Source: an uncultured Oscillospiraceae bacterium
GTDB taxonomy: Bacteria; Bacillota; Clostridia; Oscillospirales; Oscillospiraceae
Length of the DNA: 36,825 bases
Direction: 5' to 3'
Assembly (NCBI GenBank): GCA_947626265.1
Contig: CANQRM010000027.1
Coordinates: 1 to 36,825 of the forward strand
Part shown: positions 1-36,825 of the stretch, piece after piece
Numbering within the stretch: position 1 is the first letter of the stretch
How the letters are laid out: each line of letters begins with the position of its first letter
The notes under the pieces: model-generated
The model's input: the letters and a program-made list of their open reading frames with translations, nothing else
Databases searched by the model: none
Told to the model about the DNA's origin: nothing
Made by a program: the position numbers and the translations under genes

Positions 1-2378
1 TAGACGGTCTGTGCCATGCTTTTCGTCATTCCCGCCGTACCCACGCATTCGAAGGACGCCGTGCCGGACGCGCCGTTTTCCCCGTCCGCCTCAAAGCCGG
101 AATTCACCCAATAGGCAAGCCCATCGTCGGCGCGGGAGTTTCGGAGCAGATTGAACGGCACCATTTCACGGATATCATCGTTGGAAACCATGCTCGTGCC
201 TTCCAGCGCATCGGCGGCGTTGTCCCACTCGCTGGCGGAATTGCCCAGGTTCTTCAGCGTGGTGGAAAGCTCCAGCACCGTGTTCCACGGCTCCTGCAGA
301 TTGTACTCCCGCCGCACCACCCGCGTGGTGACCGAAAGCCCTAATTCCTTATCTTCCACACGGACGTAATCGCCAAGCTCCCAGGCTTCATGCTCATAGC
401 CCGTCAGCACGGACAAATCCATCGCGTTCAGCACATAGGAGATGGACGGCTTTGCGTACTGCGCCAGCCGCATCTCGGTATATTCCTTCATCTGGTACGG
501 ATTCGTGAAGGAAGAACAGTCCAGCGTGGAAATGCGGATGTCCTTTGTGTAGCTGTAATCCTCCACATAGGGCTTGCCGCCGTTGATGTCGGCAAATGTC
601 AATCCATCTTTGCCGTATGCGTACAGGCGAGTGACAAGGCTTCGTGTATCTACGACGCGCTCTATGGACTTCATATTCTTGCGATATGCGAATAACGCAC
701 CGCTGTCCTTCCCGCTGACCGTCAGCAGATGCACCAGCCGGTTCGGGCAGTCGAATACCAGATCGCCGCCGTGCAAATCGGCTACATTCCGCAGAATGGA
801 AAGGGCGTTCTTCTCCGTACTCGTCCAGGTGCGCTTGGTGCGGACGTTGACCGTCCCCACGCTCCACTCCGTGCCGGACAAGGCGTAGCGCATGGCTGTT
901 TCGGGATATTCCGCGTCAAATGTCCGCTCCTCCTTGCGGACAGAAAAGGTCAGATCATAAAACTCCGCTTCGGCATACACCTCCGTGACGGAATTGCCGC
1001 TGGTATCCTTTGAGTCCGTGACCGTGCGGATTTTGTAGACATCATCCACAATCTGTATCTTCTTTTCGCTGTCGATGTACTTCCGCTTGCTGTCCCGGTA
1101 CGGAATTTTGAAAGAAAGCGTATCCTCGCCGTTGATTTCACCCGTGACGATGATGTCATAGGCGTTCTCCAGCACCGCCTCCCATGCACTGTTCCCGTCA
1201 AGCACCACAGGCCGCGCATAGCCGATTTTCTCATAGGGAGACTTCGGTATGTCGTAAAGCCGGATGTCCGTCAGCTTCGGTGTTTTGGATGTGTCGCTTG
1301 TGGTGAGCGTCACCCGGAAACGGATATATGCCCGGTTCGGTGATGCCAGCTTTCCATCGGCGGGAACAGCCGCCCAATCGCTCCAGCTTTCCAAATCATC
1401 GCTGGTGGAGGTTTCAACCAGGCTGACCGCCGTTGTGCCGGAGATGTATTCGCTGGTCACAGACACCCGTCCAGTGCCGGACAGATTGCATCCCGCTGCC
1501 GTTGTAGTCAATATACCCTCAGTCGGATATGTTCCTCCCGATGAGCGGAGAATAACGGCATTTTCTTCTGTTAGAGCGTCCACGTTTCCGCTGGTATCGC
1601 CGCCGTTGGCGCAGACCGAGGAGCGGAAGTAGTTCACCAAATCGTCCGCCGTCAGCGAGGAATCGCAGTCCAGGAACCAGTCGTCAAAGCCGCCCGCGTA
1701 CCAGTAAGAATCGGCGTGCATCCCTAAGATAAGGTCTGCCGTGCAGGAGCGGTTCAGTTCTCCCGTGAAGGTCAGAGCGGAGGATTTCCACACTTCGCCG
1801 CTTTCCTTATCGCCGACCACATACCACGCCTTTTTGTTGTCCGGCTCTATGACCGCCGCGATGAAGTACCACTTGGCGTTTTCCAGCGAAAAAGGCGACG
1901 TGACCGATTCATCCAGTATCAGAGAGCCGGAGGAATTGTAGAGCATGAGCCGTGGTTTGCCGCGAATCAGCGACAGGTAGAAAATCGGCTGTCCCGGACC
2001 GTACCTTGTATTGAAAATCGGGCAGTAAGTATTCCCAACAGAGTAGGTAGTGGGACGCATCCAGCCGCCGCAGATGATTCTTTCTCCAAGGTTTTGAAAA
2101 ATGCTGCCGTCGTTCGTGACCTTCAGATAGGTCTGCTCCGAGGACGGATTGTTGATATTCATCCGAAAATAAGAGCCGAATATGCCATCAATCAGCGAAG
2201 CGGTCGTGCCGCTCCAGTTGTTGATGTACGCTTTCCTGCCCATGCCGGAGGAATCCAAAAGGCAGTCGTCCCCATCCGGCGCAGCTTCATTGAACCGCCA
2301 CAGGCCGCCCTTTGCGTACTCCGCCGGAAACTCGCCCGTGAAATCCGTCTGCTTATTGAGTATCGTTTTGAGAGCCAT
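1..2378 (-). CDS. Tail tip / endopeptidase-type minor structural protein (partial, C-terminus off the left edge)
   Basis: Open from ATG at 2378 to the left edge, 792 codons visible. Residues 1 to about 245 look like a LamG/concanavalin-type beta-sandwich (aromatic and Gly rich, with a WYFIAAVIEPDNKKAWYVVG stretch). From about residue 390 the protein resembles the N-terminal region of phage minor structural proteins (Prophage_tail, TIGR01665 type), with the recognisable stretch YAYGKDGLTFADINGGKPY. It probably sits at the tail tip below Dit and contacts the cell surface; the beta-sandwich may bind glycan. The start is set by GGAGGTGA at 2383-2390, which overlaps the stop of the Dit gene and suggests translational coupling. 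The order tape measure, Dit, tail tip is standard for siphophages. The catalytic part, if any, is not in view. Confidence 0.85.
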   Translation of the reverse strand, partial: MALKTILNKQTDFTGEFPAEYAKGGLWRFNEAAPDGDDCLLDSSGMGRKAYINNWSGTTASLIDGIFGSYFRMNINNPSSEQTYLKVTNDGSIFQNLGERIICGGWMRPTTYSVGNTYCPIFNTRYGPGQPIFYLSLIRGKPRLMLYNSSGSLILDESVTSPFSLENAKWYFIAAVIEPDNKKAWYVVGDKESGEVWKSSALTFTGELNRSCTADLILGMHADSYWYAGGFDDWFLDCDSSLTADDLVNYFRSSVCANGGDTSGNVDALTEENAVILRSSGGTYPTEGILTTTAAGCNLSGTGRVSVTSEYISGTTAVSLVETSTSDDLESWSDWAAVPADGKLASPNRAYIRFRVTLTTSDTSKTPKLTDIRLYDIPKSPYEKIGYARPVVLDGNSAWEAVLENAYDIIVTGEINGEDTLSFKIPYRDSKRKYIDSEKKIQIVDDVYKIRTVTDSKDTSGNSVTEVYAEAEFYDLTFSVRKEERTFDAEYPETAMRYALSGTEWSVGTVNVRTKRTWTSTEKNALSILRNVADLHGGDLVFDCPNRLVHLLTVSGKDSGALFAYRKNMKSIERVVDTRSLVTRLYAYGKDGLTFADINGGKPYVEDYSYTKDIRISTLDCSSFTNPYQMKEYTEMRLAQYAKPSISYVLNAMDLSVLTGYEHEAWELGDYVRVEDKELGLSVTTRVVRREYNLQEPWNTVLELSTTLKNLGNSASEWDNAADALEGTSMVSNDDIREMVPFNLLRNSRADDGLAYWVNSGFEADGENGASGTASFECVGTAGMTKSMAQTV

Positions 2379-2382
2379 CCGC

Positions 2383-3159
2383 TCACCTCCATCTGCTCTT
2401 TGCGTGTATTTCCAGTTCCGTAAGTGTTGCATTGTTCGCCGCCACAGCGATTGTATTGCCGCCGACAGAAAGCGTCGGAAAGTTCAGTTCCGAAAGATAC
2501 GGCAGAGCGTTCCGCAGGACATTTCCATTTGTGTCCTCCACCCAGGCGGTCATCATCTCCGTATCCACCACCAGCGTTTCGGATGCCGCAAGCGCGGCGT
2601 TCACGATTTTCAGTTCCATTCCGTTGGTGGTAATCGTGATGTACCGGCTTGTGCCGGAGGAAATTACTCCTTTGATACGGTACACAGGATTGGATTCAAT
2701 GTTCCCGATATGCCGCGTCACCGTGTGGCTGCCTGTCGATGTAATTGAAAATTCCTCGTCATCAATGGCATATGCGAAAGGGTCAGAGCAGAAGAATTTC
2801 AGCGAAAAACTCCCCGCCGAGCGGAGCAGACGCTCACAATCAACTCTTGCGTTCAGCCTTGCCATGAAATACCTGTCCGGCACATCGTCAAAAATGAGCT
2901 GCTTCAAGCCGTTGACCGGATCAAGCCACAGTGCGATATCGTCCAGCGCGGAAACCAGAGCGGAGAACGTCCGCTTGGGGTAGATGCTGCACTCCACCGT
3001 GATTTCGCGGCTGTCAAAATCCGCTCCGAAGTCCGCCACGCCGTATTTGCCGGGGACGGTCGTGGTAAAGTTCCGCAGGTCCCCGCAGACCTGCCAGGAG
3101 GTAAGACGCGCTTTCAAGCCCATGCTATTCGAGGATATATCGTTGTAGGAAAAGCCCAT
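2383..3159 (-). CDS. Distal tail protein (Dit family)
   Basis: 258 residues. The N-terminal half matches the Sipho_tail/Dit family (PF05709 type): a start MGFSYNDISS, a receptor-hub-like strand region, and the stretch YFMARLNARVDCERLLRSAG followed by FCSDPFAYA, a typical hallmark. Residues about 145-258 form a second beta-rich domain. Dit proteins form the hexameric hub joining the tail tube to the tail-tip complex. The gene lies between the tape measure gene (12 nt upstream) and the tail tip gene, whose ribosome binding site overlaps its stop. A GGAGG lies just upstream of the ATG. Confidence 0.9.
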   Translation of the reverse strand: MGFSYNDISSNSMGLKARLTSWQVCGDLRNFTTTVPGKYGVADFGADFDSREITVECSIYPKRTFSALVSALDDIALWLDPVNGLKQLIFDDVPDRYFMARLNARVDCERLLRSAGSFSLKFFCSDPFAYAIDDEEFSITSTGSHTVTRHIGNIESNPVYRIKGVISSGTSRYITITTNGMELKIVNAALAASETLVVDTEMMTAWVEDTNGNVLRNALPYLSELNFPTLSVGGNTIAVAANNATLTELEIHAKSRWR

Positions 3160-3171
3160 AAGCCCACCTCC

Positions 3172-5718
3172 TTACGCTGTGCTGAACCGTCCCTGCGCAC
3201 GGGAGCCGGTCTGAATCAAGTTGTACAGTTCCTGCGAGATTTTGCGGATATCGTCCTCGCTGCGGACAATCATCTGCTGGACGGTCACCAGCGCACCATA
3301 GGACGCACCGCCTGTTCCTGTCGCCCCGCTCATGGCGGAATTTACGGCGGCATTAGCGTTTATGTCAAAATCGGTCGGTACGGCGTTCTGCATATCGTCC
3401 GCCAAGCCGCCCATCACATCCATAATGCCCCGGTTCATATCTTCGGCGGCGTCGATAGCCACCTTCGCCGAATCGTCAATACCCCCGGCAAGCCCCTGCG
3501 TGAGCATATCACCCACCCACGCCATTTCTTTGGACGGGGAGGAGATACCGAAGAAGCCCTTGATTTTGCCCATCAAATCGGAGCAGAAGCCGCTGACCTT
3601 GCCCCACAGCCAGGACGCGGCGTCGCTGATGCCGTTCCAGATGCCTTTGATGAGGTTCAGGCCGATGTTCGCCATTTCGGACGCGCCGCCCGCGAAGCCC
3701 TTCACGATGGCGGAAATAATCTGCGGCACGGCTTTCACGACTTCCGCGATGATTTGCGGAAGGTTCGTAATCAGAGCCACGAAAAGTTGTACTCCGGCTT
3801 GGATGATTTTATCCACATTCCCCACAATGGCGCTCACAAGCGATGTCACGATTTTCGGAATCGCCGCCACCACTGTGGTGATGATTTGCGGCAGGTTCTG
3901 AATCAGCGAAATCAGCAGATTTACTCCCGCGTCTATGATTTGCGGGATGCTTCCGAGTATCGCCGTCACCAGCCCGTCAATGATCTGCGGTATCGCCGCC
4001 ACGATTGCTGTGATAATTTCCGGCAATGCGGAAATCAGCGAGGTAAGAAGCTGTATCCCCGCATCGATGATCTCCGGTATCGCGCCGATGAGGAAATCCA
4101 CAATGGCGTTGATGATGTCCGGCAGAGCCGCCACCAAAACGGGAATTGCATCCAGAAGCCCCTGCGCCAGCCCCGTGATAAGCTGCAGAGCCGCGTCCAG
4201 AATCATGGGCAGATTTTCAACGAGCGTCTGCACGATTTGCGTGACCACAAGCACCACTTGGGGAATCAATGTCGGGATTGCGCTGGCGATGCCCTCAATC
4301 AGCGACACGATGATCTGCATTCCTGCGTCCACTATCTGCGGCAGGAGCGTCACCAATGCGCCGATAAGCTCTGTGATGACCTGCGTGACCACGGGCATCA
4401 AGGTTGGAATCGCCCCGATAATGCCCTCTGCGAGAGAGGAGATGATGGACGGCGCGCTTTCCAGAATTGCCGCCGCAATCATGCTGATTAGTTCCACCGC
4501 CTGCGGAATCATGGAATTGATGGTCTCTATCACATCGGTGACGCCGTTCTTGATTTCTTCCCCAGCCTGCTCGTTCCCCGCCACAAGGTCGGAAAGTCCG
4601 TCCATGATCTGCGTGATGCCGGGGAGCAGTTCGCCCACCATGCGGTTCTTCAGCCCGCCCATCGTCCCCTGCAGCCTGGTCAGACTGTCCTCGAAAGCGG
4701 CGGATGCGGCCACGGCTTCGTTGCTCATGACCATGCCGTAGTCCTGGGCTTCCTGCTTTAACGCTTCCGTCTCCTCGGCGGTCATGTTCAGAACAGCCGC
4801 CATGTCCGTTGCCGACTTGCCGAGTAAATCAGTCGCGGCGGAAGTGCGCTCCGCGCCGGAACCCATGTCCTGCAAAGCGGAAATCACAAGGTCGAGCTGC
4901 TGCTCCTGAGACAGCCCGTTCAAATCCTCGATGGAAAGCCCCACCGCCGACAGCTTTTCCGCCGCCGTCGCGGAGCCGTTCGCCGCGTCCGTGATGACGC
5001 CGGACAGGGTTTTCATGCCCGCCTGCAGGTTATTGACGTCCGCGCCGCTCCGTTCAAAGACATAAGACCATTCCTGGTAGGCTTCCGCGCTGATGCCGAT
5101 TTTCTGCGACATCTTGTCGATTTCGTCCCCAGCGGAAGCGGTATCGTTTGCCATGTCCCAGATGGCTTTCCCGGCGGCTACAGCGGCGGTCCCAATGGCG
5201 GCCACCGCCGCTGCCGTAGCCTTGCCGACCGTGGAGAGGACGCTCTTGAATTTCTCGAATTTGTTTCCGGCGTCCTCCGCTTCCTCGCCGCTGTCCTCAA
5301 TCGCGTCGGTGAAATCATCCGTCTGGTCTTCGGCGTCGTCCATCTCATCGCCCATCGCGTCGATGGCCTTTTCGTTGTCCGAAACCTCGCGCTCCATGTC
5401 ATTGAGAGCGGCTTCGGCGTTGTTAAGCTGTATCTGCCAGTTCTGCGTCCGCTTGTCCGCTTCGCCGAAGGAGTCCGTGGCATTCTGGAGCGCGGCGCGC
5501 AGGGTTTCGATTTTCTGTTTCTGCGCTTCGATTTCCTTGTTCAGCACCTGGTTCCGAGCCGTGAGCGCCTGGACGGAATTGTCGTTCTTGTCAAACTGCG
5601 AGGATACCAGCTTCATCTCGGAACCTAAGACCTTGAAGGACTGGTTGATATCCGACAGCGCCTTTTTAAATTCTTTCTCTCCCTCGACGCCGATTTTCAA
5701 GCCAAAATCATCAGCCAC
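3172..5718 (-). CDS. Tail tape measure protein
   Basis: About 848 residues. Residues 1-150 are coiled-coil with many Glu/Lys/Gln. The central part (about 380-690) is a long series of hydrophobic, Pro/Ile-rich units such as IPQIIDAGVNLLISLI. The C-terminal part has GISSPSKEMAWVGDMLTQGL, common at the end of Clostridia tape measures. The protein sets tail length and probably assists DNA entry. The open frame can start with GTG at 5727, but that GTG lies inside GGGAGGAGG (5727-5735); GTG at 5718 has an 8-nt spacer and is the better start. It follows the tail chaperone genes, as expected. Confidence 0.93.
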   Translation of the reverse strand: MADDFGLKIGVEGEKEFKKALSDINQSFKVLGSEMKLVSSQFDKNDNSVQALTARNQVLNKEIEAQKQKIETLRAALQNATDSFGEADKRTQNWQIQLNNAEAALNDMEREVSDNEKAIDAMGDEMDDAEDQTDDFTDAIEDSGEEAEDAGNKFEKFKSVLSTVGKATAAAVAAIGTAAVAAGKAIWDMANDTASAGDEIDKMSQKIGISAEAYQEWSYVFERSGADVNNLQAGMKTLSGVITDAANGSATAAEKLSAVGLSIEDLNGLSQEQQLDLVISALQDMGSGAERTSAATDLLGKSATDMAAVLNMTAEETEALKQEAQDYGMVMSNEAVAASAAFEDSLTRLQGTMGGLKNRMVGELLPGITQIMDGLSDLVAGNEQAGEEIKNGVTDVIETINSMIPQAVELISMIAAAILESAPSIISSLAEGIIGAIPTLMPVVTQVITELIGALVTLLPQIVDAGMQIIVSLIEGIASAIPTLIPQVVLVVTQIVQTLVENLPMILDAALQLITGLAQGLLDAIPVLVAALPDIINAIVDFLIGAIPEIIDAGIQLLTSLISALPEIITAIVAAIPQIIDGLVTAILGSIPQIIDAGVNLLISLIQNLPQIITTVVAAIPKIVTSLVSAIVGNVDKIIQAGVQLFVALITNLPQIIAEVVKAVPQIISAIVKGFAGGASEMANIGLNLIKGIWNGISDAASWLWGKVSGFCSDLMGKIKGFFGISSPSKEMAWVGDMLTQGLAGGIDDSAKVAIDAAEDMNRGIMDVMGGLADDMQNAVPTDFDINANAAVNSAMSGATGTGGASYGALVTVQQMIVRSEDDIRKISQELYNLIQTGSRAQGRFSTA

Positions 5719-5736
5719 AAATGCCACCTCCTCCCG

Positions 5737-6305
5737 TTAAATGCCATAGGGGATCACATCGTCAATGCACAGTTCCCGCTTCGGTTTGGCAAGCCCCAGG
5801 AACTGCTTGTGGCACTCCCAAAGGTCGAGCAGCAAACCGAAAGGCATCAGCCATGTCTCTTCCTGGGAAAAGCCAAGCTGCACCGTGCCGTAATAGAAAA
5901 GCCGGGTAAACAATTCCTCATCGCTTACCCGACCTGTACGTTTTTTGATGTATCCTCGCTCTCAATATTCCGCTTGGTGCCTTTGTACATCGCTTCCATG
6001 ATGGCGTCCTTGTAGCTTGCCAGTTCCAGCGGGGAAGTCAGAAGCTCCACCTCCTCGGCGGCCAGTTCCGGCTTCTTGTCATCCGGGTTCTTCAAATTGT
6101 GTACCAGAATCGGCTGGTTGCATAAAAGCGTGATAAGCCACACGATTTCATCAAGCGCCATTTCAAAGTTCTCGGATTTCATCAGTTGGTCTCCGAGGTT
6201 CTCCAAGCCACCGTACCGCCCGGCGATTTCCTTCGTGGCTCTGGTGGTCAGGAGCATTTCGTATTCCTGGCCGCCGATGTTCACAGTTGCGGTTCTCTCA
6301 TCCAT
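5737..6305 (-). CDS. Tail assembly chaperone, gpGT-like frameshift product
   Basis: Predicted product of a programmed -1 shift at A AAA AAC (5940-5946). The first 122 residues are those of the 126-residue zero-frame protein; 67 more are then read in the -1 frame, starting RTGRVSDEEL and ending DDVIPYGI, with stop at 5737-5739, about 189 residues in all. The -1 frame has no start codon with a ribosome binding site of its own but reads like a real protein, with TWLMPFGLLLDLWECHKQF. Lambda G/GT and many siphophages make such a pair between the major tail protein and tape measure genes; the longer form recruits tail tube protein to the tape measure. The arrangement is read from sequence; frameshifting itself is inferred. 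Confidence 0.85.
5925..6305 (-). CDS. Tail assembly chaperone, gpG-like zero-frame protein
   Basis: 126 residues, starting MDERTATVNIGGQEYEMLLT and ending with a short tail after the slippery site. The ATG at 6305 follows AAGGAGGT with an 8-nt spacer. The protein is small, mostly helical and acidic, as tail chaperones of this position are. It lies between the major tail protein and tape measure genes. The last four codons lie after the A AAA AAC heptamer, so ribosomes that do not shift end here. It is expected to coat the tape measure protein during tail assembly and not be part of the finished virion. Confidence 0.85.
   Translation of the reverse strand: MDERTATVNIGGQEYEMLLTTRATKEIAGRYGGLENLGDQLMKSENFEMALDEIVWLITLLCNQPILVHNLKNPDDKKPELAAEEVELLTSPLELASYKDAIMEAMYKGTKRNIESEDTSKNVQVG
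5940..5946 (-). promoter_or_regulatory. -1 ribosomal frameshift slippery site A AAA AAC
   Basis: In the zero frame the codons are AAA (121) and AAC (122), so the heptamer fits X XXY YYZ exactly. After slipping, reading resumes at CGT (5938-5940) and stays open for 67 codons. It is five codons before the zero-frame stop, the usual placement. Confidence 0.85.
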
Positions 6306-6319
6306 TTGTCATTACCTCC

Positions 6320-6925
6320 TTAACCTTCGCCGCCCGTTTCCACAGCCGCATAGGACGGCTCGTAGACCGATGTGTACCAGCCGCTGATGGTGGCTGCGGA
6401 AACGCCTGTGTCGCCCTCGGACACCTCCGCTTTCCACGGATGCTTGCCCTGGCTGTCCACCTTGTTCCGGCGCAGCACCGTCCCCTCGATGGACGGCGTG
6501 GAAAATTCAATGCTCTCGCCCTTCGTGGTGAGGTTGGTGGCGGGGATGCCGAATTTCACGCGGTAGAGCCAGAAATAGCGGTATTTCCCATTCGCTTTCT
6601 TTGCCCGGAAGCCCACCGCCACGGGATCGCCGCCGTCCTCGGAGCAGGACACAAGCACATGGTTATTGTCGATTTTCGCGCCGGTCAGGTCTTCCGCCAC
6701 CGCCGCGCCGATGTCGTCCACGCCCAGCGTCAGCGTACCGCTCTGGAATTCCTTCACGATCTCCGCCGCGCCATCGTCCGCATACAGAGTAGCTTCCGCC
6801 AATTCCACCGACAACTCTGCGGTCATCGCTTTGGCAAGCTGCGTAGGCGTGGCGTAGGTTTCATTCCCGTCCTCGTCCTCGGTTATCTTGGCATAATAAA
6901 GTCTGTCAAGGCCAATCGTAGCCAT
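6320..6925 (-). CDS. Major tail (tube) protein, phi13-type
   Basis: About 201 residues, starting MATIGLDRLYYAKITEDEDG. The pattern of an early LYYAKI, a central ATLYADDGAAE, and VGFRAKKANGKYRYFWLYRV is typical of the phi13-type major tail protein family (TIGR01603 type). It polymerises into the tail tube. The frame is open two codons further, to an ATG at 6931, but that codon abuts GGAGG (6933-6937); ATG at 6925 has a 7-nt spacer and is preferred. It follows the small connector genes and precedes the tail chaperone, as expected. Confidence 0.9.
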   Translation of the reverse strand: MATIGLDRLYYAKITEDEDGNETYATPTQLAKAMTAELSVELAEATLYADDGAAEIVKEFQSGTLTLGVDDIGAAVAEDLTGAKIDNNHVLVSCSEDGGDPVAVGFRAKKANGKYRYFWLYRVKFGIPATNLTTKGESIEFSTPSIEGTVLRRNKVDSQGKHPWKAEVSEGDTGVSAATISGWYTSVYEPSYAAVETGGEG

Positions 6926-6927
6926 AA

Positions 6928-7275
6928 TCATTCCTCCGTTTCACATTGATATAGTTTCGCCACGTCAATGGCATAGTGGTGGAGGCCGGTATCGTCCTCG
7001 TGACCGATGTACCGCCTGTCCGTGATGGTAAAATCCGCCGCAAGAAGAGACTTTACCAGAGCGTTTTTCCATCTGGTGTAGCTGCCTTTCACAAATAGGG
7101 ATAGCCTTGCTTCCTGCGTTTCGTACCCCGGAGCGTTGTCCGCGTGGAGTGCGAATGTGTCCGCAAGCGGCGTCACCACCACATATTCGTCCGGCGGCGT
7201 ATCGGAGAACACCCCGGTTTCCACTTTCAGCCCGCAGCTTTCCGCGGCGGACTTGATTTCCGATAAAAGGCTCAC
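6928..7275 (-). CDS. Probable tail terminator / tail completion protein
   Basis: 115 residues starting from GTG at 7275, in a GTGA overlap with the upstream stop. The text shows a small alpha/beta protein with PPDEYVVVTPLADTFALHAD and a C-terminal TGLHHYAIDVAKL. No catalytic motif is visible. Its position between the HK97 gp10-like protein and the major tail protein is where siphophages carry the tail terminator (gpU / gp11-like) that caps the tube and joins the head. The role rests on position and size more than on a recognised signature. Confidence 0.65.
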   Translation of the reverse strand: MSLLSEIKSAAESCGLKVETGVFSDTPPDEYVVVTPLADTFALHADNAPGYETQEARLSLFVKGSYTRWKNALVKSLLAADFTITDRRYIGHEDDTGLHHYAIDVAKLYQCETEE

Positions 7276-7703
7276 AGGCTGTTCACCTCCTGCTCCAGCT
7301 TATCCTTCATGGCGTTGATTGCCGCCGACTTGCTGGACGATTTCGCGGGTTTCAGAAACGGCTTCGCGGGCTGCCCGCTTTTGCCGTACTCCAGAACAGA
7401 CGCGATTTTTGCGTTGCTGTCGCCGTCCGAGCGCGGCTCGGCAAAGCCGACCTTCACATTGAAATTGCCGTCCCTGTCCTGCAATGCTTTTGACGTGCCG
7501 AGGGAAGAGAGCAGTTCGCCCGTGGAGCGGGACGGCTCCTTCGTGCCCTTGCCGATGACTGACTGGAGGTTGGAGCGCACCTTCGATTCCACGACTTCCG
7601 CGCCCGCCTCCAGCACCCTCGGCAGAATCTCATCCGTCTTTTCATTCAGCCGGGACACCTTCATCAGGAAGTCCTCCGGCATTTTCCATGTCGCTTTAGC
7701 CAC
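7272..7703 (-). CDS. HK97 gp10-like head-tail / tail completion protein
   Basis: 143 residues, GTG start at 7703 with GGAGG nine bases upstream. The middle and end carry the family pattern of a basic helix followed by YGKSGQPAKPFLKPA, a hallmark of HK97 gp10-like proteins (TIGR01725 type). It overlaps the head closure gene upstream by 8 nt and the tail terminator gene downstream by 4 nt, so all are likely co-translated. The family acts at the neck, where filled heads meet tails. Confidence 0.85.
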   Translation of the reverse strand: MAKATWKMPEDFLMKVSRLNEKTDEILPRVLEAGAEVVESKVRSNLQSVIGKGTKEPSRSTGELLSSLGTSKALQDRDGNFNVKVGFAEPRSDGDSNAKIASVLEYGKSGQPAKPFLKPAKSSSKSAAINAMKDKLEQEVNSL

Positions 7704-8028
7704 CGGGCTTCACCTCCGTCCCCAATACCTCAAGATACATTCCTCTGCCTTTCACATCCTCCACGGAATTGATTTCAAATGTGTGCCCATCACAGAGGAT
7801 ACGCATATCCGTGGTCACTTCCAAGCCGGGTATGACGCGGAAGCGGAAAAGGTCGGTGGCGGCCGAGAACGCCGCCATGTTCGCCCACTTCTCGCTGCCG
7901 TGCCGCCCTTCCCGGTACGCCCGGACGGACGCGAGGACTTCCTCGGTTTCCGCCTTGAAGCCCTCGTCATCGGTCGTGATTACCTTCCTGGTGATTTCAA
8001 TAAAGGTGTTCATCTTCCCAAAACTCAT
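7696..8028 (-). CDS. Phage head closure protein (head-tail joining family)
   Basis: 110 residues starting MSFGKMNTFIEITRKV. It looks like the SPP1 gp16 / HK97-type head closure family (PF05521 type): a short beta-barrel with RFRVIPGLEVTTDMRILCDG and the C-terminal FEINSVEDVKGRGMYLEVL. It would seal the portal channel after packaging. AAGGTG lies six bases before the ATG at 8028; a second Met at 8013 is possible. The neighbours are the head-tail connector upstream and the gp10-like gene downstream. Confidence 0.85.
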   Translation of the reverse strand: MSFGKMNTFIEITRKVITTDDEGFKAETEEVLASVRAYREGRHGSEKWANMAAFSAATDLFRFRVIPGLEVTTDMRILCDGHTFEINSVEDVKGRGMYLEVLGTEVKPGG

Positions 8029-8031
8029 CCG

Positions 8032-8343
8032 CTACACCTTCCATTCCCGGTCGAGACGGAGCAGCAGGTTGACCGTGTTCCAGACCTGCTGCCCCGCCTG
8101 GACGTTATCCGCGAAAAAGCCGCCCGTGGAGCCGTCCCTCGATTCGTAGAAATGGCTGGCAAGCACGATGACCGCCTGTTCCGTGGTCGGCGGCATCTCC
8201 TTTTCGCTGTATGTCCCTTCCGGGATATGCTGATAGCTCTCCGCATAGGAAACAGCGGCGGCAATGTACATCGTGAGAAGCTCATCATCCGCCGAGTGTT
8301 CCAGTATCAGGTTTTTCTTGACTTTCTCAAGCAGAGTGTCCAT
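8032..8343 (-). CDS. Head-tail connector protein (gp6/gp15-like)
   Basis: 103 residues starting MDTLLEKVKKNLILEHSADD. The all-helical pattern with DELLTMYIAAAVSYAESYQ and later AVIVLASHFYESRD is typical of the phage head-tail connector family (PF05135 / TIGR02215 type), which forms a ring under the portal. The frame opens three codons earlier at a GTG, but that GTG lies in the ribosome binding site; GGAGG at 8352-8356 gives an 8-nt spacer to ATG at 8343. It lies directly after the capsid gene. Confidence 0.85.
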   Translation of the reverse strand: MDTLLEKVKKNLILEHSADDELLTMYIAAAVSYAESYQHIPEGTYSEKEMPPTTEQAVIVLASHFYESRDGSTGGFFADNVQAGQQVWNTVNLLLRLDREWKV

Positions 8344-8359
8344 CGCCGTCACCTCCCAT

Positions 8360-9541
8360 TTAAGACGCGCTGCTGTTGATTTTCAGAATCTGCACCGCCT
8401 CCGCCAGCACCAGCTTGCCGTCCACGCGCTCCTTCGCCACATAGCCGATCATGCCGTTGCCCGCGAACAGCTCACGCAGTTCGGAGAAGGAGCGGCTGCC
8501 ACGGTCGCCGATGTTGTAGTAGCTGTAATCGCCGAATGCGATGGCGGTTTCGGGAGCGTAGGCGGAGGTGTACACGGGGTATCCCAGCAGTCTGTCCGGC
8601 TCTCCCGCCTGGTAGGACGGCTGCCAGATATACGCGCCGTTGGTGTCTTTCAGCTTGCGAAGAACCGCAAGGTTTTTGTCGTTCAGGATGAACGCAGCGT
8701 TCTTCCTGTAAGGACGCTTCAGCGCGTACACAAGGCCAATCATATCGTCCGCCTTGATGCTGGTGACCGTGTCCGCCACAGTCCCGCCGCCGGTCGCCGC
8801 GAACAGTCCCAGCGGCTTGCCCGTGCCGTTGCCGTTCAGGAAAGCATCCTCCTCGGCGTTTGCCAGCGCCTTGCCAAACTGCGTGAGGATGTAGCTTTCC
8901 AGGTTGAAGGCGTTGTCGTAGAGCAGTTCCTCCGTCACCTTGATTGCCACATGGAGCTTGTGTGCGTCCAGCAGAATCTGGCTGAAGGTGGCGTCCCCGA
9001 AAGTCAGCGCGCCGCCTTCCTCAATCCACGACGCGGCGGGCTTGGTGGCGGCGATGTTGATTTTATGCTCGCCGCTGGTGGTGATGGTGGTGGCGAGCTT
9101 GCGCATGATGTTCTCCTCGTCCAGCACATCGATAAGGCGGGAATCGTACTCATCCGGCACGAGGTAGCCGCCGTCCGCGTCCACGCCTTCCTGCAGGACG
9201 TTGCTGACCTGCTTGAAATTGGAGCGAAGAGCGGTCAGCATCGCCTTGCGGTATTCATCGGACGCCCTGCCCGTCTTGGGCTTTTCCTCCGGGTTCCCCG
9301 CCTGCGGACGGGACACGATGGGCGTGTTGACCGGCTTGGAAAGCTCCTGCTCCATCATTTCCATCGCCTGGAGCCGCTCGATTTCCGCGCCGTAGTCCTT
9401 CACCTTCTTCTCCATTTCGGAGTAGGTCTTGGCGTCCTCCTCGGAAAGCAGCCCATCCTTGTCGCGGCGGCTCTCCACGAACGCTTTCGCGGCGTTCCAC
9501 GCCTGGTTCCTTTTTTCAATCATTTCAAGAATCTTGCTCAT
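8360..9541 (-). CDS. Major capsid protein, HK97 fold
   Basis: 393 residues. Residues 1 to about 105 form a charged coiled-coil delta/scaffold region, then a linker with PVNTPIVSRPQAGNPEEKP. The HK97-fold body follows, with VDADGGYLVPDEY, EEDAFLNGNGTGKPLGLF and the C-terminal VDGKLVLAEAVQILKI (PF05065 type). The delta region is normally removed by the protease encoded just upstream. GGAGGTAATACC precedes the ATG. Standard length and order. Confidence 0.96.
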   Translation of the reverse strand: MSKILEMIEKRNQAWNAAKAFVESRRDKDGLLSEEDAKTYSEMEKKVKDYGAEIERLQAMEMMEQELSKPVNTPIVSRPQAGNPEEKPKTGRASDEYRKAMLTALRSNFKQVSNVLQEGVDADGGYLVPDEYDSRLIDVLDEENIMRKLATTITTSGEHKINIAATKPAASWIEEGGALTFGDATFSQILLDAHKLHVAIKVTEELLYDNAFNLESYILTQFGKALANAEEDAFLNGNGTGKPLGLFAATGGGTVADTVTSIKADDMIGLVYALKRPYRKNAAFILNDKNLAVLRKLKDTNGAYIWQPSYQAGEPDRLLGYPVYTSAYAPETAIAFGDYSYYNIGDRGSRSFSELRELFAGNGMIGYVAKERVDGKLVLAEAVQILKINSSAS

Positions 9542-9545
9542 GGTA

Positions 9546-10301
9546 TTACCTCCAGTTTTTCAATAAATTAAGCCGCTCCATCAGGGAGTCGGCTTTGATT
9601 TTGGTTTCCGGTTCGGTTGGTTTCTGCTGAATCCTGCACTTGGCGGCGATTTTGTCCATTAAGGAACCCGTCACCTTCGCCTCGGAAAACAGCATGGACG
9701 CTTCCGGCACGGAAATGTCCGCCGCGTCCTCATCAGAGCGTTTCATGATTTCGTCCGCAAAGCCAAGCTCCACCGCCTTGTTCGCGTCCATCCAGGTTTC
9801 CGCATCCATAAGGTGGGACAGCTTGGCGCGGGACAGCCCCGTCTTGATTTCGTAGGCGTTGATGATGGATTCCTTGACTTCGTTCAGCATGGAGATTGCT
9901 TTCTCCATCTCCGCTGTGTCGCCGAAAGCGACCGTGGCGGGATTGTGGATCATCAGCATGGAAACGGGGGAAACCAGCACCTTCGTCCCCGCCATCGCAA
10001 TCACGGAAGCCGCCGATGCCGCGATGCCGTCAATCTTGACGGTCACGTTGCCCTTGTAGTCCATCAGCATATTGTAAATTTGTGCCGCCGCCACGCAGTC
10101 GCCGCCCGGAGAATTTATCCAAACGGTAATATCTCCGCTGCCGCTGTTCAGTTCGTCCTTGAACATCTGCGGAGAAATCTCATCGTCATACCAGCTTTCC
10201 TCCGCGATGGTGCCGTTGAGGAACAGCGTCCGTTCCACCGTTTCCGTCTGATTCTCCTGATTCAGAACCGTCCGGTTCTTCCACACCCAGAACTTCTTCA
10301 T
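9546..10301 (-). CDS. Head maturation protease, ClpP-like
   Basis: 251 residues starting MKKFWVWKNR. It is a ClpP/crotonase-fold serine protease: INSPGGDCVAA (about residues 62-72), the nucleophile Ser in DGIAASAAS (near residue 96), and His in MLMIHNP (near 119). Such enzymes cleave the capsid delta region and themselves in the prohead. The frame extends 10 codons upstream, but AAGGAGGA with an 8-nt spacer points to the ATG at 10301. Its first 116 bases overlap the end of the portal gene in another frame, which is a long overlap. Confidence 0.93.
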   Translation of the reverse strand: MKKFWVWKNRTVLNQENQTETVERTLFLNGTIAEESWYDDEISPQMFKDELNSGSGDITVWINSPGGDCVAAAQIYNMLMDYKGNVTVKIDGIAASAASVIAMAGTKVLVSPVSMLMIHNPATVAFGDTAEMEKAISMLNEVKESIINAYEIKTGLSRAKLSHLMDAETWMDANKAVELGFADEIMKRSDEDAADISVPEASMLFSEAKVTGSLMDKIAAKCRIQQKPTEPETKIKADSLMERLNLLKNWR

Positions 10302-11550
10302 CCGAATTTTCCTCCTTTCCGTCCGCGGCAAAGATGCCAGCGTCCTTTAATTTTGTCATGTTGCCGTTGATAAGGTACAAATCGCCGCCATCCTCGGCGG
10401 GGATGCGGTCGAGGTTTTCAAGTTCCCGGATATCGTTCGCCGACATCCAGCCGTTCTGCCGGCCGATGGCGTAGCCGTTCATGCGGCTCTGGTAGTCGCC
10501 GCGCAACAAGCCGTCCACATTGAACTTGACATAGTATTTTTTCTTCTCCTCCGGCGTGAACAGCCGCCGCATGATTGACTGCTCCCAGCGGCATACCCAC
10601 GGGTCCAGCGTGTATTTCACGAATTCCAGAGACTGCTGCTCGATGTTGGAGAAGCTCGATTTCTCCAAGTCCCCGACCATGTGCGGAGGAACACGGAAGA
10701 TACGCGCTATCTCATTGACTTGGAATTTACGGGTTTCGAGGAACTGCGCCTGTTCCGGCGAGATGGAGATGGGCGTGTATTTCATGCCTTCCTCCAAAAC
10801 CGCCACCTTGTTTGCGTTGCGGCTCCCGCCGAAAGTAGACTGCCAGCTTTCCCGCACCTTTGCCGGGTCTTTCAGCGTCCCCGGATGCTCCAAAACTCCA
10901 GAAGGCTGCGCGCCGTTGGCGAAAAACTTCGCCCCGTATTCCTCGCAGGCGATAGCCATGCCGATGGTGTTCTTCGCCATCGCTATCGGGGAGTAGCCCA
11001 CCAAGCCGTCAAAGCCCAGCCCCGGAATGTGCAGCACATCGGACGGCTCCAGCTTTACGGTCGCCTGTTTCCCGTTGATGGGAGCGTCGTCCGTGCTGAC
11101 CGTGTATTCGTAGTAGAGTTGGCCGTGTTCGTCCCGGTCAACCTTCATCCTGTCCGGCATCAGCGGGTAAAGAGCGATAATCTCGCCCTTGCCGTTGCGG
11201 ATCACCTGCGCGTAGGCGTTGCCCCAGAGGAGCAGATGCGTCATCAGCGTTTCGCGGAACACGAAGGAAGTCATCTCCGGGTTCGGCTCGTCATGCAGAA
11301 GGAAATACAGCGGATGTTCCGTCGCCTTCCTGCCGCCCGTGTCCGTGTATTCGTAGACATGGAGGGGTAGCTGCGCGATGGCTTCCGACAGTATCCTCAC
11401 GCAGGAATACACCGCCGTCATCTGCATGGCGGAGCGTTCGCTCACCTTTTTGCCGGACGTGCTGTTCCCCATAAAAAAGCTGTAGGCGCTGCCGCTGGTT
11501 CGGTTCTGCGGCTTATCCCTCGCCTTGAAAAGTCCTGATAAAATTCCCAT
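10186..11550 (-). CDS. Portal protein, HK97 family
   Basis: 454 residues. It has the family's landmarks: MQMTAVYSCVRILSEAIAQL near residue 45, LLLWGNAYAQVIRNGKGEI near 110, GYSPIAMAKNTIGMAIACEE, and NEIARIFRVPPHMVGDLEKS (PF04860 type). It forms the dodecameric vertex through which DNA is packaged. The last 39 or so residues are acidic and Gly/Ser rich (DEEVLGVEEPDGSESGESDG) and are encoded in the overlap with the protease gene. GAAGGTG lies just before the ATG. Confidence 0.95.
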   Translation of the reverse strand: MGILSGLFKARDKPQNRTSGSAYSFFMGNSTSGKKVSERSAMQMTAVYSCVRILSEAIAQLPLHVYEYTDTGGRKATEHPLYFLLHDEPNPEMTSFVFRETLMTHLLLWGNAYAQVIRNGKGEIIALYPLMPDRMKVDRDEHGQLYYEYTVSTDDAPINGKQATVKLEPSDVLHIPGLGFDGLVGYSPIAMAKNTIGMAIACEEYGAKFFANGAQPSGVLEHPGTLKDPAKVRESWQSTFGGSRNANKVAVLEEGMKYTPISISPEQAQFLETRKFQVNEIARIFRVPPHMVGDLEKSSFSNIEQQSLEFVKYTLDPWVCRWEQSIMRRLFTPEEKKKYYVKFNVDGLLRGDYQSRMNGYAIGRQNGWMSANDIRELENLDRIPAEDGGDLYLINGNMTKLKDAGIFAADGKEENSDEEVLGVEEPDGSESGESDGNGGTDAVPQRHHRGGKLV

Positions 11551-11565
11551 AGAATCACCTTCCCT

Positions 11566-13173
11566 CTAAAACACAATCAGCCCACGGCTGTCGTAGACCG
11601 ATGCCGCCGTATCGTTCCCACAGCGGATTGCCCGGTCAAGCCCCATGATGGTCGCCACCGCGCCATCTATTTTTTCTGTGGATTTTTCCTTGTCCGCCTT
11701 GATGTTCCCGGCGGGGTCCGTGCGGATGAAGATGTTGTCCATCATCCACCGAAGTACCGGATGCCCACCGTGCGCGATTTTCTTCTCCAGCACCAGCTTC
11801 ATCAGTTCCTTTGTCGGCGGGGACATATCCTTGAAGCCCTGCCCGAACGGAACCACCGTGAAGCCCATTCCCTCCAAGTTCTGCACCATCTGCACCGCTC
11901 CCCAGCGGTCGAAGGCAATCTCGCGGATGTTGTAGCGTTCTCCAAGCCGCTCGATGAATTTCTCGATGTAGCCGTAATGCACCACGTTTCCTTCCGTGGT
12001 CTGCAAAAAGCCCTGCCGCTCCCAAACGTCATAGGGAACATGGTCGCGCTTCACACGCAAATCCAGCGTCTCCTCCGGTATCCAGAAGTAGGGCAGGACG
12101 CTGTATTTGTCCTCCTCGTCCAGCGGTGGGAACACCAGAACGAACGCCGTGATGTCCGTGGTGGAGGACAGGTCCAGCCCGCCGTAGCAGACGCGCCCTT
12201 CCAGGTCATCCTCGGAAACAGGGAAGGCGCAGGCGTCCCATTTGTCCATCGGCATCCAGCGCACCGCCTGTTTCACCCACTGATTCAGGCGTAGCTGCCG
12301 GAAGGAATTCTCCTCGCCGGGGTTCTGCTTTGCCGATTCACAGGCGGCTTTCACCTTGTCGATACCCACTGTGATGTCCAGGGAGGGGTTCGCTTTCTTC
12401 CACACCTTCGGGTCCGTCCAGTCGTCCGATTCGTCCGCTCCGTAAATGACAGGGTAGAATGTCGGGTCAATTTTCCTGCCCTCGATGATGTCCTTCGCTT
12501 TCTGGTGTGTTTCGTAGCAGATGGAATTGGTGTCCGTCCCCGCCGTGGTAATCAGGAAGTAGAGCGGCTGCATACGGGCATCCCCGGAGCCTTTCGTCAT
12601 GACGTCAAACAGCTTGCGGTTGGGCTGGGTATGCAGCTCATCAAACACCACGCCGTGGATGTTGAAGCCGTGCTTGCTGTAGGCTTCCGCCGAAAGTACC
12701 TGGTAGAAACTGTTGGTGGGCTGATAAATAATCCGCTTCTGTGACGCGAGGATTTTCACCCGCTTGGAAAGCGCGGGACACATCCGCACCATGTCCGCCG
12801 CCACCTCGAACACGATGGACGCCTGCTGGCGGTCGGCGGCGCAGCCGTACACTTCGGCGCGCTCCTCGCCGTCCCCACAGCACAAAAGCAGAGCGACAGC
12901 CGCCGCAAGTTCGCTCTTGCCCTGCTTTTTCGGTATCTCGATGTATGCCGTGTTGAATTGGCGGTAGCCGTTGGGCTTCAAAATGCCGAAAAGGTCGCGG
13001 ACAATCTGCTCCTGCCAGTCGATCAGTTCAAAGGGCTTTCCCGCCCAGGTGCCTTTGGTATGGCACAGGCACTCGATGAATGCCACGGCGTAGTCCGCCA
13101 GTTCTTTGTCATACACGGAATCCTCCGCCTTGAATTTCGTGGGCGTGTATTTCTTCAGTTTTCGCATTGCCAT
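11566..13173 (-). CDS. terL: Terminase large subunit (TerL, Terminase_1 type)
   Basis: 535 residues from ATG at 13173, chosen because GGAGG lies 8 bases upstream; the frame is open 11 codons further. ATPase: Walker A-like IPKKQGKSE near residue 80 and Walker B FDELHT near 177. Nuclease: GGLDLSSTTD with Asp near 334, and a C-terminal EKIDGAVATIMGLDRA. TerL drives DNA into the prohead and cuts it. Its small subunit is 7.4 kb upstream instead of adjacent. A strong terminator (13197-13230) sits just before it, so it probably depends on antitermination or a nearby late promoter. Confidence 0.95.
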   Translation of the reverse strand: MAMRKLKKYTPTKFKAEDSVYDKELADYAVAFIECLCHTKGTWAGKPFELIDWQEQIVRDLFGILKPNGYRQFNTAYIEIPKKQGKSELAAAVALLLCCGDGEERAEVYGCAADRQQASIVFEVAADMVRMCPALSKRVKILASQKRIIYQPTNSFYQVLSAEAYSKHGFNIHGVVFDELHTQPNRKLFDVMTKGSGDARMQPLYFLITTAGTDTNSICYETHQKAKDIIEGRKIDPTFYPVIYGADESDDWTDPKVWKKANPSLDITVGIDKVKAACESAKQNPGEENSFRQLRLNQWVKQAVRWMPMDKWDACAFPVSEDDLEGRVCYGGLDLSSTTDITAFVLVFPPLDEEDKYSVLPYFWIPEETLDLRVKRDHVPYDVWERQGFLQTTEGNVVHYGYIEKFIERLGERYNIREIAFDRWGAVQMVQNLEGMGFTVVPFGQGFKDMSPPTKELMKLVLEKKIAHGGHPVLRWMMDNIFIRTDPAGNIKADKEKSTEKIDGAVATIMGLDRAIRCGNDTAASVYDSRGLIVF

Positions 13174-13196
13174 ATCCATCACCTCCGAAAGGCATG

Positions 13197-13230
13197 AAAA
13201 AAGCACTCAACCCAGATGTGGGTTCAGTGC
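13197..13230 (-). terminator. Rho-independent terminator upstream of terL
   Basis: On the minus strand the stem is GCACTGAACCCA / TGGGTTGAGTGC (12 bp, one mismatch) with a 4-base loop, followed by six T. It ends transcripts coming from the small-gene cargo block before TerL. A 24-of-28 copy of the same palindrome lies inside the Rha gene at 27268-27295. Confidence 0.85.
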
Positions 13231-13244
13231 AGTCCTATCCGCTC

Positions 13245-13304
13245 GGCGCAAATCTGCGCCTTCTGAAAATCTATCGGTACAAGATACAGAGCCGTCCGGC
13301 TCTG
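13245..13304. ncRNA. Candidate structured RNA: two perfect hairpins before the terL terminator
   Basis: GGCGCA / TGCGCC (13245-13260, loop aatc) and CAGAGCC / GGCTCTG (13287-13304, loop gtcc), 26 bases apart. Read on the minus strand, the two hairpins and the terminator at 13197-13230 would make a compact RNA of about 110 nt with its own terminator. No promoter is obvious. It could also be a late-region leader or packaging site. Confidence 0.35.
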
Positions 13305-13331
13305 CTCTTGGGATATTCTGTTTCGGTTCTC

Positions 13332-13622
13332 TTATGCGTTCATCGCCCAAGCAATGGCGTGACCGTCATCTTCAAACTCGACCTCGCTTGCCGCCGACAG
13401 GCCAATGGCGCTTTCGCAGTCGTGCCTGCCATCTTCGAGGCACTCGTAAACCGCCCCGAAATAGCAGGGCTTGTTCTGCCCATTGTAGTGGTACCCTGCA
13501 AGGAGAACCTTGTCCCCGAAGTTCAGCACCTTGCCGTTCATGCCGGAAAAGCGCATCTCCAAATCCTCGCTGGTGGCTGGGTTCGGCAGCCCGTATTTTC
13601 TCATCGCGTCGTTGATTGTCAT
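13332..13622 (-). CDS. Small conserved-looking protein of unknown function
   Basis: 96 residues from ATG at 13622, set by GGAGGAC six bases upstream; it starts MTINDAMRKYGLPNPATSED. It is acidic and looks like a small globular protein with VLNFGDKVLLAGYHYNG and a C-terminal EVEFEDDGHAIAWAMNA. I do not recognise a family with confidence. It has its own copy of the promoter-like repeat (13645-13750) immediately upstream and ends before the three-hairpin region ahead of terL. It is probably a dispensable accessory gene of the cargo block. Confidence 0.7.
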   Translation of the reverse strand: MTINDAMRKYGLPNPATSEDLEMRFSGMNGKVLNFGDKVLLAGYHYNGQNKPCYFGAVYECLEDGRHDCESAIGLSAASEVEFEDDGHAIAWAMNA

Positions 13623-13644
13623 GGTCTTGTCCTCCGTTTTCTTT

Positions 13645-13750
13645 GTTTTCCCTTTCGGTAGTGACATATTCGCTCTTTTCGCCCGAAATAGCAAGTCAAT
13701 TCTGCGAATAATGTACACAATCTTTGGGGCTGAGTTTTGTGTAGATTATG
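13645..13750 (-). promoter_or_regulatory. Promoter-like repeat module, copy 1
   Basis: On the minus strand: a dyad ATAATCTACACAA / TTGTGTACATTAT (13737-13749 and 13708-13720), then TTGACTTGCTATT (13688-13700), a 17-base spacer after TTGCTA, GAATAT (13666-13671), then a CCGAAAGGG leader. Copies 2 and 3 have the same parts at the same spacings. It serves the 96-residue gene. Confidence 0.6.
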
Positions 13751-13777
13751 CCCTTCCTTATCTGTCAGTCACAGCGT

Positions 13778-13921
13778 TCAGTTGACCGCCGCAATCGCGG
13801 AATTCTGGCATTCAAGAATCGCCGTAGCCATTTCCGGCGTCAGCTCGCCGCTTTTCGTTTTCTCTTCAAGAAGCGCCTGTGTTGCCTTCAAAATGTTCTG
13901 GATTTTCTGTTCCCTCGTCAT
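13778..13921 (-). CDS. Small 47-residue protein of unknown function
   Basis: Reads MTREQKIQNILKATQALLEE and ends ILECQNSAIAAVN. It is helical and charged, with an amphipathic N-terminal half. ATG at 13921 follows GAAGG and the same tacacacc spacer that precedes the amidoligase ATG, so leader and start have been copied together. Its own repeat module (copy 2) lies upstream and copy 1 lies 28 bases beyond its stop. No family recognised. The repeat context and the intact frame support a real gene. Confidence 0.6.
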   Translation of the reverse strand: MTREQKIQNILKATQALLEEKTKSGELTPEMATAILECQNSAIAAVN

Positions 13922-13959
13922 GGTGTGTACCTTCGTTTTTTTCTAAGCCCTGCGGCTTT

Positions 13960-14065
13960 GTTTTCCCTTTCGGTATACACATATTCGCTCTTTTCGCCCG
14001 GAATAGCAAGTCAATTCAGAGAATAATGTACACAAATATCTGCGGGAGAATATGTGTACATTATG
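13960..14065 (-). promoter_or_regulatory. Promoter-like repeat module, copy 2
   Basis: Dyad ATAATGTACACA / TGTGTACATTAT (14053-14064 and 14023-14034, 12 bp perfect), TTGACTTGCTATT, TTGCTA at 14004-14009, 17-base spacer, GAATAT at 13981-13986, then CCGAAAGGGAAAA. Minus-strand orientation; it precedes the 47-residue gene and follows the zinc-ribbon gene by 6 bases. Confidence 0.6.
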
Positions 14066-14070
14066 GCTGT

Positions 14071-14283
14071 TTACTGTCCGTCCGAGCCGCCGTAGCAGCG
14101 ATGGATGGTCTCCAGAATCTGTTCCTGCTCGTCCTTGCCCACGCCGATGCTTTCCAGAGCCTCCCGCGTCCCGCAGTCCGGGCAGATAAGCGTTTCGTTG
14201 TCCGCCCTGGACAGCGCAGGTCTGCCGTGGTAAATCCTGCCGCACTTGGGGCAGGTTCTTAATTTGATTTCATTCGTCTGCAT
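14071..14283 (-). CDS. Small zinc-ribbon protein
   Basis: 70 residues with CPKCGRIYHG at residues 11-14 onward and CPDCGTREALESIG near 34, a treble-clef or rubredoxin-like zinc ribbon. The C-terminal third is helical and acidic. GAGGAGG lies six bases before the ATG. It overlaps the end of the cyclotransferase gene by 25 bases in another frame, so the two are translationally coupled. Proteins of this kind (CPxCG ... CPDCGTREAL) recur in Clostridia mobile elements without a known job; nucleic-acid or protein binding is likely. Confidence 0.8.
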   Translation of the reverse strand: MQTNEIKLRTCPKCGRIYHGRPALSRADNETLICPDCGTREALESIGVGKDEQEQILETIHRCYGGSDGQ

Positions 14284-14741
14284 AACGTCCTCCTCATCCT
14301 TTCCACTGTGCGGAGCAGTATCCGCTTGTCAAAACCGAACCGCTCGTAGCCTTCCAGACAAGTCTGGAGGTAGAAGTCTGTCGGCAGCCCAATCGGTCTG
14401 CCCTCGTTCATGATGTAGGCAAAGCACTCCAGGGAGTGGCTTTCTCCGCCGCCCAGCGGCGTCACGTCCAGCGTGAAGTCCGCCTTGTAGTAGAAGTTGG
14501 GGTAGCCCTCGTAGCGGTCGAGAGCCGCCTCGTCCGCCGCCGTAACCGCCCAGATCGCCACGGGCACCTTGCCGCCGATTTTCGGCTCGATGGTGAGGTA
14601 GGAGCCGGTCTGACTGCCGCGGAAGAACAGCGTGTGGTTCTCCAGAACCGCCGTGCCGACCGCCTCCGCGCCTGGGCAGCGGAAAGCCATCTGCTCCACG
14701 TTGAGGTTGCTGCCGTAGGCGATGTAGTATCTTTTTTTCAT
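14259..14741 (-). CDS. Gamma-glutamylcyclotransferase-like protein (GGCT/AIG2 family)
   Basis: 160 residues starting MKKRYYIAYGSNLNVEQMAF. The YGSNL loop (residues 9-13) and a Glu in LDRYEGYPNFYYK are the substrate-binding loop and general acid/base of the GGCT fold. The family turns gamma-glutamyl amines or peptides into 5-oxoproline and free amine. The gene lies directly after an amidoligase, which would make the amide bond that this enzyme opens. AAAGGACGG precedes the ATG; a strong hairpin (14778-14814) separates it from the amidoligase. Fold assignment is firm; substrate is unknown. Confidence 0.88.
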   Translation of the reverse strand: MKKRYYIAYGSNLNVEQMAFRCPGAEAVGTAVLENHTLFFRGSQTGSYLTIEPKIGGKVPVAIWAVTAADEAALDRYEGYPNFYYKADFTLDVTPLGGGESHSLECFAYIMNEGRPIGLPTDFYLQTCLEGYERFGFDKRILLRTVERMRRTLCRRMKSN

Positions 14742-14777
14742 TTCGCATCCGTCCTTTCCGAAGGGGATACCCTTCTA

Positions 14778-14814
14778 CCACCTTAAGACCGCTTTCGCGG
14801 TCGGTGTAAGGTGG
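14778..14814 (-). other. Intercistronic hairpin between amidoligase and cyclotransferase
   Basis: CCACCTTA / TAAGGTGG (8 bp) outside and GACCGC / GCGGTC (6 bp) inside, on a tttc loop, with a small bulge between. No T-run follows, so it is not a normal terminator; it may stabilise mRNA or set the ratio of the two enzymes. A smaller GAGG/CCTC stem lies just upstream on the transcript. Confidence 0.6.
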
Positions 14815-14842
14815 CAGGAGGCTATCTCCTCCCGCGGTTCCT

Positions 14843-15793
14843 TCAAGCGGCGGCTCTGCCGTTGCGGAAGGCTGCGTCCCCGCTGAGCCGTCTGGTAAGG
14901 ATGTCCCTTGCGGTCGCAAACTCGTCGCCGATGAATCCGAGCCGGAGGAGCCAAGTCCGCATCGCGTACTTCGGATTCTCGTTCTGCTGGGGCTTGGGGC
15001 TTGCGGTTTTGACCGTTTTCGCCATCTGGCTCAGTGCAAGGCAAAGCTGGATGTAGCTTTTCAGTTGCCCTGCGTGAAGCCCGCCTTTGCGTTCCGCTGT
15101 CGGCTCGTCGAACTGGAAGAGCCGGAATTCAATCGTGCCTTTTGTGAAGGTCGCATGGTAGTTCAGCATATGGTAGCGGCTGTCGTTGTAGTGCTGGTCG
15201 CGTCCGTAGTTCGCGCCGTGGCTGGTGTACCAGATGTCCGCAAGCTGTGCCATCGTGGTGGGCTTTTTCTTGTTGACCTGCTCCAAAAACCTGGGGTCAA
15301 CCGTGCGGCAGTAGCGGCTCATGCGGCGGCTGTCGAGGTCGAGCGCCTCGGCAATCAGGCTCTCGTGGCTCGCCATGATGTTTGCGAGGTTGCGGAGCGT
15401 CTGCGCCGTGTGTCCCTGCGCTCCGATGTGGATGTGTACTCCGCATCCCCGGCTGGCGTCGCTCTTCGCTCCGGCGTGGCGAAGCTGGCGGATGAGCTCC
15501 TGCAAAATCTCGATGTCCTCGTAGTGGAGGATGGGCGTCACCAGTTCGCACTTCTCGCTGTCGGGTCCCGCGATGGAAACGTCCTTCTGGAATTTCCACT
15601 CGCGCCCGTCGCCGTCCCAAGCCGACCAGGTGCTGTATCCGTTGCGGCTCGCCGTGTTCTGGCTCCTGCCCGTTCCGAAGTAGTCGGCGGCAATCTGCGC
15701 TGCCTTTTCCCTCGTGATGCTGTTCATCTCGATTTCAACCCCGATGGTCTGCTTTTTCATTTCGCTGACCTGCTTTGCAATCTTTTCGTTCAT
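14843..15793 (-). CDS. Amidoligase family protein (COOH-NH2 ligase)
   Basis: 316 residues from ATG at 15793 with GGAGG ten bases upstream. The body has the glutamine-synthetase-like amidoligase pattern (PF12224 type): IGVEIEMN near residue 20, WKFQKDVSI, CELVTPIL, GCGVHIHIG and GTIEFRLFQFD. Such enzymes are predicted to join a carboxylate to an amine using ATP. Iyer, Aravind and co-workers described phage and plasmid amidoligases paired with cyclotransferase-like proteins. Its last 70 or so residues (NPKYAMRTWLLRLGFIG onward) closely match the end of the protein at 16307-17041. Its own repeat module (copy 3) lies upstream. Confidence 0.9.
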   Translation of the reverse strand: MNEKIAKQVSEMKKQTIGVEIEMNSITREKAAQIAADYFGTGRSQNTASRNGYSTWSAWDGDGREWKFQKDVSIAGPDSEKCELVTPILHYEDIEILQELIRQLRHAGAKSDASRGCGVHIHIGAQGHTAQTLRNLANIMASHESLIAEALDLDSRRMSRYCRTVDPRFLEQVNKKKPTTMAQLADIWYTSHGANYGRDQHYNDSRYHMLNYHATFTKGTIEFRLFQFDEPTAERKGGLHAGQLKSYIQLCLALSQMAKTVKTASPKPQQNENPKYAMRTWLLRLGFIGDEFATARDILTRRLSGDAAFRNGRAAA

Positions 15794-15824
15794 GGTGTGT
15801 ACCTCCGTAATTTCGTTGTTTTTT

Positions 15825-15925
15825 CCCTTTCGGTAGTACACATATTCGCTCTAAAAGGGGATAATAGCAAGTCAATTCGGAGCATATACTACACAATCTT
15901 TCGGGGCTGATTTTGTGTATTTTAT
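15825..15925 (-). promoter_or_regulatory. Promoter-like repeat module, copy 3
   Basis: Minus strand: ATACACAA / TTGTGTAG dyad near the DUF4314 stop, TTGACTTGCTATT, TTGCTA at 15865-15870, 17-base spacer of different sequence (ttatccccttttagagc), GAATAT at 15842-15847, then CCGAAAGGGAAAA. Conserved ends with a changed spacer support a promoter. It drives the amidoligase. Confidence 0.6.
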
Positions 15926-15930
15926 GGCGG

Positions 15931-16323
15931 TTATGATACGTCATCCGAGCAGACTTTTTCGCCGGAGACCAGCTTGGCGTAGATGGTGGTGTAGCGTTTG
16001 CATTCCGCTCCCTCGCTCCCCGCGATGGCTCGGAGGAAGAAGTCGGCAGCTTCCTTCCGGCTGTCCCATACCTCGGTCTTGCCGTAGCAAATGGTGGTGA
16101 CGGGATCGAGTTTTTTCACGATGTCTTTGCCGCAGACCACGTTCAAGCCGCTGCCGTTGTCCCACTTCATCAGAAGGCTGCCCGTATCATCCACGCCCTC
16201 GACCGTTCCCTTTGTCCCGATGGGAGGAGCCTGGGAATCGTCCATCTGAACAAGCTCCACCCGTGTCCCGGCGGGGTACTCTCTGCGGAGCCGCTCCACC
16301 GTTTCTTTATTCGGAAACCGCAT
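15931..16323 (-). CDS. DUF4314-containing small protein
   Basis: 130 residues from ATG at 16323 (AAGGAGG nine bases upstream). Residues 1 to about 75 match DUF4314: FPNKETVERLRREYPAGTRV, then GTKGTVEGVDDTGSLLMKWD, a small SH3-like barrel. Residues about 80-130 form a second part, CYGKTEVWDSRKEAADFFLR ... RYTTIYAKL, also common on its own in Clostridia mobile elements. So this is a two-part protein of unknown role. It overlaps the upstream gene by 17 bases, so the pair is co-translated. Confidence 0.8.
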   Translation of the reverse strand: MRFPNKETVERLRREYPAGTRVELVQMDDSQAPPIGTKGTVEGVDDTGSLLMKWDNGSGLNVVCGKDIVKKLDPVTTICYGKTEVWDSRKEAADFFLRAIAGSEGAECKRYTTIYAKLVSGEKVCSDDVS

Positions 16324-17041
16324 CGCTGACCGCCTCCTTCCGCTCACCGCTTTTGAATGCCGAAGAGCCGGAAAGGTTCTTCAGCAGGATTTTCCGCTCG
16401 GTCTTGTATTCCGCGCCGATGAAGCCCAGCCGGAGCAGGAAGCAGCGGAAGGCGTACTTCTCGTTATCGACTTCCTTTTCAGTCGCCGTCACCCGCTTGG
16501 CGTTCTTCGCCATTTCGCAGAGTGCGCTGATGAAGTGCGTGTATGCCTGAACCTCGTCTGCGTCCGGCAGTTCGGAGAACCAGGGGAAGGACACCTTGTC
16601 CTCGCCGATTTCAATCGGCAGTTCGTCAATGCCCAGCGCCTTTTTGATAAGCCCGCCCTTTGCGTCCAGCAGCTTGGTGAGGTTTCCCACCGCCACGTTC
16701 TCCAGCGGGATTGCTACCGTAAGCCCCACGTTTTCGCCCTGCGGCTCAGTGTCAGCGACTGCCGTATCGCTTGCCGTCTCTTTTTCCGGCGCGTCCTCGG
16801 CGGTTTCCTGCGGCTCTGCGACAAAGCCACGGTTTGCAAGCGCCTCCAGCAGATTTTCAATTTCCTCGCTGTCGGCGCGGTCGTCAAACTCAACCGTGCC
16901 GTTCCTGTCGATGGTAAAGTAGTCCACCTCGTAAGCCGCCGTGGGCATTCCCAGGTATCTCGGCTTGACTTCCAGAATCTCGCCCATCGCCGTTACCAGA
17001 GCCTTGCGTTCCGCTCCCGTCCTGTTAAATTCAATCCTCAT
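16307..17041 (-). CDS. Conserved mobile-element protein of unknown function, sharing a C-terminal module with the amidoligase
   Basis: 244 residues. Residues 1-75 (MRIEFNRTGAERKALVTAMG, then YEVDYFTIDRNGTVEFDD) form a conserved N-terminal domain often labelled 'virulence protein' in Clostridia elements, without known function. Residues 78-105 are an acidic linker. Residues 105-165 form a middle domain with a KGGLIKKALGIDELPIEI stretch. Residues 165-232 match the end of the amidoligase, including KYAxRxxLLRLGFIGxE and LSGxxAFxxG. AAAGGAGGT precedes the ATG. It heads the small-gene part of the cargo block, after a weaker repeat module (copy 4). Confidence 0.75.
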   Translation of the reverse strand: MRIEFNRTGAERKALVTAMGEILEVKPRYLGMPTAAYEVDYFTIDRNGTVEFDDRADSEEIENLLEALANRGFVAEPQETAEDAPEKETASDTAVADTEPQGENVGLTVAIPLENVAVGNLTKLLDAKGGLIKKALGIDELPIEIGEDKVSFPWFSELPDADEVQAYTHFISALCEMAKNAKRVTATEKEVDNEKYAFRCFLLRLGFIGAEYKTERKILLKNLSGSSAFKSGERKEAVSDAVSE

Positions 17042-17054
17042 TCTGAGTACCTCC

Positions 17055-17110
17055 TTTGTTTTTCGGTACTGTATTAATCACTCTAAACGGTGGAAATAGC
17101 AAGCGGTTTC
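17055..17110 (-). promoter_or_regulatory. Promoter-like repeat, degenerate copy 4
   Basis: Keeps TTGCTATTTCC (TAGCAA on the plus strand at 17097-17102), a 17-base spacer ending TTTAGAGT, GATTAA (17074-17079) and a TACCGAAAAACAAAGG leader. It lacks TTGACT and the intergenic dyad, since that region is the end of the C5 methylase gene. It lies just before the 244-residue gene. Confidence 0.4.
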
Positions 17111-17123
17111 GGTGTAGAATACC

Positions 17124-19322
17124 TCACAATAAAAAGTCCGGGAATTGTGAATAGTACACAATGCCCGAAAGTACAAAGTAAACATTCGGAAGAGCCACAC
17201 CGTTTCCCCACATCTTGTACTCGGCGGAATCGGAATGTGGCTCTTTCAGCCATTTCAGAATCTGCTTATCTGTTTTCGGCTTCGAGGAAGTTCCCATGAT
17301 TTTCCTGTGCGTCTCGAACACCTCCCGCCAGAAAGAAAGTTCCTCCTCGGTCGGGTTCTCCGTACCGAGGTCATCGCACCACCAGTCGGGGAAACCCTGC
17401 AGTCTCGCGCACTCGGTCGGCGTCAGCCTGCGGACGATGTACTCCATCTGCACCCCGTTCGTGACAGGCGGGTCCTTGTAGTCCCGCGCCATCAGCGTGG
17501 GGGACTGCTCCTTTAACACCTGTGTGTAATCCCCGGTGGTCATGCAGTACGCCGCGCCATCGGCCGGTTCCGCGGGATGCGCCACCGCACCGGGGCCTTT
17601 CGCCACCAGCGTAGGCTCGACTTCTTCCTCAACGGCGATATTAAACTGTGCGTTCTGCCCCATGTTATAGGTGGCTCGGTCAATGCCATAGGCCACGGCG
17701 TGCTGTTCGGTCGCGTTCAGCGTGTACATCGTTTCGCTTTCGCTGTAGCCATCCCCTTGATGGGAAGGACGGGAGCCGTTGCCCTCGATCACCACCATGC
17801 CGCCTTGATTGCAGGACGGATTCCCGCCGTTCGCATCCAGCGTCCGGGAAGTTTCGGCTTCGTAGAAACCGCTGTGTGGATTATCGGACTTCATGGCGTT
17901 GCTGTCTTTGGAGCAGATGCCGTAAGCCTGCACCACCAGTTCATTGCAGCGGCTTTCGCCCACGTCAAAAGCGTTCAGTGTGTTCGCCACCTCGCCGTCT
18001 TTCCAGGTCGGCGCTTCCTCCGCCGAATGCGGCCGTGTCCCCTTGCAGAACGGCACGAATACAGTCTGGTCATTGTTGCAGGAGAGCGTTGCCGATTTGT
18101 TGTCCTGCACCAGCGCGCCCTTGCCGCCGCCCTCACATCCGGAGCGGATTTTCAGCGTCTTGGGCGTTTCCACCACAAAGGGCTGGTTATTTCCGCCCGT
18201 GCCATAAGTCGAGGATACGGTCGGAGCCGTGTCCAGCGGTCCCGTGTATCTCGCATCCTGCGAGTGGTTCTCAAACATCACCGCTGCGGGAACTGTCCCG
18301 GCACGGAGCGTGGGGGACAGTTCTTCCTCAAAGCCGATGCTGCGAGACTTCGCAGAGTGTTCCGTGCAGAAGCCCGCCGCCTTTTTCTCCGTGACGAAGG
18401 TCTGCATCTGCTCGTTCCGTGTCGCCATCAGCGCACCGGAAACATCGTGCAGGTCGATGCCCTCGCCGCGCTGGTTGATATGGAACGCGCCCGTGTATTC
18501 CGCCTGTTCCATGACCACGGGAGGATGCCCGTGGTCTTCCGCCCGGAGCGTCGCTGCGACTTCCTCCGTCACGTCCATGCGGCTGCCGCCCTGGTCGTTC
18601 AGGCAGATTCCGCCTGATGTTCCAGCGCGATCCGCAGCACCTCCGGCAGTTCCTTCCCACGAGCGGAAGCCCTGCGGAGTATACCCAGACACGCCTTCGG
18701 ACTCAAATAATATCTTTCCGGCACTCCCGCCTGCAAAATCTGCGACAAGGTAGATGCGTTTTCTGCGCTGGGGGACTCCCCAGTATTGCGCGTCAAGTAC
18801 CCGCCATGCGACGGAGTAATCGTCTGCCAGGATTTCTCCCGCGTTTGGCCACTTCGCATATCGAGGAATATCAGCTTCACCGTCTTTGACGGAGCAGACC
18901 GCTTCGAGGACGGCTTTGAAGTCCTCGCCCTTGTTTGAGGAAAATGCCCCAGGGACGTTCTCCCACACGATATATCTTGGATATCTGCCATTGGTGGCGC
19001 ACCTCATTTCTTTTACGATTCGTATTGCCTGATAGAAAAGGCAGGACTGACTCCCGTCAAGCCCCGCTCGCTTGCCCGCCACGCTCATGTCGGTGCAAGG
19101 CGAGCCGAAAGTGATAATGTCCACAGGTTCTATCTCCGCACCGTTTACCGTGGAAATATCGCCCAGGTGTTTCATCCGCGGCAGACGCTTGGTGGTCACC
19201 CGGATAGGGAACGGCTCGATCTCCGAAGCCCAGACCGGAGTGATGCCGCAGGGCAGACCGCCCAGCGGAAATCCCCCGGAGCCGTCAAACAGGCTGCCGA
19301 GCGTTAAGTTGGTGTTATTCAT
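17124..19322 (-). CDS. DNA (cytosine-5) methyltransferase with an expanded repeat-type recognition region
   Basis: 732 residues. Motif I LFDGSGGFPLGG (11-22), catalytic GSPC with Cys76 (motif IV), WENVPG (120-125, motif VI), QRRKRIYLVADF (185-196, motif VIII), then LTPTECARLQGFPDWW (633-648, motif IX) and WGNGVALPN (motif X). Between VIII and IX are about 430 residues, where most enzymes have 80-200. That region holds about eleven degenerate units with a TLxA core at residues near 258, 298, 338, 368, 389, 412, 448, 494, 534, 571 and 609. It probably protects phage DNA from host restriction. GGAGG lies six bases before the ATG; it overlaps the upstream methylase by 8 bases. Confidence 0.93.
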   Translation of the reverse strand: MNNTNLTLGSLFDGSGGFPLGGLPCGITPVWASEIEPFPIRVTTKRLPRMKHLGDISTVNGAEIEPVDIITFGSPCTDMSVAGKRAGLDGSQSCLFYQAIRIVKEMRCATNGRYPRYIVWENVPGAFSSNKGEDFKAVLEAVCSVKDGEADIPRYAKWPNAGEILADDYSVAWRVLDAQYWGVPQRRKRIYLVADFAGGSAGKILFESEGVSGYTPQGFRSWEGTAGGAADRAGTSGGICLNDQGGSRMDVTEEVAATLRAEDHGHPPVVMEQAEYTGAFHINQRGEGIDLHDVSGALMATRNEQMQTFVTEKKAAGFCTEHSAKSRSIGFEEELSPTLRAGTVPAAVMFENHSQDARYTGPLDTAPTVSSTYGTGGNNQPFVVETPKTLKIRSGCEGGGKGALVQDNKSATLSCNNDQTVFVPFCKGTRPHSAEEAPTWKDGEVANTLNAFDVGESRCNELVVQAYGICSKDSNAMKSDNPHSGFYEAETSRTLDANGGNPSCNQGGMVVIEGNGSRPSHQGDGYSESETMYTLNATEQHAVAYGIDRATYNMGQNAQFNIAVEEEVEPTLVAKGPGAVAHPAEPADGAAYCMTTGDYTQVLKEQSPTLMARDYKDPPVTNGVQMEYIVRRLTPTECARLQGFPDWWCDDLGTENPTEEELSFWREVFETHRKIMGTSSKPKTDKQILKWLKEPHSDSAEYKMWGNGVALPNVYFVLSGIVYYSQFPDFLL

Positions 19323-20577
19323 CCGCGCCCTCCACCTCTTTCACAAGGTCGGAGTAGGGAATCCTCTCTCCGTTTCTTTCCACAAAAACATCCTCCGGCG
19401 CGATGCCGTTCTCCACGGCACGGCGGAGGATGACCGATGCGTATTTCTCATCCAGCTCCATCATGAAACAGATGCGGTTCGTCTGTTCACACGCCATCAT
19501 GGTCGAGCCGCTCCCGCCGAAGGTGTCCAGTACGATGGCGTTCTCCTGGGAGGAATTGCCGATGGGGTAGGAGAGCAAGTCCAGCGGCTTGGAAGTCGGA
19601 TGGTTCTTGTTCCGCTTGGGCTTGTCGTAGTTCCAGATGGTGGTCTGCTTGCGGTCGGAATACCAGGAATGCTTGCCGTTCTTCAGAAAGCCGTAGAGTA
19701 CAGGCTCATGCTGCCACTGGTAGTCCGAGCGTCCTAAGACGAGCGAATTTTTCACCCAGATACACACGCCCGCCAGATGGAATCCCGCGTCAATGAACGC
19801 CTTGCGGAAGTTCAGCCCTTCGGTGTCGGCGTGGAAAACATAAGCGGAGCCGCCCGCTTCCAGATGCTCCGCCATGTTCTTAAACGAGTTATACAGAAAA
19901 GTGTAAAACTCATCGTTTTTCATGCTGTCGTTCTGAATGGTCAGACCGTCCGAACTTTTGAACGATACCCCGTATGGGGGATCGGTGACGATGAGGTTTG
20001 CTTTCTTGCCGTCCATCAGAGCGGAAACATCCTCCGCGGAAGTCGCGTCCCCGCACATCAGTCTGTGTCTGCCCACCGTCCAGATGTCGCCGCGCTCCAC
20101 GAACGCCGCCTTCTCCAAAGCGGCGGACAGGTCAAAATCATCATCTTTCACATCTTTCTCTCTGTCTGCGCCGAAAAGGTCGGAAAGTTCGTCCTCGTCA
20201 AATCCCGTCAGCGACACATCAAAGTCCTCGCCCTGCAGGGACTCAATCTCAATGCGCAGAAGCTCCTCGTCCCATCCCGCGTCCATCGCCATACGGTTGT
20301 CCGCCAGAATGTACGCCTTTTTCTGCGCAGGCGTGAGGTAATCCACGAATACACAAGGCACCTCGGCGATGCCTTCCTCCTTCGCCGCCGCAATCCTGCC
20401 GTGTCCGGCTATGACGTTAAAATCCCGGTCGATGATGACCGGGTTAATGAATCCGAATTCGCGCAGCGATGAGCGGAGCTTGGTGATCTGCTCCGGCGAG
20501 TGTGTCCGTGCGTTGTTGATATACGGCACCAGCTTCGCAATCGGAACAAGCTGCATTTCGGTTGTCGTTTTTCCCAT
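19315..20577 (-). CDS. DNA methyltransferase with N-terminal ParB-like domain (N6-adenine or N4-cytosine)
   Basis: 420 residues. Residues about 10-100 are a ParB/Srx-like domain with AGHGRIAAAKEEGIAEVPC. The methylase has TDPPYG (198-203) before DTFGGSGST (351-359), the order of beta-class amino-methylases. IWNYDKPKRNKNHPTSKPLD is a typical connecting motif. No restriction enzyme is adjacent, so it is an orphan modification enzyme, as common in phages. It lies 6 bases after the small terminase gene and overlaps the C5 methylase, so both enzymes are made from one transcript. Confidence 0.93.
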   Translation of the reverse strand: MGKTTTEMQLVPIAKLVPYINNARTHSPEQITKLRSSLREFGFINPVIIDRDFNVIAGHGRIAAAKEEGIAEVPCVFVDYLTPAQKKAYILADNRMAMDAGWDEELLRIEIESLQGEDFDVSLTGFDEDELSDLFGADREKDVKDDDFDLSAALEKAAFVERGDIWTVGRHRLMCGDATSAEDVSALMDGKKANLIVTDPPYGVSFKSSDGLTIQNDSMKNDEFYTFLYNSFKNMAEHLEAGGSAYVFHADTEGLNFRKAFIDAGFHLAGVCIWVKNSLVLGRSDYQWQHEPVLYGFLKNGKHSWYSDRKQTTIWNYDKPKRNKNHPTSKPLDLLSYPIGNSSQENAIVLDTFGGSGSTMMACEQTNRICFMMELDEKYASVILRRAVENGIAPEDVFVERNGERIPYSDLVKEVEGADE

Positions 20578-20583
20578 TCTCTA

Positions 20584-21123
20584 TCACATTCCTTTCCGGG
20601 TTCTGAGCAGCCGCTCCATCACATCGTCCTGCGGCGTGTTCCCCTGGTAGTCCACCGAGCAGTTCTCCTTCACGATCTGGTAAATCTGGTACCAGAGCTG
20701 GTTGACCTGCTTCATATAATTTTGGCTCATGGAAACATACGGGGAAGCGATGGCGGCTCCTGTGGTGGGATGCTTTGCCAGGAATCCAAACTCGGAGATT
20801 GCCTCCTCGCACTGAATCCAGCGGCTGACCGACATCGCATATTGCTCCACAAGCTGTGGGCTGACGAAACGGTCACACCCGCGCTCCTTCAGCCACTTCC
20901 ATGTTTCCTCGTAAACCTCCGCCGCGCAGAGGTCTTTGCCGTTTTTCTGTTTCGCTTTCAGGTATTCCCTAACAGGCGGGACGTCCGCGCCGTCAATGTC
21001 CGGCGGCTCCGGCAGTTCCATCACCGTGGCCGGGGAGCCGTCGTTGATTTTATCCGCCAGCGGCTTTGATTTGCGCCCCGCGCCCACGCGCTGGCCGCCC
21101 CTGTTTGTGCCGTCTTTCGCCAC
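20584..21123 (-). CDS. terS: Terminase small subunit, P27 family
   Basis: About 179 residues. It starts MAKDGTNRGGQRVGAGRKSK, the basic N-terminus of P27-type small terminases (PF05119 type), and continues with a helical body including VEQYAMSVSRWIQCEEAISE and SMSQNYMKQVNQLWYQI. GTG at 21123 has GAGG 8 bases upstream; the GTG at 21132 overlaps that site. TerS recognises phage DNA for packaging. Unusually it is separated from TerL by seven or more cargo genes, though it is next to the HNH gene as in cos-type phages. Confidence 0.9.
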   Translation of the reverse strand: MAKDGTNRGGQRVGAGRKSKPLADKINDGSPATVMELPEPPDIDGADVPPVREYLKAKQKNGKDLCAAEVYEETWKWLKERGCDRFVSPQLVEQYAMSVSRWIQCEEAISEFGFLAKHPTTGAAIASPYVSMSQNYMKQVNQLWYQIYQIVKENCSVDYQGNTPQDDVMERLLRTRKGM

Positions 21124-21243
21124 GGCGATCACCTCTTTTCCCGTCCGGGGTTAATTCCCCGTTTGATTTCCCATTTTCGCGCACGAAGCCCCAGGCCGCT
21201 TGCCCGATAATTTTCCCGCAGAGATTTCTACCGCCCCTGCCGG

Positions 21244-21591
21244 TCAGCGGTCGCCGCGCTCCCTGTGAATTTTTTCGTGGCACGAATAACACAGCGACAT
21301 CAGGTTGTTGTCATCGTTGCTCCCGCCTTCCGACAAAGGTTTCTTGTGGTGAACCAGGTCGGCGGGGATATATCTGCCCTCAGTCAGGCACCGTTCGCAA
21401 AGCGGATGCGCCGTGATGTACCTGTCGCGGATTTTTCTCCAAGCCTTGCTGTACCTTTCGTTGCTGTCGTAGCCGCGGGAGAATTTGTTGTAGTGCGCGT
21501 TCATCAGCTTTGCGTGTTCTTCACAATAAACGCCGTCCGCCAGCTTGGGACAGCTTGGGTAGCGGCATGGGCGTTTCGGTTTCTTGGGCAT
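21244..21591 (-). CDS. HNH endonuclease (packaging-associated type)
   Basis: 115 residues from ATG at 21591, with GAGGTG six bases upstream. N-terminal cysteines CRYPSCPKLADGVYCEEH form a likely zinc site. The HNH motif is LVHHKKPLSEGG ... NDDNNLMSLCYSCHEKIHRE, with paired CERC and CYSC for structural zinc. HNH proteins beside terminase genes are known to take part in cos cleavage with TerL (HK97 gp74-like). The next gene is terS, 120 bases on. Confidence 0.92.
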   Translation of the reverse strand: MPKKPKRPCRYPSCPKLADGVYCEEHAKLMNAHYNKFSRGYDSNERYSKAWRKIRDRYITAHPLCERCLTEGRYIPADLVHHKKPLSEGGSNDDNNLMSLCYSCHEKIHRERGDR

Positions 21592-21698
21592 TCGCTTCAC
21601 CTCGCTTTCGGGCATAAAGAAAGCCCCACAGGATTTCTCCCGCAAGGCTCCCGGATGTTTCATTCTGTCCATCATAATACTAACATAAGAGCCGACTC

Positions 21699-22124
21699 TC
21701 ATTCCCTCTCATTTACTCTCATGATGTCCGCGACACAGGAAAGCGCCTCGTCATGCATCCTATAAATGTGCTGGATGCTGTAATGCATTTCAACCGCAAT
21801 CTTCTCCCAGGAGAGGAAACAGAGGTAACGCTTCTCCAGCAGGGTCTGCAGCTCCACATCGGAAACGGCGTGGATGGTCGCCATGATTTCTTTCTTCAGT
21901 TCCACCAAATCCTCCACATCACGCTTGAGACTGTCCTCGACTTCGATAATCTTCAATACGGCGCGTTCCACCTTAGAGCCGCCGTGATTCGGGTTCCTCG
22001 GCATATCGCTGTAAACAACGGTGCAGGATTTGGCCAGTTCGTTTAAGGATTCAATCTGCTGGAGCTTGGACTTGATCCGCATATCCAGCGTCCGCGCCTG
22101 TGACAAATATTCTTTAGCAGTCAT
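21699..22124 (-). CDS. DUF1492 protein, sigma-region-4-like late regulator candidate
   Basis: 141 residues from ATG at 22124, starting MTAKEYLSQARTLDMRIKSK. It matches DUF1492: an N-terminal coiled-coil, YSDMPRNPNHGGSK, and a C-terminal helix-turn-helix with LLEKRYLCFLSWEKIAVEMH and a final HRMHDEAL-like helix (here IYRMHDEALSCV). Such proteins (ArpU/sigma-70 region 4 type) are thought to turn on late genes, and this one sits right before the packaging genes. It overlaps the upstream small gene by 11 bases. Confidence 0.88.
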   Translation of the reverse strand: MTAKEYLSQARTLDMRIKSKLQQIESLNELAKSCTVVYSDMPRNPNHGGSKVERAVLKIIEVEDSLKRDVEDLVELKKEIMATIHAVSDVELQTLLEKRYLCFLSWEKIAVEMHYSIQHIYRMHDEALSCVADIMRVNERE

Positions 22125-22305
22125 GCATCTTCTCCTTCCGTAACTGTCTGATGAGATACTCCGGATCGACTTTTGAAAGAACACCAAACCAGCCGGAACG
22201 GAAGAAGCGTTCGATTTCTTTAAGTTCCCGCTCATCATCGGTCAGGCGGTAGTCCTTGACCGCCTGCAGGACGATGGCGTTCGCCAGGTTCTCGTATGGG
22301 TTCAA
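22114..22305 (-). CDS. Small conserved phage protein of unknown function
   Basis: 63 residues if read from TTG at 22305, which has GGAGG with a 7-nt spacer; it then starts (M)NPYENLANAIVLQAVKDYRL and has EIERFFRSGWFGVLSKVDPE. This start fits the family I recall from Clostridia phages (MNPYE start, then ERFFRS). An ATG-started form from 22362 is possible but has no ribosome binding site and overlaps the helicase stop. No function known. Its neighbours are the helicase and the DUF1492 gene. Confidence 0.75.
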   Translation of the reverse strand: MNPYENLANAIVLQAVKDYRLTDDERELKEIERFFRSGWFGVLSKVDPEYLIRQLRKEKMHDC

Positions 22306-22358
22306 AGTCTCACCTCCGAATTTGTGGTTCTCGGATTGACTCTGATTGTCATTGATTC

Positions 22359-23717
22359 TCAAAGGTTTGCTTTCACGGCTTCAATCAGTGCGGACTGCGT
22401 GGCGTCCTTTTCGGAAAGCGCCTTCATGATCCGCCCGTCAATGGTGCCGTCCGTGACGATGTGCTGCACCACCACGGTTTCCGCCGCCTGTCCCTGCCGC
22501 CAGAGCCTTGCCACAGTCTGCTGGTATAACTCAAGGCTCCATGTCAGCCCGAACCACACCAGCGTGTTCCCGCCGCTCTGGAGGTTCAGTCCGTGCCCAG
22601 CGGATGCTGGATGTATCAGGGCTACGGGGATTTCGCCATTGTTCCACCGCTGGATACTGCTGTCGGTATCCAGTTTGGAGAACGGGACGTGCAGTTTGTG
22701 CAGCCGTTCCGAAATCCGCTCCAAGTCGTGCTTGTACCAGTACGCCACCAGCAGCGACTTCTCATTTGCCGCCTCGATGATGTCCTCCAGGGCGTCCAGC
22801 TTGCGGTCGTGGATTTTCAAGACAGTCTCGTCATCGGAATACACCGCGCCGTTCGCCATCTGGCAGAGCTTCCCGGAAAGGGAAGCGGCGTTGGCGGCTG
22901 TGATGTCGCCGTCCGGCAGGTTCAGCACCAAATCCCGCTTCAAATCCTCGTACCGCGTTCTTTCCCGCTGGTCGAGATACACCGTGTATTCCGTGCTGAC
23001 CAGTTCCGGCATTTTCAGGTGGTCGGCGGACTTCATGGAAATGGTGATATCGGAGATTTTTCCGTATATCGCCTTCTCCGCTCCCGGCAGCGGCTTGTAG
23101 GAGAACACCACCTGCCCATTCCGCTTGTCGGGAGTAAAGTAGGCGGTACGGTACTGCCCGATGAACCGCCCAAGCCGCTCGCCCATATCCAGCAGCCGGA
23201 ATTCCGCCCACAAGTCCATAAGCCCATTTGAAGATGGCGTCCCCGTCAGCCCCACGATGCGCTTCACCTTCGGACGCACCTTCATCAATGCCCGGAAACG
23301 CTTTGTCTGGTGGCTCTTGAAGGACGAAAGTTCGTCAATCACCACCATGTCAAAATCAAAGGGGATGCCGCTTTCCGCAATGAGCCAGTGGACGTTCTCG
23401 CGGTTGATGATGTAAATATCCGCCTGTTTCCGAAGCGCCGCCAGCCGCTCGGTTTCTGTGCCGACCGCCACGGAATAAACCAACCCGCTCAGATGCTCCC
23501 ATTTTTCGATTTCCGCGGGCCATGTGTTCCGCGCCACCCGTAAAGGTGCTATCACCAGTACCCGACGCACCTCGAAGCGGTCAAACAAAAGGTCGTTTAT
23601 GGCGGTCAGCGTGATTGCCGTCTTGCCAAGCCCCATATCAAGCAGGACGGCTGCGATTGGATGGCTTTCGATGTACTCCGTGGCGTATTCCTGGTAGTCA
23701 TGTGGCTCGTATCTCAT
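22359..23717 (-). CDS. SNF2-type superfamily 2 helicase
   Basis: 452 residues from ATG at 23717 (GGAGG 8 bases upstream). Motif I DMGLGKTAI near residue 28-36, motif II VIDELSSFK near 126-134 (DEL in place of DEAH), motif III GLTGTPSSNG near 157, and C-terminal motifs V/VI with ASAGHGLNLQ and QQTVARLWRQGQ. It is a dsDNA translocase rather than a classical unwinding enzyme, common in Clostridia phage replication clusters next to VRR-NUC. Its start overlaps the VRR-NUC stop by 20 bases. Confidence 0.93.
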   Translation of the reverse strand: MRYEPHDYQEYATEYIESHPIAAVLLDMGLGKTAITLTAINDLLFDRFEVRRVLVIAPLRVARNTWPAEIEKWEHLSGLVYSVAVGTETERLAALRKQADIYIINRENVHWLIAESGIPFDFDMVVIDELSSFKSHQTKRFRALMKVRPKVKRIVGLTGTPSSNGLMDLWAEFRLLDMGERLGRFIGQYRTAYFTPDKRNGQVVFSYKPLPGAEKAIYGKISDITISMKSADHLKMPELVSTEYTVYLDQRERTRYEDLKRDLVLNLPDGDITAANAASLSGKLCQMANGAVYSDDETVLKIHDRKLDALEDIIEAANEKSLLVAYWYKHDLERISERLHKLHVPFSKLDTDSSIQRWNNGEIPVALIHPASAGHGLNLQSGGNTLVWFGLTWSLELYQQTVARLWRQGQAAETVVVQHIVTDGTIDGRIMKALSEKDATQSALIEAVKANL

Positions 23718-23979
23718 CAATAATCCCTCCAATCTGCTCCTCGTCATCAAGGACATATGCCTTGAAGCCCATCTTCCGCAGGAGCCGGAGCCGCGCTTCC
23801 TGCAAAGGGCGTGTGTGTTCTCCCGGTGCTTTTACTTCCACGAATCCCACTTTCCCGCCGGGGAGAAGTACCAGCCTGTCAGGAACGCCGTCAAAGCCCG
23901 GACTTACGAACTTCAGTGCCAGACCGCCGACACGCTTAACTTCCATCACGAGATTGTGTTCCAGCGTTTTTTCACGCAT
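23698..23979 (-). CDS. VRR-NUC domain nuclease
   Basis: 93 residues, nearly the whole of a VRR-NUC (PD-(D/E)XK-type) domain: MREKTLEHNLVMEVKRVGG, then FDGVPDRLVLLPGGKVGFVE with the catalytic Asp, and the E-V-K of VEVKAPGE. Stand-alone VRR-NUC phage proteins cleave branched DNA such as Holliday junctions. AAAGGAGG lies before the ATG. The gene follows the primase-helicase after a 130-base gap with a strong inverted repeat. Confidence 0.92.
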   Translation of the reverse strand: MREKTLEHNLVMEVKRVGGLALKFVSPGFDGVPDRLVLLPGGKVGFVEVKAPGEHTRPLQEARLRLLRKMGFKAYVLDDEEQIGGIIDEIRAT

Positions 23980-24003
23980 TATTTTCCTCCTTTATGGGAT
24001 GCG

Positions 24004-24108
24004 GGGAGAGGTCGGAGAAGTCGTTCCCTAAACCTCACTATAGAAGATTTTCAGCCTATAAAAACTGCCCTAAAGGGGGTTTTATACAAGACCTCTCCGA
24101 CCTCTCCC
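24004..24108. repeat. 15-bp inverted repeat with internal direct repeats
   Basis: GGGAGAGGTCGGAGA at 24004-24018 and its perfect complement at 24094-24108, 75 bases apart. The right arm is part of a tandem GACCTCTCC GACCTCTCC. Between the arms is an AT-rich stretch and a small stem (aaaactgCCCT / AGGGggtttt). It lies between the primase-helicase and nuclease genes and may be an origin or control structure. Confidence 0.7.
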
Positions 24109-24109
24109 A

Positions 24110-26338
24110 TTACTCCACAAAATCACTCTCCAGCAGCATCACGCCAAGAATCCACATACTGTGTTTTTTCTTCACACGCTGGAATCCGCGCTGTTCCACG
24201 GCGTTATAAAACTCCGTTGTGCTTCTCGCAAAATCTCCGACCTTCGCACAGTAAGCGCGGTATGCGGAATAGAACCTTCCCGATCCCGTTTCATAGGTCT
24301 CCCCAAGTTCGCAGCAGTCGGCAAGGAAATGCGACAGCCAGTCATTGTCAGAACGGTATTTCCCGATGGCATCCTCCACACACTTAGGCGGAGCCAGCCT
24401 GAAATTGTTTTTGATGGCTTTCTCCGCTCCCTCGATCACCCACTTGAGGATGTACGGCCCCGCGTGTTTCAGGAGGTATTCCGAATAGTTCTTGATGTCC
24501 GATTTCCCCTCAATCTTCGCATTGAAGGGGATTACGATAAGTCTGCGCCAGATGCCGGAGTCCATTGCGCCCACCCTCGGAAGGTGGTTCGTGTACAGCA
24601 CCAGCGTATGGCTCGGCGTAAAGTGGAACGGGTCCTTGTACTTTTTCTCCGCCGAGATCTCGTCTGTGGAGCATAGCTGCTTGACGATGGACGTGGAGAG
24701 CCGCATCCCTTCTTCCAGTTCCGCCGCAATCAGCAGACGCTTGCCCTTCGCCTCCGCCAGTTCCGGCTTCACGTTCCGCTTGCACCCGACCGTCAGCGTG
24801 TCGGCGGAGATGTTCCCGCTGTAGCTTCCAAGCACGCCGGATATGGAATTCCAGAATGTCGATTTGCCGTTGCTGCCCTCGCCGTAGGAGATGATAAGCG
24901 CCTCCATGTACACCCTGCCGATTGCGCCAAGTCCCGCTATCTGCTGGACATAGTCAATAAGCTCCCTGTCCCCGCAGAATGTGCGGTTCACGGATTCCAG
25001 CCATAAGTCCCTGCCATCATCGCCCGGCGCTACAGCGGTCATTTTTGTGATAAGGTCGGCGGGATCATGGCCGCGGCGGCCAGCCATGCCCTGCCGCAGG
25101 TCGTATGTGCCATCCGGCGTGTTCAGGAGGAAACCATCGCTGTCAAGGTCGGACGGACTCATTTCCAGCATGGGTTTCGCCGCCTGGAGCGCCGACACCA
25201 CATATTTCATGTCCCGCCGCTTCATCACGAAAGCCTTGTACGCCAGTGCGGACAGATAGGCGAGATAGGCGTCCGACTGCTCCGGCTGGATTTTCTTTTC
25301 CAGTGCCTTGCCGCCGGAAAAGATGTCGTTTTCCGAAACGCCCTTGTCCATGAGCGCCTGTTTGGTGCGGGAAACCTCGTCTTTCGCGTCCTCAAGCTGC
25401 AGGTCGAGGAATTCCTCCATCGCGCCCACGGACTGCTGCCTTGACTCAATCCAGTACTGTCCGCCGAAACGGAGGTAGTCCGTAGCGGCCGTGTATTTCA
25501 GTTCATTCCCATACTCCCGCGCCAGCACCTTTGCCTGTCCGATGTCGGAGTAGTCGGCGGGCTTTAAGGACTCGCCCGGAAACTCGTATTCCTCCGGCGG
25601 CACATACCCGTCCTGATTCTGCACCTTCCTTGCGAATCTGCAGGCGCTCTGCCAGATGGTGTCCAGTTCCTCATCATCGAGCGGGGGACTGCACTTCGCC
25701 GCCTCCTCCAGGAAAATCCCGTGCGCCTTTTCCGTTGCGCCGTATCGTTTCGCCACCCGACCGGCGAAATGGGACATGGTGGAATTCCTCTGCCCCTGCG
25801 GGATCGATTTCCCCTGCGGCTTCAGGATGCACTCGACCGTCACCTCGCCCTCGTGCCAGATGACATCCTCCGTGGGATGGCCGAAGATGAACCTCGCCGC
25901 ATCCAGTGCCTTGCCGTCAAAGAACGGGAATTTCTCCCGCACCGCCTTTTTCAGCGCCGCGCACTCAGCCGCGCCGGTGATCGGCTCATGCGGGAAATAC
26001 ACATGGAACCTCGGTCTTGCGGACTTCCCGTCCTTCGGCTTCATGTTGTTGCGGCTCGGCACGGCGATATAGCTGACGTCGGACAATTCCTTTTCCAAGT
26101 CTTCCGGCCGCACCCAATCTTCGGGATTGTCTGAGTGGTCGTTGTCGCAGTCGAACACATCGCAGTCCGATTCCTCGAAATTATCCACGTTTCGGTAGCC
26201 GCCCTTAAATTTCCCGCACACATGGTCGAAAGCCATGACCGCCAGAAAGTCCTCCTCGCCGCTGACCACGCATTTTTTGGGGTAGATGCAGTTCTTGGCG
26301 TTTCCCCGGCAGTTCGCCCTGTAAAGTGTCAGTCTCAT
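24110..26338 (-). CDS. Primase-helicase (AEP-like N-terminus, D5/P4-type SF3 helicase C-terminus)
   Basis: 742 residues from ATG at 26338 (GGAGG 7 bases upstream). Residues about 1-185 look like an archaeo-eukaryotic primase-type domain: a Cys cluster, VFDCDNDHSD with the acidic residues (about 61-70), and RPRFHVYF with the His near 112. Then QRNSTMSHFAGRV as a primase C-terminal region, a D5_N region, and the SF3 ATPase with SYGEGSNGKST (Walker A near 486-494), LLIAAELEEG and VLYTNHLPRV. It would open and prime the phage origin. It overlaps the DUF4406 stop by 4 bases. Confidence 0.92.
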   Translation of the reverse strand: MRLTLYRANCRGNAKNCIYPKKCVVSGEEDFLAVMAFDHVCGKFKGGYRNVDNFEESDCDVFDCDNDHSDNPEDWVRPEDLEKELSDVSYIAVPSRNNMKPKDGKSARPRFHVYFPHEPITGAAECAALKKAVREKFPFFDGKALDAARFIFGHPTEDVIWHEGEVTVECILKPQGKSIPQGQRNSTMSHFAGRVAKRYGATEKAHGIFLEEAAKCSPPLDDEELDTIWQSACRFARKVQNQDGYVPPEEYEFPGESLKPADYSDIGQAKVLAREYGNELKYTAATDYLRFGGQYWIESRQQSVGAMEEFLDLQLEDAKDEVSRTKQALMDKGVSENDIFSGGKALEKKIQPEQSDAYLAYLSALAYKAFVMKRRDMKYVVSALQAAKPMLEMSPSDLDSDGFLLNTPDGTYDLRQGMAGRRGHDPADLITKMTAVAPGDDGRDLWLESVNRTFCGDRELIDYVQQIAGLGAIGRVYMEALIISYGEGSNGKSTFWNSISGVLGSYSGNISADTLTVGCKRNVKPELAEAKGKRLLIAAELEEGMRLSTSIVKQLCSTDEISAEKKYKDPFHFTPSHTLVLYTNHLPRVGAMDSGIWRRLIVIPFNAKIEGKSDIKNYSEYLLKHAGPYILKWVIEGAEKAIKNNFRLAPPKCVEDAIGKYRSDNDWLSHFLADCCELGETYETGSGRFYSAYRAYCAKVGDFARSTTEFYNAVEQRGFQRVKKKHSMWILGVMLLESDFVE

Positions 26339-26763
26339 TCCGTAACCTCCTCCAGTCCTTCCGTGAAATAGCGGATTTTCTTGCGCTGCTTTTTCGCCCT
26401 CGCAATCTCCGCCGCCATCCCCTCCGATATGGTACCGCCAAATACCCACACCTCATCACACTTGCCCAGCAGGACGATGCCCATGAACAGGGCAAGCTCC
26501 CGCTCCGTGTCCTCGTCCACAAACTGCGGAAAAAGCAGGTGCGGCGCAATGGGGATGCAGTGCTTCGCCACGGCAAAGCGGCTGTATGCCCGCGCCTGGT
26601 AGGTGTTCCTCTCGATGTCCCCGGAGTACGGGGAGCAGATGTACACCAGCGGACGGTAGGCGGCCGCTTTCCTTGCCGCCCGTTCCTCTTTTTCAATCTT
26701 TGTCAGGGCTTCGTAAGTGGTCGGGTCAAAATAGCCCTCACTGTTGAACCTCTCAATCGTCAT
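26335..26763 (-). CDS. DUF4406 protein (nucleoside deoxyribosyltransferase-like fold)
   Basis: 142 residues from ATG at 26763 (GGAGGAGGG six bases upstream). After a short helical N-terminus it has RPLVYICSPYSGDIERN, then APHLLFPQFVDEDTERE and CDEVWVFGGTISEGMAAEI, the pattern of DUF4406 and related Rossmann-like proteins that bind nucleosides. Its start and the stop of the Rha gene overlap as TAATG. It may act on nucleotides during replication; no experiment on a close relative is known to me. Confidence 0.85.
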   Translation of the reverse strand: MTIERFNSEGYFDPTTYEALTKIEKEERAARKAAAYRPLVYICSPYSGDIERNTYQARAYSRFAVAKHCIPIAPHLLFPQFVDEDTERELALFMGIVLLGKCDEVWVFGGTISEGMAAEIARAKKQRKKIRYFTEGLEEVTE

Positions 26764-27428
26764 TACTTTCCCTCCTCCATTTTCGCCTTGTACCACTCAA
26801 GGTGGCGCTTGCGCTCCTCATAATCGGGGAACGCCACAAGCAGCCCCACGTCCACCTTCTGCAGGGTCTCCAGCATATCGATCTGTTCCTTCGTCAGGTA
26901 TGGGCGTATGCTTTTGCCCTTTTCGATGCCGTTGGCAAGCCGGAACTGCTTCGCCGTCATTCCGAGGACGATGCGGTTCAGCATATCGCACTCGTTGCTG
27001 AAGTGGTAGGGCTTTGGATTCTCGTGGAGCAGCTTGATGTTTTCGGTCAGCAGCGGAAACTCCTGCCTTGCGGACACCAGCGTCTTGATGAACTGCTCCA
27101 TTTCATTGAATCGTTTGATATACAATTCCTTGAACCGCATCGCTTTCGCGCCGGTGTAGCCCATGACAAGCATAGTGAAGCCATCCCGCGTCATCAGGTA
27201 GCAGGTGTTCTTCCTGCCGCTTGCGTCCTTGTAGGCGGACTGCGCAAAATTGCGCCGTCTGAATTCCTCACTCAACCCAGATTTGGGGTCAGTGATTTTG
27301 GCAATATCGCGCAAAACATGGTCATGCCGTTTCTCAAAAGCGTCCGCCACAAACCTGCTGTCCACCCTTGCCGTATCGTGAGCATCGGCAAAAACGCCGT
27401 ACTCGTCTTTTGGTATCAATTCTTTCAT
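26763..27428 (-). CDS. Rha family regulatory protein
   Basis: 221 residues from ATG at 27428 (AAAGG ten bases upstream). Residues about 20-110 match Rha (PF09669 type): ADAFEKRHDHVLRDIAKI, RNFAQSAYKDASGRKNTCYL, MTRDGFTMLVMGYTGAKA. The C-terminal part is a second helical domain. Rha-like and antirepressor proteins adjust the lysis-lysogeny choice. Residues in ITDPKSGLSEEF are encoded by a palindrome nearly identical to the terL terminator. The gene begins a new transcript section, since a strong terminator lies upstream after the polymerase gene. Confidence 0.88.
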   Translation of the reverse strand: MKELIPKDEYGVFADAHDTARVDSRFVADAFEKRHDHVLRDIAKITDPKSGLSEEFRRRNFAQSAYKDASGRKNTCYLMTRDGFTMLVMGYTGAKAMRFKELYIKRFNEMEQFIKTLVSARQEFPLLTENIKLLHENPKPYHFSNECDMLNRIVLGMTAKQFRLANGIEKGKSIRPYLTKEQIDMLETLQKVDVGLLVAFPDYEERKRHLEWYKAKMEEGK

Positions 27429-27477
27429 AGAAATACCAACCTTTCTGTTAAAGTGAGACTTTCTGTGTCTCCTACGG

Positions 27478-27513
27478 CTATAGGCAAACGGAAACAGGGG
27501 AATCCGAAGTCCT
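27478..27513 (-). repeat. 36-nt leader repeat, copy A
   Basis: Minus strand AGGACTTCGGATT - 6 variable bases - TTTCCGTTTGCCTATAG; 32 of 36 bases match copy B at 31934-31969. It lies in the 5' leader of Rha, just after the polymerase terminator, and its AGTCCTC/GAGGACT end can pair with the terminator's own arm. Confidence 0.8.
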
Positions 27514-27528
27514 CCACGACATTTTTTC

Positions 27529-27555
27529 AAAAAAAGAGGACTGGTTTCAGCCCTC
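27529..27555 (-). terminator. Rho-independent terminator after the DNA polymerase gene
   Basis: Minus strand stem GAGGGCTG / CAGTCCTC (8 bp with one G-U pair), loop AAAC, followed by seven T (27529-27535). It lies 9 bases after the polymerase stop. Confidence 0.88.
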
Positions 27556-27563
27556 TTCAAGTT

Positions 27564-29555
27564 TCAGTCCTTTTTGTAAAAATCACATTCATACCCGTCC
27601 GCACGGAGCTTCAAGCCATCCGCCCACGGCGGCGTCCTGCCCATCTGCTCACAGACCGCATCCAGCGAAACGCCCTTGCTGCACTCAATGATAAGCTCGT
27701 CATGGACGTGTCCGCAGATGAAGCAGTGGGAAAGCGTCCGCATGGCGTAGCAGAGGATATCCCTGCTGATCGCCTGGACGATGTTCTCCACGAACTTGGG
27801 ACCGTAGCTTTCCAGCCGTTCCCATTTCTTTGTGCCGCCTACGCCCATGTAGGTCACGGATTCCCCGCCAAACTGATTCAATCCGATGCGCGGCTTCACA
27901 TAGGAAAGCCGCCTGCCGGAGGGGAGCATGATGAACATCATACCGCTCTGGTAGGTGAAACGGATGCCGTGTGTCTCTGTTGGGATTCTCTTCTTGACGC
28001 ATTCCTTCACCGCGCCGTCCACGTCCCACCAGAGCGTGGTGATATGCGGATTGGACTCCCGCCAAGCCGACACCAACGGCTGAAGCTCCTCCTCGGAAAG
28101 CCCCATCTCCAGAGCGCCCATAGATTTCAGAGCGCCTACCGAGCCGCCGTAGCCGAGCGCCAATTCAGCAATCTTGCCTTTCTGCCGCAGGTGGCCGTTC
28201 ACGCCGTGCTTCTCGACCGGGACATGGAACATCTGCGATGCGGACGCGCAGTAGATATCCCCGCCGTCCTCGAACACTTTCAGCCGCCACCGCTCCCCGG
28301 CAAGCCACGCAATCACTCGTGCTTCAATCGCTGAAAAGTCCGCCACGATGAATTTCATGCCCTTCCTCGGCACGAACGCCGTGCGGATAAGCTGGGAGAG
28401 CGTGTCGGGAATGTCGTCATAAAGCATTTCCATAGTGTCGTAGTCCCTGGCTTTGACCAGTTCCCGCGCCTGTTCCAAATCCGGCATATGGTTCTGGGGT
28501 AAATTCTGAAGCTGGATCATGCGTCCGGCAAACCGCCCCGTCCTGTTGGCTCCGTAAAACTGGAACATACCCCTTGCACGGTTATCCTCACAGGCGGCGT
28601 TCTTCATTGCCTGGTACTTCTTGACCGATGACTTCGCAAGCTGCTGGCGGAGCGTCAGCGCATCCGCCAGTTTCGGGGGAGCGGTCTTTAGCAGCTCCTT
28701 CACTTCCTTCTTTCCGAGGGAATCCACCTCCATGCCGTTTTCCGCAAGCCACCGTTTCATCTGCTGGACGGAGTTGGGGTTCTCCAGTTCCGTCAATTCC
28801 TTCATTTTCCCCGCAAGCGCCGCTTTTGACTTCTCGTCAAAGGCTATGGCGTTCTCCACGACTTCCATATCCAGCGCAATGCCCCTGTCATTTATCTCCT
28901 GGTCGAGGTGGTATTCCTCCCACACAAGGTCGGGGACAGGGAACTTTGAGAGGCGGCTCTGTATCTGCATCTCCACCTCCACGTCCCGCTTGTTGTATGC
29001 CTTGAAGGTTTCCCATTTCTCCATATCATGTTCCGGCAGGTTCCTTGTCCTGCCGCCGTTTGCTTTGGTGGGCTTGCAGGGTACGCAGAAATAGCGGATC
29101 AGTTCTTTGCCCTCCGTCAGTTTCTGCTTTTCCAGCCCCAGCGCCGCGCCCACGTCCGCGAGGGACAAGGGCAGCCCCATGTACGCCGCCCATATCATGG
29201 AGCATTTCCACGCCGATGGGTCAAGGTAATCCCCGACCGTGTCCTCGTTGATGCTGTAGCTGTAAAAATGCGCGGGATAATTCCGTCTCATCCATGACGA
29301 AAGACAGACTCTCTCGAACGCCGCGTTGTACGCCCATTTCGTGACTGTATCATCCGTCAGGGCTTCGATGATTTCCATCGGCACCTTATCGCCTCGTGCC
29401 AAGTCATATACCTCAACCTCTCCGCCGTTCACGGACACGCCGAACAGCAGTATCTCAAAGGCGGGGGACTCCGCGTATTTATATACGCCGCACTTGTTCA
29501 AATCCACATCGCTGTAGGTTTCCAAGTCCAGCGAGAGCGTATTGATTTTTTCCAT
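27564..29555 (-). CDS. DNA polymerase, family A (phage type)
   Basis: 663 residues. A 3'-5' exonuclease domain starts at once (LDLETYSD, residues 9-16, Asp10 and Glu12; a later YNKRDVEVE with Asp191). Polymerase motif A is VADFSAIEAR (Asp406), motif B RQKGKIAELALGYGG (457-471), motif C HVHDE (616-620). Typical length for SPO2-like phage polymerases without a 5' nuclease. It copies the phage genome with the primase-helicase encoded downstream. GAGGTG lies before the ATG. Transcription is likely to end just after it. Confidence 0.96.
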   Translation of the reverse strand: MEKINTLSLDLETYSDVDLNKCGVYKYAESPAFEILLFGVSVNGGEVEVYDLARGDKVPMEIIEALTDDTVTKWAYNAAFERVCLSSWMRRNYPAHFYSYSINEDTVGDYLDPSAWKCSMIWAAYMGLPLSLADVGAALGLEKQKLTEGKELIRYFCVPCKPTKANGGRTRNLPEHDMEKWETFKAYNKRDVEVEMQIQSRLSKFPVPDLVWEEYHLDQEINDRGIALDMEVVENAIAFDEKSKAALAGKMKELTELENPNSVQQMKRWLAENGMEVDSLGKKEVKELLKTAPPKLADALTLRQQLAKSSVKKYQAMKNAACEDNRARGMFQFYGANRTGRFAGRMIQLQNLPQNHMPDLEQARELVKARDYDTMEMLYDDIPDTLSQLIRTAFVPRKGMKFIVADFSAIEARVIAWLAGERWRLKVFEDGGDIYCASASQMFHVPVEKHGVNGHLRQKGKIAELALGYGGSVGALKSMGALEMGLSEEELQPLVSAWRESNPHITTLWWDVDGAVKECVKKRIPTETHGIRFTYQSGMMFIMLPSGRRLSYVKPRIGLNQFGGESVTYMGVGGTKKWERLESYGPKFVENIVQAISRDILCYAMRTLSHCFICGHVHDELIIECSKGVSLDAVCEQMGRTPPWADGLKLRADGYECDFYKKD

Positions 29556-29581
29556 GCCATCACCTCTTCTAAATCGGAAAA

Positions 29582-29622
29582 GCGGCGGGAGATATGCCTT
29601 GATTCGGTCACGCTCCCGCCGC
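29582..29622 (-). terminator. Strong hairpin between DUF2815 and polymerase genes, possible terminator
   Basis: 10-bp perfect stem GCGGCGGGAG / CTCCCGCCGC with a 21-base loop; on the minus strand the stem is followed by only four T, so termination would be partial at best. It may also protect the mRNA 3' end. Confidence 0.5.
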
Positions 29623-29644
29623 CAATCACCATTATGTTAGCCGC

Positions 29645-30211
29645 TTACGAAAGAAAATCCTCTTCGTCCTCGTCCGCAAAATCGTCCTCGGCGCGAGACT
29701 TGCCGCCCAGCGGCTCGCCGTCGCGGATTTTCTGGAGGTTGTTCAGCCCGCAGGCGATGCCCTTGTTTCCGTTGCTGTTAAAGGCGTAGAAGTTGATGCT
29801 CGCCCTGCCGTATACGCCGCTGTACACCTCCGAGGTGTCGATGATGGGCTGGCGGTCGGCGTACACGATGCCGGGAGCCGTGGAGCTGTTGGCGTTGACG
29901 AAGTACGCATTGGCATAGGCTTCATCGTCCGGGCGTTCCAGGTCGCCGTCACGCAGCGGGGTTTTCAGGACGGAGAGAGCGGGAACGGTCTTGCCGTTGC
30001 CCTTCAGCTTCGCCTCGCCCTCGCGGTAAGCCGCTTCAATCGCCGCCTTGATCTTGGCGATGGTCGCCGTGTCCGACTTCGGGATAATCAGGCTGACGCT
30101 GTACTTCGGAGCGCCGCCGTTGATGGACTTGGCCTGCCAGACGTTGCAGTAGCTCCATCTGGTGTTGGGGCCGGTGATGACCTTCATGGGATTGTTCACT
30201 TTCTTTGACAT
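29645..30211 (-). CDS. DUF2815 protein, probable ssDNA-binding protein
   Basis: 188 residues with the DUF2815 pattern: KVITGPNTRWSYCNVWQAKS, APKYSVSLIIPKSDTATIAK, a central RPDDEAYANAYFVNANS, and SGVYGRASINFYAFNSNGNK. The C-terminus is acidic (AEDDFADEDEEDFLS), as in ssDNA-binding proteins that recruit partners through the tail. The family is thought to be gp2.5-like. AAGGAGG lies before the ATG. It stands between the Cas4-like DUF2800 gene and the DNA polymerase gene. Confidence 0.88.
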   Translation of the reverse strand: MSKKVNNPMKVITGPNTRWSYCNVWQAKSINGGAPKYSVSLIIPKSDTATIAKIKAAIEAAYREGEAKLKGNGKTVPALSVLKTPLRDGDLERPDDEAYANAYFVNANSSTAPGIVYADRQPIIDTSEVYSGVYGRASINFYAFNSNGNKGIACGLNNLQKIRDGEPLGGKSRAEDDFADEDEEDFLS

Positions 30212-30224
30212 GGTATTGTCCTCC

Positions 30225-31346
30225 TTAATTTTCTTTGAAATCTTCAGCCGCCGTGTTCATCGGCGGGCGTTTGTCCGTGAGCGGAACCAGAACCGGCTTG
30301 CCCTGCGGCTTCTCCACAAGGCCGCCGAGAAGTTCCGCGAACTTCTTCTTGCCGAGCATTTTCTCCATCGCGGTAATGCCCAGCACCTTCTTTTCGTATG
30401 GATCGTATCCTGCGGCGGTAACCGCGTCCGCCGCTGCGCCCTCGTCCGTGTACTTCCGGTTGGAGCGGCCTTCCACCACTTTCCAGCCGTCATATTCCAC
30501 GCCGGAGAGCGCCTGCTGGAGCGCGTATTCCTTCACGTCCGCCGCCCAGGCGGAAAGCTCGTCCGCTTTTGCGAGGATGGCGGCAATCTCCGCGTCCTCC
30601 AGCGTGGCGGGCGTCTCGAAATCGTACCTCGCAAGCTCCAAGTTGTACTCCGCCCGTTTCCGGCAGTTTGCCTTCGCCTTGCAGAACCGGCACCAGTCAC
30701 CGCAGGCAAACTCCCCGCCGCCCTCATAGGCCAGCTTCGCGGTTGGGGAAAGCGTCTCCTCCGCCCATTTGTAAAGGTCGGATTTTGACATCGTGAACAC
30801 GCTGATGTTTTCCCGGCGCGGCTGGAAAATCGCCATGCGGACGGTGTCGATGTCATAGATGCCGTCAAATAACTCCAGCGCACCGAGTGCGTAGAGCATC
30901 ATCTGGGGATTCGCATCGGCGGACACCTCCACGCCCTTGCCGTGCTTGTAGTCCACGATGTACAGCGTCCCGTCCGCGATAATCACGCAGTCGCCCGTGC
31001 CGAAGCCGTCCGGCACAAAGCGGGAGAAGTCCAGCCGCTGTTCGATAAGAACCACCGGGTCTTTGCAGGTTTTCCTTGCCTCCGCCACAAGCTCCATCAC
31101 ATATGCGGCGTAATCATTGGCGCACTGTTCCATTTCCTCATTGTAGAAGGAGAGGTTTTCGGTCGGGTCTGTGGTTTCCATACCCAGCGCCAGTTTCAGC
31201 TTGTGTTCGCACAGGCTGTGCGCGTCCGTCCCTTCCTGCGCGTACTCGCTGCCCTTGTCCTCCAGGTCGGCGCAAAATTGGGCCGACGGCGGGCAGTTCA
31301 GCCAGCGATGTGCGCTGGAAGCGGAAAGCAATGCGTGTTTTCCCAT
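30225..31346 (-). CDS. DUF2800 protein, Cas4/RecB-like nuclease
   Basis: 373 residues from ATG at 31346 (GGAGG 7 bases upstream). It begins ALLSASSAHRWLNCPPSAQF; nuclease core GTGDCVIIADGTLYIVDYKHGKG with the Asp and the D-x-K; C-terminal Cys cluster CGDWCRFCKAKANC. With the first Cys at residue 18 this gives the four Cys of a Cas4-type iron-sulfur site. It is likely a 5'-3' exonuclease for recombination, paired with the DUF2815 ssDNA-binding protein 14 bases downstream. It overlaps the upstream small gene by one base. Confidence 0.88.
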   Translation of the reverse strand: MGKHALLSASSAHRWLNCPPSAQFCADLEDKGSEYAQEGTDAHSLCEHKLKLALGMETTDPTENLSFYNEEMEQCANDYAAYVMELVAEARKTCKDPVVLIEQRLDFSRFVPDGFGTGDCVIIADGTLYIVDYKHGKGVEVSADANPQMMLYALGALELFDGIYDIDTVRMAIFQPRRENISVFTMSKSDLYKWAEETLSPTAKLAYEGGGEFACGDWCRFCKAKANCRKRAEYNLELARYDFETPATLEDAEIAAILAKADELSAWAADVKEYALQQALSGVEYDGWKVVEGRSNRKYTDEGAAADAVTAAGYDPYEKKVLGITAMEKMLGKKKFAELLGGLVEKPQGKPVLVPLTDKRPPMNTAAEDFKEN

Positions 31347-31684
31347 CACAGCACCTCCGCTTCCGCAAGGAGCGCATAGTACTCCGCCGGATCGATGTCC
31401 GACAGCTTGTCCGCGCCATGCTTTGTGAGCAGTCCCTTTACCTCCGCCGTGTGTCCGGCGCGGGACTTCTCCGCCAGCACCGCCCGCACTTCCTCCAGCG
31501 TCAGCGGCTTTTCTTCCGGCTTCGGCTTTGCCGCCGCTTTCCCCGCGGGCTTCTTTTCCGCTTTCTCCGGCTCGGAATCCGCCGAGGAGAACATCTCCGT
31601 CAGCGTCTCGGAGATACCGATGAGGATTTCCCCGCAGTGCTTCAGTTCGGCAAGCTCCGCCGCCAGTTCGCTCATTTTGCCCAT
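31346..31684 (-). CDS. Small phage protein with a conserved C-terminal helical domain
   Basis: 112 residues. N-terminal helix (MGKMSELAAELAELKHCGEI), then a Lys/Ala/Pro-rich linker (EKAEKKPAGKAAAKPKPEEK), then LTLEEVRAVLAEKSRAGHTA ... KHGADKLSDIDPAEYYALL. The last part recurs in Clostridia phages beside DUF2800 and DUF2815; some databases give it misleading names. It looks like a small helical (SAP/HeH-like) domain, perhaps an adaptor for the recombination proteins. Start ATG at 31684 in a TAATG overlap with the upstream gene. Confidence 0.75.
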   Translation of the reverse strand: MGKMSELAAELAELKHCGEILIGISETLTEMFSSADSEPEKAEKKPAGKAAAKPKPEEKPLTLEEVRAVLAEKSRAGHTAEVKGLLTKHGADKLSDIDPAEYYALLAEAEVL

Positions 31685-31884
31685 TACCCTTTGCCTCCTT
31701 CCTTGACTTCGTGAACCTCCACCGACTCGACGCTCTGTCCGGGAGACAGAAGATATACCGTTGTGAAATCTCCGAAAAGAAGTCGGAGCAGTCTCATCGG
31801 CAGCCTTCGGTCAGCGCCTTCGAGGACTCTTGTCCTGGATTTTTCATCCGTGACATTGATGCGTATCCGGTGTTTAAGTGCCAT
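31684..31884 (-). CDS. Small protein of unknown function
   Basis: 66 residues from ATG at 31884, starting MALKHRIRINVTDEKSRTRV. It has LPMRLLRLLFGDFTTVYLLS and ends VEVHEVKEGGKG. No family recognised; it looks like a small beta-rich protein. The frame is open far upstream, but that part is the 36-nt leader repeat and the end of the sigma-like gene, so the ATG at 31884 (GCAGG upstream) is chosen. It heads the replication operon after leader copy B. Confidence 0.7.
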   Translation of the reverse strand: MALKHRIRINVTDEKSRTRVLEGADRRLPMRLLRLLFGDFTTVYLLSPGQSVESVEVHEVKEGGKG

Positions 31885-31933
31885 CTCAGTTACCTGCCTT
31901 TCCGCAAGGGCTGTATCGTTTTCCCTTACACCC

Positions 31934-31969
31934 CTATAGGCAAACGGAAATCGGCAAATCCGAAGTCCT
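31934..31969 (-). repeat. 36-nt leader repeat, copy B
   Basis: Matches copy A (27478-27513) at 32 of 36 bases, the differences confined to a 6-base middle. It begins at the stop codon of the sigma-like gene; AAGTCCT in the end of that gene can pair with AGGACTT at the start of the repeat. Confidence 0.8.
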
Positions 31970-32564
31970 ATCCAAAAAACTTTTTCAGGACTTCGTCCTC
32001 CGCGATGGCGGCGTTGATTTTCCGCACAAGCTGTCCGACACGGACATCGCTGATACCGATAATCCTTCCGGCTTCCGCTTTTGACCGACCTTCGATAAGT
32101 ACGAGCCGATACACTTTCTGCCACTGCTCCGGCATCGCCGCGACGATTTCCCGCAGGCGGTCAATGGTATCCGGGACATCTTCTCCGTCATATACGGCAA
32201 GGTTCTCCTCCAAGCGGCTGCTGTCCCCAAGCTCGTCTCCATCAGAATCAGCCTGTCCGTCCAAAGACTCCAGGACACGGTGCCTGCCGGGCAGCTCGTC
32301 CGTAAAAGGCTCCCTGCCGTGCTGCTCCTTAAAATCAGAGATGATTTTTTTCTTCCATTCGTCATAGACAGGCTGGTACCACTCCGGCAGCCTGTTCTCT
32401 TTCGCGTTGATGTACACTTCATGGTCGTCCACCTTGTGGAGGTTGAGGATGTCCACTTCCGTAACCCCATTCTCTCCGGGCTTGTATTCGGTGACGAAGT
32501 TGCCGTCATCATCGAACAGCTTGTAGGTTTCTCTTTTTGCCTGCGGCGTTTTTTTGTACTTCAT
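31968..32564 (-). CDS. Sigma-70-like early regulator
   Basis: 198 residues from ATG at 32564 (AAGGAG seven bases upstream). An N-terminal part of unknown fold (MKYKKTPQAKRETYKLFDDD ... EVDILNLHKVDDHEVYINAK), an acidic middle, and a C-terminal sigma region 4-like helix-turn-helix: IVAAMPEQWQKVYRLVLIEG, RSKAEAGRIIGISDVRVGQL, VRKINAAI. It may direct RNA polymerase to phage early or middle promoters. It has a long structured leader (32595-32705). It is an early gene, second behind the leftward promoter. Confidence 0.85.
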   Translation of the reverse strand: MKYKKTPQAKRETYKLFDDDGNFVTEYKPGENGVTEVDILNLHKVDDHEVYINAKENRLPEWYQPVYDEWKKKIISDFKEQHGREPFTDELPGRHRVLESLDGQADSDGDELGDSSRLEENLAVYDGEDVPDTIDRLREIVAAMPEQWQKVYRLVLIEGRSKAEAGRIIGISDVRVGQLVRKINAAIAEDEVLKKFFG

Positions 32565-32594
32565 ACCTTGACTCCTTAGATTTTCAAAATTTGA

Positions 32595-32705
32595 AATCCT
32601 CAGAGCCGATTTGCGCCATCCTGCAGAGCTAAAACGCAAAAATGGCCGGAACGATGCCGTAGAGAACTACAGCATCCTTCTGGCCATCAAGCAGCTCTGA
32701 GGATT
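32595..32705 (-). other. Nested hairpin leader of the sigma-like gene
   Basis: Outer 12-bp perfect inverted repeat AATCCTCAGAGC / GCTCTGAGGATT (32595-32606 and 32694-32705). Inside is a 21-bp stem on a 4-base loop: ATGGCC / GGCCAT plus GATGCCGTAG / CTACAGCATC (32642-32687). CAGAGCT at 32624-32630 could compete for pairing with the outer right arm. It occupies the entire gap between the first early gene and the sigma-like gene. Confidence 0.75.
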
Positions 32706-32713
32706 CAGTGACT

Positions 32714-32905
32714 TTAGTTATTCAGTTGTTTTGCAGGATTTTGTTTCTTGCATTCGTACTTGGAGCGTTCTTCCCTGACACAGTACGAATGCTTGTCGAG
32801 ATGGACTTTGTAGTACATATCCTTGCGGATCAGGTCTACGGTCTGCGTTTCGGGGTCCCACTCAAACAAGAGAGAGCCTTTGCCGTCCTTTGCGCGAACT
32901 TCCAT
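32714..32905 (-). CDS. First early gene: small protein of unknown function
   Basis: 63 residues starting MEVRAKDGKGSLLFEWDPET, then QTVDLIRKDMYYKVHLDKHS and a Lys/Cys-rich end. AAAGGAGGGG lies 8 bases before the ATG, a very strong site. It is the first clear leftward gene after the early promoter, a place often used for Cro-like or host-takeover proteins, but no DNA-binding motif is visible and I do not recognise a family. Confidence 0.7.
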   Translation of the reverse strand: MEVRAKDGKGSLLFEWDPETQTVDLIRKDMYYKVHLDKHSYCVREERSKYECKKQNPAKQLNN

Positions 32906-32936
32906 ACGTTCTGCCCCTCCTTTCTTCCAATCTCAT
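32862..32936 (-). CDS. Possible leader peptide (24 codons)
   Basis: ATG at 32936 follows GAAGGAGGTG with a good 8-nt spacer and encodes a basic peptide, MRLEERRGRTYGSSRKGRQR then LSLV. It overlaps the start of the next gene in another frame. It could set translation of that gene by coupling. There is no support beyond the ribosome binding site. Confidence 0.3.
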   Translation of the reverse strand: MRLEERRGRTYGSSRKGRQRLSLV

Positions 32937-32988
32937 AGGCACCACCTCCTTCAAAAATAACTCTTGCGTTCATCTGTAAAATGTGATA

Positions 32989-33004
32989 TGAACTTATAGG
33001 TTCA
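32989..33004. promoter_or_regulatory. Repressor operator candidate O2
   Basis: TGAACTTATAGGTTCA, a near-perfect 16-bp palindrome; the exact reverse complement of O1 at 33056-33071. It lies in the leftward early leader. Confidence 0.75.
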
Positions 33005-33014
33005 ATCAATGGCG

Positions 33015-33044
33015 AAAAATAAACCGCCAGCGAAGTTCAGGCGG
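33015..33044 (-). terminator. Early leader terminator / attenuator
   Basis: Minus strand CCGCC - 11-base loop - GGCGG, followed by TTTATTTTT (33015-33023). It lies about 30-55 bases after the start of the leftward early transcript, between the two operators. Confidence 0.7.
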
Positions 33045-33055
33045 CAACAAGAGGC

Positions 33056-33071
33056 TGAACCTATAAGTTCA
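33056..33071. promoter_or_regulatory. Repressor operator candidate O1
   Basis: TGAACCTATAAGTTCA, 16-bp palindrome with TGAAC / GTTCA arms. It covers the expected start point of the leftward early promoter, so a bound repressor would block it. Confidence 0.78.
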
Positions 33072-33077
33072 AACTTA

Positions 33078-33106
33078 TTATACAGCTTTTATATTGAAAG
33101 GTCAAT
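33078..33106 (-). promoter_or_regulatory. Leftward early promoter
   Basis: Minus strand TTGACC (33101-33106), 17-base spacer, TATAAT (33078-33083). Near-consensus sigma-A promoter for the early and replication genes. Confidence 0.9.
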
Positions 33107-33138
33107 AGGTTTTCGCACTTTTAGGTGTAATTTTTTTA

Positions 33139-33162
33139 TGAACCCTCTTGCTTTTAGGTTCA
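33139..33162. promoter_or_regulatory. Spaced operator half-sites O3
   Basis: TGAACC (33139-33144) and GGTTCA (33157-33162) in inverted order, 12 bases apart, across the -35 box and spacer of the repressor promoter. A possible weaker site for autoregulation. Confidence 0.5.
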
Positions 33163-33176
33163 ATATATGGTATAAT
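33148..33176 (+). promoter_or_regulatory. Rightward repressor promoter
   Basis: TTGCTT (33148-33153), 17-base spacer, TATAAT (33171-33176), then GGAGG (33194-33198) and ATG at 33206. Drives the lysogeny operon. Confidence 0.88.
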
Positions 33177-33205
33177 AGGTATAGTCAATGAGTGGAGGTT
33201 GAATT

Positions 33206-33601
33206 ATGACACTGGGCGAATTCATAAAAACAAAGAGAACCGAATTAGGCATGAGCCGAAACTTGCTTGCAACTAAGACGGGCATCAGCCATACAGAAGT
33301 TCAGCGCATAGAGACGAATGAAAGGAAAATGCCTTCACTTAAGGTTTTGTGCGCCTTAGCTGATGCTCTGAATGTTCCGCAGGAGGATTTGCTTAAGGTT
33401 GCCGGATATGCACCGGGCGATGATATGTCTGCTACCCAGCGGGCATTTCCGGGACTTAAAAGCAAAAAGCAACAGGAAACAGTCGAAAAGATAGCGGATG
33501 GTCTTTCAAGAAATGCAGACTTGAAAGACGAAGATTTGGATGACCTATACAAGCAAGTGGAGATGTTTATTGAGTATGCCAAGAGAGAAAAAGATTCCTG
33601 A
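33206..33601 (+). CDS. XRE-family repressor
   Basis: 131 residues. Helix-turn-helix in residues about 5-62: LGEFIKTKRTELGMSRNLLA, TKTGISHTEVQRIETNERKM, PSLKVLCALADALNVPQEDL. The C-terminal half (about 80-131) is helical and acidic, suited to dimerisation. It is the likely lysogeny repressor: it sits next to its promoter and three TGAAC/GTTCA operators, divergent from the early promoter. It overlaps the metallopeptidase gene by 26 bases; such proteases often cleave the paired repressor. GGAGG has a 7-nt spacer. Confidence 0.92.
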   Translation: MTLGEFIKTKRTELGMSRNLLATKTGISHTEVQRIETNERKMPSLKVLCALADALNVPQEDLLKVAGYAPGDDMSATQRAFPGLKSKKQQETVEKIADGLSRNADLKDEDLDDLYKQVEMFIEYAKREKDS

Positions 33602-34964
33602 CAAGCCGCGATTTGATTATGTGACACAGACAGCATATAAGTTCCTGCTCGAATGCGGCTATACCAGGTTTCCGATTTCTCCTTACGACGTCCTCGATGA
33701 ACTGAAGGATTATGTTGTATGCCTTCCGTGGTCGGAGGCAAAGAAAGTGCTGAAATCAGAAGACCCTTTTCATCTGCGTCAACTGCAGGCGGAAGGTCGA
33801 ACCATAAGGATGCGAGGAACAGGAATGTATTACATCGTTTATGATGATGTCACGGTCAACAGCCCTGACCGAATTTCATGGACGATCATGCATGAGATAG
33901 GTCATATCATCCTCGGACACCTTGTCGAATTCAGCGAAACGGCATTGAACCGAGGCGGAATGACATCCAAGCAATATGGCGTCCTGGAAGTCGAGGCGCA
34001 TTACTTTGCGGCGGAATTCCTGATGCCGACAGCCATTTTGAAATATTTTAAGGGGATTACCGTCGATGAGATAGCTCTTCTCTTTGGTGTTTCGGATAAG
34101 GCTGCAGAGAAAAAATATAAGCGAGTATTTGAAAATGACTATTTGCCGAATGGCGAGTATGACAAGCAGGTAATAAGGAATTTTTACAAATTTCTTATTA
34201 CTGAAACGGATGAGGCAATTTACAGAAGTATTTATCGGACATGGGGAATACCGTGGAAGGCTAAGTATGTATCCGTATTTCGCAAGTGCCCGGAATGCTA
34301 TTCATACATTGATGACCCGAAGGCGCAGTACTGTTCCTATTGCGGTTCGGTCATCGAACGCTCCGAGATGTATAACAATATGTTCGAGAGAATGAAGGCT
34401 CGAAGCGAATTCACGAAGATTCCGGGGACAAAGCACTTCGGATATCCATATTCGGATGCGCTGGCTGTCAACGGCTTGCAGTATACGAAGATTACGGTCT
34501 GCCCGGTGTGCTTGAACCATGAATTTTCAAGCGATGCGGCACATTGCCGGATATGCGGCACTCCTCTAATAAACGAGGCAGACCGCATAGAGGACTGCTT
34601 TTCAAAGGAGAATGGATGGGAAACAAGTGCAAATACATGGTATCCGGCTTTTGAAAAGCGATATAAACGGCTTATTACATACAGAGGGCTACTCTTCAAT
34701 GAGAACTGGGTAGATTACGACTATTGGGAATTTACGAAATTTATGATGCGGGGCGTGCGTTCCGGGGTATCAATGGAGTTACACTCAGCAATCCTTTACT
34801 CTCACGCATTTGCTGATGATAATGATGATGTATATATTGTGACCGATACTGCAATGGCAGCGGAAGTCATAAAATCTGAAAAAGAAACCGTATTGTCCTT
34901 TTTGAAAGAGACAGATGACATAGAAAGAAGTCGGCTGGAGGTGTTGGTGGCAAATGATTTATAG
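33576..34964 (+). CDS. ImmA/IrrE-like metallopeptidase fused to two zinc ribbons
   Basis: 462 residues from ATG at 33576, inside the repressor gene. The peptidase part (about 1-215) has the zinc motif HEIGHIILGH (106-115) and a downstream VEAHYFAAEFLMP (about 139-151), as in ImmA/IrrE proteases that cut XRE repressors. The extra C-terminal half has two zinc ribbons: CPEC / CSYC (238-256) and CPVC / CRIC (309-327), then about 130 residues of unknown fold. Usual ImmA proteins are 150-280 residues, so this is an enlarged form. It may sense a signal through the ribbons and then remove the repressor. Confidence 0.88.
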   Translation: MPREKKIPDKPRFDYVTQTAYKFLLECGYTRFPISPYDVLDELKDYVVCLPWSEAKKVLKSEDPFHLRQLQAEGRTIRMRGTGMYYIVYDDVTVNSPDRISWTIMHEIGHIILGHLVEFSETALNRGGMTSKQYGVLEVEAHYFAAEFLMPTAILKYFKGITVDEIALLFGVSDKAAEKKYKRVFENDYLPNGEYDKQVIRNFYKFLITETDEAIYRSIYRTWGIPWKAKYVSVFRKCPECYSYIDDPKAQYCSYCGSVIERSEMYNNMFERMKARSEFTKIPGTKHFGYPYSDALAVNGLQYTKITVCPVCLNHEFSSDAAHCRICGTPLINEADRIEDCFSKENGWETSANTWYPAFEKRYKRLITYRGLLFNENWVDYDYWEFTKFMMRGVRSGVSMELHSAILYSHAFADDNDDVYIVTDTAMAAEVIKSEKETVLSFLKETDDIERSRLEVLVANDL

Positions 34965-35283
34965 AGATGGTTATGAGACTGACAGCAATTTAAGATTCGT
35001 GAGTTGCCCCAGATGTGGCAATGAAGAATACTCGGAAGATGCGATTTACTGCCGAATTTGCGGCTTTTCGGCATATAACGAATGCGAGGGGCACTATGAC
35101 CATGACCAAGATGAATACATAACCCACAGGAATGTCGGTAACGCCAGATATTGTGAGTACTGTGGTCAGCCGACAATGTTGTTTAAAGAAAAACTGCTGA
35201 AGCCTTATACGGAAGTTCAGTCCTCACAAGATGTGCAGGAAGATGAAGACCTTCCCTTTGATACAGATAATTTTCCATTTTAG
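34954..35283 (+). CDS. Zinc-ribbon protein
   Basis: 109 residues. First ribbon CPRCGNEEYSEDAIYCRICG (18-37) closely follows the second ribbon of the protein just upstream (CPVC ... SSDAAHCRICG). A further CEYCG (67-71) may complete a second site with His residues in GHYDHDQDEYITH. The C-terminus is acidic and ends DTDNFPF. It overlaps the upstream gene by 11 bases. No enzyme motif is visible; it is probably an adaptor for the metallopeptidase or the TcmP pair. Confidence 0.75.
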   Translation: MIYRDGYETDSNLRFVSCPRCGNEEYSEDAIYCRICGFSAYNECEGHYDHDQDEYITHRNVGNARYCEYCGQPTMLFKEKLLKPYTEVQSSQDVQEDEDLPFDTDNFPF

Positions 35284-35309
35284 GCTTTAGTAAGAAGAGG
35301 TGAACACAC

Positions 35310-36521
35310 ATGGCAAAAAAGAATGATGACTTTTTCGTAGAAAAGAAACCGTGGTCTAAGGTAAAAGACGAGTTGCTCGGATGTTACTTGAAGCCCTATG
35401 TGGCTAAGATTCTGTATACTCGCAAACCTTTAGCATATGTGGATTGCTTTGCGGGCAAGGGCAAATTTGACGATGGCAATCCGGGTTCGCCTCTTATTGC
35501 ACTTGATATTTTTCGGCAGAGTCTTGCTTCTACAAAGATAGATGGGAATGCACGGATTGGAGCCGCATTTATAGATTTAAACTACGCCTCTGATTTGGAG
35601 ACGAATTTGAGTGCCTATAAAGGGATAAAAATTGTCTCTGGAGCATATGAGGATACCATCGATGCCCTTTTGAAGTCCAAAACCGGGTGTAATGTATTTT
35701 TGTACATAGACCCGTATGGAATAAAGGCTCTCGACTGCACAAAATTTGATGCTTTTGCAAATGGACAGTTTAACACCATTGAACTGCTTATTAACATGAA
35801 CTCGTTCGGCTTTATACGAGAAGCCTGTAACGCTATGGGAACGAAGTTCAAGATTGATGATAGTGGCTTTTTTGATGACCTCGTTGAGTATGATCCTACT
35901 ATTTTAGATGCTACAGATAAATCAATAGAAGCCTTGAATCGCATTGCCGGGGGCGATTACTGGAAGGATATCATCGCACGGTACAAAAGTGGTGAGATTG
36001 ATGGTTATAAGGCTGAGGAATATTTCTCGGAGCAGTATTGCCAGCGTTTGAGCGAGAGCTATAAATACGTTCTGAATATGCCAATCCGCATCCAGCAGAA
36101 TCAACATCCCAAATATCGTATGATTCATGCCACAAACCATCCAGATGGTTGCGTTTTGATGGCCGACAATATTTGCAATCGTTGGGAGCTATTAAAGAAC
36201 ATCCAAAACAGCGGACAGCTGACGTTGTTCCAGGAGACCTTTAACAATCAGATTATCGATGAATCAAAAATAACCGAGTATGTCATCGAACATTTTTCTC
36301 AATGTTACGGCTGGACATCTCTCACGGAAGCGCAGGCGGTATTCTTCGTAAAATACGGCGCGATATGCAAAACCGGAGATATTGCTAAAGTCTTGAAGAA
36401 GTTGGAGAAGGACAAGCGGCTTGAAGTTATGCGAAGTCCGAGCTTAACGGAAAAAGGTAAGCCGTCGACCTTTATGACAGAAGGTCACGGCAAGACCGTA
36501 TCAGTAAAGTGGGTGAGATAA
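35310..36521 (+). CDS. tcmP: Three-Cys-motif partner protein (TcmP-like)
   Basis: 403 residues. Residues 43-61 (YVDCFAGKGKFDDGNPGSP) resemble a SAM- or nucleotide-binding glycine loop; LYIDPYGIK (131-139) resembles the acidic-Pro-Tyr loop of amino methylases. The C-terminal 100 residues have a winged-helix-like part (EAQAVFFVKYGAICKTGDIA, KVLKKLEKDKRL). This is the layout of TcmP, a family named for always lying beside a three-Cys radical-SAM-like protein, mostly on mobile elements. GAGGTG lies before the ATG. Its stop overlaps the next ATG (TAATG). Biochemical role unknown. Confidence 0.85.
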   Translation: MAKKNDDFFVEKKPWSKVKDELLGCYLKPYVAKILYTRKPLAYVDCFAGKGKFDDGNPGSPLIALDIFRQSLASTKIDGNARIGAAFIDLNYASDLETNLSAYKGIKIVSGAYEDTIDALLKSKTGCNVFLYIDPYGIKALDCTKFDAFANGQFNTIELLINMNSFGFIREACNAMGTKFKIDDSGFFDDLVEYDPTILDATDKSIEALNRIAGGDYWKDIIARYKSGEIDGYKAEEYFSEQYCQRLSESYKYVLNMPIRIQQNQHPKYRMIHATNHPDGCVLMADNICNRWELLKNIQNSGQLTLFQETFNNQIIDESKITEYVIEHFSQCYGWTSLTEAQAVFFVKYGAICKTGDIAKVLKKLEKDKRLEVMRSPSLTEKGKPSTFMTEGHGKTVSVKWVR

Positions 36522-36825
36522 TGAAAGTGGCAGGATACATAGAAAGAAAGAGTATGCTCTATCAGACTGGTGTCGAGTACGGAGATTATACAATGAATCA
36601 CGTACTCGGCTGTTCGCACGGCTGCAAATATCCGTGCTATGCCTTTTTGCTTAAGAAGCGATTCGGTCAGGTCAAGACATATGAAGAGTGGTGCCGCCCG
36701 TTTCTTGTATCCAACACGCTTGAACTGCTCGATAAAGAGATACCAAAGTTGAAAGATAAGATACAGTCTGTTCAGCTTTGCTTTACTACCGATCCGTTTA
36801 TGTACGGATACCCGGAAATCCAAGA
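36521..36825 (+). CDS. Radical-SAM-like three-Cys protein, partner of TcmP (partial, runs off the right edge)
   Basis: 101 codons visible. It starts MKVAGYIERKSMLYQTGVEY, then NHVLGCSHGCKYPCYAFLLK, with Cys31, Cys35 and Cys39 (CX3CX3C, one residue longer than the CX3CX2C of classical radical SAM enzymes). Later QLCFTTDPFMYGYPE resembles the strand-and-loop seen in spore-photoproduct-lyase-like and DUF5131 proteins. Together with TcmP just upstream it forms the known gene pair. It probably binds an iron-sulfur cluster. Substrate unknown; the rest lies outside the window. Confidence 0.8.
   Translation, partial: MKVAGYIERKSMLYQTGVEYGDYTMNHVLGCSHGCKYPCYAFLLKKRFGQVKTYEEWCRPFLVSNTLELLDKEIPKLKDKIQSVQLCFTTDPFMYGYPEIQ

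Follow-up and report, generated by a model that had tools for sequence, protein, structure and literature searches.

A TcmP gene pair behind the immunity operon of a gut prophage as candidate defence cargo

Genes and control sites of the locus

The window is a whole contig of 36,825 nucleotides from an uncultured Oscillospiraceae bacterium, and the end of the contig truncates its last gene. From 3 to 32639, on the reverse strand, lies a siphovirus-like prophage body (tail, head, terminase, helicase, DNA polymerase, and exonuclease genes) whose replication module resembles that of Ca. Heliusvirales phages. Judging from sequence, the genes described here are carried by a temperate siphophage akin to Ca. 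Heliusvirales, a prophage of a gut bacterium, and positions 33206..36825 lie in its predicted immunity (lysogeny) operon.

All five genes of this region read rightward. They encode an XRE/Cro-CI repressor of 131 amino acids (33206..33601; HTH_3, 50.4 bits, cut-off 23); an ImmA/CapP-like M78 metalloprotease (HEIGH) of about 462 amino acids with C-terminal zinc ribbons, here M78ZR (33576..34964; Peptidase_M78, 43.3, cut-off 22); a separate zinc-ribbon protein of 109 amino acids, ZR (34954..35283; Zn_Ribbon_1, 26.1, cut-off 25); TcmP, with 403 amino acids (35310..36521); and a radical-SAM-like partner of the spore-photoproduct-lyase type (36521..36825). Open reading frames and family scans bear out this run of genes, which a sequence-only reading of the same DNA had listed. 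Its overlaps of 26, 11, and 1 bases and its gap of 26 bases hold as well, with the start of M78ZR taken at the ATG at 33576. This start is also backed by the relative in locus L027; a longer one at 33540 is possible.

The best solved relative of the repressor is 8bny, titled "Immunity repressor protein" (E = 1.9e-7). It also matches 7t5u, which is titled just as an HTH protein and which we take to be CapH. The only peptidase among the PDB matches of M78ZR is CapP (7t5t), a weak match (E = 0.034). The PADLOC models for capH and capP were both matched in the window; capP (positions 9–149 of 242) covers residues 19–179 of M78ZR, and the zinc-ribbon matches, which are below cut-off in the family scan, come after. 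Both zinc-ribbon proteins, M78ZR and ZR, show matches to parts of a single phage family, phrog_19315. A pattern search of viral contigs found no relatives with the M78 protein of the window alone and six loci with the alignment.

The adjacent repressor and protease genes, the divergent lytic genes, and the predicted operators between them have the layout of an ImmR/ImmA-type immunity switch. The first predicted operator (32989..33004) is the palindrome TGAACTTATAGGTTCA, with one mismatch to TGAACCTATAGGTTCA; the second (33056..33071) is TGAACCTATAAGTTCA and adjoins the leftward early promoter. These sites, which the inverted-repeat finder had missed, were found in an alignment and then counted: there are two in the window against 0.05 expected, both between the divergent promoters and nowhere else. 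The putative leftward early (lytic) promoter (33077..33105, reverse strand; TTGACC-17-TATAAT) is called from its match to 11 of 12 consensus positions, the number of matches in the scan being at chance level. The putative rightward repressor promoter (33148..33176; TTGCTT-17-TATAAT) was picked by eye, is absent from the list of the promoter scan, and has an operator half-site, GGTTCAA, between its hexamers. Between ZR and TcmP, the scan listed no promoter-like site on the plus strand and no terminator-like site.

TcmP scores 113 bits against TIGR04474 (NCBIfam cut-off 53). Its closest solved fold is RlmJ, an rRNA N6-adenine methyltransferase; the likeness extends over the methyltransferase domain, and TcmP differs by an extra C-terminal region. 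Because the VIA-align rows span residues 1–347, the fold comparison barely bears on that region, and we call it winged-helix-like from the order of its helices and strands. Profile searches found no solved relative of TcmP or of its partner at E up to 1. The TcmP family was encountered in bacteria, haloarchaea, plasmids, and phages. The papers searched (bioRxiv and most subscription journals lay outside the scope) contained no tested TcmP function and no experiment on the pair.

For the partner, 101 codons from 36521 are present in the window (a longer start at 36509 is possible). We looked for the remainder of the gene in its own assembly and did not find it; three other radical-SAM-like places there are 29–34% identical to the partner. 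The piece in the window is below cut-off for DUF5131 and is too short for a match to Radical_SAM. A full-length relative from L010, which has 97% identity to this piece where the two overlap, matches Radical_SAM with 51.4 bits (cut-off 29.5), and we take the fold and length of the partner from this relative. Its closest solved fold is spore photoproduct lyase (SPL), a DNA repair enzyme. The sequence-only reading had described a three-Cys radical-SAM-like gene. The cysteines and the family stand; the gene itself is incomplete. The motif is CX3CX3C in the window and in all 30 aligned partners, with one residue more than the canonical CX3CX2C, which is absent there and occurs in the distant partners of L054 and L058. 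The partner also matches a profile of clostridial SplB-type proteins (80%, E = 1.4e-5). The SPL family profile, PF20903, was not among the matches of the L010 partner at E up to 0.001 and had no match in the window's own genome. The catalytic cysteine of SPL does not discriminate here: even the clostridial SplB-type set has no cysteine at that position.

Recurrence and neighbourhood of the cassette

The five-gene order is found in six other distinct loci (L010, L012, L019, L022, L027, and L043), and decayed pieces of the regulators lie just upstream of TcmP in three more (L013, L037, and L040). So the link of the pair to the zinc-ribbon and repressor genes reaches beyond the window. Most loci with the TcmP pair lack the regulator genes, and the five genes therefore do not form a fixed system. 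In 38 of 44 rows, TcmP is followed directly by the partner on the same strand; in the other six, the contig ends (L031 and L042), the partner lies upstream (L058), or the genes have another arrangement or were left unscored (L057, L073, and L074). TcmP is broken into two ORFs in L036, L038, and L039. In a tree of TcmP, the full cassettes fall in two groups among regulator-free rows; long branches are unsure, some forks are open, and duplicates and broken, cut, or distant copies were omitted (L031, L036, L038, L039, L042, L057, L058, and L074).

Restriction-modification (R-M) genes lie downstream of the pair in all six other full cassettes, on the same strand in four and on the opposite strand in two. 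Over all loci with the TcmP pair, they lie downstream in 20 of 38. This count takes L019 and L014 as positive from their likeness to genes that were scanned, and it includes L022, L023, and L027 despite R-M genes on the other strand, and L026 although a recombinase gene intervenes. It excludes L036, whose ResIII match is below cut-off, and upstream genes (Mrr in L025 and a C5 methylase in L052). As a rough, unmatched control for R-M density, PF02384 exceeded its cut-off in 71 of 99 genomes, in 0–9 places each. Because the window ends inside the partner gene, R-M genes behind its own copy of the pair are a prediction.

The sequence-only reading had named unrelated integrase or excision genes behind the pair, with no conserved link to the regulators, as the arrangement that would speak against it. 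What we found is a recurrent linkage with R-M genes behind it. An integrase directly behind the cassette was considered and rejected: a crude motif found none in any of the six full cassettes (two of these contigs, L019 and L043, stop at that point). The genome of L022 has two recombinase genes at the far left (opposite) end of the prophage. Some regulator-free loci do have recombinase genes close to the pair (L026 and, by reading, L053 and L073).

The proposed role of the pair

Because R-M genes often follow the pair in relatives, it looks like prophage-borne antiviral cargo. We think it likely, if by no means certain, that the pair is defence cargo behind the immunity operon of a temperate siphophage, with a putative nucleic-acid chemistry. 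Defence is favoured because most of the relatives looked at have restriction or methyltransferase genes in the cargo slot (annotated in 8 of 10 named Ca. Heliusvirales relatives). This also agrees with the earlier view that the pair sits in the usual place for prophage cargo. Several observations count against defence cargo. In the other two relatives, the annotation of the slot shows no such genes, and TcmP had no match in any of the ten records. In 18 of the 38 loci, no R-M gene was seen among the downstream genes scanned, which are part of the neighbours. A methylase gene is already present in 18 of the 20 R-M-positive loci, so TcmP is not needed as a cognate methylase. And a defence island could gather the pair without functional coupling.

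We propose that the XRE repressor would silence the lytic genes and tune its own transcript, and that the M78 protease would remove it on a damage signal, by analogy to ImmA and CapP. The products of TcmP, of the partner gene, and of the genes missing downstream would be made in the lysogen and would shield it, and with it the prophage, against other phages. The sequence-only reading had the pair expressed in the lysogen and suggested that it might act when a signal breaks repression. The first part is consistent with the position of the pair and with the scan between ZR and TcmP. The second is less plausible: a pair that lies behind the repressor would more readily be expressed in the quiet lysogen than induced when repression is broken.

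From its RlmJ-like fold and D-P-Y-G motif, TcmP probably methylates the exocyclic amine of a purine in a nucleic acid. The partner, whose closest fold is a DNA-repair lyase, probably does radical chemistry on a base. Together, these features make the pair most likely a putative module for nucleic-acid, rather DNA, modification or repair that accompanies restriction. Against this, motif IV of TcmP is DPYG instead of DPPY, and the substrate of RlmJ is RNA.

The pair might instead be a self-standing two-gene defence unit, as its PADLOC listing as PDC-M30/M41 implies, with no tie to R-M systems beyond common islands and prophage slots. It would then work on its own, for instance on tRNA, rRNA, or a protein as the target of modification. 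We consider this possible but unlikely, and its probability overlaps with that of defence cargo, so that the two are not additive. It would explain why the partner follows TcmP so regularly while the neighbours vary (a TIR/SEFIR gene in L070, TerB in L020, a histidine kinase in L017, and no family match for the scanned neighbour genes of L034, L051, and L006), and the nearest fold of TcmP is indeed an rRNA methyltransferase. However, it fits less well with the R-M genes downstream in all six other full cassettes and in 20 of 38 loci overall, and with the gene behind the partner, which is co-directional in 32 of 39 cases and less than 150 bases away in 23 of 39.

We give still less credence to a repair or anti-suicide module that reverses base damage to host DNA from R-M activity, superinfection, or prophage induction. 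The SPL fold and the SplB-type match of the partner suggest such a role, as does an HhH-GPD glycosylase gene behind the pair in L022. But this glycosylase is in one locus alone, the SPL family model is missing from the Pfam matches of the L010 partner, and a methyltransferase would be unexpected in simple repair. Finally, an ordinary lysogeny module with passenger genes of no function for the prophage, kept in order solely by common descent, would fit the decaying regulators and split TcmP copies but is very unlikely, as the catalytic-type motifs of TcmP and its partner are invariant (in alignments of 27 and 30 sequences) and the TcmP tree places the cassettes in two separate groups among regulator-free rows.

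In a bolder reading, which we hold less likely than not, the pair would perform an undescribed two-step DNA-base chemistry (methyl transfer and a radical step) that makes or undoes a modified base. It might be an interchangeable helper of type I, II, III, and GmrSD restriction, for instance undoing phage base modifications that block restriction, with the phage switch (repressor, zinc-ribbon ImmA, and operators) taken over as its damage-responsive controller. The takeover is suggested by L010, which keeps the switch with its predicted operators and in which phage genes were not seen. TcmP is an annotated family with no assigned function; neighbouring R-M genes of several types, the matches to two known folds, and a well-defined phage switch would give it a concrete, testable job. 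If true, this would show a route from a phage immunity switch to the controller of a defence island.

Comparison with known systems

The TcmP/DUF5131 pair is already known as the PADLOC candidate PDC-M30/PDC-M41. PDC families were proposed as candidate defence systems by "guilt by embedding" (PMC10855318). As in the TcmP/DUF5131 (Gp37/Gp68) pair of TIGR04474, the window has the same two adjacent families, found on mobile elements and in defence surroundings. Unlike that pair, ours is preceded by a phage repressor and a protease of the M78-zinc-ribbon kind, and its partner has CX3CX3C instead of CX3CX2C. TcmP matches the PADLOC models M30A (E = 2.7e-12) and M41A (E = 3.1e-5). The scores of the partner are weak: it matches M41B (E = 2.4e-5) and M30B (E = 1.4e-4), as do 27 and 18 of the 30 partners, and PADLOC sets no cut-off for the system.

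Among phages, the ten best Ca. Heliusvirales records from the gut (NatCom and IMGVR) have a similar replication module, with 67–72% DNA identity over 48–66% of a 7.2 kb query. Latilactobacillus phage TMW 1.706 P1 and Streptococcus phage Javan249, of the ImmR-ImmA type, share the order of repressor, M78-zinc-ribbon protein, hypothetical genes, and integrase. An antirepressor diverges from the repressor in both (P1 also has Cro). Neither has the TcmP pair, and each has one shorter protein (385 and 370 amino acids) that matches both M78ZR and ZR.

CapH and CapP are described as controllers of immune operons (PMC13373217). The window resembles these systems in having a small HTH repressor and an M78 protease upstream of candidate defence genes (the R-M genes are seen in relatives, as the contig ends first). 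Unlike CapH-CapP, its switch is the phage's own immunity switch, with diverging lytic genes and C-terminal zinc ribbons on the protease. L010 looks like a step between a phage immunity switch and a CapH-CapP-like controller.

The five-gene run and its switch

Family scans identified the five genes of the rightward run as an XRE repressor (HTH_3; 33206-33601, + strand), an ImmA/CapP-like protease with zinc ribbons (Peptidase_M78; M78ZR), a separate zinc-ribbon protein (ZR), TcmP (TIGR04474, 113 bits versus a cut-off of 53), and a radical SAM protein. This last protein, the partner of TcmP, was assigned via a full-length relative in L010 (L0xx are individual loci with TcmP relatives). The open reading frames lie where the sequence-only reading had placed them, and the overlaps (26, 11, and 1 bases) and the 26-base gap that it gave were reproduced, given a start of the M78 gene at 33576. 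The window is one complete contig, 36825 bases long, from an assembly that totals 3.2 Mb in 77 contigs. The contig end truncates the partner gene after 101 codons, and a search of the same assembly did not find the missing remainder.

The rest of the window is a leftward-read prophage, with genes for tail, tape measure, major head, portal, terminase, helicase, DNA polymerase, and exonuclease. It also encodes, on the minus strand, a 732-residue C5-type DNA methylase, whose match is split into three stretches, and a ParB-N6/N4 methylase (both within 17124-20577); a Rha-type phage regulatory protein amid the replication genes (26763-27560); and an Amidoligase_2 protein (14843-15841). An amidoligase is annotated in two phage relatives as well.

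The region that separates the repressor from the leftward early genes contains the palindrome TGAACCTATAGGTTCA twice, with one mismatch in each operator-like copy (operator 1, 32989-33004; operator 2, 33056-33071), versus 0.05 copies expected; a search of the whole window allowing up to 3 mismatches found no further copies. Paired sites spaced 57-77 bases apart are also present in L010, L012, L019, L022, L027, and L043, and so in 7/7 switch regions scanned, the window's included (up to 4 mismatches allowed; in L010, L022, L027, and L043, one site of each pair was counted at 4). A leftward promoter adjoining operator 2 matches the consensus at 11/12 positions, in a promoter scan that was at chance level overall (9 found versus 9.2 expected). 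Upstream of the repressor, a rightward promoter that contains an operator half-site was recognized by eye. The top-ranking solved relative for the repressor is an immunity repressor (8bny); a further hit, 7t5u, whose title says only HTH protein, is CapH. CapP is the only peptidase among the protease's PDB hits, with a weak match (E = 0.034). Two named phages that lack TcmP, Latilactobacillus phage TMW 1.706 P1 and Streptococcus phage Javan249, have an antirepressor and a repressor, followed by an M78-zinc-ribbon protein, then one or two hypothetical genes and an integrase. Together, these features support a normal lysogeny switch whose protease bears zinc ribbons. By analogy, the protease would remove the repressor.

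Linkage of the pair to the regulator

We found TcmP relatives at 33 loci in named genomes and, in viral contigs, first at 5 loci and later at 11, including the same 5. They are present in 2/400 genomes of the family and 7/391 of the class (own genome included in both). The partner is adjacent on the same strand in 39/44 deduplicated rows, and directly after TcmP in 38. In L058, it is upstream of TcmP; in L031 and L042, the contig end is reached; and L057, L073, and L074 have another arrangement or a partner that the model did not score.

The proposed link of this pair to an upstream repressor and zinc-ribbon protease extends beyond the window: the full order (XRE, M78ZR, ZR, TcmP, partner) recurs in six further loci (L010, L012, L019, L022, L027, and L043). 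The regulator is absent from most loci. (L022, L005, and L044 are one region, and L043 and L049 are one contig; each was counted once.) Decayed remnants of M78ZR or ZR are present immediately before TcmP in L013 (4574-4721), L037 (6951-7382), and L040 (9538-9967, whose contig stops inside TcmP). In a tree of TcmP (37 rows), the 7 cassette holders form two groups intermixed with regulator-free copies, and regulator presence, intact or remnant, requires 5 changes. This is most simply explained if the pair repeatedly left the phage operon, or was left by it. RloB-like and AbiE-like gene pairs were read immediately upstream of TcmP (L034:7972-9976, L031:8461-9952).

L010 retains the repressor, the operator-like sites, the protease, and the pair, with restriction-modification (R-M) genes behind. 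By reading only, its surroundings are transposase-like and split HsdM-like genes, not phage genes. The whole cassette copy lies in the region L010:7550-21209. It may be a leftover phage switch that now controls an R-M island.

Restriction-modification genes behind the pair

R-M genes lie behind the pair in 6/6 full cassettes outside the window, on the same strand in 4. By Pfam, these are an Eco57I-type methylase, ResIII helicase, and GmrSD in L010 (matched gene for gene in L019); a MutH-type nuclease and D12 methylase in L012; HhH-GPD and then a C5 methylase on the opposite strand in L022; a weak TGT-like match and then an N6/N4 methylase on the opposite strand in L027; and an Eco57I/N6 methylase in L043. 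The HhH-GPD base-excision glycosylase (L022:12059-12718) is directly behind the partner and is followed by a 367-residue unknown protein and the C5 methylase. The match in L027 (12291-13721) is to tRNA-guanine transglycosylase, below the cut-off, and might point to 7-deazaguanine chemistry; after it come the N6/N4 methylase and another ORF that, by reading, resembles a methylase.

Elsewhere, the genes behind the pair are type I (L011, L021, L030, L050), a C5 methylase (L013), type III (L016, L029), an EcoRI-type methylase with GmrSD-HNH (L023, on the opposite strand, and L028), ResIII/PLD (L024), HSDR_N (L025, which has an Mrr gene upstream), a D12 methylase past a recombinase (L026), Eco57I (L037), and R-M genes identified by similarity (L014). 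Overall, 20/38 loci have R-M genes behind the pair, 18 of these with their own methylase. In the other 18/38, no R-M gene was seen among those neighbor genes that were scanned; genes seen at such loci include TerB (L020), TIR/SEFIR (L070), and a histidine kinase (L017). As a rough, unmatched background, HsdM-type methylases are above the cut-off in 71/99 genomes of the class, at 0-9 places each, so chance would not be expected to place R-M genes this near half of the loci.

Prophage cargo and known systems

With the window's replication and early region (26000-33200) as query, 247 phage records matched, and the best 10 (H36-H45) are all Ca. Heliusvirales gut phages. In these ten, we inspected the rightward slot past the early genes, which holds restriction or methyltransferase genes in 8/10: H36, H37, H39, H42, and H45 have an annotated restriction endonuclease, whereas H38, H43, and H44 have an annotated (DNA) methyltransferase but no named nuclease. 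Neither was annotated in the slot of H40, where the record ends, or H41, which has a different arrangement. None of the ten has a match to TcmP, whose 8 phage records are 7 from Gordonia phages and 1 from an unannotated fecal phage.

In the L022 genome, the left end of the prophage carries two serine recombinase genes, and holin- and lysin-like ORFs were recognized in the prophage by reading. An imperfect direct repeat (147 columns at 85%, plus 23 identical bases) lies beyond both ends, and its right-hand copy adjoins two tRNA-Ser genes. TcmP, the partner, and the C5 methylase are all within the repeats, so in this genome the cargo is between the immunity operon and the right prophage end.

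PADLOC lists the pair as candidate systems PDC-M30/M41. PMC10855318 attributes the PDCs to "guilt by embedding" and gives PDC-M30 predictions for 32 strains in a P. aeruginosa panel of 100, with 68.8% of those 32 phage-resistant (a correlation). Tables list TcmP beside Hna in S. meliloti, both with a log2 change of about 1 (PMC12445080), and among prophage genes (PMC12429752). By passages or term counts, PMC12988326, PMC13092281, PMC10853773, and PMC4158269 do not name TcmP. In CapH+CapP, as described in PMC13373217, single-stranded DNA activates the protease, which cleaves the repressor of immune operons. The observation is confirmed, and the system reads as a variant of a phage immunity switch with probable prophage defense cargo and a candidate defense pair; what is new is the zinc-ribbon ImmA switch tied to the pair, the R-M neighborhood, and the fold and motif clues.
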